Assembly: GCA_030949725.1 (NCBI GenBank)
Contig: JAUZSE010000003.1
Coordinates: 19,822 to 83,821 of the forward strand
Direction of reading: 5' to 3'
Source of the DNA: Sulfurovum sp.
GTDB lineage: Bacteria > Campylobacterota > Campylobacteria > Campylobacterales > Sulfurovaceae
DNA length: 64,000 nucleotides
Below, one piece after another: positions 1 through 64,000 of the stretch (positions are counted from its first letter, which is position 1; every line of letters begins with the position of its first letter). Made by a program: the position numbers and the translations under genes. Under the pieces are notes generated by a model that was not told the origin of the DNA, did not search any database, and saw only the letters and a program-made list of their open reading frames with translations.

Positions 1-615
1 CAAACTTATCACGTACAATGACAGCAAAAATGTCATGTTTTTTTGCCAATAATTTCAAGTCTATCTCCCCTACAAAATCAGAAACGATGAACAACAGTGC
101 TTTTTTCTTCAAGCGATTGACCAGATGTTTCTACCAACAGTACCATAATCTGCTTCTTTTCCCAGTGGATCAAAATTTACTATTTCATCTACTGCTTTAT
201 GTACAGCATGAAGTTTTTTACTGGGTTTTGAAAAACTATACATTTTCTCTGCAAAAATCATATGGGAAAAACGATCTGAATTTTTGATAGCAGAAAAACC
301 CAAAGTCGCAGCCACTTCAGCGATAATGTCAGACTTTTGTTTCACCGTACCAAAATACGTAGAACCCGAAAGCATAGAAACTACAACTACATTCAGCTCT
401 CTCTCCTCTTTGTAAATCTTCACAAAAGGTTTACCTAGTTTTGCTGTGGTTTTCCAGTCTATCTTACGAACATCATCCCCATACACATATTCACGAAGTT
501 CTGCGAATTCAAAGCCTTCACCTTGAAAAAGTGATGCATTGTTTCCAAGCATATCTCCGTAAACTTGCTTTTTGGTTTTAAGTACAATCTTTTTGACAGC
601 TTTGTTCATCATCAA
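1..615 (-). CDS. DUF58 domain protein, partial and frameshifted
   Basis: This is a DUF58 (vWA-like) protein of the kind that partners MoxR ATPases, with an unknown cell-envelope or chaperone-related role. The N-terminal 150 residues read openly and hold the family hallmark GEGFEFAELREYVYGDDVRKIDW. The open frame stops at 109, but another minus-strand frame continues as NRLKKKALLFIVSDF, which is the expected next DUF58 strand, so a one-base shift lies near 125-150. The gene then runs off the left edge. It starts at 615, four bases downstream of the MoxR gene, so the two form an operon. I read the shift as a probable sequence indel rather than decay. Confidence 0.8.
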
Positions 616-618
616 ACC

Positions 619-1566
619 CTATGGAATCGGCACAGCCGCTAAAATCTTCTCTATGATCTCATCTGTTGTCACTTCTTCTGCCTGTGCTTCATAAGAAAGG
701 ATGATGCGATGACGCAATATCTCTTTAGCTATATAGGCTATCTCTATAGGAGAAACATAATCCTGCCCTTTTAAGTAAGCAATGGCACGTGCAGCCTTAT
801 ACATATCAATACTCGCACGAGGCGATGCACCAAACTCAATGTATGCTTCCAACGCTTCAAGTCCATACTCTTTAGGATTACGTGTCGCAGATACAAGTTC
901 TATGATATACTTTTCGATCTCTTCATCCATATGCACGGCTAAGGCTTCTTCTCTGATTTTATTGAGATCTTCTATAGTGGCTACTTGTTGTATCTCTCCA
1001 AAAGTATTGTTTGCTGCACGTCTTGCTATCTCAAGTTCTTCTTCTTTGGTGTTATAGCCTACGACTATCTTCATCATAAATCTGTCTAATTGTGCTTCAG
1101 GCAGCTCATAAGCACCCTCTTGTTCTACAGGATTTTGTGTTGCCATTACCAAGAAAGGAAGATCTATTTTAAACGTTTCATCCCCAATGGTCACTTGTCT
1201 TTCCTGCATCACTTCTAGCAAAGCAGACTGCACTTTTGCAGGCGCACGGTTGATCTCGTCTGCGAGTAAAAGGTTTGTAAATATAGGCCCTTGTTTAATC
1301 TTAAAGGCATTGTTTGAGGGGTCATAAATCTCTGTACCTATAATGTCTGAGGGTAAGAGATCTGGCGTAAACTGTACACGTTTAAAATCTAAACCCAAGG
1401 TCTTTGCAAGTGCATTGACCGCTGTGGTCTTAGCCAGTCCAGGTACACCTTCTAAAAGTATATGCCCACGACAAAGCAAACCTGCCAAAAGTCCTTCGAC
1501 CATTTTATCTTGTCCCACAAGCACTTTAGCTATTTCTGTTTTGATATTTTGTATAATTTGACTCAA
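619..1566 (-). CDS. MoxR-family AAA+ ATPase
   Basis: This 315-residue protein is a MoxR-type AAA+ ATPase. The Walker A motif GVPGLAKT is at about residues 40-47, Walker B with LLADEINRAP at about 100, and sensor 1 with MATQNPVEQEG at about 140. The AAA lid follows. The family acts as a chaperone for assembly or activation of partner proteins that carry vWA domains. The partner here is the DUF58 gene directly downstream in the same direction. Length is normal for the family and the start is followed by the expected short N-terminal helix. The exact client cannot be told from sequence. Confidence 0.93.
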   Translation of the reverse strand: MSQIIQNIKTEIAKVLVGQDKMVEGLLAGLLCRGHILLEGVPGLAKTTAVNALAKTLGLDFKRVQFTPDLLPSDIIGTEIYDPSNNAFKIKQGPIFTNLLLADEINRAPAKVQSALLEVMQERQVTIGDETFKIDLPFLVMATQNPVEQEGAYELPEAQLDRFMMKIVVGYNTKEEELEIARRAANNTFGEIQQVATIEDLNKIREEALAVHMDEEIEKYIIELVSATRNPKEYGLEALEAYIEFGASPRASIDMYKAARAIAYLKGQDYVSPIEIAYIAKEILRHRIILSYEAQAEEVTTDEIIEKILAAVPIP

Positions 1567-1621
1567 GATACACTCCTACATTTTTATAAAGGAAGTATAC
1601 TTTTGTGAGGTTAATTGAAAG

Positions 1622-2332
1622 TTAATAATTAGCTTCGAGGGAATACCCTACCTTACTATGAGAGACAATAGGCAAATCAGGAAGTAATTTACGTAGTGAA
1701 TACACCAAAGTACGTAAAGCAGAATCTGCTATCTTATCATCTCCCCAAAGGGTTGAAATAAGCGTGTCATATCCTACTGTAGCATTGATATTTTGACTTA
1801 AAATCTCTAAAAGCATTTTTTGCTTCTTATTCAACTTCACAGCTTCCCCATCAAAATACAATATAGACAAAGTACGTGAATAGGTATAATACGCATTGAT
1901 AATTATATCACTACTTGATGCTTCTTTTCTTTTAAGTTGTGATACTTCCATATGTGTCAAGTAGCGTTTATACGCTATCTTCACTGTCGTGAGTACTTCT
2001 TTACTTGAAAAAGGCTTCCCTATAAATCCATAAGGTGCCAGTTCTAAAAGTTCTTCCAGTGTGGCATCATCATTGTGTGCTGTAATAAAGACAATGGGCA
2101 GTGTATAGCGTTCTAATATTTTCCTAGCTAATTGTATACCATCCACTGAACCCTTAATGTTAATATCCATTAAAATCATATCGCAGTTTATATGATTAAG
2201 TGCTGCCATTGTATCTGAAGCCTTATCAAAACAACCCGATACCATCACATCATACTGAGCTAAAACATCTTGTAAATAACGTTGTGTGATGACTTCATCT
2301 TCAACTATGACTATGTTTTTAGGTAACAGCAT
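1622..2332 (-). CDS. Response regulator, REC plus winged helix
   Basis: An OmpR-like response regulator of 236 residues. The receiver domain (about 1-120) has the acidic pair EDE at 11-13, the phospho-acceptor Asp in MILMDINI (D56), the Thr in VFITA and the Lys in IGKPF. A C-terminal winged-helix domain (about 150-233) carries LRTLVYSLRKLL and a SKVGYSL hairpin. The start codon overlaps the stop of the upstream histidine kinase (TAATG), so the two are translationally coupled and almost certainly form a cognate pair. The stimulus and target genes are unknown. Confidence 0.92.
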   Translation of the reverse strand: MLLPKNIVIVEDEVITQRYLQDVLAQYDVMVSGCFDKASDTMAALNHINCDMILMDINIKGSVDGIQLARKILERYTLPIVFITAHNDDATLEELLELAPYGFIGKPFSSKEVLTTVKIAYKRYLTHMEVSQLKRKEASSSDIIINAYYTYSRTLSILYFDGEAVKLNKKQKMLLEILSQNINATVGYDTLISTLWGDDKIADSALRTLVYSLRKLLPDLPIVSHSKVGYSLEANY

Positions 2333-3519
2333 TATAGCTCTTTGTCTCGATCAAAAGAAATCTTAATCTGAACACCCTGTGTGCCATCTATACTTATATT
2401 ATGGTTGGGTAATGTAGCAGACAAATCTTTTATAAGAGTCAAACCTAAAGAGTTGTATGTTCTTGACGTATCATAGCCTTTTCCATTATCTGATATATAC
2501 AAACAATAGCCTTCATTCACTTGCTTAAACGAAATATCAATATTTCCTACCTTATCCTCTTCTTTATCATCAAAAGCATGCTCAATGGAATTGCTTACCC
2601 CTTCATTAAAAATAAGCCCAAGACTCATCGCTGTTTTCATATCTACCACGACAGCATCTATATCAGTATTGATACTATGTTGCGTATAGGTTTGTAAACT
2701 TTGGGCTATCTCTTCAAGGTAATCCTTAATATTCACTTCCTCATAACTTTGATTACTGTAAAGATTTTTATGCATGAGACTCATCGCTTTTAAACGATCG
2801 ACATGGGTTTCAAACATTTTTTTATATTTGGGATCAGTTATCTTAAAAGATTGACTTTCAAGTAAACCCATAATCACCTGCATGTTATTTTTGGTACGGT
2901 GATGTACTTCTTTAAGAAGTATTTGATTTTCTTCAAGGGCTATATTTAGCTTTTTTTCATAAGAACTTCGTTCACTTTCAATAATATATAACATATAAGA
3001 GACAACCAAATACCCTAAAACAATTTGCGAAAGAAGTTCCCATTCATAGACAAACTTTATCCCTGTAAGAAAAGAAAATAAGGGAATAAAGAGTAAAATA
3101 ATAAACATATTTGTACTCCATCTTATCCCCTTGTCTACCCCTAAAAAAAAGAAAACAAATATCGGTAGAGATGCCAGCCAAAACAGTGAAAGTTCAGGGT
3201 CTTGTCCTGGTATTATCAGTGACATTGCAAGCAAAAAAGTAAGTGTTCCTAGGATGATATAAGAGGTATGAAGGATCGTCACATAATGAGGAAAAACAAG
3301 ATATGCAACCATAAGGATAAAGACTATAAACAATTCAATCATCAACATCACATAATAGCCATGAGTCAAATTCTCATAAGCATAAAGAAGCATAATAAAG
3401 ACACCCACCAAAATAAACAGATTGACCATTGTTGCTCTTAACCTGTCACGACTTTGAGGTATAAAATATTTGCCTTTTAATACTTCTGCTTCAAAAAAAT
3501 TCAACGCTATATCCCTCAT
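2332..3519 (-). CDS. Membrane sensor histidine kinase (HisKA_2 type)
   Basis: A 395-residue sensor kinase. The first 185 residues form about six hydrophobic helices with no obvious periplasmic sensor domain, so it probably senses through the membrane. A short coiled coil leads into KEVHHRTKNNMQVI, the HisKA_2/HWE-like phospho-acceptor box with its paired His. A compact HATPase domain follows, with the N box (NEGVSNSIEHAF) and G box (YISDNGKGYD, LGLTLIKDL). It sits directly upstream of, and overlaps by one base with, its response regulator. HisKA_2 kinases often serve general stress or light/redox sensing, but nothing here fixes the signal. Confidence 0.9.
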   Translation of the reverse strand: MRDIALNFFEAEVLKGKYFIPQSRDRLRATMVNLFILVGVFIMLLYAYENLTHGYYVMLMIELFIVFILMVAYLVFPHYVTILHTSYIILGTLTFLLAMSLIIPGQDPELSLFWLASLPIFVFFFLGVDKGIRWSTNMFIILLFIPLFSFLTGIKFVYEWELLSQIVLGYLVVSYMLYIIESERSSYEKKLNIALEENQILLKEVHHRTKNNMQVIMGLLESQSFKITDPKYKKMFETHVDRLKAMSLMHKNLYSNQSYEEVNIKDYLEEIAQSLQTYTQHSINTDIDAVVVDMKTAMSLGLIFNEGVSNSIEHAFDDKEEDKVGNIDISFKQVNEGYCLYISDNGKGYDTSRTYNSLGLTLIKDLSATLPNHNISIDGTQGVQIKISFDRDKEL

Positions 3520-3570
3520 ATTCTATCTAGTAAAGTATAGTAGGAGATTGATTAGTGTAGACTGAGACTA

Positions 3571-6545
3571 TTATTTTTTCAAATATCCCATAGCCGTAGC
3601 GATAATGTCATCATCATCTTTACTACTTGACTTCAACACCACTCTGTCTTTATTCTCTTCTATAAACTCCATATACACATTTTCACCATAAGAAGAGACT
3701 TTTGAAATGCCCTTTTCCCTTGCCAGTACTTTCATCACAATGACATCTATAAACTGTCTGGTCACTGTATCTAGTTTACCAAAACGATCCGCTATTTCAG
3801 ACTCTATCTCATACACTTCTCCTGTACTTTCACAAAGAGATAAACGCCGATAAAGTTCTAAACGTAGTCTGTCTTCTTCTATAAGTTCTTCATTTAAGTA
3901 GGCATCCACGGAGAGTTTCATATCTATGTTTTGTGCCACTTCTTTGTCTTGTCCCGAAAGTTCTTTGATAGCATCTTCAAGCATACGCAAATACAGTGAA
4001 TATCCTATCTGTTTAATGTGTCCCGACTGTGCTTCTCCGATGATGTTTCCTCCCCCACGTATCTCAAGGTCATGAAATGCCAATACCGCTCCAGAACCTA
4101 AATCAGAATGTGACTCTAATGCAAGCAAACGACGTTTTGCATTTTCAGTCAAACGCTCTTTGTCTGCAACCATAAAGTAACAGTAACCTTCTTTAGTTCC
4201 ACGTCCTACACGCCCACGAAGTTGATGCAAGTCTGCTATACCAAAGTTGTCTGATCCATCTACTATCATAGTGTTGGCATGGGGCATGTGTATACCTGAT
4301 TCTACGATGGAAGTAGAGAGAAGCACATCATACTCACCATCTTCAAAAAGCATCATTTCATCTTCTGTTTCTTTGGCTGAAATCTTAGAATGCAGTACGG
4401 CTATGCGAAGTTTGGGAAGTATCTGAAGCAAAACTTTTTTCTTTGCTTCTATCCCTGCGATGGAGTTAAAGACATAAAATGTCTGTCCTCCACGTCGCAT
4501 TTCACGTAGTATGGCTTCTTTGATCACCTTATCATCATAAGACTTCACAAACGTTCTTACTCCCTGACGTTCTGTCGGAGGGGTAAGGATTTCAGAAAAT
4601 GACTTTACATCTGACATAGCAAGATTCAAAGACCTAGGAATTGGCGTAGCAGACATGGAGAGCAGATGCACATCAATGGCTATCTCTTTCAGTGCTTCTT
4701 TTTGTTTCACCCCAAATTTATGCTCTTCATCTATGATCACCAGTGCTAGGTTTTTGAACTTGGCTTTAAGCAAGGCATGTGTTCCTACCACCACATCCAT
4801 TCTTCCATCCGCAAGTGCTTCTAAAGTATTCTTTTTCTCTTTGGCAGTTGAAAACCTATCTAGCTTTCCTATTTTGATACCATGGGAATAAAAACGCTCT
4901 TTCAAAGATTTGAAATGCTGTGATGAAAGTAAGCGTTGTGGGTGCTATCATCATAGCCTGATAGCCGTTTTTCACTGCGATAAACATACCATTCATCGCC
5001 ACTTCTGTTTTACCAAAACCAACATCAGCAGAAAGAAGCCTATCCATAATCTTGCCCGAAGACATATCTTCTAACATCTCCTTGATAGCACGTTCTTGAT
5101 CTTCTGTATGTACAAATCCTGCTTCAGACATAAAGATGGCATGTTCTTCCATATTTTTCTTAAGTCTAATCCCTTTTTTCAAATGACGTTGTGCAGAAAG
5201 ATTGATGATCTGAGAAGCAATAGCAAAGAGCTTTTCTCTCACTTTTGCTTTGAGCTTTTTAAAACTGGCTTTACCTAGTCTGTCCAAGATGGGCAAAGAT
5301 CCCCCCTCTGCCACATAACGGTCTATGACTTCAAGGGAAGAGACAGGGATAAGTAAAGCATCTTCATTTTGGTAATGCATCACTACAAACTCAGATAGTG
5401 AACCCAATATCTCGCGTTTTTCTATGCCTTTAAAAAGACCCACCCCATAATTTTCATGCACCACATAATCCCCAGGTTTCAGTGCATCAAGCACAATACC
5501 TGCTTTCTTGACACGTTTGCGTTTGAGTGGTTTATTGAGTGAAAGTATCAGTCTATCCCCACCGATGATATTGACGATACCCTCTTGGTAGACAAACTCA
5601 ATATTGGCAAAAGAATCAAGCTCCGAACCTCTTACAATACTCTCATTTTTTGCAAGTATGGTAATCTTCTTATCTTTATGTGATTCCAAAAGTTTATTGG
5701 GGTTGACTGCTTCCAAATCACGATATTTATGCCCCTCTGGTATAGAAGGCAGTAAAAATGCTTTGCGTTCTACCAAAGGAGTAGTCAAGTCATAGATCTC
5801 TTTGAGTTCTTCATCTATGCCAGATGCCCATACCCCTGAAAATTCTTCCAAAGCAGACACACCCAAATCATCCAAATGCCATAAACCAAGTGAATTTATG
5901 TCTTTCACAAAAGTATCATATTTACTACGTTCTACCCTACTTTTGAGTGTTTCATATTGGCTTTTATCTAGTGCTAAAAAGGCAGGGGTAAACGTAAAAG
6001 ACTCTAACTCATCAGGATCACGTTTTTGCGTATTTTCATCATAATACTGTATGGTTTCCACTTCTTCATCAAACATCGATATACGGTAAGGTTTATCCGC
6101 ATCTATAGGAAAAATATCTATAATATCTCCACGAAAAGAAACCTCTCCACGCCCAGCAGCAATATCTGTAAAATGATAGCCCCAATGATACAAAGTATCT
6201 TTAAGCTCTTTCAAATTTAAAGTATCACCAAATTCTATAGTTTTGGTAGCAAATAATTCACTTTTAGGAAAAGGCAGTAAGTAAGGTTCTCAAAGGAGAA
6301 ATAAGTACTTTTTTCGTTTGACTGGCATAATACTTTGCCAACGTGATAAAAAATGCCTGCACATCTTCATCATAAGCACGCAAGTCTTCACCTAAAGAAA
6401 CACGAAGGTCAGGCAAGACAAAAGTATCAAAATTTAGAAGTACAGCAACATCACGAATCTGCACTGCTTCTTTATCGTCTTTACAAATAAGTAGCTTTGT
6501 CTCTTTTAACGCTTCTAGGTATTGGTAGGTATTACTTTGGTACAT
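3571..6545 (-). CDS. mfd: Transcription-repair coupling factor Mfd (two frameshifts)
   Basis: Mfd removes stalled RNA polymerase at lesions and recruits UvrA. Three consecutive ORFs together give about 990 residues, the normal length. The N-terminal piece (6264-6545) ends in RTLLTAFS and resumes in another frame as FPKSELFATKTIEFGD, placing a shift near 6270. The middle piece holds the CarD-like RNAP-binding region (PGDYVVHENYGVGLFKG) and the Walker A helicase motif (SADVGFGKTEVAMN). A second shift near 4935 separates APTTLL from SSQHFKSLKERF. The last piece has the DEEH box, HLLSMSATPIPRSL, motif VI (QLRGRVGRG) and the TRCF domain. Two shifts in a core repair gene look like sequence indels. 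Confidence 0.88.
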
Positions 6546-6549
6546 ATAT

Positions 6550-7692
6550 TTATTTTTTCCTATTTTTTAAAAATGCTTCTACAACATAAAATGATCCAAA
6601 AACTAAATACTTCTCATCTTTGTTCACTTTATTCTCAAAATTACTATATTCTAACCCTACTTTTTCTAAAGCTTTTTCTATTTCTTCAAGTGTACTGGCT
6701 CTTTGTGAGTCCATAGCTATGATTTCCACACGTTTTACTTTAGGCTTTAAGACTACGTAAAACCTCTTCATAGTCCTTATCATCAAGACTATTATAAATG
6801 AGTACTACCTTTTCATCTAAGGCTTTTTCTATGGCAGATGCAGCCAAAGGATTATGCCCTACATCTATACGTATATTTGGCGTTAAAGCATAAAATCGTC
6901 CAAAGAGTTCTAAAGATTTTAAATCATCTATAGCATATTTTAGTTCTAATATATCTAAGGCTTCTAGTGCCACACTAGCATTCTCTATGAGGTAATCGGG
7001 CCAGCCTTTTTCTTTGGCAATACACATAAGTATCCTAGGTCGGGGTGTCCCCTCCCCGACAATAATATTTGCACCCTTTTCTAAAACAATCTCTCTCGCG
7101 ACTTCAATCACTTCATCATACACCTGAGGTGCTAACAAAACCTGTTTTTGAATACTACGTATCTTCGTACCTGCTATCTCTTCTATAGTCTCACCCAAAA
7201 ATGCCTGATGGTCTATGCCAATAGGCGTAATAATAGAAAGCTCTTTATCACAGACATTGGTCGCATCAAATTCCCCACCTAGACCTGCTTCTAAGACCAT
7301 TAAATCACAATTTTGAAAGACGACAAAAGCCAAAAGTGTGGTATATTCAAAATAGCTCAACGCATCACGCATCTCTTGACCCAATAGCCTAAAAAGTCTC
7401 TGATGTGCTGTTTCCAATACCTCATCAGAAATATTTTTTCCATCTAGCCAGATACGCTCATTAAATTTCAAAATATGTGGAGAAGTATAATGCCCTACAT
7501 TCAGTCCGCTTTTATATGCCAAATGTGCAAGTATACGTCCTGTTGAACCTTTACCATTTGTTCCCACAAGATGCACAGTTCGAGGCTGTTTGATATGTGG
7601 TTTTAACTACAGGCATAGGCTTCATGTATCCGCTCATGGTCTATCTCTTTATAATAAAGTGGTTTATTTTCTAAAAATGTATTAAAATTCAT
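6550..7692 (-). CDS. folC: Folylpolyglutamate/dihydrofolate synthase (two frameshifts)
   Basis: FolC adds glutamate to folates (and in bacteria often makes dihydrofolate). Three frames together make about 380 residues. The N-terminus starts at 7692, where ATGA overlaps the stop of the lptE-like gene. It reads MNFNTFLENKPLYYKEID and then shifts near 7605 into KPHIKQPRTVHLVGTNGKGST, which carries the mononucleotide-binding loop GTNGKGS. The central piece has EAGLGGEFDATN, GIDHQ and DVGHNP. A second shift near 6745 joins VLRSLKP to VKRVEIIAMDSQRAS at the C-terminus. The gene lies between the lipoprotein gene and mfd in one minus-strand run. The shifts are probably indels because every family motif is intact. 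Confidence 0.87.
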
Positions 7693-8207
7693 CGCTCACT
7701 TTTCAACATCCCTTTAGCACTCACATACGCTAAAAATTCATCCAAAGCCTTAGCCAAACCCTTACGAATAGCTTCTGTTCTAAGTGCTGAAGAAGTCAAT
7801 GAACTAGCCTGTATATCTGCTTCAACCATACTTGAAATTGTTTTTTTAAACTTCCCCTCTTTTGTGAGCATATTAAAATGTACCCTAATATTTGCCCGAT
7901 ACCGTGTCACATACCCATTTTCATAAGCCAGTGGTAAGAAACTACTCCCTGCATAAGAAATGCGTATTTGGCTTTGCGCTTTTTCTTTTGAAGTCACACG
8001 ACCTTTAAAACGTGTATAAATCAAGCGGTTTATTTCATCTTTTACAAAAGATGCATTTTCGGGTTCTGCTCTATCGACTAGCACCTCTACATAAATATTT
8101 TCAGAAAAGACATGCTTGACTAGATGAGAAGAAGGTTTATACCCACAAGAAACCAATAGTAGTGCCATGATAGTAAATAATGCCGTGTACATAATTCTTT
8201 GTTTCAT
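7689..8207 (-). CDS. lptE: LptE-like outer-membrane lipoprotein
   Basis: A 172-residue protein with a lipoprotein signal peptide: basic start MKQR, hydrophobic run and lipobox LLLVSCGYKP (acylated Cys about residue 21). The CGYKP start and the small alpha/beta layout fit LptE, the lipoprotein that plugs LptD during lipopolysaccharide export. It lies between leuS and folC in the same direction. LptE following LeuRS is a widely conserved arrangement, which supports the call. Sequence conservation in this family is low, so the symbol rests on lipobox, size and neighbourhood. Confidence 0.75.
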   Translation of the reverse strand: MKQRIMYTALFTIMALLLVSCGYKPSSHLVKHVFSENIYVEVLVDRAEPENASFVKDEINRLIYTRFKGRVTSKEKAQSQIRISYAGSSFLPLAYENGYVTRYRANIRVHFNMLTKEGKFKKTISSMVEADIQASSLTSSALRTEAIRKGLAKALDEFLAYVSAKGMLKSER

Positions 8208-8245
8208 ATTAACTCCCTAGGGTCGATTCACCGACCACTAAACAT

Positions 8246-10688
8246 TTACGCTGGTTTCACCGCAAGGTTTACCAATTTTCCTGGCACTACGATTTCTTTA
8301 ACAATTGTCATACCCTCAAGCCATTTAGCCCCTGCTTCTTTTGCCGCAGCCAAAATTTCATCTTTTGAAGCCGAAGTATTCATTTCTACTTCTGTACGTT
8401 TTTTGCCACCTATCATCACCATATAATTGATACTATCTTGCACAAATACTTCTTCTTTTACTTCAAGTATAGCACCTAGATTTTCTCTTGCAAATAACAT
8501 TTCAGAAAGTTCTGTTGTCACATGAGGAATGATAGGTTCAAGTAAGTTCAGCATAATATACATGCCCTCCGTCCAGACATCGCCATTGTCTTGTTTATCA
8601 AGTGCATTAAGGGCTTCCATACATGCAGCGATAAGTGTATTAAACGCAAATGTTTTTTCATACACATCTGAAGATTTTTGTAAGGCTTCATAGACTTTTA
8701 CACGTGCTAGTTTAGATGCTTTACTTAATGATGCTTGGTCTACGTTTGCTAAAGTATTGCCTGTTACTCTCTCTTTTCTGTCATAAAGTTTTTTGATAAA
8801 CCTATACGCACCCTCAACAGCAGAATCATTCCACTCCAATTCTTTGGTAGGAGGTGCAGCAAAAAGTGTAAAGAGTCTTGCCGTATCTGCTCCATACTTC
8901 TCTATCAAGGCATCGGGATCAATAGTATTTCCTTTTGACTTAGACATCTTTGTACCATCCATAAGTACCATCCCTTGTGTAAGCAAGTTTTCAAAAGGTT
9001 CATCTATGTCATGGTAGCCTAGATCACGAAGTACTTTGGTGAAAAAGCGTGCATAAAGCAAGTGCAAGATAGCATGTTCTATCCCACCTATATACTGGTC
9101 TACACCCAACCAATAGTTCGCATCTTCTTTGTCTATACCTACATCATTCCACTTCTTAGGATTGGTTGCATAACGAAACTGATACCAGCTTGACTGTACA
9201 AAAGTATCAAGTGTATCTGTTTCACGCTTGGCATCTTTCCCACAGATAGGACAAGCACAGTGTGACCAAGTTGGGTGGTTTGCAAGTGGGTTACCCTCAC
9301 CTGTTATCTCCACATCATCAGGCAATGCTATAGGTAGATTTTCTACTTTTTCAGGCACAAGCCCACAATCCTCACAATGCACAAAAGGAATCGGCGCACC
9401 CCAATAACGCTGACGAGAAATTCCCCAGTTTCTCAATTTGTAGTTGGTAGTACCCTTCCCCAAAGACTGCTCTTCAAAATAGCTTATGATCTGTGCTTTG
9501 GCTTCTGTATTTTTCACACCCGTAAATGACCCTGAGTTTTCTAAGTTACCCTCAAAAGTATAAGGCAAGTCATCCCCACCCATTATCACTCTTTTTATAG
9601 GTAAATCATATTTCGTAGCAAATTCAAAATCTCTTTCATCATGTGCAGGTACAGCCATCACAGCACCCCCACCATAAGAGGCAAGTACAAAGTTTGCTGT
9701 CCATACAGGTATCTCTTCAAGGGTCAGTGGGTGTATGACGGTTAAACCTAAGTCATATCCCTCTTTACCCTCTTTGGCACGTTCTATCTCTGTCATATTG
9801 GTGATAGTCAGAATTTTTTCTGCTACTTTTGCATCCAACAAATTATTTTTCAAGAGATACTTCGTGATAGGATGTTCAGCCGCCAAAGCTGAATATGTCA
9901 CACCATAAATCGTGTCTGGACGTGTAGTAAATACAGTGTATGTGTCAAAATTTCCACCAAGTTTAGCTTTCGATGCAGGAGAAAGTTCAAAATCAAATTC
10001 AAGCCCTTGAGACTTCCCTATCCAGTTTTTCTGCATGGTAATCACTTGATTTGGCCATTTACCTTCAAGCTGGTCTAAATCATCTAGCAAATCATCTGCA
10101 TACTTTTTGATGTCGAGGTAATACCCTGGCATTTCTTTAAGTTCCACAGGATTGTCACAACGCCAACAACAGCCTTCTTCTACTTGCTCATTGGCAAGTA
10201 CAGTATGACAGTCCTCACACCAGTTTACCGTCGTAGACTCACGGTAAAGCAGTTTCTCTTCAAACATTTTGATAATAAACTCTTGTTCCCACTTTGTATA
10301 TAAAGGGTCACAAGTCGCAAATTCACGTGTTTTAGAAAATGAAAGACCAAGTGTGTTCAGCTCTTTTTTCATGTAATCTATGTTTGAGTACGTCCAGTCT
10401 TTTGGATGTCGTCCATGTTTAATGGCAGCATTCTCAGCAGGCATTCCAAAAGCATCCCAACCTATGGGATGGAGTACATTAAAATCTTGTTTTCTATAAT
10501 ACCTTGCAAACGCATCACCAATGGCATAATTTCGTACATGCCCCATATGCAAACGCCCAGAAGGAAAAGGAAACATACTCAAAATATATTTTTTTCTTTC
10601 GTGTTAAAGTATCATCAGGCTCAAAAGCCTTCTCATCATCCCATTTCTTCTGCCATTTGGCTTCAATCTCATTTGGATTGTAACTCAT
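8246..10688 (-). CDS. leuS: Leucyl-tRNA synthetase (N-terminal frameshift)
   Basis: LeuRS charges tRNA-Leu. The track shows it from 10582, but the true start is ATG at 10688, reading [22 protein letters not shown], a typical LeuRS N-terminus. The frame shifts inside a run of A (plus-strand TTTTTTT) near 10592: before it TRKKK, after it [17 protein letters not shown]. Class I HIGH box (HMGH), zinc-like Cys clusters (CEDCH, CWRC), the CP1 editing domain ([11 protein letters not shown]) and KMSKS ([12 protein letters not shown]) are all present. Total is about 813 residues, a normal length. It is an essential gene, so the break is almost surely an indel error. Confidence 0.93.
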
Positions 10689-10758
10689 ATTTTCTCGCTT
10701 ATATTGTGATTATTTTATAACAATGATTATAGCCAAGATGGGGTTAGGGGGGGAGTTG

Positions 10759-10783
10759 TGATGTATTGTTTAACAATACATCA
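10759..10783. other. Near-perfect palindrome in leuS-dnaX gap
   Basis: TGATGTATTGTT and AACAATACATCA form 12-bp arms around a single T. There is no following T-run, so it does not look like a strong intrinsic terminator. It could be a protein-binding site or a remnant insertion end. The flanks 10689-10845 contain no supportable gene. Confidence 0.5.
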
Positions 10784-10845
10784 TAAATAACCTCGTCCCC
10801 TTAGTTAGCAAGATGACAAATATAGCATTACTAGACACCTGATTT

Positions 10846-11010
10846 CTATTTAGGAATCTCTTTGCCATTGTCTATGGCATCAAGTCTATTTTGGATTTCT
10901 ACTTGAACTTTGTCTTGTTTAAGTAAAACTTTTCCAGAAGGAAAAGCATCAAGTACATGTTTAAATTTATCTATAAAATCATCTTCTATTTCTAAAGTAA
11001 CAACTTGCAT
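10846..11010 (-). CDS. Small acidic protein, 54 aa, antitoxin-like
   Basis: This ORF is too short for the supplied track. It reads MQVVTLEIEDDFIDKFK and ends KEIPK, 54 residues. A purine-rich AAAAAGGAAAAAT stretch just upstream can act as ribosome-binding site. The beta-strand-plus-helix start and acidic helical tail look like small antitoxins or DUF antitoxins paired with RelE toxins, but no toxin ORF is adjacent. I cannot name a family. It may be an orphan antitoxin or an unrelated small protein. Confidence 0.45.
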   Translation of the reverse strand: MQVVTLEIEDDFIDKFKHVLDAFPSGKVLLKQDKVQVEIQNRLDAIDNGKEIPK

Positions 11011-11072
11011 ATTTTTCCTTTTTTCTAAATCTTACATTATTATATCATATTTAAATACTTAGCAGTTATTGA

Positions 11073-11192
11073 TTATACCCAATAAGTATCCCCTCCAAAC
11101 CTATCACAAACCCTCATATCAGCAGACTTTACCCCACTCCATTCGTTACTTGGAAGAACATTGGAGCTTTTTCGTCCACCTTTCCATTTCAT
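11073..11192 (-). CDS. 39-aa ORF resembling the start of a zinc metallopeptidase
   Basis: ATG at 11192 follows a strong ribosome-binding site (AAAGGAGAAAGT). The product begins MKWKGGRKSSNV, which recalls the N-terminus of YpfJ-type neutral zinc metallopeptidases (M-W-x-G-R-x-S-x-N-V), then diverges and stops after 39 residues. No peptidase body follows in any frame up to 11040. It is either a true small protein or the remnant of a deleted peptidase gene. It is transcribed away from dnaX. Confidence 0.35.
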   Translation of the reverse strand: MKWKGGRKSSNVLPSNEWSGVKSADMRVCDRFGGDTYWV

Positions 11193-11299
11193 ACTTTCTC
11201 CTTTAGTAATTGGTAAAATTATACCAACCAAAAGTAAAAATCTACTACAATGAGACCAACAAATATGTATACACTTCATACATACAAAGGAATCTCTCT

Positions 11300-12919
11300 G
11301 TGTCTTTAGCCCTAGCAAGAAAATACCGTCCTGCCACCTTTGATGACCTTATAGGTCAAGAGGCAGTTTCACAAACACTCTCCCTTGCACTTGATGGAAA
11401 CAGACTCTCTCATGCCTACCTTTTTTCTGGACTTAGAGGAAGTGGTAAAACCTCGACAGCCCGTATTTTCGCAAAAGCATTACTCTGTGAAAAAGGTGAA
11501 ACTTCCCACCCTTGTGGTACATGTACGCACTGTCTGATGGCAAGTGAAGGTAGCCATATGGATATTATCGAAATGGATGCGGCTTCTAACCGTGGTATTG
11601 ACGATATTAAAGACCTTATAGAACATACCAAATACAAACCTTCTTCTGCACGCTACAAGATCTTTATCATTGATGAAGTCCATATGCTCACCCCACAAGC
11701 CTTTAATGCACTGCTTAAAACCCTTGAAGAACCTCCTGCTTTTGTTAAGTTTATTTTGGCGACGACTGATCCTCTGAAACTTCCTGCAACCATCCTTTCG
11801 CGTACACAACATTTTAGGTTTAAGAAAATACCTCAAAACCTCACACTGAAACATTTGGAACACATCTTAGATCTTGAGAAGGTAGGGTATGAAAAAGAAG
11901 CCCTCGATATCATCGCACGTTCTGGAGCAGGAAGCCTAAGGGACTCTCTTACCTTGTTAGATCAGGCTATTGTCTATTCTAAAAACTTTGTTGATCTCAG
12001 TACGGTGACAGGTATGCTAGGTATCATAGAGCCTAGCCATCTTGAAACCTTACTCCATGACATCATGCATAAAGACAGCACAAAGATATTAGCTTTCATA
12101 AGAATGGCAACAGATTATGAAGCCGAAATGATCCTCGATGAGCTGACACTCTACCTTAAAGATCTATTACTCAACGGCAATGGTACATTTTCACCTATGA
12201 TCATAGAACGTTTCTTTAGAGTGATTGCAGACTCAAAATCTTTACTCGCTTTGGGTTCAGATGGTGAGTTTGTACTCTCATTGTCGTTATTTAAAATGAT
12301 GGAATCCTTAGAGATCAAAGACATAGACAGCATGATACGTGGACTAGAACAAGAACTTAAAGGCGTAGAAGTTTCAAAAATCAGAGAAGAAAAAGAAAAT
12401 ACGGTTGAACCCAAAGTTGAGGCTATAGTAGAACCTACCATTACGAAAACACCCTTAGTTAAAACTAACTCTCATCAAAAAACATTTGATATTCTTATCA
12501 AAAAACTTTATGACAGAAACTATGATCTCGGTGTTTGCTTTGAGCATAATATCACTTTTGAGAACTTTGAAGATAACAAACTCACATGGGGTTCCACAGT
12601 AGAAGGTGACGATAAGAAAACATTGGTCACACACTGGGGTCTCATCAATATGTTTGTCAAAGACACCTTTGGTTTTGAAACAAAAATCGTCAATATTTCT
12701 AAAAAAGTAATTGATCGCGAGAATATCCCTCATTCTGATGCAGATGTAAGTTCAATGATAGAAGACATTGAGATGAAAAGTTCTTGTATCTCTCCAGAAG
12801 CAGGAGATACAGAAGCAGCAAAAGAAAAAGACCCTTCTACACTCTTGCAAGAACCTATGATCAAAGAAGCAATCGCACTTTTTGACCCTAAAAAAGTAAG
12901 AATTAAAAGAAATACCTAA
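11300..12919 (+). CDS. dnaX: DNA polymerase III subunit gamma/tau
   Basis: DnaX is the clamp-loader ATPase. The track begins at 11210, but I place the start at GTG 11300, which gives the family-typical SLALARKYRPATFDDLIGQ and has AAAGGA 8 bases upstream. Walker A is GLRGSGKTS, the zinc-binding Cys set is CEKGETSHPCGTCTHC, Walker B is IIDEVHML, and the SRC-like sensor lies in ATILSRTQ. About 539 residues include an acidic variable tail after residue 370 that would interact with the polymerase. It is the only plus-strand gene in the first 18 kb and converges on the siroheme gene. Confidence 0.93.
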   Translation: MSLALARKYRPATFDDLIGQEAVSQTLSLALDGNRLSHAYLFSGLRGSGKTSTARIFAKALLCEKGETSHPCGTCTHCLMASEGSHMDIIEMDAASNRGIDDIKDLIEHTKYKPSSARYKIFIIDEVHMLTPQAFNALLKTLEEPPAFVKFILATTDPLKLPATILSRTQHFRFKKIPQNLTLKHLEHILDLEKVGYEKEALDIIARSGAGSLRDSLTLLDQAIVYSKNFVDLSTVTGMLGIIEPSHLETLLHDIMHKDSTKILAFIRMATDYEAEMILDELTLYLKDLLLNGNGTFSPMIIERFFRVIADSKSLLALGSDGEFVLSLSLFKMMESLEIKDIDSMIRGLEQELKGVEVSKIREEKENTVEPKVEAIVEPTITKTPLVKTNSHQKTFDILIKKLYDRNYDLGVCFEHNITFENFEDNKLTWGSTVEGDDKKTLVTHWGLINMFVKDTFGFETKIVNISKKVIDRENIPHSDADVSSMIEDIEMKSSCISPEAGDTEAAKEKDPSTLLQEPMIKEAIALFDPKKVRIKRNT

Positions 12920-12934
12920 TAGATATTTCTATTA
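12917..12934. terminator. Possible weak bidirectional terminator
   Basis: TAATAGA and TCTATTA form a perfect 7-bp stem with loop TATT in the 19-base gap between the convergent dnaX and siroheme genes. It overlaps the dnaX stop codon. The stem is AT-only, so strength is doubtful. Confidence 0.35.
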
Positions 12935-12938
12935 AATA

Positions 12939-13508
12939 TCACTTAAAATGTTTTGAAAAATATGCCTCAACCAAACCATCAAAGTATTGCATACGTGCTT
13001 TGCCTTTGGGCATAGTCGTACGCAATGCTTTCATCTTTTGTAAAAATGTTCCTACAGAATCAGGGATGACATTTTCAAAATGACGGCGTATTTGTTTTGC
13101 AAAAGCAGGTGATGCTCCCCCTGTAGAAAAAGCTATGGTCAAATCTCCTTTTTGTACATAAGAAGGGAAGATAAAATCACAGTATGCTGTGTCATCCACC
13201 GAATTTACCAATGTTCTGCTTCCTCTGGATTCTTCATAGATAGTTTTATGCAAGTCCACTGTATCTGTCGCAACGATGACTATATCAAACCTTTCACTAT
13301 CCCCTTGTTTATAGGCACGTTGATACAAGGTTAATCCATTATCTTCTATGAGCCTATGCACTTCACTGTTTACTTCCCTTGCAATCACTGTGATCTCTTT
13401 CGTAAAATCCAACAATTTTTCAAGTTTCTCCCTAGCAATGCTTCCTGCACCTACCACTAACACTTTCAGGTTCTGCATATCTATATAAAGTGGAAAAAAA
13501 GACATCAC
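12939..13508 (-). CDS. Siroheme synthase N-domain (precorrin-2 dehydrogenase)
   Basis: A 189-residue member of the CysG N-terminal/Met8 family, which oxidises precorrin-2 with NAD and often inserts iron to make siroheme. The start LYIDMQNLKVLVVGAGSIAREKLEKLL holds the GxGxxA Rossmann loop. TAYCDFIFPSYVQKGDLTIAFSTGGASPA is the conserved FPS...STGG segment. It overlaps the upstream uroporphyrinogen methyltransferase gene by four bases, so both siroheme steps are cotranscribed. Siroheme serves nitrite or sulfite reductases. Confidence 0.9.
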   Translation of the reverse strand: MMSFFPLYIDMQNLKVLVVGAGSIAREKLEKLLDFTKEITVIAREVNSEVHRLIEDNGLTLYQRAYKQGDSERFDIVIVATDTVDLHKTIYEESRGSRTLVNSVDDTAYCDFIFPSYVQKGDLTIAFSTGGASPAFAKQIRRHFENVIPDSVGTFLQKMKALRTTMPKGKARMQYFDGLVEAYFSKHFK

Positions 13509-14236
13509 CTCTCCCCCAAAAGCATTGCTCTTACGCTAACTACCTCACCTACAACTATAAGTGCAGGTGTTGGAAGATCTTTTGCTTTTTCATAGATGTC
13601 TGCCAAAGTACCGACAATCACCTTTTCGTCTTTAAGCGTGCCACGACTTATCACGGCAACGGGGTAGTCTGAAGGTTTACCAACCCCCATGAGTTGCTGA
13701 CAAATATTTTTAAGTTGATGTAAACCCATAAGAAAAATGATGGTTTCATCCTGTTTAAAACTATTCCAATCAAGTTGTGCATAGCCTTTCTCTGGTGCTT
13801 CATATCCTGTCACCACACGAAAAGATACAGATTTACCCCTGTGTGTTATGGGTATATTTGCCATTTCAGGTACGGCGATAGCAGAAGTAATCCCAGGTAT
13901 AAACTCAAAGTCTATCCCCTTACTTGCTAAAAAAAGTGCCTCTTCCCCACCCCGTCCAAACACCACAGAGTCTCCCCCTTTTAAACGTACCACACGCTCA
14001 TGTTTTAAGGCTTTGGTATAGAGTAATGTATTGATCTCATTTTGGGGTAAGATATGATGTTTATTTTCTTTACCCACATAGATACATTCACAACCCAATT
14101 TCGCTTCTTTGAGTACCTCAGGATTTACAAGCCTATCATATATAATCACATCTGCCTGCTGTATAACACGTAAAGCCTTAAGTGTCAACAGTTCTATATC
14201 ACCAGGACCAGCACCTGTTAAATACACTTTAGCCAT
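13505..14236 (-). CDS. cobA: Uroporphyrinogen-III C-methyltransferase
   Basis: A 243-residue SUMT that methylates uroporphyrinogen III to precorrin-2 with S-adenosylmethionine. Diagnostic segments are VYLTGAGPGDIELLTLKA at the N-terminus, VIIYDRLV, VRLKGGDSVVFGRGGEEA and FIPGITSAIA. A separate single-domain SUMT followed by a CysG-N type protein is the usual alternative to the fused CysG. The start at 14236 has a usable purine-rich leader (AGGAGAATC). Symbol cobA (also sumT/cysG-C) is a family name. Confidence 0.92.
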   Translation of the reverse strand: MAKVYLTGAGPGDIELLTLKALRVIQQADVIIYDRLVNPEVLKEAKLGCECIYVGKENKHHILPQNEINTLLYTKALKHERVVRLKGGDSVVFGRGGEEALFLASKGIDFEFIPGITSAIAVPEMANIPITHRGKSVSFRVVTGYEAPEKGYAQLDWNSFKQDETIIFLMGLHQLKNICQQLMGVGKPSDYPVAVISRGTLKDEKVIVGTLADIYEKAKDLPTPALIVVGEVVSVRAMLLGER

Positions 14237-14290
14237 AGGTTGATTCTCCTTTATTTTTTTGGATACGTTAGCCCTTTTTATGGTCTAAGT

Positions 14291-14575
14291 TTATTTATAG
14301 ACTTCATCATGTGTACCTATTTGTACAGGTATTATCTTGTTATCTTCTATATAAAACTCTATACTAATTCTATATTGCATATCGATAGAGACCGAATATA
14401 GTTTATCTAGTTTTCCGAAAAGTTTATGTAAACGCAAGGAGGGATGAAAAGGATCCACTTCTAATAATCGTATAACCTTCCCATACTTACTTGTGATATC
14501 CCTATGCTTCTTTAAAAACTTTACTAGTCTTTTCTCATAACTCTGTGTAATCTCAATCGCGTAAGGCATCATCAA
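14291..14575 (-). CDS. RelE/ParE-family toxin
   Basis: A 94-residue RelE-superfamily protein, probably an mRNA-cleaving toxin. The pattern SYEKRLVKFLKKHRDI, HPSLRLHKLFGKL, YSVSIDMQYRISIEF and GTHDEVYK matches the YoeB/YafQ-like fold, including the C-terminal G-T-H-D-x-V. The start (several adjacent ATGs at 14569-14575) overlaps the antitoxin gene by 23 bases, the standard coupling. It would be held inactive by the upstream gene product. Confidence 0.85.
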   Translation of the reverse strand: MMMPYAIEITQSYEKRLVKFLKKHRDITSKYGKVIRLLEVDPFHPSLRLHKLFGKLDKLYSVSIDMQYRISIEFYIEDNKIIPVQIGTHDEVYK

Positions 14576-14813
14576 GTCTATCTAAGTGTTCTTGTGCCGT
14601 CATAACTTCAGACTTACCTTCTTTTATGCTCTTTTGTGCTTCTGTGTATGCTTGTTCTAGTTCACACTCACGTAAATACTCATAACGTGCTATATCTACA
14701 ACCACATACTTGTGTTTACCTCTCACTGAAATAAGCACTTCATCCAATGTACCGAGTACTTTATCGAGCAAAGTGACACCCTTTGTTTTAAGTTCATTTG
14801 CACTTATTACCAT
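14553..14813 (-). CDS. Phd/YefM-family antitoxin
   Basis: An 86-residue antitoxin. The N-terminal ISANELKTKGVTLLDKVL and ISVRGKHKYVVVDIARYEYL form the Phd/YefM DNA-binding fold. The acidic tail (KEGKSEVMTAQEHLDRLDDALRD) would wrap the toxin. It precedes and overlaps the RelE-like gene. Phd/YefM proteins normally repress their own operon, so the AT-rich gap 14814-14890 upstream likely holds the operator and promoter. Confidence 0.85.
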   Translation of the reverse strand: MVISANELKTKGVTLLDKVLGTLDEVLISVRGKHKYVVVDIARYEYLRECELEQAYTEAQKSIKEGKSEVMTAQEHLDRLDDALRD

Positions 14814-14950
14814 ATCATATCCTTTATCATACTATTTAGAGTATTATATATAATATTGTTTAGAATGTCAATGGGTTTGTGCTTGTATTATGTCCCGTTG
14901 ACTCATATCATATTCCTTACTATTTTATGTATCTAAAAATTGACAAAAAC

Positions 14951-15406
14951 CTAAGCATTCAAATCTTCAGACCAAAAAAACTCTATCCAGCCTTTTGGTT
15001 CTTTCACATACCAATCTGGCATTATTTGCGCAGTAGGTTTATAAAAAAGTGAAGCCGTCAAAAAAGTTACCTTTGGATATGCCTCCCCTAAGACTTTTAA
15101 AACTTCCACTAAAGTATCACCACTATCTACAATGTCATCGACGATAAGCACTTGTTTGGCAGACCTTAAATTAGGTATATTAAAAACCTCAACTGAGTCA
15201 TTTTTCTGCGTATCATCATACCCTATAGTGTTAAGAGCATACACCTCACGTAAATCATAATACTCCCCCAACATCTGAGCCATAGACAAGCCACCTCTTG
15301 CTATACCTAGTATGGCATCAAAAGATTGGTCTATCTTTTGTATGAGGGTTTTTAAGTCTTGTTTGTATTCTTGGTAAGGGTAGTAATATCTAGTTATAGG
15401 ATTCAT
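14951..15406 (-). CDS. Phosphoribosyltransferase (xanthine/hypoxanthine type)
   Basis: A 151-residue type I phosphoribosyltransferase. The PRPP-binding motif is VLIVDDIVDSGDTL at about residues 87-100, and ILGIARGGLSMAQML is the pyrophosphate loop. Size and the C-terminal PDWYVKEPKGWIEFFW resemble small Gpt/Hpt-like purine salvage enzymes, including the tail motif W(I)xFxW. Exact base specificity cannot be told. It is a single gene with its own leader (AGGAGAAGAC) upstream. Confidence 0.85.
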   Translation of the reverse strand: MNPITRYYYPYQEYKQDLKTLIQKIDQSFDAILGIARGGLSMAQMLGEYYDLREVYALNTIGYDDTQKNDSVEVFNIPNLRSAKQVLIVDDIVDSGDTLVEVLKVLGEAYPKVTFLTASLFYKPTAQIMPDWYVKEPKGWIEFFWSEDLNA

Positions 15407-15500
15407 GTTGTCTTCTCCTGAAAACGCTTAATAATTTTACAAATCTTTTTATTGTTATAATTTACTTTTGTTTTTTTAATTGGAAATGTATTACCTCATT

Positions 15501-16058
15501 TTATACTTCCTTAAATAGATTGCTTAACTTACCTATCAACTCTCTAAAATATGGATGCTCTAAATCATAAGGTTTTTTAGGAGAGGTAATTTTATGTAGT
15601 TGTTCCATGATATACTTATGATGATTTTTTTCTTCAAATTCTATACAATCTAAAAACTCATCATAACAAACTTTTAAATTTTCATCAACGGTTGAGAGTA
15701 AGAGGCTTTCTAAATAGCCATCTTTTGAAAGTGGATTGCAAGATATATAAAAACTACTCATACTTTTAATATTAAGCTTTTCTATCAAAATATCTAAAGC
15801 ATTTTCTGTATTATAATATCCTCCATAAATACTATTGTCTTTTTGATAATCAGCATCTACAATAAAAAGTATTTTCTCTATTTTCTGAGCTTTAATTAGA
15901 GTAGTTAAAGTTTTATATCTATCATCATTTTCTTTAAAAATAGTACTTTTATTTCCCATGACAATAAAGTTATCATCAGAACAATCTATATCTAAAAAAA
16001 CCAATATCTCTTTGAGTTTATTTTTATCTGATTTACCCTCACAAACAATCTTTACCAT
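15501..16058 (-). CDS. DUF3226/TOPRIM-like protein paired with ATPase
   Basis: A 185-residue protein that starts VKIVCEGKSDKNKLKEIL, the acidic E-G-K-S-D opening of TOPRIM/DUF3226 proteins. The second acidic motif is IEKILFIVDADYQKD (DxD). Both are expected metal-binding positions. It overlaps the ATPase gene upstream by seven bases, so the two are coupled. OLD nucleases fuse an ABC ATPase to a TOPRIM nuclease, and PARIS systems split AAA15 ATPase and TOPRIM/DUF4435 effector. This pair has the same logic. A defence role is an inference. Confidence 0.75.
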   Translation of the reverse strand: MVKIVCEGKSDKNKLKEILVFLDIDCSDDNFIVMGNKSTIFKENDDRYKTLTTLIKAQKIEKILFIVDADYQKDNSIYGGYYNTENALDILIEKLNIKSMSSFYISCNPLSKDGYLESLLLSTVDENLKVCYDEFLDCIEFEEKNHHKYIMEQLHKITSPKKPYDLEHPYFRELIGKLSNLFKEV

Positions 16059-17024
16059 GCCCGTACCTCATGATTTTGAGCTATTTCACTTCTAAACATT
16101 CCTGCATCAAGTGTAATAGCTATAATATCGTCATCCTTATTTGTAGAAAGATTAATAAATGCTATATCATCATCTTCAAGTTTTTTAGAGACACGACTAT
16201 AAGACTCTATCGCCTCTTTTGAGTGTGTTGTAGCAAAAACTTGTACATTATTTTCTTTAGATATTTTCAAGATTATTTCCCACATTTTATCAAATAAACT
16301 ATAGTGAATACCATTTTCTATCTCATCTATAAAAAGTGTATTATTTTCTAAGCTAAGTAGTGAAATCATAATATTAATAAAGGTCTTTACACCTTGACCA
16401 TAAAAAGAGAGTTTCTCCCATCCTCTTTTATAAAGTTGTGCTTCGTTATTGATATAATCAAGCTTTTCAATGCCAAAAAGTTCTTTTAGATACTTTTCTA
16501 AAACAGAAAGGCTATTACTAAGTTTTAGTGAACTAATCCCTCTATTATACATCTCATTAAAGTCTGAAAAAGCAGAAATATAATGCAAAGAAAAGTGCAT
16601 ATAAGAATATTCAATTTGAGTATCCAAAAGTGTATATAAAGCCTGATAATCAAATCTCAGTTCACTTTGTCAAAGGTGTTTTTAGCATAAATGTATTCTC
16701 AATATTTTCAATATATAAAGCTTCATCTTCATTCAAAGTCATAGAGATATTTTGATGGTTTAAAATAAGCTTCTTTAACGCCACTTGCCTATCTTCTCTA
16801 AGTAACACACTATTAACCAAATTCCTATGCGTCTGTATCTCCAAAAGTTTCTGATACAGCAAAGTATTTTCCGTAGTAGAACACAATAAACAAGCTTCCA
16901 AAAGAGTCGTTTTACCCACATTATTACGCCCACCAATAAGATTAACTCTCTTAAATTTTTCTACTTCAAAGTTTTTAAGACATTTGTAGTTTTTTATTTT
17001 TAGGGTTTTTAGTTTGTTTTGCAT
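16052..17024 (-). CDS. AAA15/OLD-like ATPase (frameshifted)
   Basis: An SMC-like ATPase of about 320 residues in two frames. The N-terminal piece (16662-17024) reads IKNYKCLKNFEV then Walker A GGRNNVGKTT. The C-terminal piece (from 16627) holds the signature-like region and Walker B/D-loop LFIDEIENGIHY, then VQVFATTHSKEAIESY (H-loop). The two frames join near 16660, where the second frame reads back as ELRFDYQALYTLL, so one base is missing or extra. It is followed at once by the TOPRIM-like gene. Lower-GC composition and position between housekeeping genes suggest an acquired defence module. Confidence 0.75.
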
Positions 17025-17178
17025 GGGCTATTTTTCTTTCTCACATAGGTGAATGGATTGATGTGTTTTTTGTATGTTCGCATTTTATATTATTTTCTAT
17101 AATCAGCTATTCTAAAATTAGGTGGAGTCAATTTAAAGTTAGATTTTTCATATCTATACTATCAACAACAAAAAGCTC

Positions 17179-17363
17179 TTAATTTATTACCGACATTAAA
17201 ATCCTATATTGTGTATTTACAATACCAATAGAATAGCAATTTTTATCTTTTTTACATGTCATCTTTTTATATTGAAGTTTAGCATTTTCTTTTCTAGGGC
17301 TTCTAAAGATACAGAGATAAAGTCCGAATAATTAATAAAGTCGTTGTTCATTCTTACTGTCAT
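17179..17363 (-). CDS. Small ORF of unknown function, possible frameshift
   Basis: ATG at 17363 follows GAAAGAAAGGAATGTAATT, a good ribosome-binding site. The frame MTVRMNNDFINYSDFISVSLEALE runs 34 residues to a stop at 17259. A second frame continues smoothly as ENAKLQYKKMTCKKDKNCYSIGIVNTQ to a stop at 17179. A one-base shift near 17290 would give one protein of about 60 residues. I recognise no family. The rest of 17025-17400 has no other gene I can support. Confidence 0.35.
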
Positions 17364-17400
17364 AATTACATTCCTTTCTTTCTATTATAACTTTCTAAAA

Positions 17401-18501
17401 TTAACCCTCATAAACCTTTAGCTCATTATAAAGACTATCCCTCTCCACAGGTGTAAATCCTGCGTTTTTAATGAGTGCTACAAAGTCATCTAAGTTCATG
17501 CCCTTTGCACCTTCTGAACCTGCGGCTGATTGTATGGACTCTTTTTCTATCGTACCATCTAAGTCATCACAACCAAACTCTTGGGCGATGAGTGCTAGAT
17601 TTATGGATGCCGTTACCCAGTAGGCTTTGATATGTGGGATGTTATCTAAGATAATACGGCTAATGGCATAGGTTTTTAAGACTTCTTGTCCTGAAGGGTA
17701 GTTACAGTTTTTCATGTAATTGTTTTCTTTTTGATACACAAGAGGAATAAAAGCATTAAACCCCCCAGTTTTGTCTTGTAAAGTACGTAAACGTATCATG
17801 TGGTCTATGCGGTGAGCTCTTGTCTCTACATGTCCAAAAAGCATAGTTGCATTAGATTCTCTGCCTTTGTTGTGCCACTTTTCATGGATGTCTAGCCATT
17901 GTGCTGAAGTCACTTTGCCTTTACAAAGGTACTCACGTACACCTTCATCAAAAATTTCTGCTCCCCCACCAGGCATAGAGTCTACGCCATTTTCTATCAT
18001 CATATCTATGAGTTCATCATAGGAGTGTCCATACTCCCGTGCGAGGAAGTCTACCTCAGCAGCCGTCATAGCTTTGACGTGAACTTCAGGATATTTGGCT
18101 TTTATTTTCCTAAATGCACCCATATACCACTCCACACCATCTTTAGGGTTGTGTGCAGAGACGATATGCATCTCTTTTGCCCCAATACTTACAGAGTGGT
18201 CTACGATTTTGAGTATCTCTTCATGTGTCATTGTATATTGTAGTGGGTTTTTACGTGTGGCTGAATAGGCACAAAACTTACATACATCTGCACATACATT
18301 CGTAGGATTGATGTGACGATTGATGTTAAAGTAAGATTTCTTTCCATACTTTTCTTTACGTATATTATCCGCTAACTCACCTAAGGTATAAAGGTCAAGC
18401 TCATAGAGGGCTTCACCTTCTTCTTGAGTGAGTCTTACTTTATTACGTACTTTTTCGATTAATGCTTTTTCAACTAATACTTCTTCTTGTGCTAAATCCA
18501 T
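17401..18501 (-). CDS. mqnE: Aminofutalosine synthase MqnE
   Basis: A 366-residue radical SAM enzyme of the futalosine menaquinone pathway, which joins a chorismate-derived enolpyruvyl benzoate to SAM. The iron-sulfur motif is CADVCKFC (Cys 70, 74, 77), followed by AYSATRKNPLQYTM. Other family segments are EMHIVSAHNPKDG, DSMPGGGAEIF and GRESNATMLFGH. The pathway is standard in Campylobacterota, which respire with menaquinone. It is divergent from glnD, and the shared 55-base gap holds TATTATAAC as a possible promoter element. Confidence 0.93.
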   Translation of the reverse strand: MDLAQEEVLVEKALIEKVRNKVRLTQEEGEALYELDLYTLGELADNIRKEKYGKKSYFNINRHINPTNVCADVCKFCAYSATRKNPLQYTMTHEEILKIVDHSVSIGAKEMHIVSAHNPKDGVEWYMGAFRKIKAKYPEVHVKAMTAAEVDFLAREYGHSYDELIDMMIENGVDSMPGGGAEIFDEGVREYLCKGKVTSAQWLDIHEKWHNKGRESNATMLFGHVETRAHRIDHMIRLRTLQDKTGGFNAFIPLVYQKENNYMKNCNYPSGQEVLKTYAISRIILDNIPHIKAYWVTASINLALIAQEFGCDDLDGTIEKESIQSAAGSEGAKGMNLDDFVALIKNAGFTPVERDSLYNELKVYEG

Positions 18502-18556
18502 TTTCTACCCTTAGCTATTTTGGGTATTATAACAGTTATAGATTAGGAGTTACTAA

Positions 18557-21028
18557 GTGGATAAAGTAAAAGCACAAATAGAAGAACTACTATACGAAAA
18601 TGCAGCAGATTTTGAGATAGCAAAAGTACTCAAAAAAGACATCAAACGCTATTTTGATACACTGGAAGATACCTTTGCCACTTCAGGAGGGAAAGATTTC
18701 CTTCTCAAACATACCAAAAAAATAGACACTGTTTTACAAATGATCTACAAAATAGCACTTAGAACCATGTTTGCTGACTATGCTCCTATGAAAAACTCCA
18801 TTCCTTTAGCACTTGTAGCCCTTGGTTCTTATGGAAGAGAACAACTTTGTGTTTATTCTGACATAGACCTCATGATAGTCTACAAAGAAATCCCTGGCTA
18901 CAATACCAAAGAGATGATCGAAAAGATACTGTATATTCTCTGGGACACGGGATTAAAACTGGGACACAGAGTACACACCGTAGAAGAACTTTTTGAAGTG
19001 TCCAAAACTGACATCACCATAAAAACTGCCCTTATTGAGTCTCGTTTTATAGAAGGTTCACATTTTATCTGGACTGACACACAAAATGCTCTCACGCAAA
19101 TACGCCATGATGATAGAGAAGGCTTCATACGCCTAAAACTTGAAGAACAAGAGAAAAAACATCATAGGTTTCCCATCACTATGGAGCCAAACCTTAAAGA
19201 CGGTGCAGGAGGATTTCGTGATGCAAACCTTGTCTACTGGGTAGGAAAAGTACTCTACAATACGAACAACATTAAGTCCTTACCCTCAGAAGTAGTCAAC
19301 GAAAAAGACTACAAAAGCTTTCGTATCGCTTTGGAGTTCTTGTTTCGTGTTCGTTCTGCCTTGCACCTCGTTGCTAAGAAGAAAGAAGACAAACTTCGCC
19401 TTGATCTCATCCCTGCTACAGCTACACTTTTGGGCTACGATATGAGCCAAAAAGACCATATGCGTTTTGCTTCCAAGGTCATCGGTAGCCTCAAAATCAT
19501 CAGACTCTACAGTATGATATGGCTTGAGACACTCATACACGAATATATAAAAGAAGATAGTAGCAAAAACTATGTCTATCCACAAAAAGGTACAAATGAT
19601 TTAAATACTGTACTCTTACAACTTAGCAAGCAAGCTAGCAAACCTTTTTATGCCCATCCTACACTCTTACAACAACTCATCAACATTAAAAAACCTGAAC
19701 GCTTAGATGATTCACTCTACAAAACGATTGCCAAATTATTTTATATGCCTCACACCCATTCAGTACTCTCTACCTTGTCTTACGCAAAACTTCTCAAATA
19801 CACCATCCCACCTATCAAAAAAGTGGTAGATTTACCCCAGTTTGATGGCTACCATCAGTATGCCGTCGATACGCATTCTCTTCGTTGTGTTTACCATTTG
19901 GAACATATAGAAGACGACTTTATCTTAAATCTTTGGCACGCTTTGAGTGCCGATGAAAAAGCCATGCTAAAAGTGGTTGTACTTTTACATGATGCTGGGA
20001 AAGGAAGACGCAGAGACCATCACTATGTAGGCGTATCTTTATTTAAAATATTTGCCAGTAAACTACATGTAGATACTACACTCATAGCTATGGGAGAGAC
20101 GCTCATACAGTACCATACACTTATGTCAAAAGTTGCCCAAAGAGAAGATTTGTACTCTGAGACGGTTATATTGGCTTTTGCTTCTCACTTTAAAACGCAA
20201 AAACTCTTAGATTTGATATACATCTTGACCTATGCCGATATGTCTGGGGTGGGTCATGACATCTACAACTCTTTTTCTGCAAAACTCATACGTACACTCT
20301 ACAAACAATCTATTGAGGTACTAGGACAAACCAAAAGGCTAGATGAAGCAGAAAAACGTAGCAAAAAAGTAGCCTCACTCAAACGCACCAAAGCCTTTAC
20401 TCTACTCACACGAACAAAACAAAACAAAATCTTATCCATCCCCTCAAACTTAATCTTTTTACGTTATACACCTAAGCGTATACTCGCTATTGCACAAGAA
20501 GCATTTAAAACAACCTCTTATACCTATACAATTAGCAATACCACGCACTTAACCATAGAAATCATCCGAAAAGAGTCTTTTAATCTTGGTTATTTGTTAG
20601 GAAAACTTTCCAATATGGATGTGGTAAATATGGATATATGTAAACTCTTCAATGGACTAAAATACTTCAAGATAGACTTATCAGAAACGATTACAGCAGA
20701 TGAAGTAGGTTTTGTAGAAGTATACATCAACAAATCTTTTACGCATACTCTTAATACTATCTCACTTCATCCCTACATTCAAGAAGATGAAGTGAATATA
20801 GACTGTGAACATTCAAAAACCTATGCCATTATGCATGTCAATGCCAAAAACCAAAAAGGTTTACTTGCCTACATCATAGACCTGTTTGATCAACTAGGCA
20901 TAGACATCGTCACTGCAAAAGTACATACACTTAAGAACCGTGCTAGAGATATGTTTCTCATCGAAAAGAATGGAAACTTTTGTCATAATGTTGATACGAT
21001 AATAGAAAAACTAATGGGTGGGAAATAA
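18557..21028 (+). CDS. glnD: PII uridylyltransferase / uridylyl-removing enzyme
   Basis: GlnD senses glutamine and modifies the PII protein. The 823-residue protein has the nucleotidyltransferase motif GSYGREQLCVYSDIDLMI at about 90-110, a PII-uridylyl helical domain with EPNLKDGAGGFRDANL, an HD domain with VVLLHDAGKGRRRDHH near 475, and C-terminal ACT-like regions (YAIMHVNAKNQKGLLAYIID near 755). The start is GTG with AGGAG upstream. It is followed by glmS, whose start lies one base past this stop, so the two are cotranscribed. Confidence 0.92.
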   Translation: MDKVKAQIEELLYENAADFEIAKVLKKDIKRYFDTLEDTFATSGGKDFLLKHTKKIDTVLQMIYKIALRTMFADYAPMKNSIPLALVALGSYGREQLCVYSDIDLMIVYKEIPGYNTKEMIEKILYILWDTGLKLGHRVHTVEELFEVSKTDITIKTALIESRFIEGSHFIWTDTQNALTQIRHDDREGFIRLKLEEQEKKHHRFPITMEPNLKDGAGGFRDANLVYWVGKVLYNTNNIKSLPSEVVNEKDYKSFRIALEFLFRVRSALHLVAKKKEDKLRLDLIPATATLLGYDMSQKDHMRFASKVIGSLKIIRLYSMIWLETLIHEYIKEDSSKNYVYPQKGTNDLNTVLLQLSKQASKPFYAHPTLLQQLINIKKPERLDDSLYKTIAKLFYMPHTHSVLSTLSYAKLLKYTIPPIKKVVDLPQFDGYHQYAVDTHSLRCVYHLEHIEDDFILNLWHALSADEKAMLKVVVLLHDAGKGRRRDHHYVGVSLFKIFASKLHVDTTLIAMGETLIQYHTLMSKVAQREDLYSETVILAFASHFKTQKLLDLIYILTYADMSGVGHDIYNSFSAKLIRTLYKQSIEVLGQTKRLDEAEKRSKKVASLKRTKAFTLLTRTKQNKILSIPSNLIFLRYTPKRILAIAQEAFKTTSYTYTISNTTHLTIEIIRKESFNLGYLLGKLSNMDVVNMDICKLFNGLKYFKIDLSETITADEVGFVEVYINKSFTHTLNTISLHPYIQEDEVNIDCEHSKTYAIMHVNAKNQKGLLAYIIDLFDQLGIDIVTAKVHTLKNRARDMFLIEKNGNFCHNVDTIIEKLMGGK

Positions 21029-21029
21029 T

Positions 21030-22838
21030 ATGTGTGGAATCGTAGGCTATTTAGGAAAAAATGAAAAAAAAGAGATACTTTTAGATGGTTTGCAAGAACT
21101 CGAATACCGTGGGTATGATTCAGCAGGTATCGCAGTCATAGAAGGTAAAAACCTTAACCAATTTAAAGCCATCGGTAAACTAGAAAATCTTAGAGAAAAG
21201 ACTAAGAATTACCAGACTAAAGGTTTTGGTATCTCCATAGGGCATACACGTTGGGCAACCCATGGTAAACCCACAGAACTCAATGCCCACCCTCACCTAG
21301 GGGATTACTCTTATGTAGTACATAACGGTATCATCGAAAATTATCAGGCACTCAAAGCAGAGTTACAGGCTGAGGGTGTCAAATTTTTATCTCAAACCGA
21401 TACAGAAACCATAGTACACCTTTTTGAAAAAGAAAATAAAACTTCTAAGTCTGTTTTCCAAGCATTTAAAAACACCATAGAAAGACTTGATGGTGCCTAT
21501 GCGACACTACTCATCACGCAAGCAGATACTGATACTATCTACTTTGCAAAACACGGTTCTCCGATGCTTGTTGGATTTAATGGGGATGATGTTTACTTTG
21601 CTTCATCCGATACACCCATCATAGGAAAAGCCACTGAAGTTTACTACTTAGAAGATGGTGAATATGGCTATGCCAAAGAGGGAGTATTCAAACTTTTTGA
21701 TGCCAATGGAGAAAAAACCTTTAAAAAACAAGCACTCACCGCAGATAAAGTCTTGGCACAAAAAGACGGCTATAGATTCTTTATGGAAAAAGAGATTTAT
21801 GAGCAAAGCCGTGTGATTTCTGAGACGATGATGGGTCGTGTTCTTGATGATACTATTGCACTTGATGAACTAGGTAGTGACTTCTTTGAAGGTATCAATT
21901 CTGTCAAGATATGTGCTTGTGGTACTTCTTATCATTCTGCTCTCACTGCTGCTTATCTTTTAGAACGCCTAGCAAAAGTACGTTGTGACATAGAGATCGC
22001 TTCTGAGTTCAGATACAAAGATCCTCTTCTTACTCCTGACACACTGTTCATCACCATCTCTCAAAGTGGTGAGACCGCAGATACCCTAGAAGCACTCAAA
22101 ATGGCAAAAAGAGCAGGACTCAAAAGTCTGAGCATTTGTAACGTAGACAATTCTTCTATCGTGCGTGAGAGTGATGCAGCCATATTGACTAGAGCAGGTA
22201 TAGAAAAAGGGGTTGCTAGTACCAAAGCATTTGCAACACAAACGATGGTGCTATGGATACTCGCACTCTACATTGGTCAAGAGAAAAAAACTATCTCAAA
22301 AGACGTACTCAAAACTGAAATAGATGCCATGCTACATACACCTAAAGCCCTTGTGGTCACAGATACCTTACACGAAAAACTTCATAGACTTTCAAAGCGT
22401 TACTTACATGGTCACGGTTTCTTCTTCATAGGTAGAGATATTTTCTTCCCTCTTGCACTAGAGGGTGCTTTAAAACTCAAAGAAATATCATATATGCATG
22501 CAGAAGGTTACCCCGCAGGTGAAATGAAACATGGGCCCATCGCTTTGGCAGACAGTGAACTCTTTACCATAGCACTCATGCCAAAGTCCATGCACTACGA
22601 CAAGATGAAATCAAACGTAGAAGAACTCTCTGCACGAGATGCCACCATCTGTGCCATCTCCCCTCTACCCTTTGAGTTGGCAGATGACTTTATCCAAACC
22701 AAATACGATTCTCACCCTATGTTAGAATTTTTTGAAATGATGGTAGTGACCCAATTACTAGCACTTGAAATTTCAGTAAGACTGGGGAATGATGTAGATA
22801 TGCCAAGAAATTTGGCTAAGTCTGTGACGGTGGAGTAG
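21030..22838 (+). CDS. glmS: Glutamine-fructose-6-phosphate aminotransferase
   Basis: GlmS makes glucosamine-6-phosphate, the entry to peptidoglycan and LPS sugars. I place the start at ATG 21030 so that the mature protein begins MCGIVGYLG with the catalytic Cys1; the track ORF begins four codons too early. The glutaminase domain (1-240) has LEYRGYDSAG and GHTRWATHG. Two SIS domains follow, with CGTSYHS, SQSGETADT and the C-terminal LAKSVTVE carrying the conserved Lys near the end. Length 602 is typical. It is linked to glnD, so nitrogen sensing and amino-sugar supply share an operon. Confidence 0.95.
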   Translation: MCGIVGYLGKNEKKEILLDGLQELEYRGYDSAGIAVIEGKNLNQFKAIGKLENLREKTKNYQTKGFGISIGHTRWATHGKPTELNAHPHLGDYSYVVHNGIIENYQALKAELQAEGVKFLSQTDTETIVHLFEKENKTSKSVFQAFKNTIERLDGAYATLLITQADTDTIYFAKHGSPMLVGFNGDDVYFASSDTPIIGKATEVYYLEDGEYGYAKEGVFKLFDANGEKTFKKQALTADKVLAQKDGYRFFMEKEIYEQSRVISETMMGRVLDDTIALDELGSDFFEGINSVKICACGTSYHSALTAAYLLERLAKVRCDIEIASEFRYKDPLLTPDTLFITISQSGETADTLEALKMAKRAGLKSLSICNVDNSSIVRESDAAILTRAGIEKGVASTKAFATQTMVLWILALYIGQEKKTISKDVLKTEIDAMLHTPKALVVTDTLHEKLHRLSKRYLHGHGFFFIGRDIFFPLALEGALKLKEISYMHAEGYPAGEMKHGPIALADSELFTIALMPKSMHYDKMKSNVEELSARDATICAISPLPFELADDFIQTKYDSHPMLEFFEMMVVTQLLALEISVRLGNDVDMPRNLAKSVTVE

Positions 22839-22853
22839 GGTTTTGTCCTACTC
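22833..22853 (+). terminator. Likely glmS terminator
   Basis: GAGTAGG and CCTACTC make a 7-bp stem with loop GTTTTGT, overlapping the glmS TAG stop, followed by TTAATTGTTAATTT. Stem and AT-rich tail fit an intrinsic terminator of modest strength. Confidence 0.5.
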
Positions 22854-22940
22854 TTAATTGTTAATTTGACGTATTGAGATTTACATTAGATAGTAAAAAC
22901 TAAAAATCCTAAAAAAATCACCCTAAACATCCCATCTCCT

Positions 22941-24168
22941 TAATACAAAAATCCAAATAACCATAACGGTATTTTATGTCCAAAACCCACTTCTATGTCG
23001 TCTGCTACTACATAAGAGTTTTCTATATCTTTTATCTGCTTGTAGCTTTTATTTTTGCCACCTATTTCAAAGGTATATTTACCATCTATCAAAAAATCAC
23101 CCTCTTTAGAAGCTAAAATTTGTTCATCTAAAAAAGCTTAAGTTTTTATGTAAAGCAAAATAGTTTTTAAGCTGATTTGTAAAAAAACCCTCTCTTATCG
23201 TCCCTATTTCTATAGTATTACAATACGCATAATTCAGATTGGTATTGGCAAGATATATCTTTGCTGGTTTGGAAAAAATGTTGTCACCTTTTGCTTTATG
23301 GTGTAGTATATTAAATACCTTTCCACGCTCAAGATAATAGATGTACTGATAGAGCGTATTTCTATTTATACCTATTTTAGTGGCTAACTTTGAGATATTA
23401 AGTTCATACGGCTTTGAAGAGCAGATGAGAACTACGAGTTGTTTAAGCTTTATGGTAAACTTAGGTTCTATGTTAAAAATGTATGCTAAATCATGCTCTA
23501 TGGTGGTACTGATAGTCTCATTCACACGTATCAAAAAACTCTCTTTTTTTTGTCTCAAAATAAAAAGGATAATACCCATACTCCAAATACTCTTTCCAAA
23601 ATGCAAAAGGTTTAAATGTACCCGTAAGCTCAGAAGCTATTTGGGTATGGTTGTTTATAATCTCTTCTAAATTAAAACTTTTTAACTTCTGCCCAGTTTT
23701 TAACTCCAAAAACTCCCTAAAGCTAAGCCCACCAAACCTATACATCAACGCTCTTCTACTCAGGTCTGCTTTTGCATGTTCTAGCTTTATGGCATTGCTC
23801 CCAGAAAAGATGACTTGAAGTCCAAACATATCATATATCATCTTCAAATGTCTCTCAAAATTAGGGATTTGATGTATCTCATCTATCACAAGTACTTTAC
23901 CACCTACTTTTTCAAACTCTTTTGCAAGCTCAAAAAGCTCCAGAGACCCCACAAGCAAAAACTCTGCACTCACATAAAGTTTTTGTTCTAGTGGTAACGC
24001 CAACGCATTAAGGTACTGTAACAAAAAGGTAGTCTTTCCTATGCCTCTATCGCCTATGATACCTATAAGTTTATTGTCAAAGTCTACCTCATTAAAAAAA
24101 TATCTTTTATTTTCTATACTTAGATTTTTGAGCAACATTAAAGAGTATTGCTGTATTTGTTCAAGCAT
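22941..24168 (-). CDS. AAA_14/DUF4143-type ATPase (two frameshifts)
   Basis: An ATPase of about 405 residues spread over three frames. The first piece (23518-24168) has Walker A GDRGIGKTTFLLQYL, Walker B VLVIDEIHQIPNFE and the sensor VIFSGSNAIKLEHAKADLSRR, typical of the AAA_14 family. A shift near 23550 in an A-run joins it to the DUF4143-like winged-helix region (INISKLATKIGINRNTLYQYI-like). A second shift near 23135 leads to DEQILASKEGDFLIDGKYTFEIGGK, the PD-(D/E)XK-like tail, ending at 22941. Such ATPases are common, poorly understood genomic-island genes. It lies alone between glmS and secF. Confidence 0.78.
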
Positions 24169-24234
24169 TTATATACCTTTTTGCTTATTTAGTTAAGCAT
24201 ATTGTATCATAAGTCTCATTATCTAGTGTCTCTT

Positions 24235-25206
24235 CTACATTGTCCCATTTTCATACATCGCACGCATTTTTTCTTTCTCTTTGTCTCTTTTAAGTTTTAT
24301 AGCTTCTTTTTCTCTAAAGCCACTTACTGAGAAACCAAGCCACATCAAGATAGGTGATGCCACAAAGATAGAAGAATATGTACCCACTACGATACCCACA
24401 AGTAGTGTAAATGCAAAGCCATGTATAATCTCACCACCGAAGATGAAAAGTGTTAACACCACAAAGAATGTGGTTAAAGATGTCAATGTTGTACGTGAAA
24501 GTGTACGTGTTACAGACTCATCAATGATCGCTGAGAGATCTGGATTTTTAATGGTTCTTATCCCCTCACGTATACGGTCAAATACAATAATCGTATCGTT
24601 CAGAGAGTACCCAAGTATGGTAAGTAAAGCTGCCAATATATCAAGGTTTACTTCCACTGAAAAAAGAACAATCATCCCCATCGCAATGGTGATATCGTGG
24701 ATAAGTGCCAACACAGAAGCAACAGCAAAACGCCACTCAAATCTAAAAGACACATAAAGTAAAATACCTATGATCGCGATAAGCATCGCATCAAACCCTT
24801 TGGTACGTAACTCTGAACCTACTTTTGCGCCTATCATATCTACACGTCTTATTTCGAGTGTACCGGTGTCTTTCAGTAATACACTTACTTTTGCACCTAC
24901 ATCTTCACCTAATACACCTGAAGACATTTTAGTACGTATCACTACTTCTTCTTGTGATCCAAAGAAAGTTACGGAAGCACCTTTATACGTTTTATCAGTA
25001 TTGAGTGCATCCCTAATCTTTTCGATAGGTGCTTCACCTGCATATTTGACTTGTATCAGTGTACCACCCGCAAAATCAACACCAAGGTTAAAACCTTTGG
25101 TGAGTATGAGTCCCACAGACAAAAGTAGTACCACAATAGAAAGCAATCCAAAACGTTTACTTTTAGCCATTAACGAGAGTGGTTTTTTATATTTAAAAAC
25201 TTCCAT
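24235..25206 (-). CDS. secF: Protein translocase subunit SecF
   Basis: SecF with SecD uses the proton motive force to pull proteins out of the Sec channel. The 323-residue protein has the N-terminal membrane helix, the first periplasmic domain starting FNLGVDFAGGTLIQV, and five further helices with YSLNDTIIVFDRIRE and TSLTTFFVVL, the standard SecF motifs. Its first 124 codons belong to a 1847-bp segment that is present twice. It overlaps the upstream chimeric gene by one base (TAATG). It is the last gene of the yajC-secD-secF run. Confidence 0.93.
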   Translation of the reverse strand: MEVFKYKKPLSLMAKSKRFGLLSIVVLLLSVGLILTKGFNLGVDFAGGTLIQVKYAGEAPIEKIRDALNTDKTYKGASVTFFGSQEEVVIRTKMSSGVLGEDVGAKVSVLLKDTGTLEIRRVDMIGAKVGSELRTKGFDAMLIAIIGILLYVSFRFEWRFAVASVLALIHDITIAMGMIVLFSVEVNLDILAALLTILGYSLNDTIIVFDRIREGIRTIKNPDLSAIIDESVTRTLSRTTLTSLTTFFVVLTLFIFGGEIIHGFAFTLLVGIVVGTYSSIFVASPILMWLGFSVSGFREKEAIKLKRDKEKEKMRAMYENGTM

Positions 25207-26681
25207 TACTTCGTCTCCTCTTGTTTAATACCAAACCAAAAGTTTAGTTTCTTTTTATCTATCTTAGGCAGTATCCACTGGTAAATACCATGCGTTCCGA
25301 CTATAGCCGTAAGCATAGAAGCCGCAATACCGATACCCATAGTAATCGCAAACCCTTTAATAGCTCCCGTCCCATATACCACAAGCACAATAGCTGCGAT
25401 AAGTGTGGTCACATTTGCATCAAAAATAGCCGTAAAGGCATTGTTGTATCCATCTTCTATAGACTTTCCTATAGACTTTCCTTGATGCAATAATTCACGT
25501 ATACGCTCATTGATAATAACATTGGCATCGACTGCCATACCCACGGTTAGTACGATACCTGCCATACCAGGAAGCGTCAAGGTAGCACCTACCAATGACA
25601 TAATTGCCAAAATAAGGAAAAGGTTTCCTATGAGTGCCACATTGGCAATTACTCCTGCCATCCCATAGTAAATCACCATGAAAATAACAACCAAAAGGAA
25701 ACCAAGTGCCAAAGCAAGTGAACTAGCTTTTATACTGTCTGCCCCAAGGCTAGGACCTATGAAACGCTCAGACTCTATAATCACAGGAGCGAGTAAAGCA
25801 CCTGAACGTAAAGCTATAGCCAAATCTTGTGCTTCTCCAAAGGTGAAGTTCCCTGAAATTTGAACATGCCCACCACCAATACGCTCATTAATGTTTGGTG
25901 CAGAGTAAACCAAGTTGTCTAAAACAACAGCCATACGTTTACCTACATATTTTCCTGTAAAGTCACCAAATATCTTTGCACCTTGTCCATTGAGTGCAAA
26001 GTTTATTACGGGCTGATTATTTTCATCAAAACCTACTTTAGCATCGGTAAGCATAGAACCATCTAGCACAGGAATAGCACGAACCAAATACTTTTCAGGG
26101 GTTTTCACATCTGTAAGTATCACATCCCCAAAACTTTTAGCTTCATTTGCACTCATCGTATTGACTCTTGCGATACGGTCTTCATCTACAGCCATAAGTT
26201 GCAAATGTGCCGCACGTTCAATGAGTTTTTTGAGGCGTTCAATATCCGCTCTGTTTTTGATACCTGGTACTTCTACCAAGATTTTATCTGTACCTTGTTT
26301 TGCCACAGTTGGTTCTGCAAGTCCAAACTCATTGAGTCTGTTACGTATGGTATCTACTGCCTGCCCGATGGCATTTTGTTTGGTACGTATTTGTTCTTCT
26401 TCTGTCATTTCAAGAGAAAAGTTCAAAGACTTTTGACTAAGCACTGTACCTTCTATCTCTTTTTTCAAAAGAGCGATTGCTTTAGTCACATCATCCGCAT
26501 CTAAAAGTTCAAAAGTAATCGTACCATCTTCATTCATACGAAGATCATCAAAAATAATTTCTTCGTCATCAAACAAATACTTTACCGTAGCAGCCATAGA
26601 TTTGATGCGTGATTCAATAGCAACCTCACTTTTGATCCCAAGAAGCATATGCAATCCACCTTGAAGATCAAGCCCCAAAGT
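24835..26681. repeat. secDF tandem duplication, copy A (1847 bp)
   Basis: This copy runs from within secF codon 124 through the SecD part of the chimera. It matches 26682-28528 base for base over most of its length at an exact offset of 1847. Differences cluster between about 25560 and 25930 (for example CTATAATCACAGGAGC against CTATGATGACAGGGGC). The rest is identical, which suggests recent duplication plus patchy conversion, or mixed haplotypes. Confidence 0.9.
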
Positions 26682-27053
26682 CATATCTACACGTCTTATT
26701 TCGAGTGTACCGGTGTCTTTCAGTAATACACTTACTTTTGCACCTACATCTTCACCTAATACACCTGAAGACATTTTAGTACGTATCACTACTTCTTCTT
26801 GTGATCCAAAGAAAGTTACGGAAGCACCTTTATACGTTTTATCAGTATTGAGTGCATCCCTAATCTTTTCGATAGGTGCTTCACCTGCATATTTGACTTG
26901 TATCAGTGTACCACCCGCAAAATCAACACCAAGGTTAAAACCTTTGGTGAGTATGAGTCCCACAGACAAAAGTAGTACCACAATAGAAAGCAATCCAAAA
27001 CGTTTACTTTTAGCCATTAACGAGAGTGGTTTTTTATATTTAAAAACTTCCAT
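25206..27053 (-). CDS. Chimeric SecF(N)-SecD fusion from tandem duplication
   Basis: This 615-residue protein is residues 1-124 of SecF (ending TLEIRRVDM) fused in frame to SecD from residue 37 (TLGLDLQGG) to its end. The join is at 26681/26682, exactly where a 1847-bp tandem duplication meets. SecF helix 1 thus replaces SecD helix 1, with the same topology, so the product could still insert. The SecD part differs from the full copy by scattered silent changes and one Leu/Met. It may be a functional second SecD, a dead by-product, or two strain haplotypes concatenated by the assembler. Confidence 0.85.
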   Translation of the reverse strand: MEVFKYKKPLSLMAKSKRFGLLSIVVLLLSVGLILTKGFNLGVDFAGGTLIQVKYAGEAPIEKIRDALNTDKTYKGASVTFFGSQEEVVIRTKMSSGVLGEDVGAKVSVLLKDTGTLEIRRVDMTLGLDLQGGLHMLLGIKSEVAIESRIKSMAATVKYLFDDEEIIFDDLRMNEDGTITFELLDADDVTKAIALLKKEIEGTVLSQKSLNFSLEMTEEEQIRTKQNAIGQAVDTIRNRLNEFGLAEPTVAKQGTDKILVEVPGIKNRADIERLKKLIERAAHLQLMAVDEDRIARVNTMSANEAKSFGDVILTDVKTPEKYLVRAIPVLDGSMLTDAKVGFDENNQPVINFALNGQGAKIFGDFTGKYVGKRMAVVLDNLVYSAPNINERIGGGHVQISGNFTFGEAQDLAIALRSGALLAPVIIESERFIGPSLGADSIKASSLALALGFLLVVIFMVIYYGMAGVIANVALIGNLFLILAIMSLVGATLTLPGMAGIVLTVGMAVDANVIINERIRELLHQGKSIGKSIEDGYNNAFTAIFDANVTTLIAAIVLVVYGTGAIKGFAITMGIGIAASMLTAIVGTHGIYQWILPKIDKKKLNFWFGIKQEETK

Positions 27054-28528
27054 TACTTCGTCTCCTCTTGTTTAATACCAAACCAAAAGTTTAGTTTCTT
27101 TTTATCTATCTTAGGCAGTATCCACTGGTAAATACCATGCGTTCCGACTATAGCCGTAAGCATAGAAGCCGCAATACCGATACCCATAGTAATCGCAAAC
27201 CCTTTAATAGCTCCCGTCCCATATACCACAAGCACAATAGCTGCGATAAGTGTGGTCACATTTGCATCAAAAATAGCCGTAAAGGCATTGTTGTATCCAT
27301 CTTCTATAGACTTTCCTATAGACTTTCCTTGATGCAATAATTCACGTATACGCTCATTGATAATAACATTGGCATCGACTGCCATACCCACGGTTAGTAC
27401 GATACCTGCCATACCAGGAAGTGTCAAGGTAGCACCTACCAATGACATAATCGCCAAAATAAGGAAAAGGTTTCCTATGAGTGCCACATTGGCAATTACT
27501 CCTGCCATCCCATAGTAAATCACCATGAAAATAACAACCAAAAGGAAGCCAAGTGCTAAAGCAAGTGAACTAGCTTTTATACTGTCTGCCCCAAGGCTAG
27601 GACCTATGAAACGCTCAGACTCTATGATGACAGGGGCCAAAAGGGCACCTGAACGTAAAGCTATAGCTAAATCTTGTGCTTCTCCAAAAGTAAAGTTTCC
27701 TGAGATTTGAACATGTCCACCACCGATACGCTCATTAATGTTTGGTGCAGAGTAAACCATATTGTCTAAAACAACCGCCATACGTTTACCTACATATTTC
27801 CCTGTAAAGTCACCAAATATCTTTGCACCTTGTCCATTGAGTGCAAAGTTTATTACGGGCTGATTATTTTCATCAAAACCTACTTTAGCATCGGTAAGCA
27901 TAGAACCATCTAGCACAGGAATAGCACGAACCAAATACTTTTCAGGGGTTTTCACATCTGTAAGTATCACATCCCCAAAACTTTTAGCTTCATTTGCACT
28001 CATCGTATTGACTCTTGCGATACGGTCTTCATCTACAGCCATAAGTTGCAAATGTGCCGCACGTTCAATGAGTTTTTTGAGGCGTTCAATATCCGCTCTG
28101 TTTTTGATACCTGGTACTTCTACCAAGATTTTATCTGTACCTTGTTTTGCCACAGTTGGTTCTGCAAGTCCAAACTCATTGAGTCTGTTACGTATGGTAT
28201 CTACTGCCTGCCCGATGGCATTTTGTTTGGTACGTATTTGTTCTTCTTCTGTCATTTCAAGAGAAAAGTTCAAAGACTTTTGACTAAGCACTGTACCTTC
28301 TATCTCTTTTTTCAAAAGAGCGATTGCTTTAGTCACATCATCCGCATCTAAAAGTTCAAAAGTAATCGTACCATCTTCATTCATACGAAGATCATCAAAA
28401 ATAATTTCTTCGTCATCAAACAAATACTTTACCGTAGCAGCCATAGATTTGATGCGTGATTCAATAGCAACCTCACTTTTGATCCCAAGAAGCATATGCA
28501 ATCCACCTTGAAGATCAAGCCCCAAAGT
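26682..28528. repeat. secDF tandem duplication, copy B (1847 bp)
   Basis: Second copy of the unit, from the SecF N-terminal part of the chimera through secD to its codon 37. The novel joint is at 26681/26682, where secD CCCAAAGT meets secF CATATCTAC. Only one base (T) is shared by both parents at the joint, so homologous recombination did not create it. Confidence 0.9.
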
Positions 28529-28636
28529 GATCTTTTTACCACTTTCACTTTGCGTAAGAGAAGGAATTGAAAAAACAATTCCAAAAATCAATGCAAAAGC
28601 GAAAAGAATAACCCTATAATTAAGCGTTTTCACCAA
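27053..28636 (-). CDS. secD: Protein translocase subunit SecD
   Basis: Full-length SecD of 527 residues. The N-terminal helix (VILFAFALIFGIVFSIP) is followed by the P1 domain starting ITLGLDLQGGLHMLLG. FIGPSLGADSI, AGIVLTVGMAVDANVIINERIRE and the last membrane helices are classic SecD segments. Its start overlaps the end of yajC (28620-28636). The following gene is the SecF-SecD chimera rather than secF itself, because the segment from codon 37 of this gene through codon 124 of secF is repeated. Confidence 0.94.
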   Translation of the reverse strand: MVKTLNYRVILFAFALIFGIVFSIPSLTQSESGKKITLGLDLQGGLHMLLGIKSEVAIESRIKSMAATVKYLFDDEEIIFDDLRMNEDGTITFELLDADDVTKAIALLKKEIEGTVLSQKSLNFSLEMTEEEQIRTKQNAIGQAVDTIRNRLNEFGLAEPTVAKQGTDKILVEVPGIKNRADIERLKKLIERAAHLQLMAVDEDRIARVNTMSANEAKSFGDVILTDVKTPEKYLVRAIPVLDGSMLTDAKVGFDENNQPVINFALNGQGAKIFGDFTGKYVGKRMAVVLDNMVYSAPNINERIGGGHVQISGNFTFGEAQDLAIALRSGALLAPVIIESERFIGPSLGADSIKASSLALALGFLLVVIFMVIYYGMAGVIANVALIGNLFLILAIMSLVGATLTLPGMAGIVLTVGMAVDANVIINERIRELLHQGKSIGKSIEDGYNNAFTAIFDANVTTLIAAIVLVVYGTGAIKGFAITMGIGIAASMLTAIVGTHGIYQWILPKIDKKKLNFWFGIKQEETK

Positions 28637-28892
28637 GTTCTACCTTTTTTGCAACATATCCTCTATCTAATTTAACAATCGTGTCATCATTTAGTTTGAT
28701 TTTGATAAAATCTTCTTCAGTTTTAACAATAGAAGCCATCAATCCGCCAGTTGTGATGATATTATCACCTTTAGACAAACTTTCGAGCATTGCTTTATGA
28801 GCTTTTTGATGCTGTTGTTGTGGTCTGATGATCAAAAAATAAAAAATCGCGAATAAGATAATAAGGGGTAAAAATGAGCCAAGTTGTTCCAT
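28620..28892 (-). CDS. yajC: Sec translocase accessory subunit YajC
   Basis: A 90-residue single-pass protein: LPLIILFAIFYFLIIRPQQQ is the membrane helix and the diagnostic IRPQ motif, followed by GDNIITTGGLMASIVK. YajC joins SecDF at the Sec channel. It overlaps secD downstream by 17 bases. Its start also overlaps, head to head, the proposed start of lnt on the plus strand, so the two divergent promoters must lie within each other's coding region or leaderless sequence. Confidence 0.93.
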   Translation of the reverse strand: MEQLGSFLPLIILFAIFYFLIIRPQQQHQKAHKAMLESLSKGDNIITTGGLMASIVKTEEDFIKIKLNDDTIVKLDRGYVAKKVELGENA

Positions 28893-30192
28893 GGAAAGCC
28901 TTTGTGTATAAAATTAGCCATTATTTTAGCACTTTAGAGATAACAAGAGGCTTTTTTATTGCTGTTTTAGGCTCTGCCTTTATTTACTTCAACCACTGGG
29001 GCTTTTCATATCTTTTCCTAAATACATTTTTAGGACTTCTATTTCTCTATTTACTCTTACAGTCGAACACTAAAACTTGGTTCATTACTGGAGCTTTTAC
29101 AGGTCTCTTCTGGTTTTGGTGGATTGCACTGAGCCTCATCCATTATGAGATGCTCTGGGCTGTGCCTATAGAATTATTTATCATCATGTTTAGTTATGGT
29201 GTTCTTTTTGCAGGTATCTCTATGGTTGGGCTATAAACTTACCACACTATTCACTTTTCACTTTTCACTTTTCACTTTAATGCTAAAAGCCCTAGGGCTT
29301 TTGAGCTTAAGCTATATTCATCCTTTCGGTTTTGACTGGCTAAAACCCGAACTCATTTTTGTTGAAAGCTATCTAGGTATAGAGAAATGGCAGTTTGCTA
29401 TCGTGCTGTTTTCCATTATTATGACGCTTTGGAAAAAACAGTTTTTTTATCTTCTACTGGTTGTTTTTGCATACCAAACTACCCCTCTAACAGAAAGTAA
29501 AATACCAAAAAAACATCGCCATTATCACAACCCATACTACAGTTCAAGACAAATGGAACGAAACACTGCACCCCAAACAATTTAAAGATGTTTTCAAACA
29601 TATTGATCAAGCCATAAAAGATAAAAAGACACTTATTATCTTTCCTGAATCCGTTTTCCCTATCTTCCTCAACCGCTCCCAAGAAGTTCTTGACAAGCTA
29701 GGTCAAAAAGCCAAACAGATCTCCATCGTTACAGGTGGACTCTACTGGGATGGAAAAACACCCCGAAATTCAACCTATATTTTTACAGAAGGCAAAATCA
29801 CTGTAGCAAACAAAGTCTTACTTGTCCCTTTTGGAGAAAGTAACCCCCTACCCGATTTTTTGAGTGACTGGGTCAATGAGGTGTTTTATGATGGTGCAGT
29901 AGACTACAAGGCAAGCTCGGATGTTGTAGACTATGACATAGATGGTATCACTTACAGAAATGCCATCTGTTTTGAAGCCACTTCAGAAAAACTCTATAAA
30001 AAAGGAAAAGATGGAATGCACCCACAAAATATGATAATCCTCAGCAACAACGGCTGGTTCACCCCATCCATAGAACCAACTTTACAGAAGTTACTTTTAC
30101 AGTACTACAGTAAAAAGTATGGAACGACTATGTATCATTCTGTGAATATGTCGGAGGCTTATGTGCTAAAAGATGGAGGAGTTATCAAATAG
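28874..30192 (+). CDS. lnt: Apolipoprotein N-acyltransferase (frameshifted)
   Basis: Lnt adds the third acyl chain to lipoproteins. Three frames together give about 437 residues. Piece one has several membrane helices and GLFWFWWIALSL, the Lnt GxxFFxxxxxW region. A shift near 29226 links ISMVG to YKLTTLFTFH. Piece two runs to about 29500, where a second shift enters the nitrilase domain. That domain has IFPESVFP (catalytic Glu), NKVLLVPFGE (Lys) and RNAICFEATSE (catalytic Cys). The start may be ATG 28874 (AAGGGG upstream) or GTG 28904. Whether the gene is truly broken or the sequence has indels is open. Confidence 0.8.
29251..29278. repeat. Four exact copies of the heptamer TCACTTT inside lnt
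   Basis: TCACTTT is repeated four times without interruption. A 7-base unit changes the reading frame each time a copy is gained or lost, so this is the kind of tract that supports phase variation. It lies just downstream of one of the two lnt frame breaks. The tract itself is read through in the second lnt frame as LFTFHFSLFTL. Confidence 0.85.
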
Positions 30193-30225
30193 GAAACTCC
30201 ATTTACTAAAATCAATTCAAATACC

Positions 30226-32682
30226 CTAAAAGGTCTTTGCTATTTTCTTTTTTAAAGACTGTGGTTGTATCACTTTGATATAAGGTATCCACTTTTTAAT
30301 AAGCTCTTCCATCTCCATATTTTGTGTAACTTGAAAAGAAAGTATTAAATTTCCATTTTCTTTTTCTTCTTCAATATTTTGTGAAACTAAATGTTTTTTA
30401 CTCTTAAAATGTTCAGCCTTACTCACATCTACTTCAAGTATAACCTTGATAAGTTTCTTCTCATACCCCTCAGAATAAATAGCCAAAGGTGTTTGCATCT
30501 GCGTAATAAACTTATCTATTTCTGCATGATGATAGAAACTATCACTTTGCATAGTAATGGCTTTTATTTTAGAAATACGAGATATTTTAACTCTAAACTT
30601 TTGACCTTCAACTTCGGAGATAAGATAAAAGTTTTCATTCATAAAGAGGATTTTATAGGGCTTTACCTCAAAGAGTCTCTCTTTCCCTTTTACTTCATAC
30701 GCCATAGTCAGTTTTCGTTTACGATAAATAGCCTTTTCTAAAGTACTATATATCTCTTTATTATTAAGTTTTTTCTCAAAAGGTTTACTTTTAAACGCAT
30801 AAATATTTTTAAATTCGTTTATCTTATTTTCTATCAATTTTTTATCTACACTATCTATCTCTAAACTATCAAAGAGTTCATTATATTGAGCGATACTAAA
30901 AGCCCTCACCATCAAAGAAAGTGTATCTTTATTCATAAAGTTATCAAAAGCTTCTTTGGTTATCGCCTTATAACATCCCTTATCTCCCCCTCGAATAAGC
31001 TCAAAAGACTGAGGAAATACTTCTTTTATCACATCCAAATCACGCCGTATCGTCTTCACAGACTTCCCCTCCCAAAGCATATCATTTTGCAAAGCTTCTA
31101 TGCAAACCTTTTGCCCATCATTAAAGCGTTTGAGGAGTTCTAGGACTCTTGTGGTTTGGTTTGTCATTTTTTTATTTATCTTTTCTAGGATAGTTTTGAG
31201 CATTTTGAACCATGTTAGGATATTTTCTTTTGTTGGTTTTTTAACAACACTATTTTTACAACTTGCTCTAAAATCTCCTGCATGAGCTAAAAAGTTTCTA
31301 GTGCAAACTAATTGACTAATCTCATGATTATATTTGTTTAAATTAAACTTTTGAAAAAGAGATACAAATTTGTCATAAGTAGCTTGATTATTAATTGAAT
31401 ATTCCTCAATAAGTATCTCTATAACTTTAAATATTGTCAATATTGTAAACTTCATTTTATTTTCCAAATTAGAATCTAATATTTCAAAAACTGTATCTAT
31501 TTCATCTTTTATATTTTTATAGTTTTCATTACTACTTTGTAGTATCTCTAATTCTAAAATCTTCTTTTGAATATCCCAAATCTCTTTTAGATAACTCTTC
31601 GTTAAACCTTTTTTTATCAAAGTATCCAATTTCTTAAAACTACTTTTTGAAGCTTCATACCTATCTGTAGGAGCATCTTTTTTGACATATCCCAATATTC
31701 CTTTATCATGTAGAGTGTCAATGATTAAGCTATCACTAGAAGCTGTAAACATGATTATTTGAATACTTTTATTCAAGCTTTTGATAAAGTTCAAAATTTG
31801 AAGACCACTTATTTTATTTATATTAATATCTTCCTTTTTTAATAATCGTAAATCCAAAAGAATAATATGTGGGTCAAATTTTTTGATACTCTCTTCTACA
31901 CAATTTTTTATAGCATTTAAATCTGAATAGTTAATATCCTCTTCAAGTGTTTCAATCTTTACATTTTCATAATGTTGAGATACATAGTTTCTCATTATCT
32001 CATTCCAACCATCTACACCTCTATCATCAATAAATAATACTTTACCTTCTACTTCTTGATTTTGTGTTATCTTTTTCTTTTTTGCTTCGTTCCTATATTT
32101 CTCGTTAAGATACTTAAAATACAACATAGAAGAAATTTTAGTTTTATTCTTTTTGATAATATCTTTATCTTCAATCCCAAGAAAAACTCCCCACCTATCA
32201 ATAGCCCACTCATTCGCAATACTATGATTAGAAGAGTTTTCAGGAGGTTCAACCTCTATAAGATTTAAAAAGTTATTTTGATACTCATCTGCTGTAAGTA
32301 GCTGTATGTTTTTTTGATTATATTTTTCAAGTGTTGTTTTATTATTTTCTTCCAAAAATATATTTTTAGTAAAAAGTATCTTAGCCATCGGTTCAAATCT
32401 ATTAAGCGTAAAACCATCTAAATCACTCAAAATCACAATAGGCACATATTTAAACTTCTCTTCAAAGCGAAGATGATACGCCAACCTCAATCCATAAAGT
32501 TCTAAGTAGTTTGAGGATAGGTTATCTTTGATGAAAATGATATTAGGTTTTTTAGTTTGAATTTCTGGCATGATAGTAGTAGCAATATACTCATCTATAT
32601 CATTAGAAGCATCAAATTTGATAGACGATTCAAAGCTTTTTAAAATAGGGGTATTATCATGATGTATTAGTAAACAATTCAT
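30226..32682 (-). CDS. REC-REC-helical-HTH-WYL multidomain regulator
   Basis: An 818-residue protein of unusual build. Residues 1-130 look like a degenerate receiver (KPNIIFIKDNLSS). Residues 215-345 are a fuller receiver: VLFIDDRG, HIILLDLRLL as acceptor Asp, IIMFTASSD and GYVKKDA. A helical region of about 390-520 ends with QLVCTRNFLAHAGDF, recalling HEPN-like R-N-x-x-x-H. From about residue 507 (MTNQTTRVLELLKRF) comes a helix-turn-helix and a WYL domain ending near 800. WYL regulators often control defence genes. A run of seven A (T7 at 31167-31173) sits at the junction, so one indel could have fused two genes. Confidence 0.7.
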   Translation of the reverse strand: MNCLLIHHDNTPILKSFESSIKFDASNDIDEYIATTIMPEIQTKKPNIIFIKDNLSSNYLELYGLRLAYHLRFEEKFKYVPIVILSDLDGFTLNRFEPMAKILFTKNIFLEENNKTTLEKYNQKNIQLLTADEYQNNFLNLIEVEPPENSSNHSIANEWAIDRWGVFLGIEDKDIIKKNKTKISSMLYFKYLNEKYRNEAKKKKITQNQEVEGKVLFIDDRGVDGWNEIMRNYVSQHYENVKIETLEEDINYSDLNAIKNCVEESIKKFDPHIILLDLRLLKKEDININKISGLQILNFIKSLNKSIQIIMFTASSDSLIIDTLHDKGILGYVKKDAPTDRYEASKSSFKKLDTLIKKGLTKSYLKEIWDIQKKILELEILQSSNENYKNIKDEIDTVFEILDSNLENKMKFTILTIFKVIEILIEEYSINNQATYDKFVSLFQKFNLNKYNHEISQLVCTRNFLAHAGDFRASCKNSVVKKPTKENILTWFKMLKTILEKINKKMTNQTTRVLELLKRFNDGQKVCIEALQNDMLWEGKSVKTIRRDLDVIKEVFPQSFELIRGGDKGCYKAITKEAFDNFMNKDTLSLMVRAFSIAQYNELFDSLEIDSVDKKLIENKINEFKNIYAFKSKPFEKKLNNKEIYSTLEKAIYRKRKLTMAYEVKGKERLFEVKPYKILFMNENFYLISEVEGQKFRVKISRISKIKAITMQSDSFYHHAEIDKFITQMQTPLAIYSEGYEKKLIKVILEVDVSKAEHFKSKKHLVSQNIEEEKENGNLILSFQVTQNMEMEELIKKWIPYIKVIQPQSLKKKIAKTF

Positions 32683-32685
32683 TTT

Positions 32686-32985
32686 TTATCCTCTCTGTCC
32701 AAGGCTCTTATAAAAGTTTTCTCTTTTGGCTATCAGGCAATAAAATACAATACTGTTGTCATCAATTATTTTGTATGCTATACGATAATTAACCTTATTC
32801 TGAGTGAAGTGATAAGAGTAAAAACTCGATAGTTTCCCTTTTAATTTTTCATGTATCAATGGATCTTCTAAAATAATACCTAAGTGTGTTGATTTTATCT
32901 TCTCAACAACACTTTTGTCAATCTTTTTGAAATCTGATTTAATGTTAGAGTGAAACCCCTCTTTATAAATCATTGAAAACTTCAT
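32686..32985 (-). CDS. RelE-like toxin
   Basis: A protein of about 100 residues with the RelE-superfamily layout: FHSNIKSDFKKIDKSVVEKIKSTHLG, the helix-hairpin at HEKLKGKLSSFYSYHF, NYRIAYKIIDDNSIVFYCLIAKRENFY. I prefer ATG 32985 over the longer track start because it gives a 23-base overlap with the antitoxin and removes a poor N-terminus. It is immediately upstream of the REC-WYL gene (3-base gap). Confidence 0.72.
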   Translation of the reverse strand: MKFSMIYKEGFHSNIKSDFKKIDKSVVEKIKSTHLGIILEDPLIHEKLKGKLSSFYSYHFTQNKVNYRIAYKIIDDNSIVFYCLIAKRENFYKSLGQRG

Positions 32986-33181
32986 CTCTAGTAAGTATTT
33001 TTGCTCTACCACTTTCTATATCTTCCACTCTTGACAATAATTCTTCTGTTAAAACATCATCTTCATTGTAGTTCAAAATCACCTCATCTTTTATGACCTC
33101 TATATCATCTTTCAAATTAGATAAGATATATATAAGATGTTCATACGCATTATTACTAACATTTAAAGCTATATTATGCAT
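32963..33181 (-). CDS. RelB/Phd-like antitoxin
   Basis: A 72-residue acidic protein, MHNIALNVSNNAYEHLIYILSNLKDDIEVI then a tail EDIESGRAKILTRDEVFNDL. The tail pattern (V-E-D-I-E-S-G-x-A-x-x-x-T-x-D-E-V) is typical of antitoxins of RelE-type modules. It precedes and overlaps the toxin. AGGAGAATT upstream of the start is a good ribosome-binding site. Confidence 0.75.
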   Translation of the reverse strand: MHNIALNVSNNAYEHLIYILSNLKDDIEVIKDEVILNYNEDDVLTEELLSRVEDIESGRAKILTRDEVFNDL

Positions 33182-33606
33182 TTTAATTCTCCTTTTAAGT
33201 CTATTGAATAGTATATACTAATAGGTGCTGAATGTCAAAGCTAAGAGTATTTGACATTATGAAGAGGCTTTAGTTTGGATAAGAGTCTTAAAATTATCAG
33301 ATAAAATTCTCATCTCGTCAATACTTACCTCATCTGCAAAATCAAGATTCTTATAAAGTGATTGATACTCTTCATCTTTTAGTATCTTTTTAAATGTAAG
33401 TAAATCAAAATCATCTTCAAATTCATCAAAGTTAATTTCTTCATCTTCATCAAAATTTTCAATAAAAATATTTAGTTCTTCAAGCGTATTCAGTAAAGGG
33501 TTTAAATCCCAATTTTTACCATAAGCCAACATAAGAATATTTGAATGCTCCCTCTCATACTCTTTTAAAAAAGTTTCTAAATTTTCATAAAGTTTTTTTG
33601 GAGTAA

Positions 33607-34881
33607 GGACTAAAACATAAATAAAACCAAATTACTAGTACTTTTTAGGAATAGCAACATAATTCCAAAGTGGTAAATGTATATCAAAGATAATTTTCAT
33701 ATTCTCTTTAAAGCCCTCTGCATATTTTCTTTTTGTATGAAATACCTTATCAAGAATAGAACTAAAAACTTTCAATCCTGTAGTCGTTTTAGTTTGTGCA
33801 ATAAGGGTATTTACTAACTCTACACTTGTAAAAATGACTCCTTGTAAAGCTCTTGTGATATGAGGGAATAGGCGATGTTCTATAGGATTATACTTTGATG
33901 TATAAGGAGGATAATGAGCAATACGAATTTCAATTTGTAATTCCTCTGATAACTTCTGTAAATCTTCTTTAAAAATATAGTGACGAGAGCTATTACTGCC
34001 CCCACCATCGCACAGTAGTAGCAGTTTATCATGTCCTTGATATTCAATATATCCATAATTTAACCACCAATTTTTGATAGATTCACAAGCAAATTCACTG
34101 GTATCAGCACTTGTCCCTATGGTAATATAACCAATATTTAGGTTTATATCATACAGCCCATAGGGACAATTTTTCCCTCTGCGTAAGAAGGAAAATCATG
34201 GTCTTTAACTTTAATTATCTCTTGAGTATACAGTTTACCTTCTCGGTATAAATTTCCTAAAAACTCTTTTTTACATCCATACTCAAAACAGGATTCCCCT
34301 CTTTCTTATATTCTTCTTTTAGTTTTTCAATATTTTTAAATTGCTCATCTCTATTTGCAACATCTACTTTTCCTGAAAGTGTTTTAAATGCTTGTCGCTT
34401 ACGAAAATGATGTTTTTTAAGAGTTGTTTCACTATATCCACATCAACTACAAAACCTTTCTCTGACAATCTAGTTTGTAGCTCTTTCCGTGATAAATTTG
34501 TCCACTTTATCGTCTCATCCATCGGTGAACCTGCTGTACTCTCTGCGATAACCTCTAGGAATGCTTCGTCTAAGCCTTCTCTTGTGAGCAATATAGACTT
34601 TCTTCCTCCTCCCTCTTCTCTTTGTCTTTTATTATCTTTATCTAATTCTGTTCTTAACTCTTTTTGTCCTCTTGACACACCACTATAGTCACATTCAAAG
34701 ATTTCGCATATATAGCTTATCCCTCCATGACTTAATTTGGTTGCTTCTATTCCTGCGTAGCGTCTTCTGTCTTTCTCTGATAAACTTTTATATAGATTTA
34801 GCATTTGCTCTTCTATTTCTTTTGGGTACTTTTTCATAAATAGTATTTTAGCTTATTTTGGGTTTGTTTATCTTGTTGTCC
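33607..34881 (-). mobile_element. ISAzo13-like insertion sequence, copy 1
   Basis: An element of 1275 bp. Its ends GGACTAAAACATAAATAAAACC and the reverse complement of the right end, GGACAACAAGATAAACAAACCC, are imperfect terminal inverted repeats. It is flanked by a 3-bp direct repeat TAA (33604-33606 and 34882-34884). It carries one transposase gene on the minus strand. It interrupts the receiver-like gene. It is nearly identical to copy 2 (36360-37636) apart from a 2-base homopolymer difference and a single base change, so both insertions are recent. Confidence 0.92.
33635..34837 (-). CDS. ISAzo13-family transposase (frame breaks)
   Basis: The N-terminal 157 residues are open (MKKYPKEIEEQMLNLY, KLSHGGISYICEIFECD, GSPMDETIKWTNLSRKELQTRL), matching the Rhodopirellula-type DDE transposases of the ISAzo13 family. 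The rest lies in other frames: HHFRKRQAFKTLSGKVD, GTSADTSEFACESIKNWWL, LLLLCDGGGSNSSRHYIF (catalytic Asp) and YPPYTSKYNPIEHRLF (catalytic Glu), ending AIPKKY. Shifts occur at TTAAAAAAC near 34410, at a T6 run near 34267 and at an A5 run near 34172. The first is a canonical A_AAA_AAC slippery site and might be programmed. The others look like indels. Confidence 0.85.
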
Positions 34882-36359
34882 TAAGTGTTAAAGTATTCTT
34901 AGACAAAGAAGATTGTGAGTGATCACTTGAAAATACAATTAGTTTTTTATCTGAACAAAATTCTTTTAAAACTTTAAAAAGTTTATCTCGTCTATTTTGA
35001 TGATAAATAGTTTCATGAATAATGATAGTATCATACTTATCAAATTGATAATTATCTTCTACAAAATTATCCAATATATCATTACATTTATCATCATATA
35101 AAATCACTTTAATATGAGGATATTTTGTAAAATTTATACCACTCTTTTCAATTCCACCTATTCTGTCTCGCTTATTTTCAAGTAATAATATCATTTATAA
35201 AACCTTAATATATGTGTAAAACTTCTAATCGTATCTTCTATAGGATTACAATGAGGTTTATTATTATCTATTTGAGGATAGAGATATTCTATACGATACC
35301 TACCATCACTACAAACTGTATCAATACTCCAATCACAAACAGAAAGAAGATTATTATAAATAGATTTAAAGTTACCACCATTTTTACTAATAGTATCTTT
35401 TAAATCTTCTGAATTTTGAGAAGAATGAGAATCTATATGTATAATTCGAATCTCTATCATATTCACTTTATCTATACTAATTTCACTTGCTTCTACAATT
35501 ACCTCTTTAGTATCATCTTTACTATTTTCATTTATATCTTGAAATATCGTTTCAATCGCTTGTTCAAATCGTTTTGTATCTGTAAAAAATTTATCAATAG
35601 TAATCTCTTTTAGGGAATTTAAATCAATATTGAGTTCAAAATCCTCTTCTTTTTTAAGTGATTTTCTTATCTCTATAAATCGTTTGAGTAAACTTATTTT
35701 TTTATCATTTGGCTTGACTACAATCAATTTTTTAACTTTGTCTTGTAACTCAGTTATTAGGTTACTACTTAAGCTACCTTGTTCAATTTCATTTTTAATA
35801 ATTTCAGATGACCACCCTTGAATAGTTTCATCTTCTGAAAAAAGTAAATCACTAATTGATTGATGCAAACTGTCAGATAAACTTTCTAAATCAGCACTTA
35901 TTTCTTCAAAGCCAATTTCTAAATCTTTTCTAAAAATATCATAATTTAGTTTTTCATCTAATGGATGATTAGTATATCTTATCTTTTCATCTGAACTAAA
36001 CTTGTTTAAGATTTTTGATAATTTTTGTAGTTCATGTTTATTTTTTTGCTCTGTTAACCATTCATCTAACTTATTTTTATCTATTCCATGATTTGTATCA
36101 ATTGTCAAAATCTTGTCTTCTAATTGCTTACTTAAACCCTTGTTTTTAAAAACTTCTAAAATATTTTTATTATTTTTAATAGAGATATAATCAAATGCAC
36201 TAAATCCATCGTTGTCTATTTCTTTTAAACTTGCTCCATGCTCAATAAGAAGTTTTATCATCTCAATATTATTTTCCCAACTTGCTAACATTAAAGGACT
36301 CATACCATTGTTATCTGATATTTTTGTATCTGCTCCATTTTCAAGTAATAATTGACTTA

Positions 36360-37636
36360 GGACTAAAACATAAATAAAACCAAATTACTAGTACTTTTTA
36401 GGAATAGCAACATAATTCCAAAGTGGTAAATGTATATCAAAGATAATTTTCATATTCTCTTTAAAGCCCTCTGCATATTTTCTTTTTGTATGAAATACCT
36501 TATCAAGAATAGAACTAAAAACTTTCAATCCTGTAGTCGTTTTAGTTTGTGCAATAAGGGTATTTACTAACTCTACACTTGTGAAAATGACTCCTTGTAA
36601 AGCTCTTGTGATATGAGGGAATAGGCGATGTTCTATAGGATTATACTTTGATGTATAAGGAGGATAATGAGCAATACGAATTTCAATTTGTAATTCCTCT
36701 GATAACTTCTGTAAATCTTCTTTAAAAATATAGTGACGAGAGCTATTACTGCCCCCACCATCGCACAGTAGTAGCAGTTTATCATGTCCTTGATATTCAA
36801 TATATCCATAATTTAACCACCAATTTTTGATAGATTCACAAGCAAATTCACTGGTATCAGCACTTGTCCCTATGGTAATATAACCAATATTTAGGTTTAT
36901 ATCATACAGCCCATAGGGACAATTTTTCCCTCTGCGTAAGAAGGAAAATCATGGTCTTTAACTTTAATTATCTCTTGAGTATACAGTTTACCTTCTCGGT
37001 ATAAATTTCCTAAAAACTCTTTTTTTTACATCCATACTCAAAACAGGATTCCCCTCTTTCTTATATTCTTCTTTTAGTTTTTCAATATTTTTAAATTGCT
37101 CATCTCTATTTGCAACATCTACTTTTCCTGAAAGTGTTTTAAATGCTTGTCGCTTACGAAAATGATGTTTTTTAAGAGTTGTTTCACTATATCCACATCA
37201 ACTACAAAACCTTTCTCTGACAATCTAGTTTGTAGCTCTTTCCGTGATAAATTTGTCCACTTTATCGTCTCATCCATCGGTGAACCTGCTGTACTCTCTG
37301 CGATAACCTCTAGGAATGCTTCGTCTAAGCCTTCTCTTGTGAGCAATATAGACTTTCTTCCTCCTCCCTCTTCTCTTTGTCTTTTATTATCTTTATCTAA
37401 TTCTGTTCTTAACTCTTTTTGTCCTCTTGACACACCACTATAGTCACATTCAAAGATTTCGCATATATAGCTTATCCCTCCATGACTTAATTTGGTTGCT
37501 TCTATTCCTGCGTAGCGTCTTCTGTCTTTCTCTGATAAACTTTTATATAGATTTAGCATTTGCTCTTCTATTTCTTTTGGGTACTTTTTCATAAATAGTA
37601 TTTTAGCTTATTTTGGGTTTGTTTATCTTGTTGTCC
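36360..37636 (-). mobile_element. ISAzo13-like insertion sequence, copy 2
   Basis: A 1277-bp copy of the same element, same orientation, with target duplication TTA (36357-36359; the matching TTA at 37967-37969 lies beyond two extra tandem copies of the right end). It disrupts the ankyrin gene. Compared with copy 1 it has 8 rather than 6 T at about 37020-37027 and one A/G change near 36582. Confidence 0.92.
36388..37592 (-). CDS. ISAzo13-family transposase, second copy (frame breaks)
   Basis: Nearly identical to the first transposase, with the same open N-terminal ORF (37119-37592) and the same shifts at TTAAAAAAC and at the A5 run. At the homopolymer that reads T6 in copy 1 it has T8; the conserved frame (MDVKKEFLGNLYREG) needs seven. 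This is the clearest internal sign that homopolymer lengths in this window are not reliable. Confidence 0.85.
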
Positions 37637-37966
37637 TTATCCCTCCATGACTTAATTTGGTTGCTTCTATTCCTGCGTAGCGTCTTCTGTCTTTCTCTGA
37701 TAAACTTTTATATAGATTTAGCATTTGCTCTTCTATTTCTTTTGGGTACTTTTTCATAAATAGTATTTTAGCTTATTTTGGGTTTGTTTATCTTGTTGTC
37801 CTTATCCCTCCATGACTTAATTTGGTTGCTTCTATTCCTGCGTAGCGTCTTCTGTCTTTCTCTGATAAACTTTTATATAGATTTAGCATTTGCTCTTCTA
37901 TTTCTTTTGGGTACTTTTTCATAAATAGTATTTTAGCTTATTTTGGGTTTGTTTATCTTGTTGTCC
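37472..37966. repeat. Three tandem copies of the IS right end (165-bp unit)
   Basis: Units 37472-37636 (inside the IS), 37637-37801 and 37802-37966 are the same sequence, each starting TTATCCCTCC and ending TTGTTGTCC. The last two are free-standing right-end fragments beyond the complete element. Each begins with TTA, the same triplet as the target duplication, and the outermost one is followed by the real TTA plus the ankyrin gene. Each contains the transposase start codon and its first 37 or so codons. Confidence 0.92.
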
Positions 37967-39063
37967 TTACAGGATAATTATTTTCTTTTACTGCACACAT
38001 TAAAGCTGTCAAAGCATTTTTATTTTTATAATTAATATCTGCCTTATTCTCAATCAATAATTTTATAGTACTTGTCGCATACTTATCTTTACACGCTATC
38101 ATTAAAGAAGTAAAGCCTTTATCATTTTCTGCATTTATATTAATTTTATTAATTATTAAAAGTTTTGTAATTTCATCATTATGTACTTTTTTGTCTAACA
38201 TATAATTTAGGGATAACATCAAAGCATTAACACCATCACCAAAAACCTGATTTACATCTATCTTACTTTCAAGTAGTAATTTAACAATATCATAAGAGTT
38301 CTCTATTGTAGCAATCAATAATAAAGATTTTTTCCATTTGAAATGTAAATAATTCACATCCGATATTTTATATGTTTTTATCAATTTTTCTAGTAAGTCA
38401 AAGTTGTTCTTACCAACAGCATAAAATAAAGAACTACTACTCATATCCAATTTATCACCATAGGTGACTTGACATCTATGAATGAAGAAGTTTATAAACC
38501 TCTTTATCATCATTTAAAATAGCCATTTTCAATGCATTCCATCCAATATAATTATATTCTTTAACATCAGCTCCTTTTTTTATAAGTAATTCAATAATAT
38601 TCCAGTCTTTCTGTAATAAAGCATATTTCAAGGGTGTATAAACTCCTATCAAAGGTTTTAAATTAACTTCATAATTTATATTAGCACCATATTTCAAAAG
38701 TTCTTCAATTATTTTAATATTACCTTTCTGTATAGCTAAAAATAAAGGTGTCCAATTTTCATTATTTTCAATATTAATATTCTTATAGTTATGTTCTATT
38801 AACAAAATAATAATGTCAGTATTTAAATGAAAAACTGCATTAAGGTTAATATTAGATATATCATATCCTTGACGAATTAACTTTTTTATCTTTGAATTAT
38901 CCTTGTAAAGTAGAGCTTGTTCAAGTTTAGTTAACATTGATATAAATCCTTTATATTTAAGTTTTACTATTATAACCCAAATTATACCCATATTTTGTCC
39001 ATAAAACAATAGTATAAAAATAAAAGTATTTTCATAAAGACATAATATGTCCATCTAACATAT

Positions 39064-39069
39064 TATAAT
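39064..39069 (+). promoter_or_regulatory. Candidate -10 element for the Gly/Ala-rich gene
   Basis: TATAAT stands 80 bases before the ATG at 39149, in the gap after the divergent ankyrin gene. No clear -35 is visible, which is usual for sigma-70 promoters of Campylobacterota. Confidence 0.4.
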
Positions 39070-39148
39070 TGCACCATCAAAACACGAGGATTTGATTTGA
39101 CTCTCTGTCTATCATTAAACTAATATATTTTCTATGAAAGGAAAAACA

Positions 39149-39469
39149 ATGTCTAAAAAATCTAAAATTATTGGAGCAGGTACTGGACTTGCTTCTGCAA
39201 CTGTCGCAGGAACAACTGCCTCTTCTGTAGTAGGTGCTTCTGCTGCTGGTATTATGTCTGCTACGGCAGGAACGGCAGGGGCTTCTCTTGCTGGTGTGGC
39301 TGGTGCATCAGGACTTGCAGGTGGTGCAGCCACTGCTTCTGGTATGGCAGCTATTGGTTCAGCTGTGGGTGGAGGTATGGCAACGGGTGCCATCATCACG
39401 GCTGCTGCACCTATAGCTATTATTGGAGCGGTAGGCTATGGTCTCGTGAGTCTATGGGATGAGTGGTAG
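39149..39469 (+). CDS. Gly/Ala-rich hydrophobic 106-aa protein
   Basis: The start is ATG 39149 with AAAGGA 6-11 bases upstream; the track start is five codons too early. After a basic MSKKSKIIGAG the protein is a long low-complexity stretch of Gly, Ala, Ser and Val (AGTAGASLAGVAGASGLAGG) and ends with IAIIGAVGYGLVSLWDEW. It would insert in or associate with membranes. Pore-forming peptides, bacteriocin precursors and phage or magnetosome-like membrane proteins share this composition. It is divergent from the ankyrin gene and convergent with the SPFH/zinc-ribbon pair. Function unknown. Confidence 0.75.
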   Translation: MSKKSKIIGAGTGLASATVAGTTASSVVGASAAGIMSATAGTAGASLAGVAGASGLAGGAATASGMAAIGSAVGGGMATGAIITAAAPIAIIGAVGYGLVSLWDEW

Positions 39470-39614
39470 CAATACTATTCTTTCTTTTCGCTAATGACAA
39501 TAAAGGGGTAGTTAAGTACCCAAATGGAATAAAACAATAACATATTTATTGGAATTGAACTCTATATCTGTAAATACTTTATAGGTGTATAGTTCCCTGA
39601 TAATATCTCTATCA

Positions 39615-40253
39615 TCATCCACCCTGCAACCAAGTAAAAAAATCTCCTAATGGGTCGAAATATGGAGATTCCGTATGTATATATCCTTGATACTCTTTGT
39701 TTGGAAACTGTCTGTTTGAAGATTGTCTCTTAGGTGATAGTTCTTTTTTTTCAGATCCTCCAGCTTCTTTCCATTCAAACAGTTGCCGAAGTTCTCCACC
39801 ATCTAGCCATACTCCATGCCTAAGACATCTATCAACTATCACCCCACTTACTGCTCTGTAATTGATCCGTTGCATCAGATTTTCGCAGATGGGGCATTTT
39901 CTATATCTGATGACCGTTTCTCTCTTTTGTCTCGGATTTTCTTGTATAAAACGAAGCACTTTATAATCTATTTTGGCTCTTTCATTTTTTTCTCTTTTAA
40001 TAAGCTGTTCTAAGATATCTTCCGTTATAAATACGCCATCACAATCGTTACATCGTTTGACAAGTACTCTTTCTTTGAGTCCTATATTTATAGTGTCAAA
40101 TGCTGTATCACATACGGGACAGTCATGATCCGCACTTTTTTCTTCAATCTCAATAGGGGAAAGAACCCTAAGATTAAATGGGTTTCGTTGACCACAGTAG
40201 TTGCAAATAGGACCTTTTATCGGTAAAGGAGCTGAACAAAAATTGCACTTCAC
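39615..40253 (-). CDS. Zinc-ribbon protein (zf-TFIIB type)
   Basis: A 212-residue protein with repeated CxxC knuckles: MKCNFCSAPL, ICNYCGQ, DCPVCDTAFD, KRCNDCDGVF, KCPICENLM and DRCLRHGVWLDGGELRQL. The last two fit the zf-TFIIB domain (C-P-x-C...C-x-x-x-G-x-W-L-D-x-G-E). It starts at the base before the stop of the SPFH gene upstream, so the two are coupled. The tail is low complexity and ends FTWLQGG. Such ribbons often accompany SPFH/SHOCT proteins, but the task is unknown. Confidence 0.8.
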   Translation of the reverse strand: MKCNFCSAPLPIKGPICNYCGQRNPFNLRVLSPIEIEEKSADHDCPVCDTAFDTINIGLKERVLVKRCNDCDGVFITEDILEQLIKREKNERAKIDYKVLRFIQENPRQKRETVIRYRKCPICENLMQRINYRAVSGVIVDRCLRHGVWLDGGELRQLFEWKEAGGSEKKELSPKRQSSNRQFPNKEYQGYIHTESPYFDPLGDFFTWLQGG

Positions 40254-41252
40254 CTATACTTCTTTAAGAATCGATTTCTTTTTATTTTCGTATTCTTCAT
40301 CTGTGATAAGTTCAGCTTCAAATAGTTCTTTTAAGTGCTGTAATCTTTGAGCGACGTTTTTTTGTTCAGGTTCAGGAGTAACAAACGGTTTATTTAGCCC
40401 GGGAGATAAGACATCACCTGCATTCGCACCAAGTAAAACTCCTGCTGCTCCACCTTCATTATTTGCGGCATCTTCAAGAGCATCTAGTTGTCTCATATCT
40501 TTATAGCTTACGCCAACCTTTTTGGCAGCAAAATGTGTTGCCTGTGTGTCTGATATTTTATCTATACGCCTTTTTGTGTTTTCATCAAATTCTGTTCCCT
40601 CTATCCTAAAATCAAACAGAGTGAAACCAAATGTATGAAACTCTTTATCAATCTTATCCCTCAAAGCATTTCCCAACTCTTCTCTTTGCGCATCTATATG
40701 ATTGTATGATACTTTTGACTCTGCGAACATATCACTCATGGGATGAACCAATCGGGCATTAACGATCTTTCTAAATTCTTCTATACCAAAATACTCTTGT
40801 TCACCGACAATAGAGACAAAGAATGTCTTAGCATCTTTAATCTGCATACTGTAATTTCCAAAAGCGAACAATTCGACAGGAAACTCATAGATAGGGTCAA
40901 TATATTTGATAGGTGCTATGGTTCCCCATTTTTGATCAGTGATAAGATTCTTCTTGTAAAAATAAAATTCAGCTTTATGCTCACTCTCAAAGAATTGCAT
41001 CACTTTTTTAAGTGTTGTAATAAATGGGATATTGTCGGTCTTTATATTAAAAAGCCCTTCACTATCGAAAACAGCTTTTATCTTTCCTTCATATACAAGT
41101 ATACACCCTTGCGTGGGACCTACTATCAGTTTGGATGCATTTTTAATTTCATCACCATTACTACTCCATCGATAGAACAGTGTATCGTTGTTATCATTAT
41201 CCCATTGGATGACTGAACGCAGTTGTCTTTTGAGTGGATCAAAAAATGCCAT
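40254..41252 (-). CDS. SPFH-domain protein with C-terminal SHOCT motif
   Basis: A 332-residue protein of the YdjI/virion-core-like SPFH family. It begins MAFFDPLKRQLRSVIQW, a family-typical opening, then has the SPFH beta region (QGCILVYEGKIKAVFDSEG) and a helical stalk. The end HLKELFEAELITDEEYENKKKSIL is a SHOCT motif (L-x-x-L-x-x-x-G-x-I-T-x-E-E-Y-x-x-K-K). Members are thought to scaffold membrane or tellurite/stress-related assemblies. It is cotranscribed with the zinc-ribbon gene. Confidence 0.82.
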   Translation of the reverse strand: MAFFDPLKRQLRSVIQWDNDNNDTLFYRWSSNGDEIKNASKLIVGPTQGCILVYEGKIKAVFDSEGLFNIKTDNIPFITTLKKVMQFFESEHKAEFYFYKKNLITDQKWGTIAPIKYIDPIYEFPVELFAFGNYSMQIKDAKTFFVSIVGEQEYFGIEEFRKIVNARLVHPMSDMFAESKVSYNHIDAQREELGNALRDKIDKEFHTFGFTLFDFRIEGTEFDENTKRRIDKISDTQATHFAAKKVGVSYKDMRQLDALEDAANNEGGAAGVLLGANAGDVLSPGLNKPFVTPEPEQKNVAQRLQHLKELFEAELITDEEYENKKKSILKEV

Positions 41253-41319
41253 AATGTCTCCTGTTTTTTATGTATTTATTATACCAATATAGTTTTGAAT
41301 ATAAAAGTTTTATCGGACT

Positions 41320-41354
41320 AAAAAAGCTTCCCGTAGGCTTATTGAACAAGCTCA
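41320..41354 (-). terminator. Possible terminator of the CHAD gene
   Basis: Read on the minus strand, GAGCTTGTTCAATAAGCCTACGGGAAGCTTTTTTAG contains AGCTT/AAGCT arms followed by a T-run, downstream of the CHAD gene and upstream of the SPFH gene. The stem is short and the loop large. Confidence 0.35.
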
Positions 41355-41376
41355 GTATATTTTTGAACACAAACTT

Positions 41377-42741
41377 CTAAACATAAAACCTAGAAGTCCT
41401 CAACAACTTCAAAGCATAGGCTATCTTCTCTTTAAGTTCCACTTCTTTTTCACATAAGAGTGGATTGGTATCTAACCTTGTGTTGTCTGCCTGTTCTTTT
41501 ATGTATGTTAGAATGATTGCACGTTCTTTACAGTTACGGTATTCTCGTAGAGGCTTAAAAAGGATATTGAGTTCTTCAATCAGTCTTTGGGTCTCTTTTT
41601 CTCCTATGATATGATAGAAATCTTCTAAAAGTGTCTGAAGAGAATCCATAAATGTATAAAATTCTTCAAGCATCTCTTCATCATAGCCCTCTTTTGTTTG
41701 GGCAAGTAAGGCTTCCAGTTGATGCAACTTATTTCTAACTATTTTTTTGACTTCTTTACTTAAAGAACGATATTGCTGATGTTGTTGATCATAAAGTTCT
41801 CGTGTAAGTATCTGTATGAGATGCCCAAAAGGTTGTGACAAAAGCATCTGAGTCACTTCTTTTTCTTCTTCGGAAGTGAGGGTTTTGAGTTCACTGTGAA
41901 GACTTAACTTTGCATTTTTACGTGTAGCACTCAATTCTTCCAAAAAATACAAAGTGCGTAATAATTTTGTTTCTTCATAATAACGTAGCAGTAAAGCTTT
42001 GGCAAAATTCTGTACTCCGGGGGTAAAAAATTCTGAAAAAGTATCTAAGATGGTAGCAATACGACGCATAAGCACACGTAAACGGTGCAGTGTAGCACTC
42101 AAATGTTTACGCTGATAATTTACTTTATAATAATGTAAAAGACGCAAATTTTTGTAAAGTAGTAACGCCACGCCATCACGTATATAAAGTCGCCGTGGAA
42201 CTTGCCAGAAAAAGAGATTTGCAGATTCAAATGCATCTATTTTGTCAAACAATTTGTTAAGATCATACTCTCTTGGTTTCACATATATAGATAGAGCCTT
42301 ATCATTATATTTTTCATCATGATCAATCTCTTTAAGGATAAAAGGTTGCAAGGTCTCCAAAGTGTAAGATTCTCTCATGCTCTTTGCATCTTTAAAGTAG
42401 GCAAGCAAAATATACAGTCCTTTACGTTTTTTTAAATATTTGGAGACCACAAAAATTTCATCGTCTACAACAACGCTATAAGACTGCTTGAGTATTTTTT
42501 TACCCCTATGATTTTCACGTTGTGACAGGTATTCTTTTTGTGTCACCCCTACATATTCGTCATCTTCCTTTCCCATCGTTACTTTTGTATAAATATTAGG
42601 GAAAGTTCTAAGATAGTAACACTCTATATTATTTGCTGATTTAATATAAAATTGCTCTGTCTTCTCAAGGCTTGATTTCTGTTCTTTGAGCCAGCGTAAG
42701 ATGTCAGCTGATATCAAAAATTTGCATTGTATTTTATTCAT
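41377..42741 (-). CDS. CYTH-like plus CHAD domain protein
   Basis: A 454-residue protein. The first 170 residues read like a divergent CYTH/triphosphate tunnel domain (CKFLISADILRWL, VTQKEYLSQRENHRGKKILKQSYSV, LKEIDHDEKYNDKALSIYV). Residues from about 180 are a CHAD domain: KNLRLLHYYKVNYQRKHLSATLHRLRVLMRRIATIL with the conserved His and Arg pairs. CHAD proteins bind polyphosphate, and CYTH domains hydrolyse or bind triphosphates, so a polyphosphate-related role is likely. It stands alone, divergent from yidD. Confidence 0.8.
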   Translation of the reverse strand: MNKIQCKFLISADILRWLKEQKSSLEKTEQFYIKSANNIECYYLRTFPNIYTKVTMGKEDDEYVGVTQKEYLSQRENHRGKKILKQSYSVVVDDEIFVVSKYLKKRKGLYILLAYFKDAKSMRESYTLETLQPFILKEIDHDEKYNDKALSIYVKPREYDLNKLFDKIDAFESANLFFWQVPRRLYIRDGVALLLYKNLRLLHYYKVNYQRKHLSATLHRLRVLMRRIATILDTFSEFFTPGVQNFAKALLLRYYEETKLLRTLYFLEELSATRKNAKLSLHSELKTLTSEEEKEVTQMLLSQPFGHLIQILTRELYDQQHQQYRSLSKEVKKIVRNKLHQLEALLAQTKEGYDEEMLEEFYTFMDSLQTLLEDFYHIIGEKETQRLIEELNILFKPLREYRNCKERAIILTYIKEQADNTRLDTNPLLCEKEVELKEKIAYALKLLRTSRFYV

Positions 42742-42800
42742 AATTTCGATTATAGCAAAGAATACTGTGATATAGAATTGACATAAAACCCATTTTAAAC

Positions 42801-42806
42801 TATAAT
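42801..42806 (+). promoter_or_regulatory. Candidate -10 for the yidD-pyrC-cysK run
   Basis: TATAAT at the right place before the 19-codon ORF and yidD, in the divergent gap with the CHAD gene. Confidence 0.45.
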
Positions 42807-42823
42807 TGGCTAAAAGAGGTTTT

Positions 42824-42883
42824 ATGCAATCTACTCAGTATTTTTATAACAAAAATAATTTAAAATCTCCTCTACACCTATGA
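42824..42883 (+). CDS. 19-codon upstream ORF coupled to yidD
   Basis: ATG at 42824 follows AAAAGAGGTTTT. The ORF reads MQSTQYFYNKNNLKSPLHL and its TGA overlaps the yidD ATG (CTATGAAT). YidD itself has no good ribosome-binding site in the ordinary position, apart from CTCC-rich sequence, so translation may depend on this leader. Too short for family assignment. Confidence 0.4.
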   Translation: MQSTQYFYNKNNLKSPLHL

Positions 42884-43248
42884 ATAAAACTGACTTTTTC
42901 TTAGCACCCATCAAAGGCTATCAATACATTTCCAAAATGCTACCTGCATCTTGTCGTTACTATCCCTCTTGTTCGGAGTATGCTTCTTGGCAGTTTGAAT
43001 TTACTACACCCCATAAGGCACTCACCCAAAGCACTTTGCGTATACTACGCTGTAACCCATTTTTTAAAGGTGGTATAGACTATCCTTTGGTTGATTATAG
43101 CCCTCGCAAACATCTTTCTATTCTCAAATTTAATATATTTTGTGGCAAAATAGATGTACTCTATTGGCTCATACCCCAAAGTATGTCTGCTGATAATTCA
43201 AAATATTATATTTTAAAGGACTTCGATGCAATTAACCGCTCCACTTGA
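42880..43248 (+). CDS. yidD: Membrane protein insertion efficiency factor YidD
   Basis: A 122-residue YidD homologue. The core reads IKGYQYISKMLPASCRYYPSCSEYASWQFE with the invariant C-R-Y-x-P-S-C-S-x-Y, then LRCNPFFKGGIDYP. YidD is a small membrane-associated helper for YidC-dependent insertion. Here it is not next to rnpA or yidC but heads a biosynthetic run with pyrC, overlapping it by 23 bases. It is longer than most members owing to a C-terminal extension of about 45 residues. Confidence 0.9.
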   Translation: MNKTDFFLAPIKGYQYISKMLPASCRYYPSCSEYASWQFEFTTPHKALTQSTLRILRCNPFFKGGIDYPLVDYSPRKHLSILKFNIFCGKIDVLYWLIPQSMSADNSKYYILKDFDAINRST

Positions 43249-44248
43249 CATGCACCTACACCTCAGAGATGGTGAAATGTTGGAAAATATCGCAAAATCT
43301 AGTGCCTGTACATTTTCAGGTGCCATTATCATGCCCAATCTTGTACCTCCTGTGAGTACCAAAGAAGATGTCATTGCCTATAAACAGCGTATTATGGCAG
43401 CCGTGGGAGAAGAGAATTTCACACCTTATATGACCATTTTTTTTAAACCTTCTTATGACAAAGCATTTTTAGAATCTATCAAAGATGAAATAACCGCTAT
43501 CAAACTCTACCCCGCAGGTATCACTACCAATTCAGAAGGTGGCGTAAGTGGTTTTGATGTAGAAGAGTTACGTCCCGCACTTACTGCAATGTCCCAACTC
43601 AATATACCACTGTGTGTACACGGTGAGACCAATGGTTTTGTGATGGACAGAGAAGCTGAATTTGTGAGTATCTATGAAAGATTGGCTACGGCTTTTCCCA
43701 AACTCAAAATCATCATGGAGCATATCACTACAAAAGAAAGTGTAGCAGTACTTGATAGGTTTGAAAACCTTTATGCAACTATCACCCTGCACCATCTACT
43801 TATCACCCTAGATGATGTCGCGGGTGGTATGCTCAAACCTCATCTTTTTTGTAAACCCATAGCCAAACGCCCAGAAGACAGATCTGCACTGCTCAAAGTG
43901 GCACTAGAAGCGCATCCAAAAGTGATGTTTGGTTCAGACTCTGCACCACATCCACGACATGCCAAAGAAGCTTGTGGTTGTGCCGCAGGTGTATTTACTG
44001 CACCTATTGCTCTACAAGTTTTAGCTGAACTTTTTGCGAAAGAAAATGCTTCTATAGAAAATCTTCAAGCTTTTATTTCTGGTAATGCTCAGAGTATTTA
44101 TGCTGTCACACCCCCAAACAAAACCGTTATTTTAGAAAAGAAACCCTTTACAGTACCTTCTGATTATAATGGTGTTGTACCCATGTTTGCAGATGAAGAA
44201 ATAGCCTATAGCATTAAAAAAACAAGGATAACAAATGATTGCAAATAA
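43226..44248 (+). CDS. pyrC: Dihydroorotase
   Basis: Class II dihydroorotase, 340 residues, for pyrimidine synthesis. The metal motif DMHLHLRD is at residues 9-16, the carboxylated Lys in AIKLYPAGITTNSEGG, further ligands in PLCVHGE and IIMEHITT, and FGSDSAPHP carries the catalytic Asp. The ribosome-binding site AAAGGA sits upstream inside the yidD gene. It overlaps cysK by 14 bases. Confidence 0.94.
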   Translation: MQLTAPLDMHLHLRDGEMLENIAKSSACTFSGAIIMPNLVPPVSTKEDVIAYKQRIMAAVGEENFTPYMTIFFKPSYDKAFLESIKDEITAIKLYPAGITTNSEGGVSGFDVEELRPALTAMSQLNIPLCVHGETNGFVMDREAEFVSIYERLATAFPKLKIIMEHITTKESVAVLDRFENLYATITLHHLLITLDDVAGGMLKPHLFCKPIAKRPEDRSALLKVALEAHPKVMFGSDSAPHPRHAKEACGCAAGVFTAPIALQVLAELFAKENASIENLQAFISGNAQSIYAVTPPNKTVILEKKPFTVPSDYNGVVPMFADEEIAYSIKKTRITNDCK

Positions 44249-45152
44249 TATCGAAGAACTCATTGGGAATACACCTTTAGTAAGAATCAATACCCTTTCT
44301 AAAGAAACAGGTACAACCATCTTGGGAAAATGTGAATTTATGAACCCCACTTCTTCAGTAAAAGATAGGATTGCTGCTAATATGATTAATGCCGCTCTAA
44401 AATCAGGTATCATAGATAAAAATACAACAATAATTGAACCTACAAGTGGGAATACAGGCATAGGTCTAGCTGCCATTTGTGCGGCAAAAGGACTTAAACT
44501 CATTCTCACTATGCCAGAATCTATGAGTATAGAACGTCGTAAGATACTCTTACATTTAGGGGCGAAACTTGTACTAACACCCGCATCTGAAGGTATGTCT
44601 GGAGCCATTACAAAAGCAGATGCTTTAGAAAAAGAACTACGAAATGCTAAAGTATTACAACAATTTAATAATCCTGACAATCCTGATATTCACCGAAAAA
44701 CCACTGCTATAGAGATACTTAGAGACACAAAAGACATAGACATTTTTGTAGCCTCTGTAGGTACAGGAGGTACTCTTACGGGTACATCTGAAGTACTCAG
44801 AGATCATATATCTGGTCTAAATGTGGTAGCAGTAGAACCTGCTGATTCAGATGTATTGTCTGGAGGAAGTGCAGGTCCTCACAAGATTCAAGGTATCGGT
44901 GCAGGGTTTATCCCAAACAATCTAAATACAGAGATTTATAATGAAGTACTTACAGTGAGTAATGAAGAATCTTTTACTATGGCAAAGAAAATTGCCAGAG
45001 AAGAAGGTTTACTTATTGGTATTTCTTCAGGAGCAAATCTACGCGCTGCACAAATACTTGCATCCAGACCTGAGAACAAAGGCAAAACGATTGTTACAAT
45101 ACTTTGCGATTCGGCTGAACGTTATCTTTCTACAGAGTTATTTGATTCATAA
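44235..45152 (+). CDS. cysK: Cysteine synthase
   Basis: O-acetylserine sulfhydrylase, 305 residues, PLP-dependent. NPTSSVKDRIA carries the Schiff-base Lys43, PTSGNTG binds the substrate, and VGTGGTLTGTSEVL binds the PLP phosphate. The opening IEELIGNTPLVRI is typical of CysK. AAGGATAACAA precedes the start. It shares one base with the next gene (TAATG). CysM cannot be excluded. Confidence 0.93.
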   Translation: MIANNIEELIGNTPLVRINTLSKETGTTILGKCEFMNPTSSVKDRIAANMINAALKSGIIDKNTTIIEPTSGNTGIGLAAICAAKGLKLILTMPESMSIERRKILLHLGAKLVLTPASEGMSGAITKADALEKELRNAKVLQQFNNPDNPDIHRKTTAIEILRDTKDIDIFVASVGTGGTLTGTSEVLRDHISGLNVVAVEPADSDVLSGGSAGPHKIQGIGAGFIPNNLNTEIYNEVLTVSNEESFTMAKKIAREEGLLIGISSGANLRAAQILASRPENKGKTIVTILCDSAERYLSTELFDS

Positions 45153-45745
45153 TGTCTCAAGACTCATTAGCACTTCTTCTCGAAACTATAAGAATTGAAG
45201 ACGGTAAAGTATACAATCTTTCTTATCATCAACAAAGATGCAACCAAAGCCGTCAAATACTTTTTGGATCTACAAATATTTTAGAATTATCTTCTAAAAT
45301 AAAAGCACCCAAAGAAGGTCTCTATCGTTGTCGTATTCTTTATGGGGAATGTCTAAATTCTATAGAGTACATCCCTTATGTTCCCAAAAAGATACATTCT
45401 CTAAAAATAGTCTCATCTGATCTTCAATATGCGTATAAATATGCCAATAGAGATGGATTAAATGCCTTGCTCAACTCTCATTGCAATGTAGATGAAGTCA
45501 TTATAGAACAAGAAGGATTTTTAACCGATACCACTATAGCAAATATTGCTTTTTATGATGGTAAACGTTGGATTACGCCTAAAAATCCTTTATTGCGAGG
45601 TACAATGAGAGAGAAATTGATCAATGAGGGCTTACTTGAGGCTAAAAATATTCGAAAAGACGAACTAAACAAATATACACATGTAGCTTTAATGAATGCT
45701 ATGATAGGATTTACAATCTTAAATCATTTTAATATACACCAATAG
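45152..45745 (+). CDS. Class IV aminotransferase, aminodeoxychorismate lyase-like
   Basis: A 197-residue PLP fold-type IV protein. LLETIRIEDGKVYNLSYHQQRCNQSR is the usual opening, NVDEVIIEQEGFLTDTTIANIAFYDG holds the cofactor region with the E-x-x-x-T-N-like motif, and TPKNPLLRGTMREKLI follows. Small size and the DGLNALL segment with K in AYKYANRDG fit PabC-like enzymes of folate synthesis rather than branched-chain aminotransferases. It is coupled to cysK. Confidence 0.78.
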   Translation: MSQDSLALLLETIRIEDGKVYNLSYHQQRCNQSRQILFGSTNILELSSKIKAPKEGLYRCRILYGECLNSIEYIPYVPKKIHSLKIVSSDLQYAYKYANRDGLNALLNSHCNVDEVIIEQEGFLTDTTIANIAFYDGKRWITPKNPLLRGTMREKLINEGLLEAKNIRKDELNKYTHVALMNAMIGFTILNHFNIHQ

Positions 45746-45759
45746 GTAAGGTAAGCATC

Positions 45760-46233
45760 ATGACTATCAATATATTTCAAACACCTGAGTATCGTACACT
45801 CATGCAAACACATATCTCTCACACCATTGACTACTTCTTTCAAAAGAATCAGGAATTTGCCCTTGCCTGTGAGATAAAGCATGTCACGTTTAGCCCAGAA
45901 TTACCCTCAAGTATTCAAGAATCATTTGACGATACAGTCTTATTTATATTGAGTGGGTATACATTTGAAAGTGCACAACTAGAAGATGATTATTTTTCAT
46001 TTGAAGCTGGATTTGGAAGTGAGAACTTTGGTTCGACAGTATCCATACCTTTGCTTGCGATTAAACAGCTCTTTGTAAATGACAATCCTATCATCATTAA
46101 TCATGCAAAACTTCCACTCCAAAGGGAGGAGATGAAAGCAGTAAGTTCTTCCAAGGAATCTTCTAAAAAATCTTCCATGGAAGCCTTACTAAACAACCCT
46201 GAGAATAAAAAACTTCTTAAAAAAAAGAAGTAA
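45760..46233 (+). CDS. SspB-like protein of unknown role
   Basis: A 157-residue protein. The middle section DTVLFILSGYTFESAQLEDDYFSFEAGFGSENFGSTVSIPLLAIKQLF resembles the core of SspB, in which a beta-sandwich has S-F-x-x-x-F-G and V-x-I-P-x-x-A-I. SspB delivers ssrA-tagged proteins to ClpXP. The tail is low complexity and very basic (SSKKSSMEALLNNPENKKLLKKKK), unlike the usual ClpX-binding tail. Assignment is by pattern only. Confidence 0.5.
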   Translation: MTINIFQTPEYRTLMQTHISHTIDYFFQKNQEFALACEIKHVTFSPELPSSIQESFDDTVLFILSGYTFESAQLEDDYFSFEAGFGSENFGSTVSIPLLAIKQLFVNDNPIIINHAKLPLQREEMKAVSSSKESSKKSSMEALLNNPENKKLLKKKK

Positions 46234-46249
46234 TTAGTCAGACAGGATT

Positions 46250-47152
46250 CTAACAGTGTCCAGCTAAAATGTAATTGACTACTTTAGCCACATAGGCATT
46301 ATGTTTATTCTCTTTAGAATACACAATGTAAAACTTACGGGTCATAGTAAAGCCTCTGAGTTTTGATTCAAAAAGGTCCCCGCTAGCTACTTCATCCATA
46401 ATCGCATGTCTGGACAAGATAGAAACCACTGGTCTTTCTGGGTTTCTCTCACTTTTTTTAAGTGTTTGAAGTACAGTCGTTGTATTGCTCACTTCAGAAA
46501 GTACATTAAAACTTTTACAAGAGACACCTAGTTCATCAAATACTTCAGTGACAACTCTTCTCGTATGTGAGCCTTCATCACGACAAATCCAGTCAAAGTC
46601 ATAAAGCTCTTCTGTTTTCAGTATCTTAGGAATGGGTACATTGCTTACTACCACAAGTTCATCTTCTAACCACTCTCTATAAATAAGTTCATTGTCCATA
46701 ACGGGGGATTCAATAAGCCCCACATCTAATTTTCTATCTTTGAGTTTCTGTACGATTGTATCACTCTTATCTATATCTAGTTTTACAGAGTTATTGATCG
46801 CTTCAGCTACAGTATTTAGACATTGTCCAGGGATAACATAGGTGCCAATCGTATAAGAAGCACCCAATCTAAAGGTAATCTCTTTATTGATAATCTTAAG
46901 GATGTCCTTTTCTGACGAATGTATTTCTTTTTCAAGTCTCATGGCTATCTTATAGAGTTCTTCACCCTCATTGGTAAGCTTAATACCATTCTTTTTACGC
47001 TCAATCACCTTGCAAGCAAGATATTTTTCAATAAATTTAATCTGCTGTGTCACTGCAGGTTGAGAAATTCCTAATTTGGCAGAAGCTTTAGAAAAACTTC
47101 TTTCACGTGATACTGTTAAAAATGTTTCTAGTTTTACGAAATCTTTTAGCAT
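46250..47152 (-). CDS. LysR-family transcriptional regulator
   Basis: A 300-residue LTTR. The winged helix covers residues 1-60: ETFLTVSRERSFSKASAKLGISQPAVTQQIKFIEKYL. A PBP2-like effector domain follows (FRLGASYTIGTYVIPG, LDVGLIESPV, WICRDEGSHTRRV). The form is close to CysB/CbbR-like regulators of Campylobacterota. It is divergent from uvrD, and LysR proteins usually act on the divergent promoter or at a distance; no target is obvious. It converges on the SspB-like gene. Confidence 0.9.
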   Translation of the reverse strand: MLKDFVKLETFLTVSRERSFSKASAKLGISQPAVTQQIKFIEKYLACKVIERKKNGIKLTNEGEELYKIAMRLEKEIHSSEKDILKIINKEITFRLGASYTIGTYVIPGQCLNTVAEAINNSVKLDIDKSDTIVQKLKDRKLDVGLIESPVMDNELIYREWLEDELVVVSNVPIPKILKTEELYDFDWICRDEGSHTRRVVTEVFDELGVSCKSFNVLSEVSNTTTVLQTLKKSERNPERPVVSILSRHAIMDEVASGDLFESKLRGFTMTRKFYIVYSKENKHNAYVAKVVNYILAGHC

Positions 47153-47301
47153 ATTATATGTCCTTGTTTAAATATATAAGTTAATAGAATGATTATATCA
47201 GATTATACTTAGAGATACATAAGTTATTCTTATTAGAGTAATTTTATTTTCTAATTCTGCAAGATGTCTATTAATTATCTCACCTCTAATCAATTAAAAG
47301 G

Positions 47302-47307
47302 TATAAT
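47302..47307 (+). promoter_or_regulatory. -10 element of uvrD promoter
   Basis: TATAAT at 47302 in a very AT-rich gap, with AGAGGAG as ribosome-binding site at 47319-47325 before ATG 47337. Confidence 0.55.
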
Positions 47308-47336
47308 TAATATACTATAGAGGAGCATAAAAACGT

Positions 47337-49403
47337 ATGGAAATAATTTTAAATGCACTAAACCCTTCCCAAAGAGAAGCGGTTGAACATATTGATGGTG
47401 CGATGCTTATTCTAGCTGGTGCAGGTAGTGGAAAAACCAAAACACTGACCACTAGACTTGCCTATCTTGTCGGAGAAGTAGGCATTGACCCTGCCAATAC
47501 ACTCACACTTACTTTTACCAACAAAGCAGCGGCCGAGATGCGTGAACGCGCACTTAGTCTGATGCCCCCAACAGTCTCTTATCCTCCACTTTTATGTACC
47601 TTTCACAAATTTGGTCTACTTTTTTTAAAATTTCATATCGAAAAGCTAGGTAGAAGTAATGCCTTTGTCATCATAGATAGTGATGATAAAAAACGTCTTT
47701 TACGCTCTATCGCAAAAGAGTTAAAAATCAACCTCAATATCGCTTTTGTTGCTTCAGAGATTTCAAAATATAAGAACTCCATACTCTCACCTGAAGTAGT
47801 TTCCCAAAAAGCTGAACTCTCTGACTACAAAAAGATTGCTTCTATCTATACAAAATATCAGAAAAATATAGAAGAAAATAATCTTGTAGATTTTGATGAT
47901 CTGCTCATGCTTACCTACAAAATACTCGCTCAAGATGAAACCTTGCGTAAGGAAACCAGCAATCGTTACAAATACATCATGGTAGACGAATACCAAGATA
48001 CCAATGAACTACAGTTTCAACTGCTTGAGCTTCTCTCTTCAGAACATAACAATCTTTGTGTAGTCGGAGATGATGATCAAAGTATTTATGGGTGGAGAGG
48101 TGCAAACATTCGTAATATCTTAGAGTTTGCAGACAACTTTGAAACCTGTAAAACGGTAAAACTTGAAACCAATTACCGTTCCACAGACCCCATAATCAAA
48201 GCAGCCAATACACTCATAGAACACAATTCAACACGTCTAGGCAAAAAGCTAACTTCACACAAAGGTAAAGTCCCAGAGGTTAAACTCCTACATTCACTAG
48301 ATGAATCTATGGAAGCCAAAGCCATCGCAAATGAAGTGAAAGAACTCTTAGATAAAGGCGTAAACCCTGAAGAAATCGCAGTGCTATACCGCATCAATGC
48401 CCTTTCACGTTCATTAGAAGAGGGATTTACAAAAGAAGGTGTAGGCTTTAAACTCATCGGAGGTATGCGATTTTATGAACGTGCAGAAATAAAAGACATT
48501 ATCTCTTACTTTAGAGTTCTATCCAATCCCCATGATGATTTTTCACTCATACGCATCATCAACAAACCCAAAAGAGGCATAGGTAAAGTATCTATAGAAA
48601 AATTACAAAAAGCTGCCTTTGACGCACAAATGACCCTATACGAGTATATAGAAAGATCCTCAGCTGGTGATTTACCTACGGTTATCAGTAAAAAAGTATC
48701 TACTTCACTTACAAAACTTGTTGAAGATATTTCGCTTTTACAAGATGAGATTAAAAATACTCTTGGAAATTTTATGACTCTATTTGAAGAACACATCAAA
48801 CTTAAAGATCATTATGGAGACATGGTAGATGGATTTGATCGTATTTTGAATATTGATGAATTTTATGGGTTCTTTAGAGATGCAGTCATCAAAAATCATG
48901 AGCTAACACTCGATGGATTCCTCAATGATATTTCACTACAAAGTGATCAAGATCAGCTAGAAGCTGATACCATTACTATTATGAGTATCCATGCTTCCAA
49001 AGGACTTGAATTTGAGCATCTCTTCGTCATAGGATGGGAAGAAGAATTTTTTCCTTTACTTGGTGAAGGATGTAACATGGAAGAAGAACGTCGCTTAGGC
49101 TACGTAGCTATCACCAGAGCAAAATCTGACCTGACACTCTGTTATGTGAATAGCCGTTTCTATAAAGGTCGTCGTAAGATGATAGACAAAAGCCGTTTCC
49201 TAGGAGAAGCAGGACTCATTCAAGATACCAGTCTCAAAATAACCAAAAGCTCTGCCTTTAAAAAAGGAGACCTTGTCAAGCACAAGATCTTTGGCATCGG
49301 TCGGGTACAAGCTGTCAATAAATCTGGGAATGGGTATAAACTTCTCATAAATTTTGGTGGGAACAAAAAAGAGATATTAAGCTCTTTTGTCCAAAGTATA
49401 TAA
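47337..49403 (+). CDS. uvrD: UvrD/PcrA/Rep superfamily I DNA helicase
   Basis: A 688-residue SF1A helicase. Q motif LNPSQREAVEH, Walker A AGAGSGKTKT, motif Ia TFTNKAAAEMRER, Walker B IMVDEYQDTNELQ, motif III VVGDDDQSIYGWRGA, motif IV TNYRST, motif V TIMSIHASKGLEF and motif VI EERRLGYVAITRA are all visible. The C-terminal part (KKGDLVKHKIFGIGRVQAV) is the PcrA/UvrD Tudor-like RNAP-interacting domain. It acts in repair and removal of stalled polymerase. It is followed by truB with a 3-base gap. Confidence 0.94.
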   Translation: MEIILNALNPSQREAVEHIDGAMLILAGAGSGKTKTLTTRLAYLVGEVGIDPANTLTLTFTNKAAAEMRERALSLMPPTVSYPPLLCTFHKFGLLFLKFHIEKLGRSNAFVIIDSDDKKRLLRSIAKELKINLNIAFVASEISKYKNSILSPEVVSQKAELSDYKKIASIYTKYQKNIEENNLVDFDDLLMLTYKILAQDETLRKETSNRYKYIMVDEYQDTNELQFQLLELLSSEHNNLCVVGDDDQSIYGWRGANIRNILEFADNFETCKTVKLETNYRSTDPIIKAANTLIEHNSTRLGKKLTSHKGKVPEVKLLHSLDESMEAKAIANEVKELLDKGVNPEEIAVLYRINALSRSLEEGFTKEGVGFKLIGGMRFYERAEIKDIISYFRVLSNPHDDFSLIRIINKPKRGIGKVSIEKLQKAAFDAQMTLYEYIERSSAGDLPTVISKKVSTSLTKLVEDISLLQDEIKNTLGNFMTLFEEHIKLKDHYGDMVDGFDRILNIDEFYGFFRDAVIKNHELTLDGFLNDISLQSDQDQLEADTITIMSIHASKGLEFEHLFVIGWEEEFFPLLGEGCNMEEERRLGYVAITRAKSDLTLCYVNSRFYKGRRKMIDKSRFLGEAGLIQDTSLKITKSSAFKKGDLVKHKIFGIGRVQAVNKSGNGYKLLINFGGNKKEILSSFVQSI

Positions 49404-49406
49404 AAT

Positions 49407-50240
49407 ATGAACCGATTATTTGTCGTCAATAAACCCATTTTTAGAACATCTAATGGCTATATGAATTATATAAAACATAAATACAACAGCAAAAAAGTAG
49501 GTTTTTCTGGTACCTTAGATCCTTTTGCTACTGGCTGTCTCATAGTGGCTACAGGACAATACACAAAACTATTCCAGTACCTCAACAAAACACCAAAATC
49601 TTACAAGGCTACCCTATGGTTGGGTGCGAACTCTCCAGGTCTTGATATAGAGAAGGTGGACAGTATTGAAGAAGTCGAAGCTTTTGATGAAAAGTACATC
49701 AAAGAAGTCTTAGCCTCACTGCAAGGTGAACTCACCTATTACCCTCCTAAATTTTGTGCCAAGAAGATCAATGGAAAACGTGCCTATGAACTTGCACGAG
49801 AAGGAAAAGAAGTGCTACTCAAAACCATTACTTCAACCATCTATGATATTCATTTGCTAAACTACTCTCACCCCTTTGTACACTTTGAAGTCAAGGTAAG
49901 TGAAGGTACATACATTAGAAGTCTTGCTGCTCTAGTGGCGGACAAACTAGGTGTAGATGGCACACTTTCAAGCCTGCACCGTATCAATGAGGGGCAGTTT
50001 TATTATGACAAGGAAAAAGCACTTAATCCATTTATTCATTTAGCATTATCATCCAATACCTATACAGGAGATGATTCATTTATAGAATTAGGAAAAAAAT
50101 TGGATATTGCGTATTTTGCTATACAAGAGGATGGGGTTTATCTTATAGAGACCGCTAACTTTTTTTCTATCATTCAGATAATGAGTAAAGCAATTACATA
50201 CAGATTTAACCGTATAGCTAAATTTAGTGAAAATGGTTGA
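49407..50240 (+). CDS. truB: tRNA pseudouridine-55 synthase
   Basis: A 277-residue TruB. RLFVVNKPIFRTSN is the opening, KKVGFSGTLDPFATGCLIVATGQYTKL includes the catalytic Asp in GTLDPxAxG, and KINGKRAYELAREG and VSEGTYIRSLAALVADKLG are further family motifs. It lacks a PUA-type ending. In Campylobacter and Helicobacter, csrA and ispE follow near truB; here a signalling module separates truB from ispE. Confidence 0.93.
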   Translation: MNRLFVVNKPIFRTSNGYMNYIKHKYNSKKVGFSGTLDPFATGCLIVATGQYTKLFQYLNKTPKSYKATLWLGANSPGLDIEKVDSIEEVEAFDEKYIKEVLASLQGELTYYPPKFCAKKINGKRAYELAREGKEVLLKTITSTIYDIHLLNYSHPFVHFEVKVSEGTYIRSLAALVADKLGVDGTLSSLHRINEGQFYYDKEKALNPFIHLALSSNTYTGDDSFIELGKKLDIAYFAIQEDGVYLIETANFFSIIQIMSKAITYRFNRIAKFSENG

Positions 50241-50260
50241 GATATTAAGTGTATAAAGCG

Positions 50261-50295
50261 TATAATACCTAAACTAAAATGAATAATTTTAGTTT
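50261..50295 (+). promoter_or_regulatory. -10 element followed by a hairpin upstream of LC7-like gene
   Basis: TATAAT (50261-50266) stands 52 bases before the ATG of the LC7-like gene. Directly after it AAACTAAAAT-GAATA-ATTTTAGTTT forms a perfect 10-bp stem with a 5-base loop (50271-50295). It lies where transcription would begin, so it may be an operator or a 5'-end stabiliser. It could also end truB transcription, though there is no T-run. Confidence 0.5.
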
Positions 50296-50317
50296 AAAAA
50301 ATACCAAGGACACAAAT

Positions 50318-50680
50318 ATGAATATGAACAAAATAGAAGATGGTTTAAAAGATATACTTAGCTTAAATGGCGCTTTGGGTGCATCGTTGGTTGATTGGGG
50401 AAGTGGTATGGTACTAGGAATGGATACGAATGGTAATTTTCCTATTGAACTTGCATCAGCTGGTAATTCAGAGGTAGTAAAAGCCAAGATGACTACCATG
50501 AAAAGTCTTGAATTAGAGGGGAATATTAAGGATATAATGATTAGCTTAAGTGACCAACTTCATATTATTCATATTTTAGAGGATAATCCAGAATTGTTTC
50601 TCTATGTAGCCCTTGATTCTTCTAAATCAAATTTGGCATTGGCTAGACATAAACTCTCAACAGTAGCAAAAGAAAAATAA
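50318..50680 (+). CDS. Roadblock/LC7-like small protein 1
   Basis: I start it at ATG 50318 (CCAAGGACACAAAT upstream), giving 120 residues. The fold pattern GALGASLVDWGSGMVLGMDTNGN, IELASAGNSEVVKAK, ISLSDQLHIIHIL and LFLYVALDSSKSNLALARHKL matches roadblock/LC7 dimer proteins, which in bacteria regulate small GTPases or kinases. It is homologous to the two LC7-like proteins at 53336-54241, but on the other strand and at the other end of the kinase gene. Role inferred: accessory to the kinase. Confidence 0.65.
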   Translation: MNMNKIEDGLKDILSLNGALGASLVDWGSGMVLGMDTNGNFPIELASAGNSEVVKAKMTTMKSLELEGNIKDIMISLSDQLHIIHILEDNPELFLYVALDSSKSNLALARHKLSTVAKEK

Positions 50681-50699
50681 AATTTTTGCTGTCTATCTA

Positions 50700-50730
50700 G
50701 AGTTTCTAAACTTCATACATTTAGAAACTC
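50700..50730. terminator. Bidirectional terminator between LC7-like gene and hybrid kinase
   Basis: GAGTTTCTAAA and TTTAGAAACTC make a perfect 11-bp stem with a 9-base loop, with TTTTCG after it on the plus strand and AAAAATTTT-type sequence on the other side. It overlaps the stop codon of the kinase. Confidence 0.7.
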
Positions 50731-53322
50731 TTTTCGCACACTTTATGAAATGTAATAACTGCATCATTTAATTGGCTTCGCTGTGTCTGATTAATAGCAA
50801 CAATAGGTTCCAAAGACTGAGATAAAAAACAAGCTCCAATTTCTTTAGCTTCCTCTTTTATCTGGTAAGAAAGTTGTGTCGCCTCTTCCAACTGTAATAC
50901 TTCTACTTTTTTTGTTATGACTGCAGAAGAATCTCTAAATTTATCACAAAATAGTTTAAGAATAATACGATATTCTTCTTCATCTTTCTTGAGCCTTACT
51001 AAAGTATCGTCTAGTGTTAGAATTTTTGATATTTCTTTTTTCTCTTTAGATGATATATCTTTATTTTTTATAAAAACTTCTGCAAAAGATAAAAAATGCT
51101 CAAATGCTTTATTGTAGTTTTTTATTAGGACAAGAAATATTTTTTGATGTTTATAGATGTTTTTACTGATTTTAGAGAGAGCATTAAATACATTCTTCTT
51201 TTCTACTAACTGAACGTCATCTTGAAGTAATTTAGATATCTTTATAACCTCAGAATAATCTCCTATACCTATAAGTGTCTGTATCTCTTCTGCTCCCTCT
51301 TTTAATCTTAAAACAAAACTTTTTTAGGTTTGACATATTTTAAAATATATTGATAAAAAAGGTTTACATCTATAGGTTTAGTAAGATAATTGTCCATCCC
51401 CGCCTTCATCGCTTCTTCTTTATCTTCTTTTCTAGCACTTCCCGAGAAAGCTATAATCGGAATATGACTATATATAGGGTTTTCTTTCAAGTGTTCAACT
51501 GTCTCATATCCACCCATAAGGGGCATTTTAATATCCATAAATATCAAATCTATAGGTTCAATATTTTCTATCATATCTAAGACCTCTTGACCATTATTTG
51601 CAATGGTGATTTTAATACCTGTATCTTCTAGTAGTGCTAGTAAAATCGATTGATTAATTTCATTGTCTTCTGCTATCAAGATATGTGAACCACTCAATAT
51701 ATTTAGAGATGTTTTACTCATAAAAGTATTTGATTCTATTTGGGAGATACGTTTATCTCCATACAATTCTTGCATAGTATTAAAAATTGATTGGTGATTG
51801 AATGGCTTTATGATTTTGGCATCGATATCAATATATTCTAAAATATTATCATCTAAATGATCTTCATGATGATGCATCAAAACTATCTTTGCCTTACATT
51901 TATCTTTATCTTTAGTAAGCTTATTTTTAGATGCCTCAACTAGTGCTTTATCTAAAAATAATATATTAAAATCATCTTTTGATATATGTTCAAATAACTC
52001 TTCCATGTTTGAAACGTTCAAAACATCATAACCAAAATTGTGCAACATTTTTTCTAGTGCTTTTCTACTAGAATTATTCTCATCAAAGATTAAAATTTTG
52101 TGATTATTTATCTTTTTCAATGATAGAGGATAAGTATTTTCTTTTAGCACTTCTATCTCTATAGTAAAGATAAAATCACTTCCTTCTCCATACACACTCT
52201 CTACTCGTATATTTCCACCCATAAGTTCAACCAGTTGTTTTGCTATGGTAAGTCCCAGACCTGTACCACCAAATTGACGACTAGTTGAGATATCTGCTTG
52301 TGAAAAAGTCTGAAAAAGATTGGCTATTTGATCATCTTTCAGACCAATACCTGTATCTGAAATCTTAAACTCCAATAGTTTCTTTCCAGAAGGAGGAAGA
52401 AGAAGTTTAGCAGATAAAACAACTTCACCTTGATCTGTAAATTTTACAGCATTGCTCATAAGATTTATCAGTATTTGTGTTAAACGTAGAGGATCTCCAT
52501 ATATACGCGTTGGCATAGTGCTATCTAGGTCAAAAATTAAATCTATTTTTTTTTTCATAGGCTTTAAAATCAATCATCGTAGAAATATTTTCCAATATGC
52601 CATTCATATCAAATTCAATTTTCTCAATGGAGAACTTGCCTGCTTCCATTTTAGAAAAATCCAATATATCATTGACAATATTTAATATTAAATTAGCTGA
52701 AGTTTCTATCTTGGAGACATAGTCACGATGCTTGGAATCTAAATCATAATCAAGTAAAATATGACTCAGTCCAATCACTGCATTCATAGGTGTGCGAATT
52801 TCATGTGATATATTGGCAAAAAAAAGATTCTTAGTCTCCCTCGCATATTCTATTGACTGTATTCTTTTATCTAATTCTACAACTCTTTCTTCTGACATTA
52901 TAAAGTTTTGTAACTTCATTTTATCTTCATATATCTCTTTACTCGCTTCAAAACAAATACTATAGAGTTCATCATGTTTTAGAGGTCTGTGAAGACAATA
53001 ATATATTTTTTTTTGTCATTAAGGAAAGGAGTTGATCTTTCGCATATTTTGTACGAATGATGATAATTATCTGCTTTGGATTAATACTGCGTATCTCTTC
53101 TAAAATATCCATGCAGCTATCCCATTTTTGTGCATCTATCATGATGACATCTGGATATACATTTAAAATATCATGGCTGTAAACATATTCTACAAGATCA
53201 TTAAGGATAGTCACATCTTGGAAAAGAAGTTTCAATCTACTATAATCTTCTGCATAAATACTGGTATCGTTTTCAACATAATACAAGTTTAACAATCCAC
53301 TGTAGGCTAAAATTTTTTCCAT
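50721..53322 (-). CDS. Hybrid histidine kinase REC-HK-REC-REC-Hpt-like (three frameshifts)
   Basis: About 865 residues over four frames. Piece one (52972-53322) is a REC-like domain (YPDVIMIDAQKWDS). A shift in a long A-run near 53010 leads to KIYYCLHRPLKHDELYSI and then HisKA (FFANISHEIRTPMNAVIGLS). A shift at T8 near 52552 leads to the HATPase (ILINLMSNAVKFTD, DTGIGL, GGTGLGL). A pseudo-receiver and a true receiver (LIFMDIKMPLMGG, FSGSA, TKPID) follow. A shift near 51302 leads to a helical tail, SYQIKEEAKEIGACFLSQSLEPI, which looks like an Hpt domain lacking its His. No membrane segment is seen, so it is cytosolic. Confidence 0.8.
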
Positions 53323-53335
53323 AAATCTACCTTTA

Positions 53336-53785
53336 TTATTTAATCTCTCTGTATTTAATACTCAACTCTTCAGCTACGAGTTTCACTTTTGTTCGCATAA
53401 GTGCTACATTTGATTTATGTGAATCCAGCACAATATACAAACATAGTTCAGGATGCTTTGGTAAAACATGTATAAAATGGATTTGTGTGGGTAAGGTCAT
53501 TAAAATATCCTCAAGAGAACTATTAGTATCTATATCTTTTAGCATCTTTTTGTTGGCTTTTAGAACATTTATAGCTCCTTTTGAGGCTACATCTATATCA
53601 AATTCACCCTCTATTTTTGTCCCCAAAATAATATTATTTTCCCAATCTATCAGGGAAACTGCCAATACATCATTTAAATCCAAAAGCTGAATTAGTGTAT
53701 TTTCTATATCATTATGTTCTATAAAAGTATTTCCAAAAATATTCTTTACTATTTTTTTACAAAAAAGATTCATTTTATCTAGCAT
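53336..53785 (-). CDS. Roadblock/LC7-like small protein 2
   Basis: A 149-residue paralogue of the plus-strand LC7-like protein: NDVLAVSLIDWENNIILGTKIEGEFDIDVASKGAINVLKANKKML, LPTQIHFIHVLPKHPELCLYIVLDSHKSNVALMRTKV. It has an N-terminal extension of about 25 residues. It sits 13 bases upstream of the kinase and 9 bases downstream of LC7-like protein 3, so all three are one operon. Confidence 0.65.
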   Translation of the reverse strand: MLDKMNLFCKKIVKNIFGNTFIEHNDIENTLIQLLDLNDVLAVSLIDWENNIILGTKIEGEFDIDVASKGAINVLKANKKMLKDIDTNSSLEDILMTLPTQIHFIHVLPKHPELCLYIVLDSHKSNVALMRTKVKLVAEELSIKYREIK

Positions 53786-53794
53786 TCTTAATCC

Positions 53795-54241
53795 TTATAA
53801 TTCAATATTCATATCTATTGATTCAAGTTGGCTGTGAATCAATGCTAGATTTGTTTTTTGAGCATCCGCAACAAGATATAAGAAAAAATCTCTACTTTTT
53901 GTTACGCTAAGATGATAAATGATCAAGATATTATCCGAGCAGGTAAAAGTTATATTTTTAAGATTCTTTTTCTTATCTATACTTTCTATCATTAGTATAG
54001 TCTTTCTTGTAATTTCATTATTGGAAGCTGATATTAAAAGCATATTCTTATTTTCATCACTCATCGACCCCAAAATCATTCCACTCTTTAGGTCTATTAA
54101 TACACTTTCAATAACACCCGTTAGTTTAAAAGAATTCTGCAAGAGGCATGCTATTTTTTCTCTATCTATCTTGGTTTGAATGATAAATTTTTCCAATAAC
54201 CTATCCTGAAAAGATTGAAAAGAACTGCTCTCTTTTGGCAT
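53795..54241 (-). CDS. Roadblock/LC7-like small protein 3
   Basis: A 148-residue protein, the first gene of the kinase operon. It has the same layout (GVIESVLIDLKSGMILGSMSDENK, SASNNEITRKTILMIES, FTCSDNILIIYHLSVTKSRDFFLYLVADAQKTNLALIHSQL) but is the most diverged of the three. Its N-terminus is a helical segment of about 35 residues. Together with the second LC7-like protein it could form a heterodimer controlling the kinase. Confidence 0.6.
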   Translation of the reverse strand: MPKESSSFQSFQDRLLEKFIIQTKIDREKIACLLQNSFKLTGVIESVLIDLKSGMILGSMSDENKNMLLISASNNEITRKTILMIESIDKKKNLKNITFTCSDNILIIYHLSVTKSRDFFLYLVADAQKTNLALIHSQLESIDMNIEL

Positions 54242-54348
54242 ATATCAGATCCTTTTAGTTAAAAATTTATAGATTAAGGAAGAATATCTAAATTCTTTCT
54301 TGTTATAGCTAAATTTTTAGGAAAGTTAATATTCCAATTTTCTTATAG

Positions 54349-54354
54349 TATAAT
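54349..54354 (+). promoter_or_regulatory. -10 element of ispE promoter
   Basis: TATAAT lies 32 bases before the ispE ATG, in the divergent gap with LC7-like gene 3. AAAAAGG precedes the start codon as ribosome-binding site. Confidence 0.5.
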
Positions 54355-54385
54355 ACGCATCAAATTTATATAAAAAGGTTTAGTA

Positions 54386-55309
54386 ATGGGTGGTTTTGAA
54401 GGTGGTGATGAGGGTGGATTTTGGGATGATGATACGCTTCCTAAATCGATGAAAAGAGGAAAAGTAGATATATCTAATAGAGAAAAACCAAGTATAGAAA
54501 AAAATGATTTAGGCTACAGTATAAAAGCCCATGCAAAAGTAAATATCTTTTTGAAAATTACAGGACACAAAGAAGGTTACCATACCCTACTCTCACGCGT
54601 TATCAGAGTAGAAGAACTCTATGACACCCTCACCTTTGTACCCTGCGAGTGTAATACCTTTACCATAGAAGGCTGTGATGGTATACCCTTAGAATCAAAC
54701 ACTATCTACAAAGCATACAAGGCACTCAATGATCATACTGGTGACCTTGACATCTTAAACTTCTTTTACGCACATAAAGTGCTTGTCACCAAACGTATAC
54801 CAAGTCAAGCTGGTTTAGGTGGTGGTAGCTCTGATGCTGCTGCGTTTATGCTACTTGTCAAAGAGGTGTGTAATTTGATGATAGGTACAGAAGAATTGGC
54901 TAGAGTAGGCAGTACCATAGGTGCTGATTTACCTTTTTTTATCTATAACTATCCTTCTGCAAATGTCTCTGGTTTTGGAGATACGGTTGAATCCTTTGAT
55001 GAAGTGCCATTGACAGTAGAGCTTTATACACCAAACATAGGCTGTGATACTAGCCTAGTTTATCAAACATTTAAAAAAGAGTTACTCAAAAACATCCGTG
55101 TATCTTCTTTTTTTGGATGGGACAGTATAGATTCTAAAACACTTTTAGAAATGACCGCAGACCCCCTAAAACTCAACGACCTCTACGCCGCAGCATGCAT
55201 AGCCTATCCAGACTTAAAGACCCTAGCACCCAAAGGATGGTTTTTTTCTGGAAGTGGCAGTACATTCTTTAGATTAAAAGAAAGTACTAAAGAGATAGAT
55301 AGAGGTTGA
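54386..55309 (+). CDS. ispE: 4-diphosphocytidyl-2-C-methylerythritol kinase, with N-terminal extension
   Basis: IspE is the GHMP kinase of the MEP isoprenoid pathway. The catalytic body starts at about residue 43 (YSIKAHAKVNIFLKI) and contains the glycine-rich GHMP loop SQAGLGGGSSDAAAF near 150, GADLPFF and the C-terminal GSGSTFF. Before it lie about 42 extra residues, Gly/Asp-rich then basic (MGGFEGGDEGGFWDDD), not expected in the family. The ribosome-binding site favours this long start. The gene overlaps the convergent SPOR-like gene by 23 bases. Confidence 0.88.
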   Translation: MGGFEGGDEGGFWDDDTLPKSMKRGKVDISNREKPSIEKNDLGYSIKAHAKVNIFLKITGHKEGYHTLLSRVIRVEELYDTLTFVPCECNTFTIEGCDGIPLESNTIYKAYKALNDHTGDLDILNFFYAHKVLVTKRIPSQAGLGGGSSDAAAFMLLVKEVCNLMIGTEELARVGSTIGADLPFFIYNYPSANVSGFGDTVESFDEVPLTVELYTPNIGCDTSLVYQTFKKELLKNIRVSSFFGWDSIDSKTLLEMTADPLKLNDLYAAACIAYPDLKTLAPKGWFFSGSGSTFFRLKESTKEIDRG

Positions 55310-56192
55310 TTGATTGGACAAGTTCATCTAATTTTGTTTTATAAAGAGTGGTATAACTATGCAAAAGTTCAGGTTTTTTATACATTATGTGTTGCTGCAC
55401 TTCATTGATAACCGTATACATCTTTTTGGCACCTATAGTACTAGTAAGTCCTCTCATCTCTAAACACAATGCTTTAATCTGTCCATAACGCTGTTCTTTA
55501 ACTAAATTTTCAAATATAGAGCTACTTTGGGCATAAGTATCTAAAAATTCTTGTAACATCTGTTTATAAAAAATGATATTCCCATTGAGGTTTCCAATAC
55601 CAACCTCTACATTCAGTCCCTCAAAAACCAAAGGGGCAGGATCAAGTTTATTTGAAATATTATGAATATTCTCACCCATTATTGAGAGTGCTTCATTCTG
55701 CCTAAGTACAAGATTATCATGTTTTAATTTCATTTTCTGATACTCTAACTTCATTCGTTTCATCTGTATAGACGATAGAAACATAAAAAATATACTCAAA
55801 AAAGCCAAGGAGAACATGCCCACCCATAAAGAGTCATAGATTTTTTTATCAATAGTTTGAATAACAGGTTCAACTTTCAATTCAAAACTTTTCTTTTCTA
55901 GCATAAAGGCATTGGGAAAATATTTTTTTGCCTTAAAATACGCCAATGCAAGAAAGTCATTATTTTCAAATGGTCCCACTCTCAAGATATAAGATTGATT
56001 TACTTTTTTGATAGTAGCCTTTACTTTAGAACCATCTGTCAAAATTTGAACCGTTTTCTCTTCATAGTATTTCATTTTTTCGACGATCTTTTCTTTATCA
56101 TCCCCACTATCTAAGACAATAAAATTATCTCCTGCCATTGAAACCTGCACCACTAAAGATACCCACAGTAAAAATCTATATATTTCAAACAT
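55287..56192 (-). CDS. Membrane protein with SPOR-like and degenerate Hpt-like domains
   Basis: A 301-residue protein. A signal peptide (IYRFLLWVSLVVQVSMAGD) precedes a periplasmic stretch with a SPOR-like pattern (VKATIKKVNQSYILRVGPFENNDFLALAYFKAKKYFPNAFML). A membrane helix follows at about 125-145 (SLWVGMFSLAFLSIFFMFL), then a coiled coil, and a cytosolic helical domain. In that domain FYKQMLQEFLDTY and ICLEMRGLTSTIGAKKMY-like sequence match Hpt domains, with Glu or Met where the phospho-His should be. It may scaffold signalling at the cell wall. Family name unknown. Confidence 0.6.
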   Translation of the reverse strand: MFEIYRFLLWVSLVVQVSMAGDNFIVLDSGDDKEKIVEKMKYYEEKTVQILTDGSKVKATIKKVNQSYILRVGPFENNDFLALAYFKAKKYFPNAFMLEKKSFELKVEPVIQTIDKKIYDSLWVGMFSLAFLSIFFMFLSSIQMKRMKLEYQKMKLKHDNLVLRQNEALSIMGENIHNISNKLDPAPLVFEGLNVEVGIGNLNGNIIFYKQMLQEFLDTYAQSSSIFENLVKEQRYGQIKALCLEMRGLTSTIGAKKMYTVINEVQQHIMYKKPELLHSYTTLYKTKLDELVQSINLYLSL

Positions 56193-56296
56193 ATTTTGCT
56201 CCTAGATTCTTAATCTCTATCGTGTAAAAGAAAATAATATTCCTGATATTAATCACATGGATAAAGTATAGTATAACCACCTTATAGTGACTATGC

Positions 56297-56302
56297 TATA
56301 AT
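56297..56302 (+). promoter_or_regulatory. Extended -10 of desaturase promoter
   Basis: TATGCTATAAT, an extended -10 box, lies 28 bases before the desaturase ATG at 56330. Confidence 0.55.
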
Positions 56303-56329
56303 ACAAAAAATAAATCTAAAGAGGCCAAA

Positions 56330-57292
56330 ATGTCCACCTTAATCACATATTCAGATAAGTTTGATGAGCTTAAAGCACAGGTTCGTGAAGCTGGCTTGCT
56401 GGAACGTGCGCCTATTAGAGGTACCGTAGAGATGCTTGCTGTTCTTATTTGTATCATCACCGCACTTGTTACTGCACCTTCATGGAACCCACTATTGCTC
56501 GGTCTATTTTTAACCCTGCTCTTTACACGTTCTGTTTTTGTTTCCCATGATCTTCTTCATACACAATATTTCAAAAGCAAGTCCTTAGCCAAAAAACTTT
56601 CTTACCCTTTTTCAGCCCTCATACTTTCAAATTCATCTTCTTGGTGGGACAATAAACACAATATCAACCACCACACCTACTGCAATATAGTAGAGAAAGA
56701 TGAAGATATTCTTGCGCTTGATGGTGCATTTACCCCAAACAAAGGCAACAGTCCATTCATCAAAAAGTATAAATATTTTATATTTTGGGGGGCTATGTTT
56801 TTCATGTTCCCTGCTTTTATCGCCCAATCCTACCATTTTGTAATCAAAAAGAAACTCTGGGGTGAACTTACGCTCATGCTCTTACATTGGCCCCTTATAT
56901 GGGGTACACTATTCTATCAAATAGGTGCAGGAGATACACTCATTGTTGCATTAACATTAAGTTTTGTAGTCTCTCCTTGGTTAGCTTTTGGTTTTATCAC
57001 CAATCACCTTGGATGTGAAACGTTTACAGAGGAACAATCAAAAGATTTCTCTTGGATGGAATTACAAATGAGAGGAAGCCGTTCTTTAAAAGGTGGCTTT
57101 TTAGTACATTGGTTCTATGGTGGACTCAATACACAAATAGAACACCATCTTTTCCCCAAAGCACCCCGTTTCCATCTTTTAAAGGTACAAAAGATTACAA
57201 GGGATTTTGCAAAAAAGCATAATATCCCTTACTTTGAAACCACACCCATAGGAGCCTATATACAAATCAATGATGCCATTAAGGAGTATTAG
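56330..57292 (+). CDS. Membrane fatty acid desaturase
   Basis: A 320-residue acyl-lipid/acyl-CoA desaturase. The three His boxes are HDLLH (about residue 69), HNINHH (about 107) and QIEHH near 265, the last with Gln as in front-end and linoleoyl-type desaturases. Four hydrophobic helices lie between. It would introduce double bonds for membrane fluidity, useful in cold habitats. It is a single gene with its own promoter and converges on the VF530 gene (14-base overlap). Confidence 0.88.
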   Translation: MSTLITYSDKFDELKAQVREAGLLERAPIRGTVEMLAVLICIITALVTAPSWNPLLLGLFLTLLFTRSVFVSHDLLHTQYFKSKSLAKKLSYPFSALILSNSSSWWDNKHNINHHTYCNIVEKDEDILALDGAFTPNKGNSPFIKKYKYFIFWGAMFFMFPAFIAQSYHFVIKKKLWGELTLMLLHWPLIWGTLFYQIGAGDTLIVALTLSFVVSPWLAFGFITNHLGCETFTEEQSKDFSWMELQMRGSRSLKGGFLVHWFYGGLNTQIEHHLFPKAPRFHLLKVQKITRDFAKKHNIPYFETTPIGAYIQINDAIKEY

Positions 57293-57530
57293 ACTCTTCG
57301 TCATTTTGCTTCGTAATCATCGCAATATACAAAGCCTCTACCTTGGTTCTAGCCCAAGGTGTCTTTCGTAAAAACTTCAAACAAGAATTGATACTAGGAT
57401 CATAGTTAAAACAATTTATATGTACCAACTGTCCTAAAAGTTCCCAACCGTAACGTGCCTCTAAAGCTTCAAGTAATTCTTTCAGTTTAACCCCATGCAT
57501 GGGATTATTTTTATGTTCATCATTTGTCAT
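57279..57530 (-). CDS. VF530-family (DUF2132) DNA-binding protein
   Basis: An 83-residue protein reading NPMHGVKLKELLEALEARYGWELLGQLVHINCFNYDPSINSCLKFLRKTPWARTKVEALYI. N-P-L-H-G-x-x-L-x-x-x-L and C-F-x-x-x-P-S-x-x-S-S-L-K-F-L-R-K-T-P-W-A-R are the family signature. Members fold as a small helical DNA-binding domain; their biological task is unclear. Confidence 0.9.
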   Translation of the reverse strand: MTNDEHKNNPMHGVKLKELLEALEARYGWELLGQLVHINCFNYDPSINSCLKFLRKTPWARTKVEALYIAMITKQNDEESNTP

Positions 57531-57554
57531 GTGACATCATAGCATCTTATATGA

Positions 57555-57560
57555 TATAAT
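57555..57560 (+). promoter_or_regulatory. -10 element of smpB promoter
   Basis: TATAAT 20 bases before ATG 57580, with AAAAAAGGA as ribosome-binding site at 57565-57573. The spacing is short, so the transcript would have a very short leader. Confidence 0.4.
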
Positions 57561-57579
57561 TCTATAAAAAAGGACTTCT

Positions 57580-58044
57580 ATGGCTATCAATATCGTTGCC
57601 CAAAACAAAAAAGCCCGACATGATTATGAAATACTTGAAAAGTTTGAAGCAGGTATTGTACTTGCTGGTTCTGAAGTCAAAGCACTACGTGCCAAACGTG
57701 CCAACCTAGCAGATGCGTTTTGTCGCTTCATACAAGGTGAGTTACACATCATGAACGCCCACATAGCACATCTAGAAACCACCAACATAAACTATACTCC
57801 AGACACAAGAACGCCTAGAAAACTTCTCCTACATAAGAAACAGCTCGAAAAACTTCATGTAAAAGTACACAAAGACGGCTTAACCATCGTTCCACTCATG
57901 ATCTACTTCAATGAACGTAACTTTGCAAAAGTAAGTATCGCCCTTGCAAAAGGAAAACAACTCCATGACAAACGTGCAGACATGAAAGCAAAAACACTTG
58001 ACCGCGAAGCACGCACGGCTATGAAAAATAGGAGTTATGAGTAA
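57580..58044 (+). CDS. smpB: SsrA-binding protein SmpB
   Basis: SmpB guides tmRNA to stalled ribosomes. The 154-residue protein has NKKARHDYEILEKFEAGIVLAGSEVKALRAKRANLADAF, RTPRKLLLHKKQLEKL, IVPLMIYFNERNFAKV and the tail GKQLHDKRADMKAKTLDREARTAMK. Length is normal. No tmRNA gene is seen in the window. Confidence 0.95.
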   Translation: MAINIVAQNKKARHDYEILEKFEAGIVLAGSEVKALRAKRANLADAFCRFIQGELHIMNAHIAHLETTNINYTPDTRTPRKLLLHKKQLEKLHVKVHKDGLTIVPLMIYFNERNFAKVSIALAKGKQLHDKRADMKAKTLDREARTAMKNRSYE

Positions 58045-58087
58045 AAGGGAGAGAGAAAGTGTCAAAAGATTTCATTAGGCTACTCCT

Positions 58088-58206
58088 CTAAGACCGTGAA
58101 AGAACTTATATATTTTTTGTAGGGTGCATTTTAATGCACCTTAATTATAATAAATATTGTTTTTAAGGTGCAATAAATTGACACCCTACAGTTCTTTCAC
58201 AGTCTC
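58088..58206. repeat. REP/MITE-like imperfect palindrome
   Basis: Left arm AGACCGTGAAAGAACT...TGTAGGGTGCATTTTAATGCACCTTAA and right arm TTAAGGTGCAATAAATTGACACCCTACAGTTCTTTCACAGTCT pair along most of their length. GTAGGGTGCATTTTAATGCACC is itself a short palindrome of the kind found in dispersed REP-like repeats. The block fills the gap between smpB and the Rpn genes. It could fold into a long hairpin and end smpB transcription. Confidence 0.7.
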
Positions 58207-58239
58207 CTCTGCATAAGAACGAAAAAAATAACCTTATGC

Positions 58240-58245
58240 TATAAT
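58240..58245 (+). promoter_or_regulatory. Extended -10 of rpn copy 1
   Basis: TATGCTATAAT lies 38 bases before ATG 58283. The same promoter sequence is repeated at 59175 for the second copy. Confidence 0.5.
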
Positions 58246-58282
58246 CACCCCACTAAACATCATAAAACAAAAAAGGTCAAAT

Positions 58283-59179
58283 ATGTGCCAAGTATCAAAA
58301 TACATCAACCCATTTACAGACTTTGGATTCAAAAAGATATTTGGAGATCCTAATAGTACCGAATTACTCAAAAGTCTTCTTAACGATATTTTGAAGTTTG
58401 AGGGAAAAGATAAGATCAAAAAGATTACCTTTAAAAATGGTGAACTACTTCCTGAAGCTCCTGAAGAAAGAAAAGCCATTATAGACATGATGTGTGAAGA
58501 TGAAAAAGGCAATCAATTTATAGTAGAACTACAAAAAGTATCTCAAGAACATTTTCAAAGTAGAGCCTTATATTATACTTCCTTTCCCATACAACAACAA
58601 GGCATTAAAGGAGGATGGAACTTTGAGCTTACCCCTGTGTATTTTGTAGGACTGCTTAATTTTGAGATAGATAGATTTAAAGATAGTCCAGAATACTTAC
58701 ACCACGGTATGATAATAGATAAATATACCAAAAAAACAATGTACGATAAACTCAATATGGTTTACCTAGAGATACCAAAACTCAAAAAGACCAAAGAAGA
58801 GCTATCTAGTCACTTAGAGTGGTGGATGTATGTTTTTCAAAATCTTAATCTCATGACAGACATACCCAAAGAACTTCAAAACGATGTCATCAAAAATGCC
58901 TTTAGTAAAGCAGAGTTTGCTTCTATGCCTAAAAACCAACAAGAGAATTATCATAAGAATTTAAAGACGTATAGGGATTTGGTCAATAGTTTTGATTTTG
59001 CTGTGAAGAGTGGGCATGAGGATGGGATGGTACAAGGTATGAAGGCAGGTGCAAATGAAGAGAGGACAAAAATAGCCAAAAATCTTTTGGATGCCAATAT
59101 GGACTTAGATTTTATTTCCAAAACTACAGGTTTGAGTTTGAAAGAGATAGCGAGTCTACAACGTAAACCTATGCTATAA
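58283..59179 (+). CDS. Rpn-family PD-(D/E)XK nuclease, copy 1
   Basis: A 298-residue member of the Rpn family (recombination-promoting nuclease, formerly PDDEXK transposase). It starts KYINPFTDFGFKKIFGDPNSTELLKSLLNDIL. The nuclease motif is ERKAIIDMMCEDEKGNQFIVELQK (D...E-x-Q). The tail after GHEDGM is VQGMKAGANEERTKIAKNLLDANMDLDFISKTTGLSLKEI. Apart from the tail and a few bases it equals copy 2. Tails of this family vary and may set oligomerisation. Its stop (ATGCTATAATC) overlaps the promoter of copy 2. Confidence 0.88.
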   Translation: MCQVSKYINPFTDFGFKKIFGDPNSTELLKSLLNDILKFEGKDKIKKITFKNGELLPEAPEERKAIIDMMCEDEKGNQFIVELQKVSQEHFQSRALYYTSFPIQQQGIKGGWNFELTPVYFVGLLNFEIDRFKDSPEYLHHGMIIDKYTKKTMYDKLNMVYLEIPKLKKTKEELSSHLEWWMYVFQNLNLMTDIPKELQNDVIKNAFSKAEFASMPKNQQENYHKNLKTYRDLVNSFDFAVKSGHEDGMVQGMKAGANEERTKIAKNLLDANMDLDFISKTTGLSLKEIASLQRKPML

Positions 59180-59180
59180 T
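59175..59180 (+). promoter_or_regulatory. Extended -10 of rpn copy 2, inside the end of copy 1
   Basis: TATGCTATAAT is the same promoter as at 58240, here embedding the stop codon of the first rpn gene. Confidence 0.5.
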
Positions 59181-59217
59181 CACCCCACTAAACATCATAA
59201 AACAAAAAAGGTCAAAT

Positions 59218-60132
59218 ATGTGCCAAGTATCAAAATACATCAACCCATTTACAGACTTTGGATTCAAAAAGATATTTGGAGATCCTAATAGTACCGAGTT
59301 ACTCAAAAGTCTTCTTAACGATATTTTGAAGTTTGAGGGAAAAGATAAGATCAAAAAGATTACCTTTAAAAATGGTGAACTACTTCCTGAAGCTCCTGAA
59401 GAAAGAAAAGCCATTATAGACATGATGTGTGAAGATGAAAAAGGCAATCAATTTATAGTAGAACTACAAAAAGTATCTCAAGAACATTTTCAAAGTAGAG
59501 CCTTATATTATACTTCTTTCCCTATCCAACAACAAGGCATTAAAGGAGGATGGAACTTTGAGCTTACCCCTGTGTATTTTGTAGGACTGCTTAATTTTGA
59601 GATAGATAGATTTAAAGATAGTCCAGAATACTTACACCACGGTATGATAATAGATAAATATACCAAAAAAACAATGTACGATAAACTCAATATGGTTTAC
59701 CTAGAGATACCAAAACTCAAAAAGACCAAAGAAGAGCTATCTAGTCACTTAGAGTGGTGGATGTATGTTTTTCAAAATCTTAATCTCATGACAGACATAC
59801 CCAAAGAACTTCAAAACGATGTCATCAAAAATGCCTTTAGTAAAGCAGAGTTTGCCTCTATGCCTAAAAATCAACAAGAGAATTATCATAAGAATTTAAA
59901 GACGTATAGGGATTTGGTCAATAGTTTTGATTTTGCTGTGAAGAGTGGGCATGAGGATGGGATGAAAGTTGGGATGAAAGTTGGGATGCGAGATGGAAGG
60001 ATACAGGGTAAACGAGAGGGAATCAAAGAAGGGACAATAAAAATTGCCAAAAACCTTTTAGATGTTCTGGATAATGAGACTATATCATTAAAAACAGGAT
60101 TATCCGTAGATGAGATTGAATCGTTTAGGTGA
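59218..60132 (+). CDS. Rpn-family PD-(D/E)XK nuclease, copy 2
   Basis: A 304-residue second copy with an identical first 240 residues, including the same D-E-x-Q nuclease motif. The tail differs: KVGMKVGMRDGRIQGKREGIKEGTIKIAKNLLDVLDNETISLKTGLSVDEI. It includes two direct copies of AAAGTTGGGATG. The offset between the copies is 935 bases from 58235 to 59170 onward. Tandem Rpn genes with diverged ends suggest tail exchange. Confidence 0.88.
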   Translation: MCQVSKYINPFTDFGFKKIFGDPNSTELLKSLLNDILKFEGKDKIKKITFKNGELLPEAPEERKAIIDMMCEDEKGNQFIVELQKVSQEHFQSRALYYTSFPIQQQGIKGGWNFELTPVYFVGLLNFEIDRFKDSPEYLHHGMIIDKYTKKTMYDKLNMVYLEIPKLKKTKEELSSHLEWWMYVFQNLNLMTDIPKELQNDVIKNAFSKAEFASMPKNQQENYHKNLKTYRDLVNSFDFAVKSGHEDGMKVGMKVGMRDGRIQGKREGIKEGTIKIAKNLLDVLDNETISLKTGLSVDEIESFR

Positions 60133-60152
60133 TAGCTCACGTGGAAGTTAGA

Positions 60153-61070
60153 TTATATTCGCTTCTTCCTCTTTGCTTTTAATTTCTCTCGTGAAGAAAT
60201 ATAGGTTTTTATTTTTATGCCTTTCTTTTCACGTTTTTTCAAAAGTTTTATATGGCTATTTGGATTAAATGCTCTTTCTTCTCGAAGTCGTTTCCATTTA
60301 GACACTTTTTTGTACCCTGTAAATTTATAGATTGCTCTTTGTATTCCTTTACGTAACCATTGTAAAAAACTTTTGACAGGAATATGAAATACTTTTTCCA
60401 GAAAAAACTCTATCCATCTAAAAAATGTACTAAAGAAGGTAGAAATTTTAGCTAAAGTTTTTGCCAATAAAGGTATCTTTTCCATCCATGACAACAACCA
60501 TGTAAAAATAACAACTTCAACAATAGGGGCAATCCAACTTCCCCATAGATAATCTGTGAAAAAATAAACAATCGCAGTACCTGCTTTTAAAAATATAGCC
60601 AATAAAAAAGACCAAAATTTCGCAATAAATACCTTCATAGCAAGCATGCCACCCATAAATTTTCCCACAAAACCTAAAGAGCCTAAAAATATAAATACAG
60701 CTATAATTTGTTTAACAATAGGAAAATTCTTAAAATTCTTTTTGATATAGACAACCAAATGTTTAATATCATCAGAAATATGATCCAAGAGATGCAACTT
60801 AAAATTACGTGTGATAACTTTTTCTATAAGGTAACGTTTCCCTAAACCCGCAGCAGAAAGAAAAGCAATTTTTTTGATAAAAAGTATCAAAACAAATTTA
60901 CCTTTTACAAGAAAAAAAGCTGTCAAAAGCACTAAAATATTTTCTTTTAAAAAATAAAAGAGATTATGTGCTGGTTCTAGTATAAAATTACGACTCTCTT
61001 CTATAGTAAAAAGAACAATAAGAGCCAAAACAATCAAAGGTAAGACCCAAATAAGGATTCTATTTTTCAT
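60153..61070 (-). CDS. Multi-pass membrane protein with strongly basic tail
   Basis: A 305-residue protein, family not recognised. It has an N-terminal helix (ILIWVLPLIVLALIVLFTI), further hydrophobic helices near 40-75, 120-175 and 180-195, then an amphipathic region rich in Trp and Phe. The last 65 residues are very basic (KKREKKGIKIKTYISSREKLKAKRKKRI). A tail of this charge could bind nucleic acid or phospholipid. It follows the next gene by 7 bases, so they are cotranscribed. Confidence 0.65.
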   Translation of the reverse strand: MKNRILIWVLPLIVLALIVLFTIEESRNFILEPAHNLFYFLKENILVLLTAFFLVKGKFVLILFIKKIAFLSAAGLGKRYLIEKVITRNFKLHLLDHISDDIKHLVVYIKKNFKNFPIVKQIIAVFIFLGSLGFVGKFMGGMLAMKVFIAKFWSFLLAIFLKAGTAIVYFFTDYLWGSWIAPIVEVVIFTWLLSWMEKIPLLAKTLAKISTFFSTFFRWIEFFLEKVFHIPVKSFLQWLRKGIQRAIYKFTGYKKVSKWKRLREERAFNPNSHIKLLKKREKKGIKIKTYISSREKLKAKRKKRI

Positions 61071-61077
61071 CGTGTAT

Positions 61078-61653
61078 CTATGATTTTAAGGAACGTTTTA
61101 GTACGGTATAAAGATGTTTAATTTTGTCCATAAAAGGACTTTCTCCCGAAAAGTACTTTGTTTTAAACGCTAGCACATAGGCTTTTACACTTGTCTTTAT
61201 CTTATTTACACCTTCCATCGTCTTGACATACATGTCACGAGACTTCAACCAATCAATGCCTTTCATAATCCAATCATAGATCCATTTAAACCACCCAAAC
61301 TGCATAAGCTTATCTTCTGTAACTCTAAACAACCAAAAGGTAAATGCTGCTATAGGTATCTTGGAGATATATAAAGTCAAACCTAACACAGCTTGCCCCG
61401 AAACAAATAACATCCCTGCATATATACCAAAGGCTTCCACAATCACGAGTAAGACAACAAAGATCACCAAAATTATAAAAGGATTCACATCTTGCAACTT
61501 AGCCTCTAACTTTTGAAGCATCTTCAAAGAATGAATAAACGTATAAACAGGCTTTGCGATACCTTCCCAAATCAATTCTTCAAAGATGATATAGAGTATC
61601 ACAAGGATAAGTTGAAAGAGCAAGATGATTTTGTTTTTAATCGTAGTAAGCAT
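61078..61653 (-). CDS. Membrane protein, partner of the basic-tail protein
   Basis: A 191-residue protein with three or four hydrophobic helices (IILLFQLILVILYIIF, NPFIILVIFVVLLVIVEAFGIYAGMLF, AVLGLTLYISKIPIAAFTFWLF) and a helical cytosolic end. I do not recognise the family, but the pattern recalls small inner-membrane proteins with an FAD/NPF turn. It is upstream of the basic-tail membrane protein in a two-gene operon. Confidence 0.6.
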   Translation of the reverse strand: MLTTIKNKIILLFQLILVILYIIFEELIWEGIAKPVYTFIHSLKMLQKLEAKLQDVNPFIILVIFVVLLVIVEAFGIYAGMLFVSGQAVLGLTLYISKIPIAAFTFWLFRVTEDKLMQFGWFKWIYDWIMKGIDWLKSRDMYVKTMEGVNKIKTSVKAYVLAFKTKYFSGESPFMDKIKHLYTVLKRSLKS

Positions 61654-61737
61654 AGTAATATCCTAAATAAATGTTAAAATAAGAATCTCTAATAGTAAAT
61701 TTAGAAAATAGATTATTCCGTTTTAGTTTGCTTTAGA

Positions 61738-61812
61738 TTTGGAGGGAGTGAGGAAGGAGCTTACGTCAGTAAGTGACTGAGTTGCCCCTTCAAAGATGAA
61801 GTAAAATAAGAC
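61738..61812. terminator. Imperfect hairpin after rplS
   Basis: GAAGGAGCTTACGTCAGTAAGTGACTGAGTTGCCCCTTC can fold on itself (GAAGG/CCTTC, GC/GC, TCAGT/ACTGA) in the gap downstream of rplS. It may be the terminator of the ribosomal operon, or a dispersed repeat. The rest of 61654-61819 has no gene I can support. Confidence 0.45.
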
Positions 61813-61819
61813 GAAAGAA

Positions 61820-62179
61820 CTATTTTCTACGGAGTTCTTTGATACGTGCTGCTTTACCTTTGAGTTCTCTAAGATAGAACAATTTAGCTCTTCTAATTCT
61901 ACCACGTCTAAGTACTTCAATGCTTTCGATTGAGTCTGAGTAAAGTGGGAAAATTCTTTCAACACCCACAGAGTTAGCACCCATTTTTCTTACCATAAAT
62001 GTTCTGCCAGTTCCCTGACCTCTAATAGCAATACAAAGACCTTCAAAGTTTTGTACTCTGATTTTTTCACCTTCTTTAATGCTTACCGCTACTCTTAAAG
62101 TATCGCCTGCTCTAAATGTTGGTACATTTCTGTTTTCTAACTGTGCTTCTTCGAAGCTTTCAATATATTTATTTCTCAT
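61820..62179 (-). CDS. rplS: 50S ribosomal protein L19
   Basis: A 119-residue L19. [72 protein letters not shown] are invariant family stretches. It overlaps trmD by four bases (ATGA), the last gene of the conserved rpsP-khpA-rimM-trmD-rplS operon. Confidence 0.97.
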
Positions 62180-62874
62180 TGTGTTATACCTTTTTTGTAT
62201 AAGTCTGGACGAAAATACTTTGTTTTACACAAAGCCATCCCTCTTTTTAAGTCCGTGATTTTACTATGATTACCCTTTAAAAACTCTGAAACTACTTCAT
62301 TATTCTCATAATTTGTTGGTTTCGTAAAAGAAGGTGCTTCCAACAATGACTCTTCAAAGCTCTCTATGCTTAAAGAATCACTGTTACCGAGTACTGCTTC
62401 AACATTACGGGAGACGGCATCACAGACCACCATACTTGCCAATTCACCACCTGTGAGTATAAAATCTCCTATAGAAAACAATTCATTGGCATGTTTTTCT
62501 ATCACACGTTCATCTATGCCTTCATATCGACCCGATACAAAGACTATATGCTCTTTTTGGGCTAAACGTTTTGCATCATTTTGCGTAAAAGGTTTCCCAA
62601 CAGGAGATAAAAATACCACATGTGCATTTTTTGATGTTTCTTTAATCTTCTGGAGTGTATCCATTAAAGGTTGGGGTGTCATCAGCATTCCTGCTCCACC
62701 ACCTATCATGGGTGCATCCACCTTATTGTGCCTATCTCTAGTGAAATCACGCGGATTATAAAAATCTATAAAGATCTTCTCATCTTCAATCGCACGTTTT
62801 AAAATACTTTCTGAAAAGTATCCTTTGATAAGATTAGGAAAAAGGGTAACAAAAGTGAATTTCATAAAACTCAA
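62176..62874 (-). CDS. trmD: tRNA (guanine-37-N1)-methyltransferase
   Basis: TrmD methylates G37 of tRNAs and is essential for frame maintenance. The 232-residue protein has [56 protein letters not shown] and [13 protein letters not shown], the trefoil-knot SAM site. The internal ATG at 62865 (MKFTF) is an alternative start, but 62874 gives the usual ATGA overlap with rimM. Confidence 0.97.
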
Positions 62875-63398
62875 CTGGCTTCTAAAATGTCTTTTGCATC
62901 TTGGGTATACACTATTTTTTCTTTCGTATCTACTTTAACTACGTAACGGTCTATGTAAGGAAGTAAAAAGTTTTTAGGAAGTCCAGATTCAACCAAATTA
63001 CTATTAGTAATCACTGAGAGGTAATCTGTATCACCCATACGGTGAATATCGTCTACTACACCAAGTACTTCATCATCCTGCTTAACCATACAAGTAATGA
63101 CATCAAACCAAAAGTGTTGCCCCTCTTTGAGGTCGCAATTTTCTTTTGTTTGTGATTCATTTGCAAAGAGTTTAGTATTGGTCAGTTTTTTTGCTGAATC
63201 AATACTTTCGTATCCTCTAAATTTTACAATACTACGTGTAAAATTAATATCCGCGATGGTTAAATCACCACGATTACTTTTATAGGTATTGCCAATTTTA
63301 AACTGTTCTGGGAAATCTGTGTGAAAATGAAATTTAAGGTCGCCCCAAAGTCCAATAGTTCGCCCTATTTGAGCGATGAGTGCGTCATCATTAGCCAT
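62871..63398 (-). CDS. rimM: Ribosome maturation factor RimM
   Basis: A 175-residue RimM that assists 30S head assembly by binding S19. [27 protein letters not shown] is the N-terminal beta-barrel opening and [20 protein letters not shown] the PRC-barrel end. The position between khpA and trmD is the standard order. The start is 7 bases after khpA. Confidence 0.92.
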
Positions 63399-63404
63399 AA
63401 AGTA

Positions 63405-63647
63405 TTACTCAGAAGCTTTTACGTTAACACGGTAGTTTTTACCACCTTTGGCTTTACAGCCAGAAATGACTGTTTTGATAGAATTTATCATTCTGCCTTC
63501 TTTACCGATAAGCTTACCTATATCTTCACTGTTTGCAAAGATAATAATCTCATCGAAGTTCTCATCAACCTCTGATATCTCTATAGAAATATCTTCAGGA
63601 TTGTTTACCAAAAGCTTGGTATATGAGAGTAAGAAGTCTTTAACCAT
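63405..63647 (-). CDS. khpA: KH-domain RNA-binding protein KhpA
   Basis: An 80-residue protein beginning [20 protein letters not shown] and holding the KH signature [19 protein letters not shown] (G-x-x-G) before the end. The track fuses it to S16 because of a frame shift. Its own ATG overlaps the S16 stop (TAATG), which is the normal arrangement. Confidence 0.9.
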
Positions 63648-63884
63648 TACGCGTTTTTCTTGCCTGCAAGTCTTGTAACTGTTGAGAACCATTTGCGCAC
63701 CAACACTTAACCAGTAGTTCAGTCTTTCCATGTCAAGTGTAAGCTCTTTGTTTACAGATACTGGGTTATAATGACCAATTGCTTCAATCCAACCACCATC
63801 TCTTCTTTTTCTGCTGTCTGTTACTACGATTCTATAAAATGGTTTCTTTTTTCTACCCATTCTTGTCATTCTGATCATTGTCAT
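63647..63884 (-). CDS. rpsP: 30S ribosomal protein S16 (C-terminal frameshift)
   Basis: S16 begins [40 protein letters not shown] and continues to YWLSVGAQ. There the open frame shifts (near 63690, at GCAAATGG) and runs into KhpA as [13 protein letters not shown]. The next frame reads [12 protein letters not shown] and stops at 63647, exactly the S16 ending. A one-base indel therefore creates a false S16-KhpA fusion of 159 residues. ACAAGGATACAAT upstream is the ribosome-binding site. The stretch to 64000 holds no gene I can name. Confidence 0.93.
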
Positions 63885-64000
63885 ATTGTATCCTTGTGTT
63901 TTTCATTTAGTGCAATGCTAACCCGAGGAAGAGCTATACATTCTGAAATAAAGTACTGACAACTGCTTTTTAATGACTAAAACACTCATCAACACTTCAT

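Follow-up and report, generated by a model that had tools for sequence, protein, structure and literature searches.

Can roadblock/LC7 proteins be coupled to a two-component kinase in place of a GTPase? The question is raised by a locus of Sulfurovum sp. in which a sequence-only reading had placed three LC7/roadblock-like genes around a cytosolic hybrid kinase, had seen no GTPase, and had proposed that roadblock dimers control the kinase. We analysed the surrounding stretch of 64,000 nt (GCA_030949725.1, contig JAUZSE010000003.1, positions 19,822 to 83,821), here called the window, to which all coordinates refer. The observation is partly confirmed and its interpretation partly supported; of the two outcomes named as refuting it, a fold other than roadblock and a neighbourhood that is not conserved, neither was seen. 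That roadblock dimers may control the kinase is something we infer.

Results

Three roadblock genes around a soluble kinase

The window holds three mutually homologous small ORFs around the kinase, all of them intact, together with two further short elements:

53795..54241, minus strand: LC7-A, 148 aa, N-terminal extension with an FxxRLLEKFIIQ motif; fast-evolving paralogue, first in the A-B-kinase operon (ORF, homology, tree)
53336..53785, minus strand: LC7-B, roadblock paralogue, 149 aa, starting 9 nt past A (ORF, homology, tree)
50721..53322, minus strand: cytosolic hybrid kinase gene, in four frame segments (53322-52972, 53015-52530, 52573-51308, 51323-50721)
50699..50731, no strand: perfect 13-bp hairpin (-15 kcal/mol, z -4.2) between the convergent ends of the kinase and C
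50318..50680, plus strand: LC7-C, 120 aa, the slow-evolving 'core' roadblock, in convergent orientation to the kinase (ORF, AlphaFold2, Foldseek, tree)
50237..50266, plus strand: promoter-like site TTGAGA-18-TATAAT, 11/12, upstream of LC7-C

The proposed operon of A, B and the kinase is borne out by their common direction and by gaps of 9 nt (A-B) and 13 nt (B-kinase), and C does converge on the kinase, 40 nt from its stop. A bidirectional terminator had been placed between the convergent ends, and the hairpin is a possible one, though a search for terminator-like sites with a T run found none. Promoter-like sites are no more numerous in the region than expected by chance. An upstream ATG at 50279 offers LC7-C a second possible start.

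None of the searches against Pfam, NCBIfam and PDB sequences identified LC7 with a match above cut-off (A, B and C all fall below the curated threshold of Pfam Robl_LC7, which has no match elsewhere in the genome), and the fold was therefore decided through structure prediction. The single-chain AlphaFold2 model of LC7-C (pLDDT 92.2, pTM 0.85) shows the element order a-bb-a-bbb-a of the roadblock/LC7 fold, and its top Foldseek matches, with a TM of about 0.8, are MglB (E=1.4e-7), the Streptomyces avermitilis Roadblock/LC7 protein 3kye and MglC (7ct3), with LAMTOR/Ragulator and Asgard roadblocks as further matches; A and B are assigned through their homology to C. Since the Robl_LC7 model misses some true members (PMC4316618), the non-match weakens membership of the sequence family, not of the fold, and the roadblock membership of A, B and C is fold-based rather than sequence-based. 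As had been noticed, C resembles B (42%) more than A (30%) in sequence comparison. In the tree, window A forms an A-type clade with L069_A, L070_A2, L071_A2 and L072_gr2 (support 100/99), and window B pairs with L069_B as a B-type (95/82). Kitasatospora relatives (L036, L037; 34-37% identity) apparently stand alone.

A hybrid kinase ending in a histidine-less Hpt

HisKA, HATPase_c and REC domains are combined in one protein, as recognised by Pfam in the window pieces and in the intact orthologue of L030:

52638..52832, minus strand: HisKA, SHEIRTP motif intact (Pfam PF00512, E=1.9e-21)
52157..52498, minus strand: HATPase_c (Pfam PF02518, E=2.6e-26)
51350..51682, minus strand: canonical REC with AEDN, MDIKMP and TKP (Pfam PF00072, E=3.9e-31)
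50724..51308, minus strand: helical pseudo-Hpt C-terminal domain, Tyr in the phospho-His column (LSYQIKEEAKEIGA)

The REC-HK-REC-REC order that had been read is correct, but the first and second RECs are degenerate, only the last is canonical, and a helical C-terminal domain of about 200 aa derived from Hpt had gone unmentioned. The protein is indeed cytosolic, no transmembrane segment being found in any kinase examined. The phospho-His column of the LC7-linked proteins is occupied by Tyr, Leu, Lys, Asn or Glu; they thus lack the phospho-accepting histidine of a BarA/ArcB-type relay, and canonical Hpts from the same search retain AHxxKG. The pseudo-Hpt is either fused to the kinase or has a gene of its own next to the roadblock (L032/L047, L051, L052), always without the histidine. 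Its model has moderate confidence (pLDDT 75) and gave no match in a Foldseek search against the PDB.

Frame breaks in the kinase gene

The kinase had been read as one open gene; in the assembly, comparison with intact orthologues (866 and 870 aa, in two other genomes) locates three shifts of reading frame:

53006..53014, minus strand: frame break 1, at an A9 run, the second longest A/T run in the window
52546..52555, minus strand: frame break 2, at an A10 run, the longest A/T run in the window
51320..51360, minus strand: frame break 3, separating the canonical REC from the C-terminal domain

The intact orthologues and the presence of other broken conserved genes make an assembly error likely: mfd and lnt have lost their frame as well, at ordinary sites, and the window contains a repeated secD/secF segment. 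Programmed frameshifting was rejected because the orthologues are read in a single frame and it would have to act at three breaks. The kinase, its gene broken in this assembly, could be a real pseudogene and the roadblocks relics of a decaying locus, as three breaks, two of them at the two longest A/T runs, might suggest. We find this quite improbable, given the two genomes with an intact kinase, the broken neighbours mfd and lnt, the repeated secD/secF segment, the low dN/dS of the kinase pieces (0.10-0.29 where dS was estimable, dS being saturated) and the integrity of all three roadblocks. The exact coincidence of breaks 1 and 2 with the second-longest and longest A/T homopolymers of 64 kb would also suit a phase-variable kinase, switched on and off by slippage at A10 and A9, but break 3 has no comparable run, the loci of the intact orthologues contain no A/T run above 8, and other window genes are broken without long runs, all of which makes phase variation very improbable.

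Conservation of the neighbourhood

The exact block, A-B-kinase with C convergent, is also present in another genus and at another chromosomal site (G520:C77, locus L069), where the kinase is intact and the tree pairs A, B and C each with its window orthologue; the window block lies in a truB/ispE context, which differs from that of L069. The kinase with convergent C recurs in G113 (L030) and G059 (L017). A GAF-REC gene, the kinase and a solo pseudo-Hpt gene face C in G272 (L052), as do the kinase and solo pseudo-Hpt in G421 (L051), where the contig start carries a further GAF-REC match, and a histidine kinase is followed by C in G514 (L073). C is accompanied by a GAF-REC partner in G039, G054, G324, G390, G117 and G487. 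A C-type roadblock is present at every locus of the family, including L070 and L071, which have A/C pairs and no adjoining REC protein. The carriers of the conserved gene set are a group of sulfur-oxidising bacteria.

At 13 of the 15 Campylobacterota loci a roadblock has a REC protein as its neighbour, either a hybrid kinase or GAF-REC (the fragmentary L020, a second copy in G039, was excluded from the counts as a low-quality duplicate); with 23-27 REC matches per genome in about 2 Mb, this adjacency exceeds chance. Independent roadblock families of the phylum also lie beside GAF hybrid kinases: L074/L075, two roadblocks with HK701, and Pfam-level Robl_LC7 proteins in G024 and G227. Strict co-occurrence of kinase and roadblock was rejected: related kinases occur in genomes without such a roadblock (G042, G523), and the kinase family therefore does not need one. 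Profiles of the pseudo-Hpt, GAF and second REC were dropped as co-occurrence tests, being too unspecific because they also matched many ordinary hybrid kinases.

Ras-like GTPases in LC7 genomes

That no GTPase is encoded at the locus holds: there is no small GTPase near the window block and no stand-alone one in its assembly, which is 70% complete. The absence is real and general, since seven LC7 genomes of 92-100% completeness (G054, G117, G272, G390, G421, G519, G520) have no stand-alone Ras-like GTPase. A Ras-like GTPase close to LC7, as in an MglA/MglB system, is missing in 14 of 15 genomes; the exception, G487, has one 4 kb from its LC7/GAF-REC operon, within a complete Rup group 1 locus (coiled coil, OmpA, GTPase, GGDEF). 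The roadblocks might nonetheless be GAP or adaptor subunits for a GTPase encoded elsewhere, into which the kinase would feed as in conservons or Mgl polarity. Their fold is closest to MglB and MglC, conservons do combine histidine kinase, roadblock and GTPase (PMC13343842), five of the 15 LC7 genomes, G487 included, have a stand-alone Ras-like GTPase, and the window genome is incomplete. We consider this unlikely, since the seven nearly complete genomes have none, the GTPase lies on another contig than LC7 in G113, G059, G324 and G039, and Rup group 1 is a clade described as uncoupled from MglB homologues (PMC4316618).

The earlier remark that bacterial roadblocks usually accompany MglA-type GTPases is somewhat too strong: one survey counted 749 MglB homologues, and 390 small GTPases encoded no more than four genes from such a homologue (PMC4316618). 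Ties between roadblock and REC in which no GTPase gene is adjacent were, moreover, already known (RomR-MglC, NitrOD3-REC, PATAN).

Discussion

The conserved association with a soluble kinase, and the lack of a neighbouring switch protein, suggest that the roadblocks steer the kinase in place of a Ras-like switch. The reading that we somewhat favour is a roadblock/phosphorelay module that works without a GTPase: dimers of the roadblocks would be a putative adaptor for signalling proteins with REC domains, or their allosteric input. The locus would then be a self-contained soluble module of a hybrid histidine kinase and three diverged roadblocks, with C-type as the core subunit and A- and B-types as accessories, which probably heterodimerise either with C or among themselves. 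Roadblock dimers would dock on a helical portion of the partner that carries the REC, as input or localisation device; candidate surfaces in the window protein are the pseudo-Hpt domain or the linker next to its final REC. The degenerate REC and the roadblock complex would occupy the place of a normal kinase's sensor domain. Judging by residues, phosphate would pass from HisKA to the canonical last REC; the C-terminal Hpt, because its phospho-His is lost, would relay nothing onward and is more likely a docking surface, leaving output to the phosphorylated REC or to a separate Hpt or response regulator.

Control could also run the other way, with the roadblocks as downstream effectors: phosphorylated REC would recruit or release roadblock dimers that position another machine, like RomR/MglC/MglB at cell poles. 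At six loci the roadblock is paired with a GAF-REC protein that lacks a kinase domain, so that the common element is the REC and not the kinase, and there is a precedent in RomR, a REC protein whose C-terminal helix binds the roadblock MglC with a KD of 2.6 nM (PMC12719032). However, no conserved output gene adjoins the loci, the position of A and B ahead of the kinase fits an input role equally well, and gene order gives no direction; on balance we think an effector role has some merit but is less probable than control of the kinase by the roadblocks.

Actinobacterial conservons (CvnA-D; AGPS) resemble the window block in being a conserved operon that pairs a histidine kinase with a roadblock, but they have the Ras-like GTPase CvnD, the DUF protein CvnC, one roadblock and a membrane kinase without REC, whereas the window has three roadblocks, a soluble kinase with RECs and a pseudo-Hpt, and no GTPase. 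CvnC and CvnD were not found together beside kinase and roadblock in the gene lists of all loci and the GTPase search, CvnC being looked for through the gene lists. The MglA-MglB-MglC-RomR module of Myxococcus xanthus likewise joins same-fold roadblock paralogues, in heteromers, with a REC-domain protein, but is centred on the GTPase MglA, with REC partner genes that are not adjacent and no hybrid kinase. PATAN-REC proteins near MglB homologues and the thaumarchaeotal REC/roadblock-like fusion NitrOD3 also tie a roadblock to REC, with or without a GTPase; they involve other REC proteins and taxa, as fusions or loose neighbourhoods, without a kinase-plus-three-roadblock block. BarA/ArcB-type hybrid kinases share the HisKA-HATPase-REC order and an Hpt-derived C-terminus; the window kinase differs in having no membrane sensor, extra degenerate RECs, an Hpt without phospho-histidine, and attached roadblock genes. 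In the literature searched we found no description of a roadblock/hybrid-kinase module, and absence there is not proof.

A broader proposal, which we advance only tentatively and think rather less probable than the module itself, is that Campylobacterota roadblocks have been rewired wholesale from GTPases to phosphorelays as a signalling class free of GTPases, with hetero-oligomers standing in for the sensor domain in soluble hybrid kinases and in GAF-REC proteins, a His-less Hpt as the dock, movement between genomes as a block, and at least two origins from different roadblock families. Across life, roadblocks are treated as partners of Ras/Rag/MglA-type GTPases. If true, their GTPase-free coupling to two-component proteins would reveal the roadblock dimer's own role, as scaffold or allosteric input, and would provide a small soluble system for studying the recognition of receiver-domain proteins by roadblock heteromers, which also concerns RomR-MglC and conservons.

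Results

A four-gene, 4-kb insert sits between truB (end 50240) and a presumed ispE (from 54386) in a Campylobacterota metagenome-assembled genome of 1.77 Mb (25 contigs, 69.6% complete), from a genus with Sulfurovum/Sulfurovaceae as its named relatives.

53795-54241, minus strand: A, roadblock ORF
53336-53785, minus strand: B, roadblock ORF
53322-50721, minus strand: cytosolic hybrid histidine kinase, frame-broken ORF pieces
50318-50680, plus strand: C, roadblock ORF converging on the kinase end

The intergenic gaps of 9 nt (A-B) and 13 nt (B-kinase) are as expected for an operon. The kinase and C stop codons lie 40 nt apart, and the bidirectional terminator proposed there by the sequence-only reading was borne out in part: a perfect 13-bp hairpin separates the two ends (-15 kcal/mol, z -4.2), but a terminator scan found no T-run terminator between them. 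Beside the presumed ispE, a one-TM protein (55287-56192) has a C-terminus that matches our profile for pseudo-Hpts, Hpt-derived helical domains without the phospho-histidine (KALCLEMRGLTSTIGA, no His), making it a second histidine-less Hpt less than 5 kb from the kinase. Elsewhere in the window, two 157-aa transposase-like ORFs with the same translation (34364-34837 and 37119-37592) flank a low-GC segment with ankyrin-like ORFs, and two tandem near-identical ORFs (58283-59179 and 59218-60132), Rpn/PD-(D/E)XK-type by eye, differ only at the C-terminus.

C best matches B, as had been noted (42% identity, versus 30% to A). Pfam Robl_LC7 matched none of A, B and C; the roadblock fold that had been assigned to them is nevertheless predicted for C by an AlphaFold2 model built with 12 homologues (pLDDT 92.2, pTM 0.85, order a-bb-a-bbb-a), for which the top Foldseek match in the PDB was Myxococcus xanthus MglB (E 1.4e-7, TM about 0.8), followed by the Streptomyces avermitilis roadblock domain 3kye, Thermus thermophilus MglB, MglC, LAMTOR subunits and Asgard roadblocks.

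The neighbourhood is conserved, as a gene-neighbour survey for roadblocks with hybrid kinases showed. The whole block, with C convergent, recurs among unrelated flanking genes in Sulfurovaceae BB14, another genus (G520 contig 77, L069), at identities of 47% for A, 54% for B, 76% for C and 43-70% for the kinase pieces; dN/dS between the two is 0.10-0.29 where dS, which is saturated, could be estimated. In the tree A groups with other A-types (100/99) and B with its counterpart (95/82); C joins the C-types. Reduced forms occur in other genomes.

Reduced forms of the block (genomes G, loci L)
Kinase convergent with C: G113 (L030), G059 (L017)
GAF-REC protein, kinase, solo pseudo-Hpt gene, convergent C: G272 (L052)
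Kinase, solo pseudo-Hpt, convergent C: G421 (L051), whose contig opens with another GAF-REC match
Kinase and C: G514 (L073), where the contig ends in a GAF match
C and GAF-REC without kinase domain: G039, G054, G324, G390, G117, G487; in G324 (L032) an additional solo pseudo-Hpt converges with C
Convergent A-type/C-type pair alone: L070, L071

What C is constantly paired with is a protein carrying a REC domain rather than the kinase core. A REC protein adjoins the roadblock at 13 of 15 loci, where we estimate a chance expectation of roughly 5% that one of the four closest genes encodes a REC (about 2,000 genes; 23-27 REC matches in about 2 Mb in three of the REC-adjoining genomes). This comparison is not a formal probability, as the loci share descent, although most of them lie in different chromosomal contexts.

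The absence of a GTPase from the module, also remarked on earlier, holds widely across the family. PF00071 was searched over 15 roadblock genomes and found no stand-alone Ras-like GTPase in seven that are 92-100% complete (G054, G117, G272, G390, G421, G519, G520); frames of 158-171 aa occur in five (G113, G487, G059, G324, G039), near a roadblock only in G487. There the GTPase sits in a Rup group 1 set that is complete (coiled coil, OmpA protein, GTPase, GGDEF; L072 8104-11751), about 4 kb from the roadblock/GAF-REC operon. This gene set has been described, and its clade is said to be uncoupled from MglB homologues (PMC4316618).

Intact kinase orthologues of 866 aa (L069) and 870 aa (L030) carry an N-terminal degenerate REC (Pfam 1e-4, under the cut-off), then HisKA and HATPase, then two more RECs, one degenerate (2e-7 and 2e-5) and one canonical, and lastly a helical C-terminus of about 200 aa; no kinase has a transmembrane-like segment (19-residue hydropathy maximum below 1.5). 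This C-terminal region shares ancestry with Hpt domains and is a pseudo-Hpt: the phospho-histidine column holds Tyr, Leu, Lys, Asn or Glu in every roadblock-linked protein, and canonical Hpts found in the same search keep AHxxKG. Its model is helical at moderate confidence (pLDDT 75), with no Foldseek match in the PDB. Pseudo-Hpts are also widespread among hybrid-type proteins of roughly 720 aa that form a large family in Sulfurovaceae (L093, L094, L098, L099 and other loci) and whose C-terminal Hpt reads MLCxDM[RK]GL where AHxxKG is expected.

The pieces of the window kinase retain Pfam matches to HisKA (1.9e-21) and HATPase_c (2.6e-26) and a strong one to REC (3.9e-31), and tblastn with the intact orthologues places three frame changes at about 53006-53014 (A9), 52546-52555 (A10) and 51320-51360. 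No A/T run of the 64-kb window is longer than the A10, and the A9 comes second. Such breaks might mark a pseudogene or a phase-variable gene, both of which we consider less likely than assembly error, the main explanation, because the conserved housekeeping genes mfd (3571-6740) and lnt (28874-30192) are also frame-split, at short runs of an ordinary kind, which points to assembly indel errors, and because a secD/secF segment is present twice (24235-28636). In the latter, ORF 25206-27053 begins as SecF and goes on as SecD, which has the look of either a tandem misassembly or a true duplication.

The C-family is rare and its distribution patchy: it was found in 14 of 175 Sulfurovaceae genomes (5 of 11 genera), in 6 of 397 sampled Campylobacterota, one of these outside Sulfurovaceae, and beyond the phylum in two Kitasatospora proteins. 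The Kitasatospora roadblocks (L036 8004-8378, L037 8004-8375) are apparently stand-alone and nearer to the C-family than to any Pfam model. The kinase family is broader, with close relatives in G042 and G523, where no C-type roadblock was found.

Discussion

Associations of histidine kinases, roadblocks and GTPases are already known, as are roadblock-REC links (RomR-MglC, PATAN neighbours, NitrOD3 fusions); the literature searched contained no description of a module that joins a kinase to three roadblocks and has no GTPase. The module would work like conservons and the MglA/B system and is a member of neither: its loci show no CvnC or CvnD, its hybrid kinase is soluble, its roadblocks number three, and, unlike MglA/B, it has no GTPase.

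Roadblocks with a hybrid kinase and no GTPase recur in at least two further roadblock families, because a second, distant family in the same phylum (L074, L075) and Pfam-level Robl_LC7 loci (G024, G227) share the design. In the former, two roadblocks lie upstream of a GAF-similar HisKA-HATPase-REC kinase that is 701 aa long; the latter operons start with Robl_LC7 and end with a 645-aa GAF-HK-REC kinase. An operon in G117 starts likewise and is cut by the contig end, and in G185 a 521-aa kinase is convergent near a Robl_LC7 gene. Conserved Campylobacterota operons without GTPase (L131 2834-6778, L132 2618-6377, L130 1-2269) are headed by Pfam-level Robl_LC7, with small proteins, a 220-250-aa protein and a GAF hybrid kinase.

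A-types were seen only alongside C-types (window, L069, L070, L071, L072), which suggests A:C heterodimers. In M. xanthus, RomR, a REC protein, uses its C-terminal helix to bind the roadblock MglC with a KD of 2.6 nM (PMC12719032). By analogy, roadblock dimers may dock on helical parts of their REC partner, which in this module would be the pseudo-Hpt or the linker. Whether such dimers would inform the kinase or serve as its effector is a distinction to which the sequence is blind; we prefer the roadblocks as input to the kinase over their being its effector. The docked dimers would set the activity or the cellular place of the REC partner.
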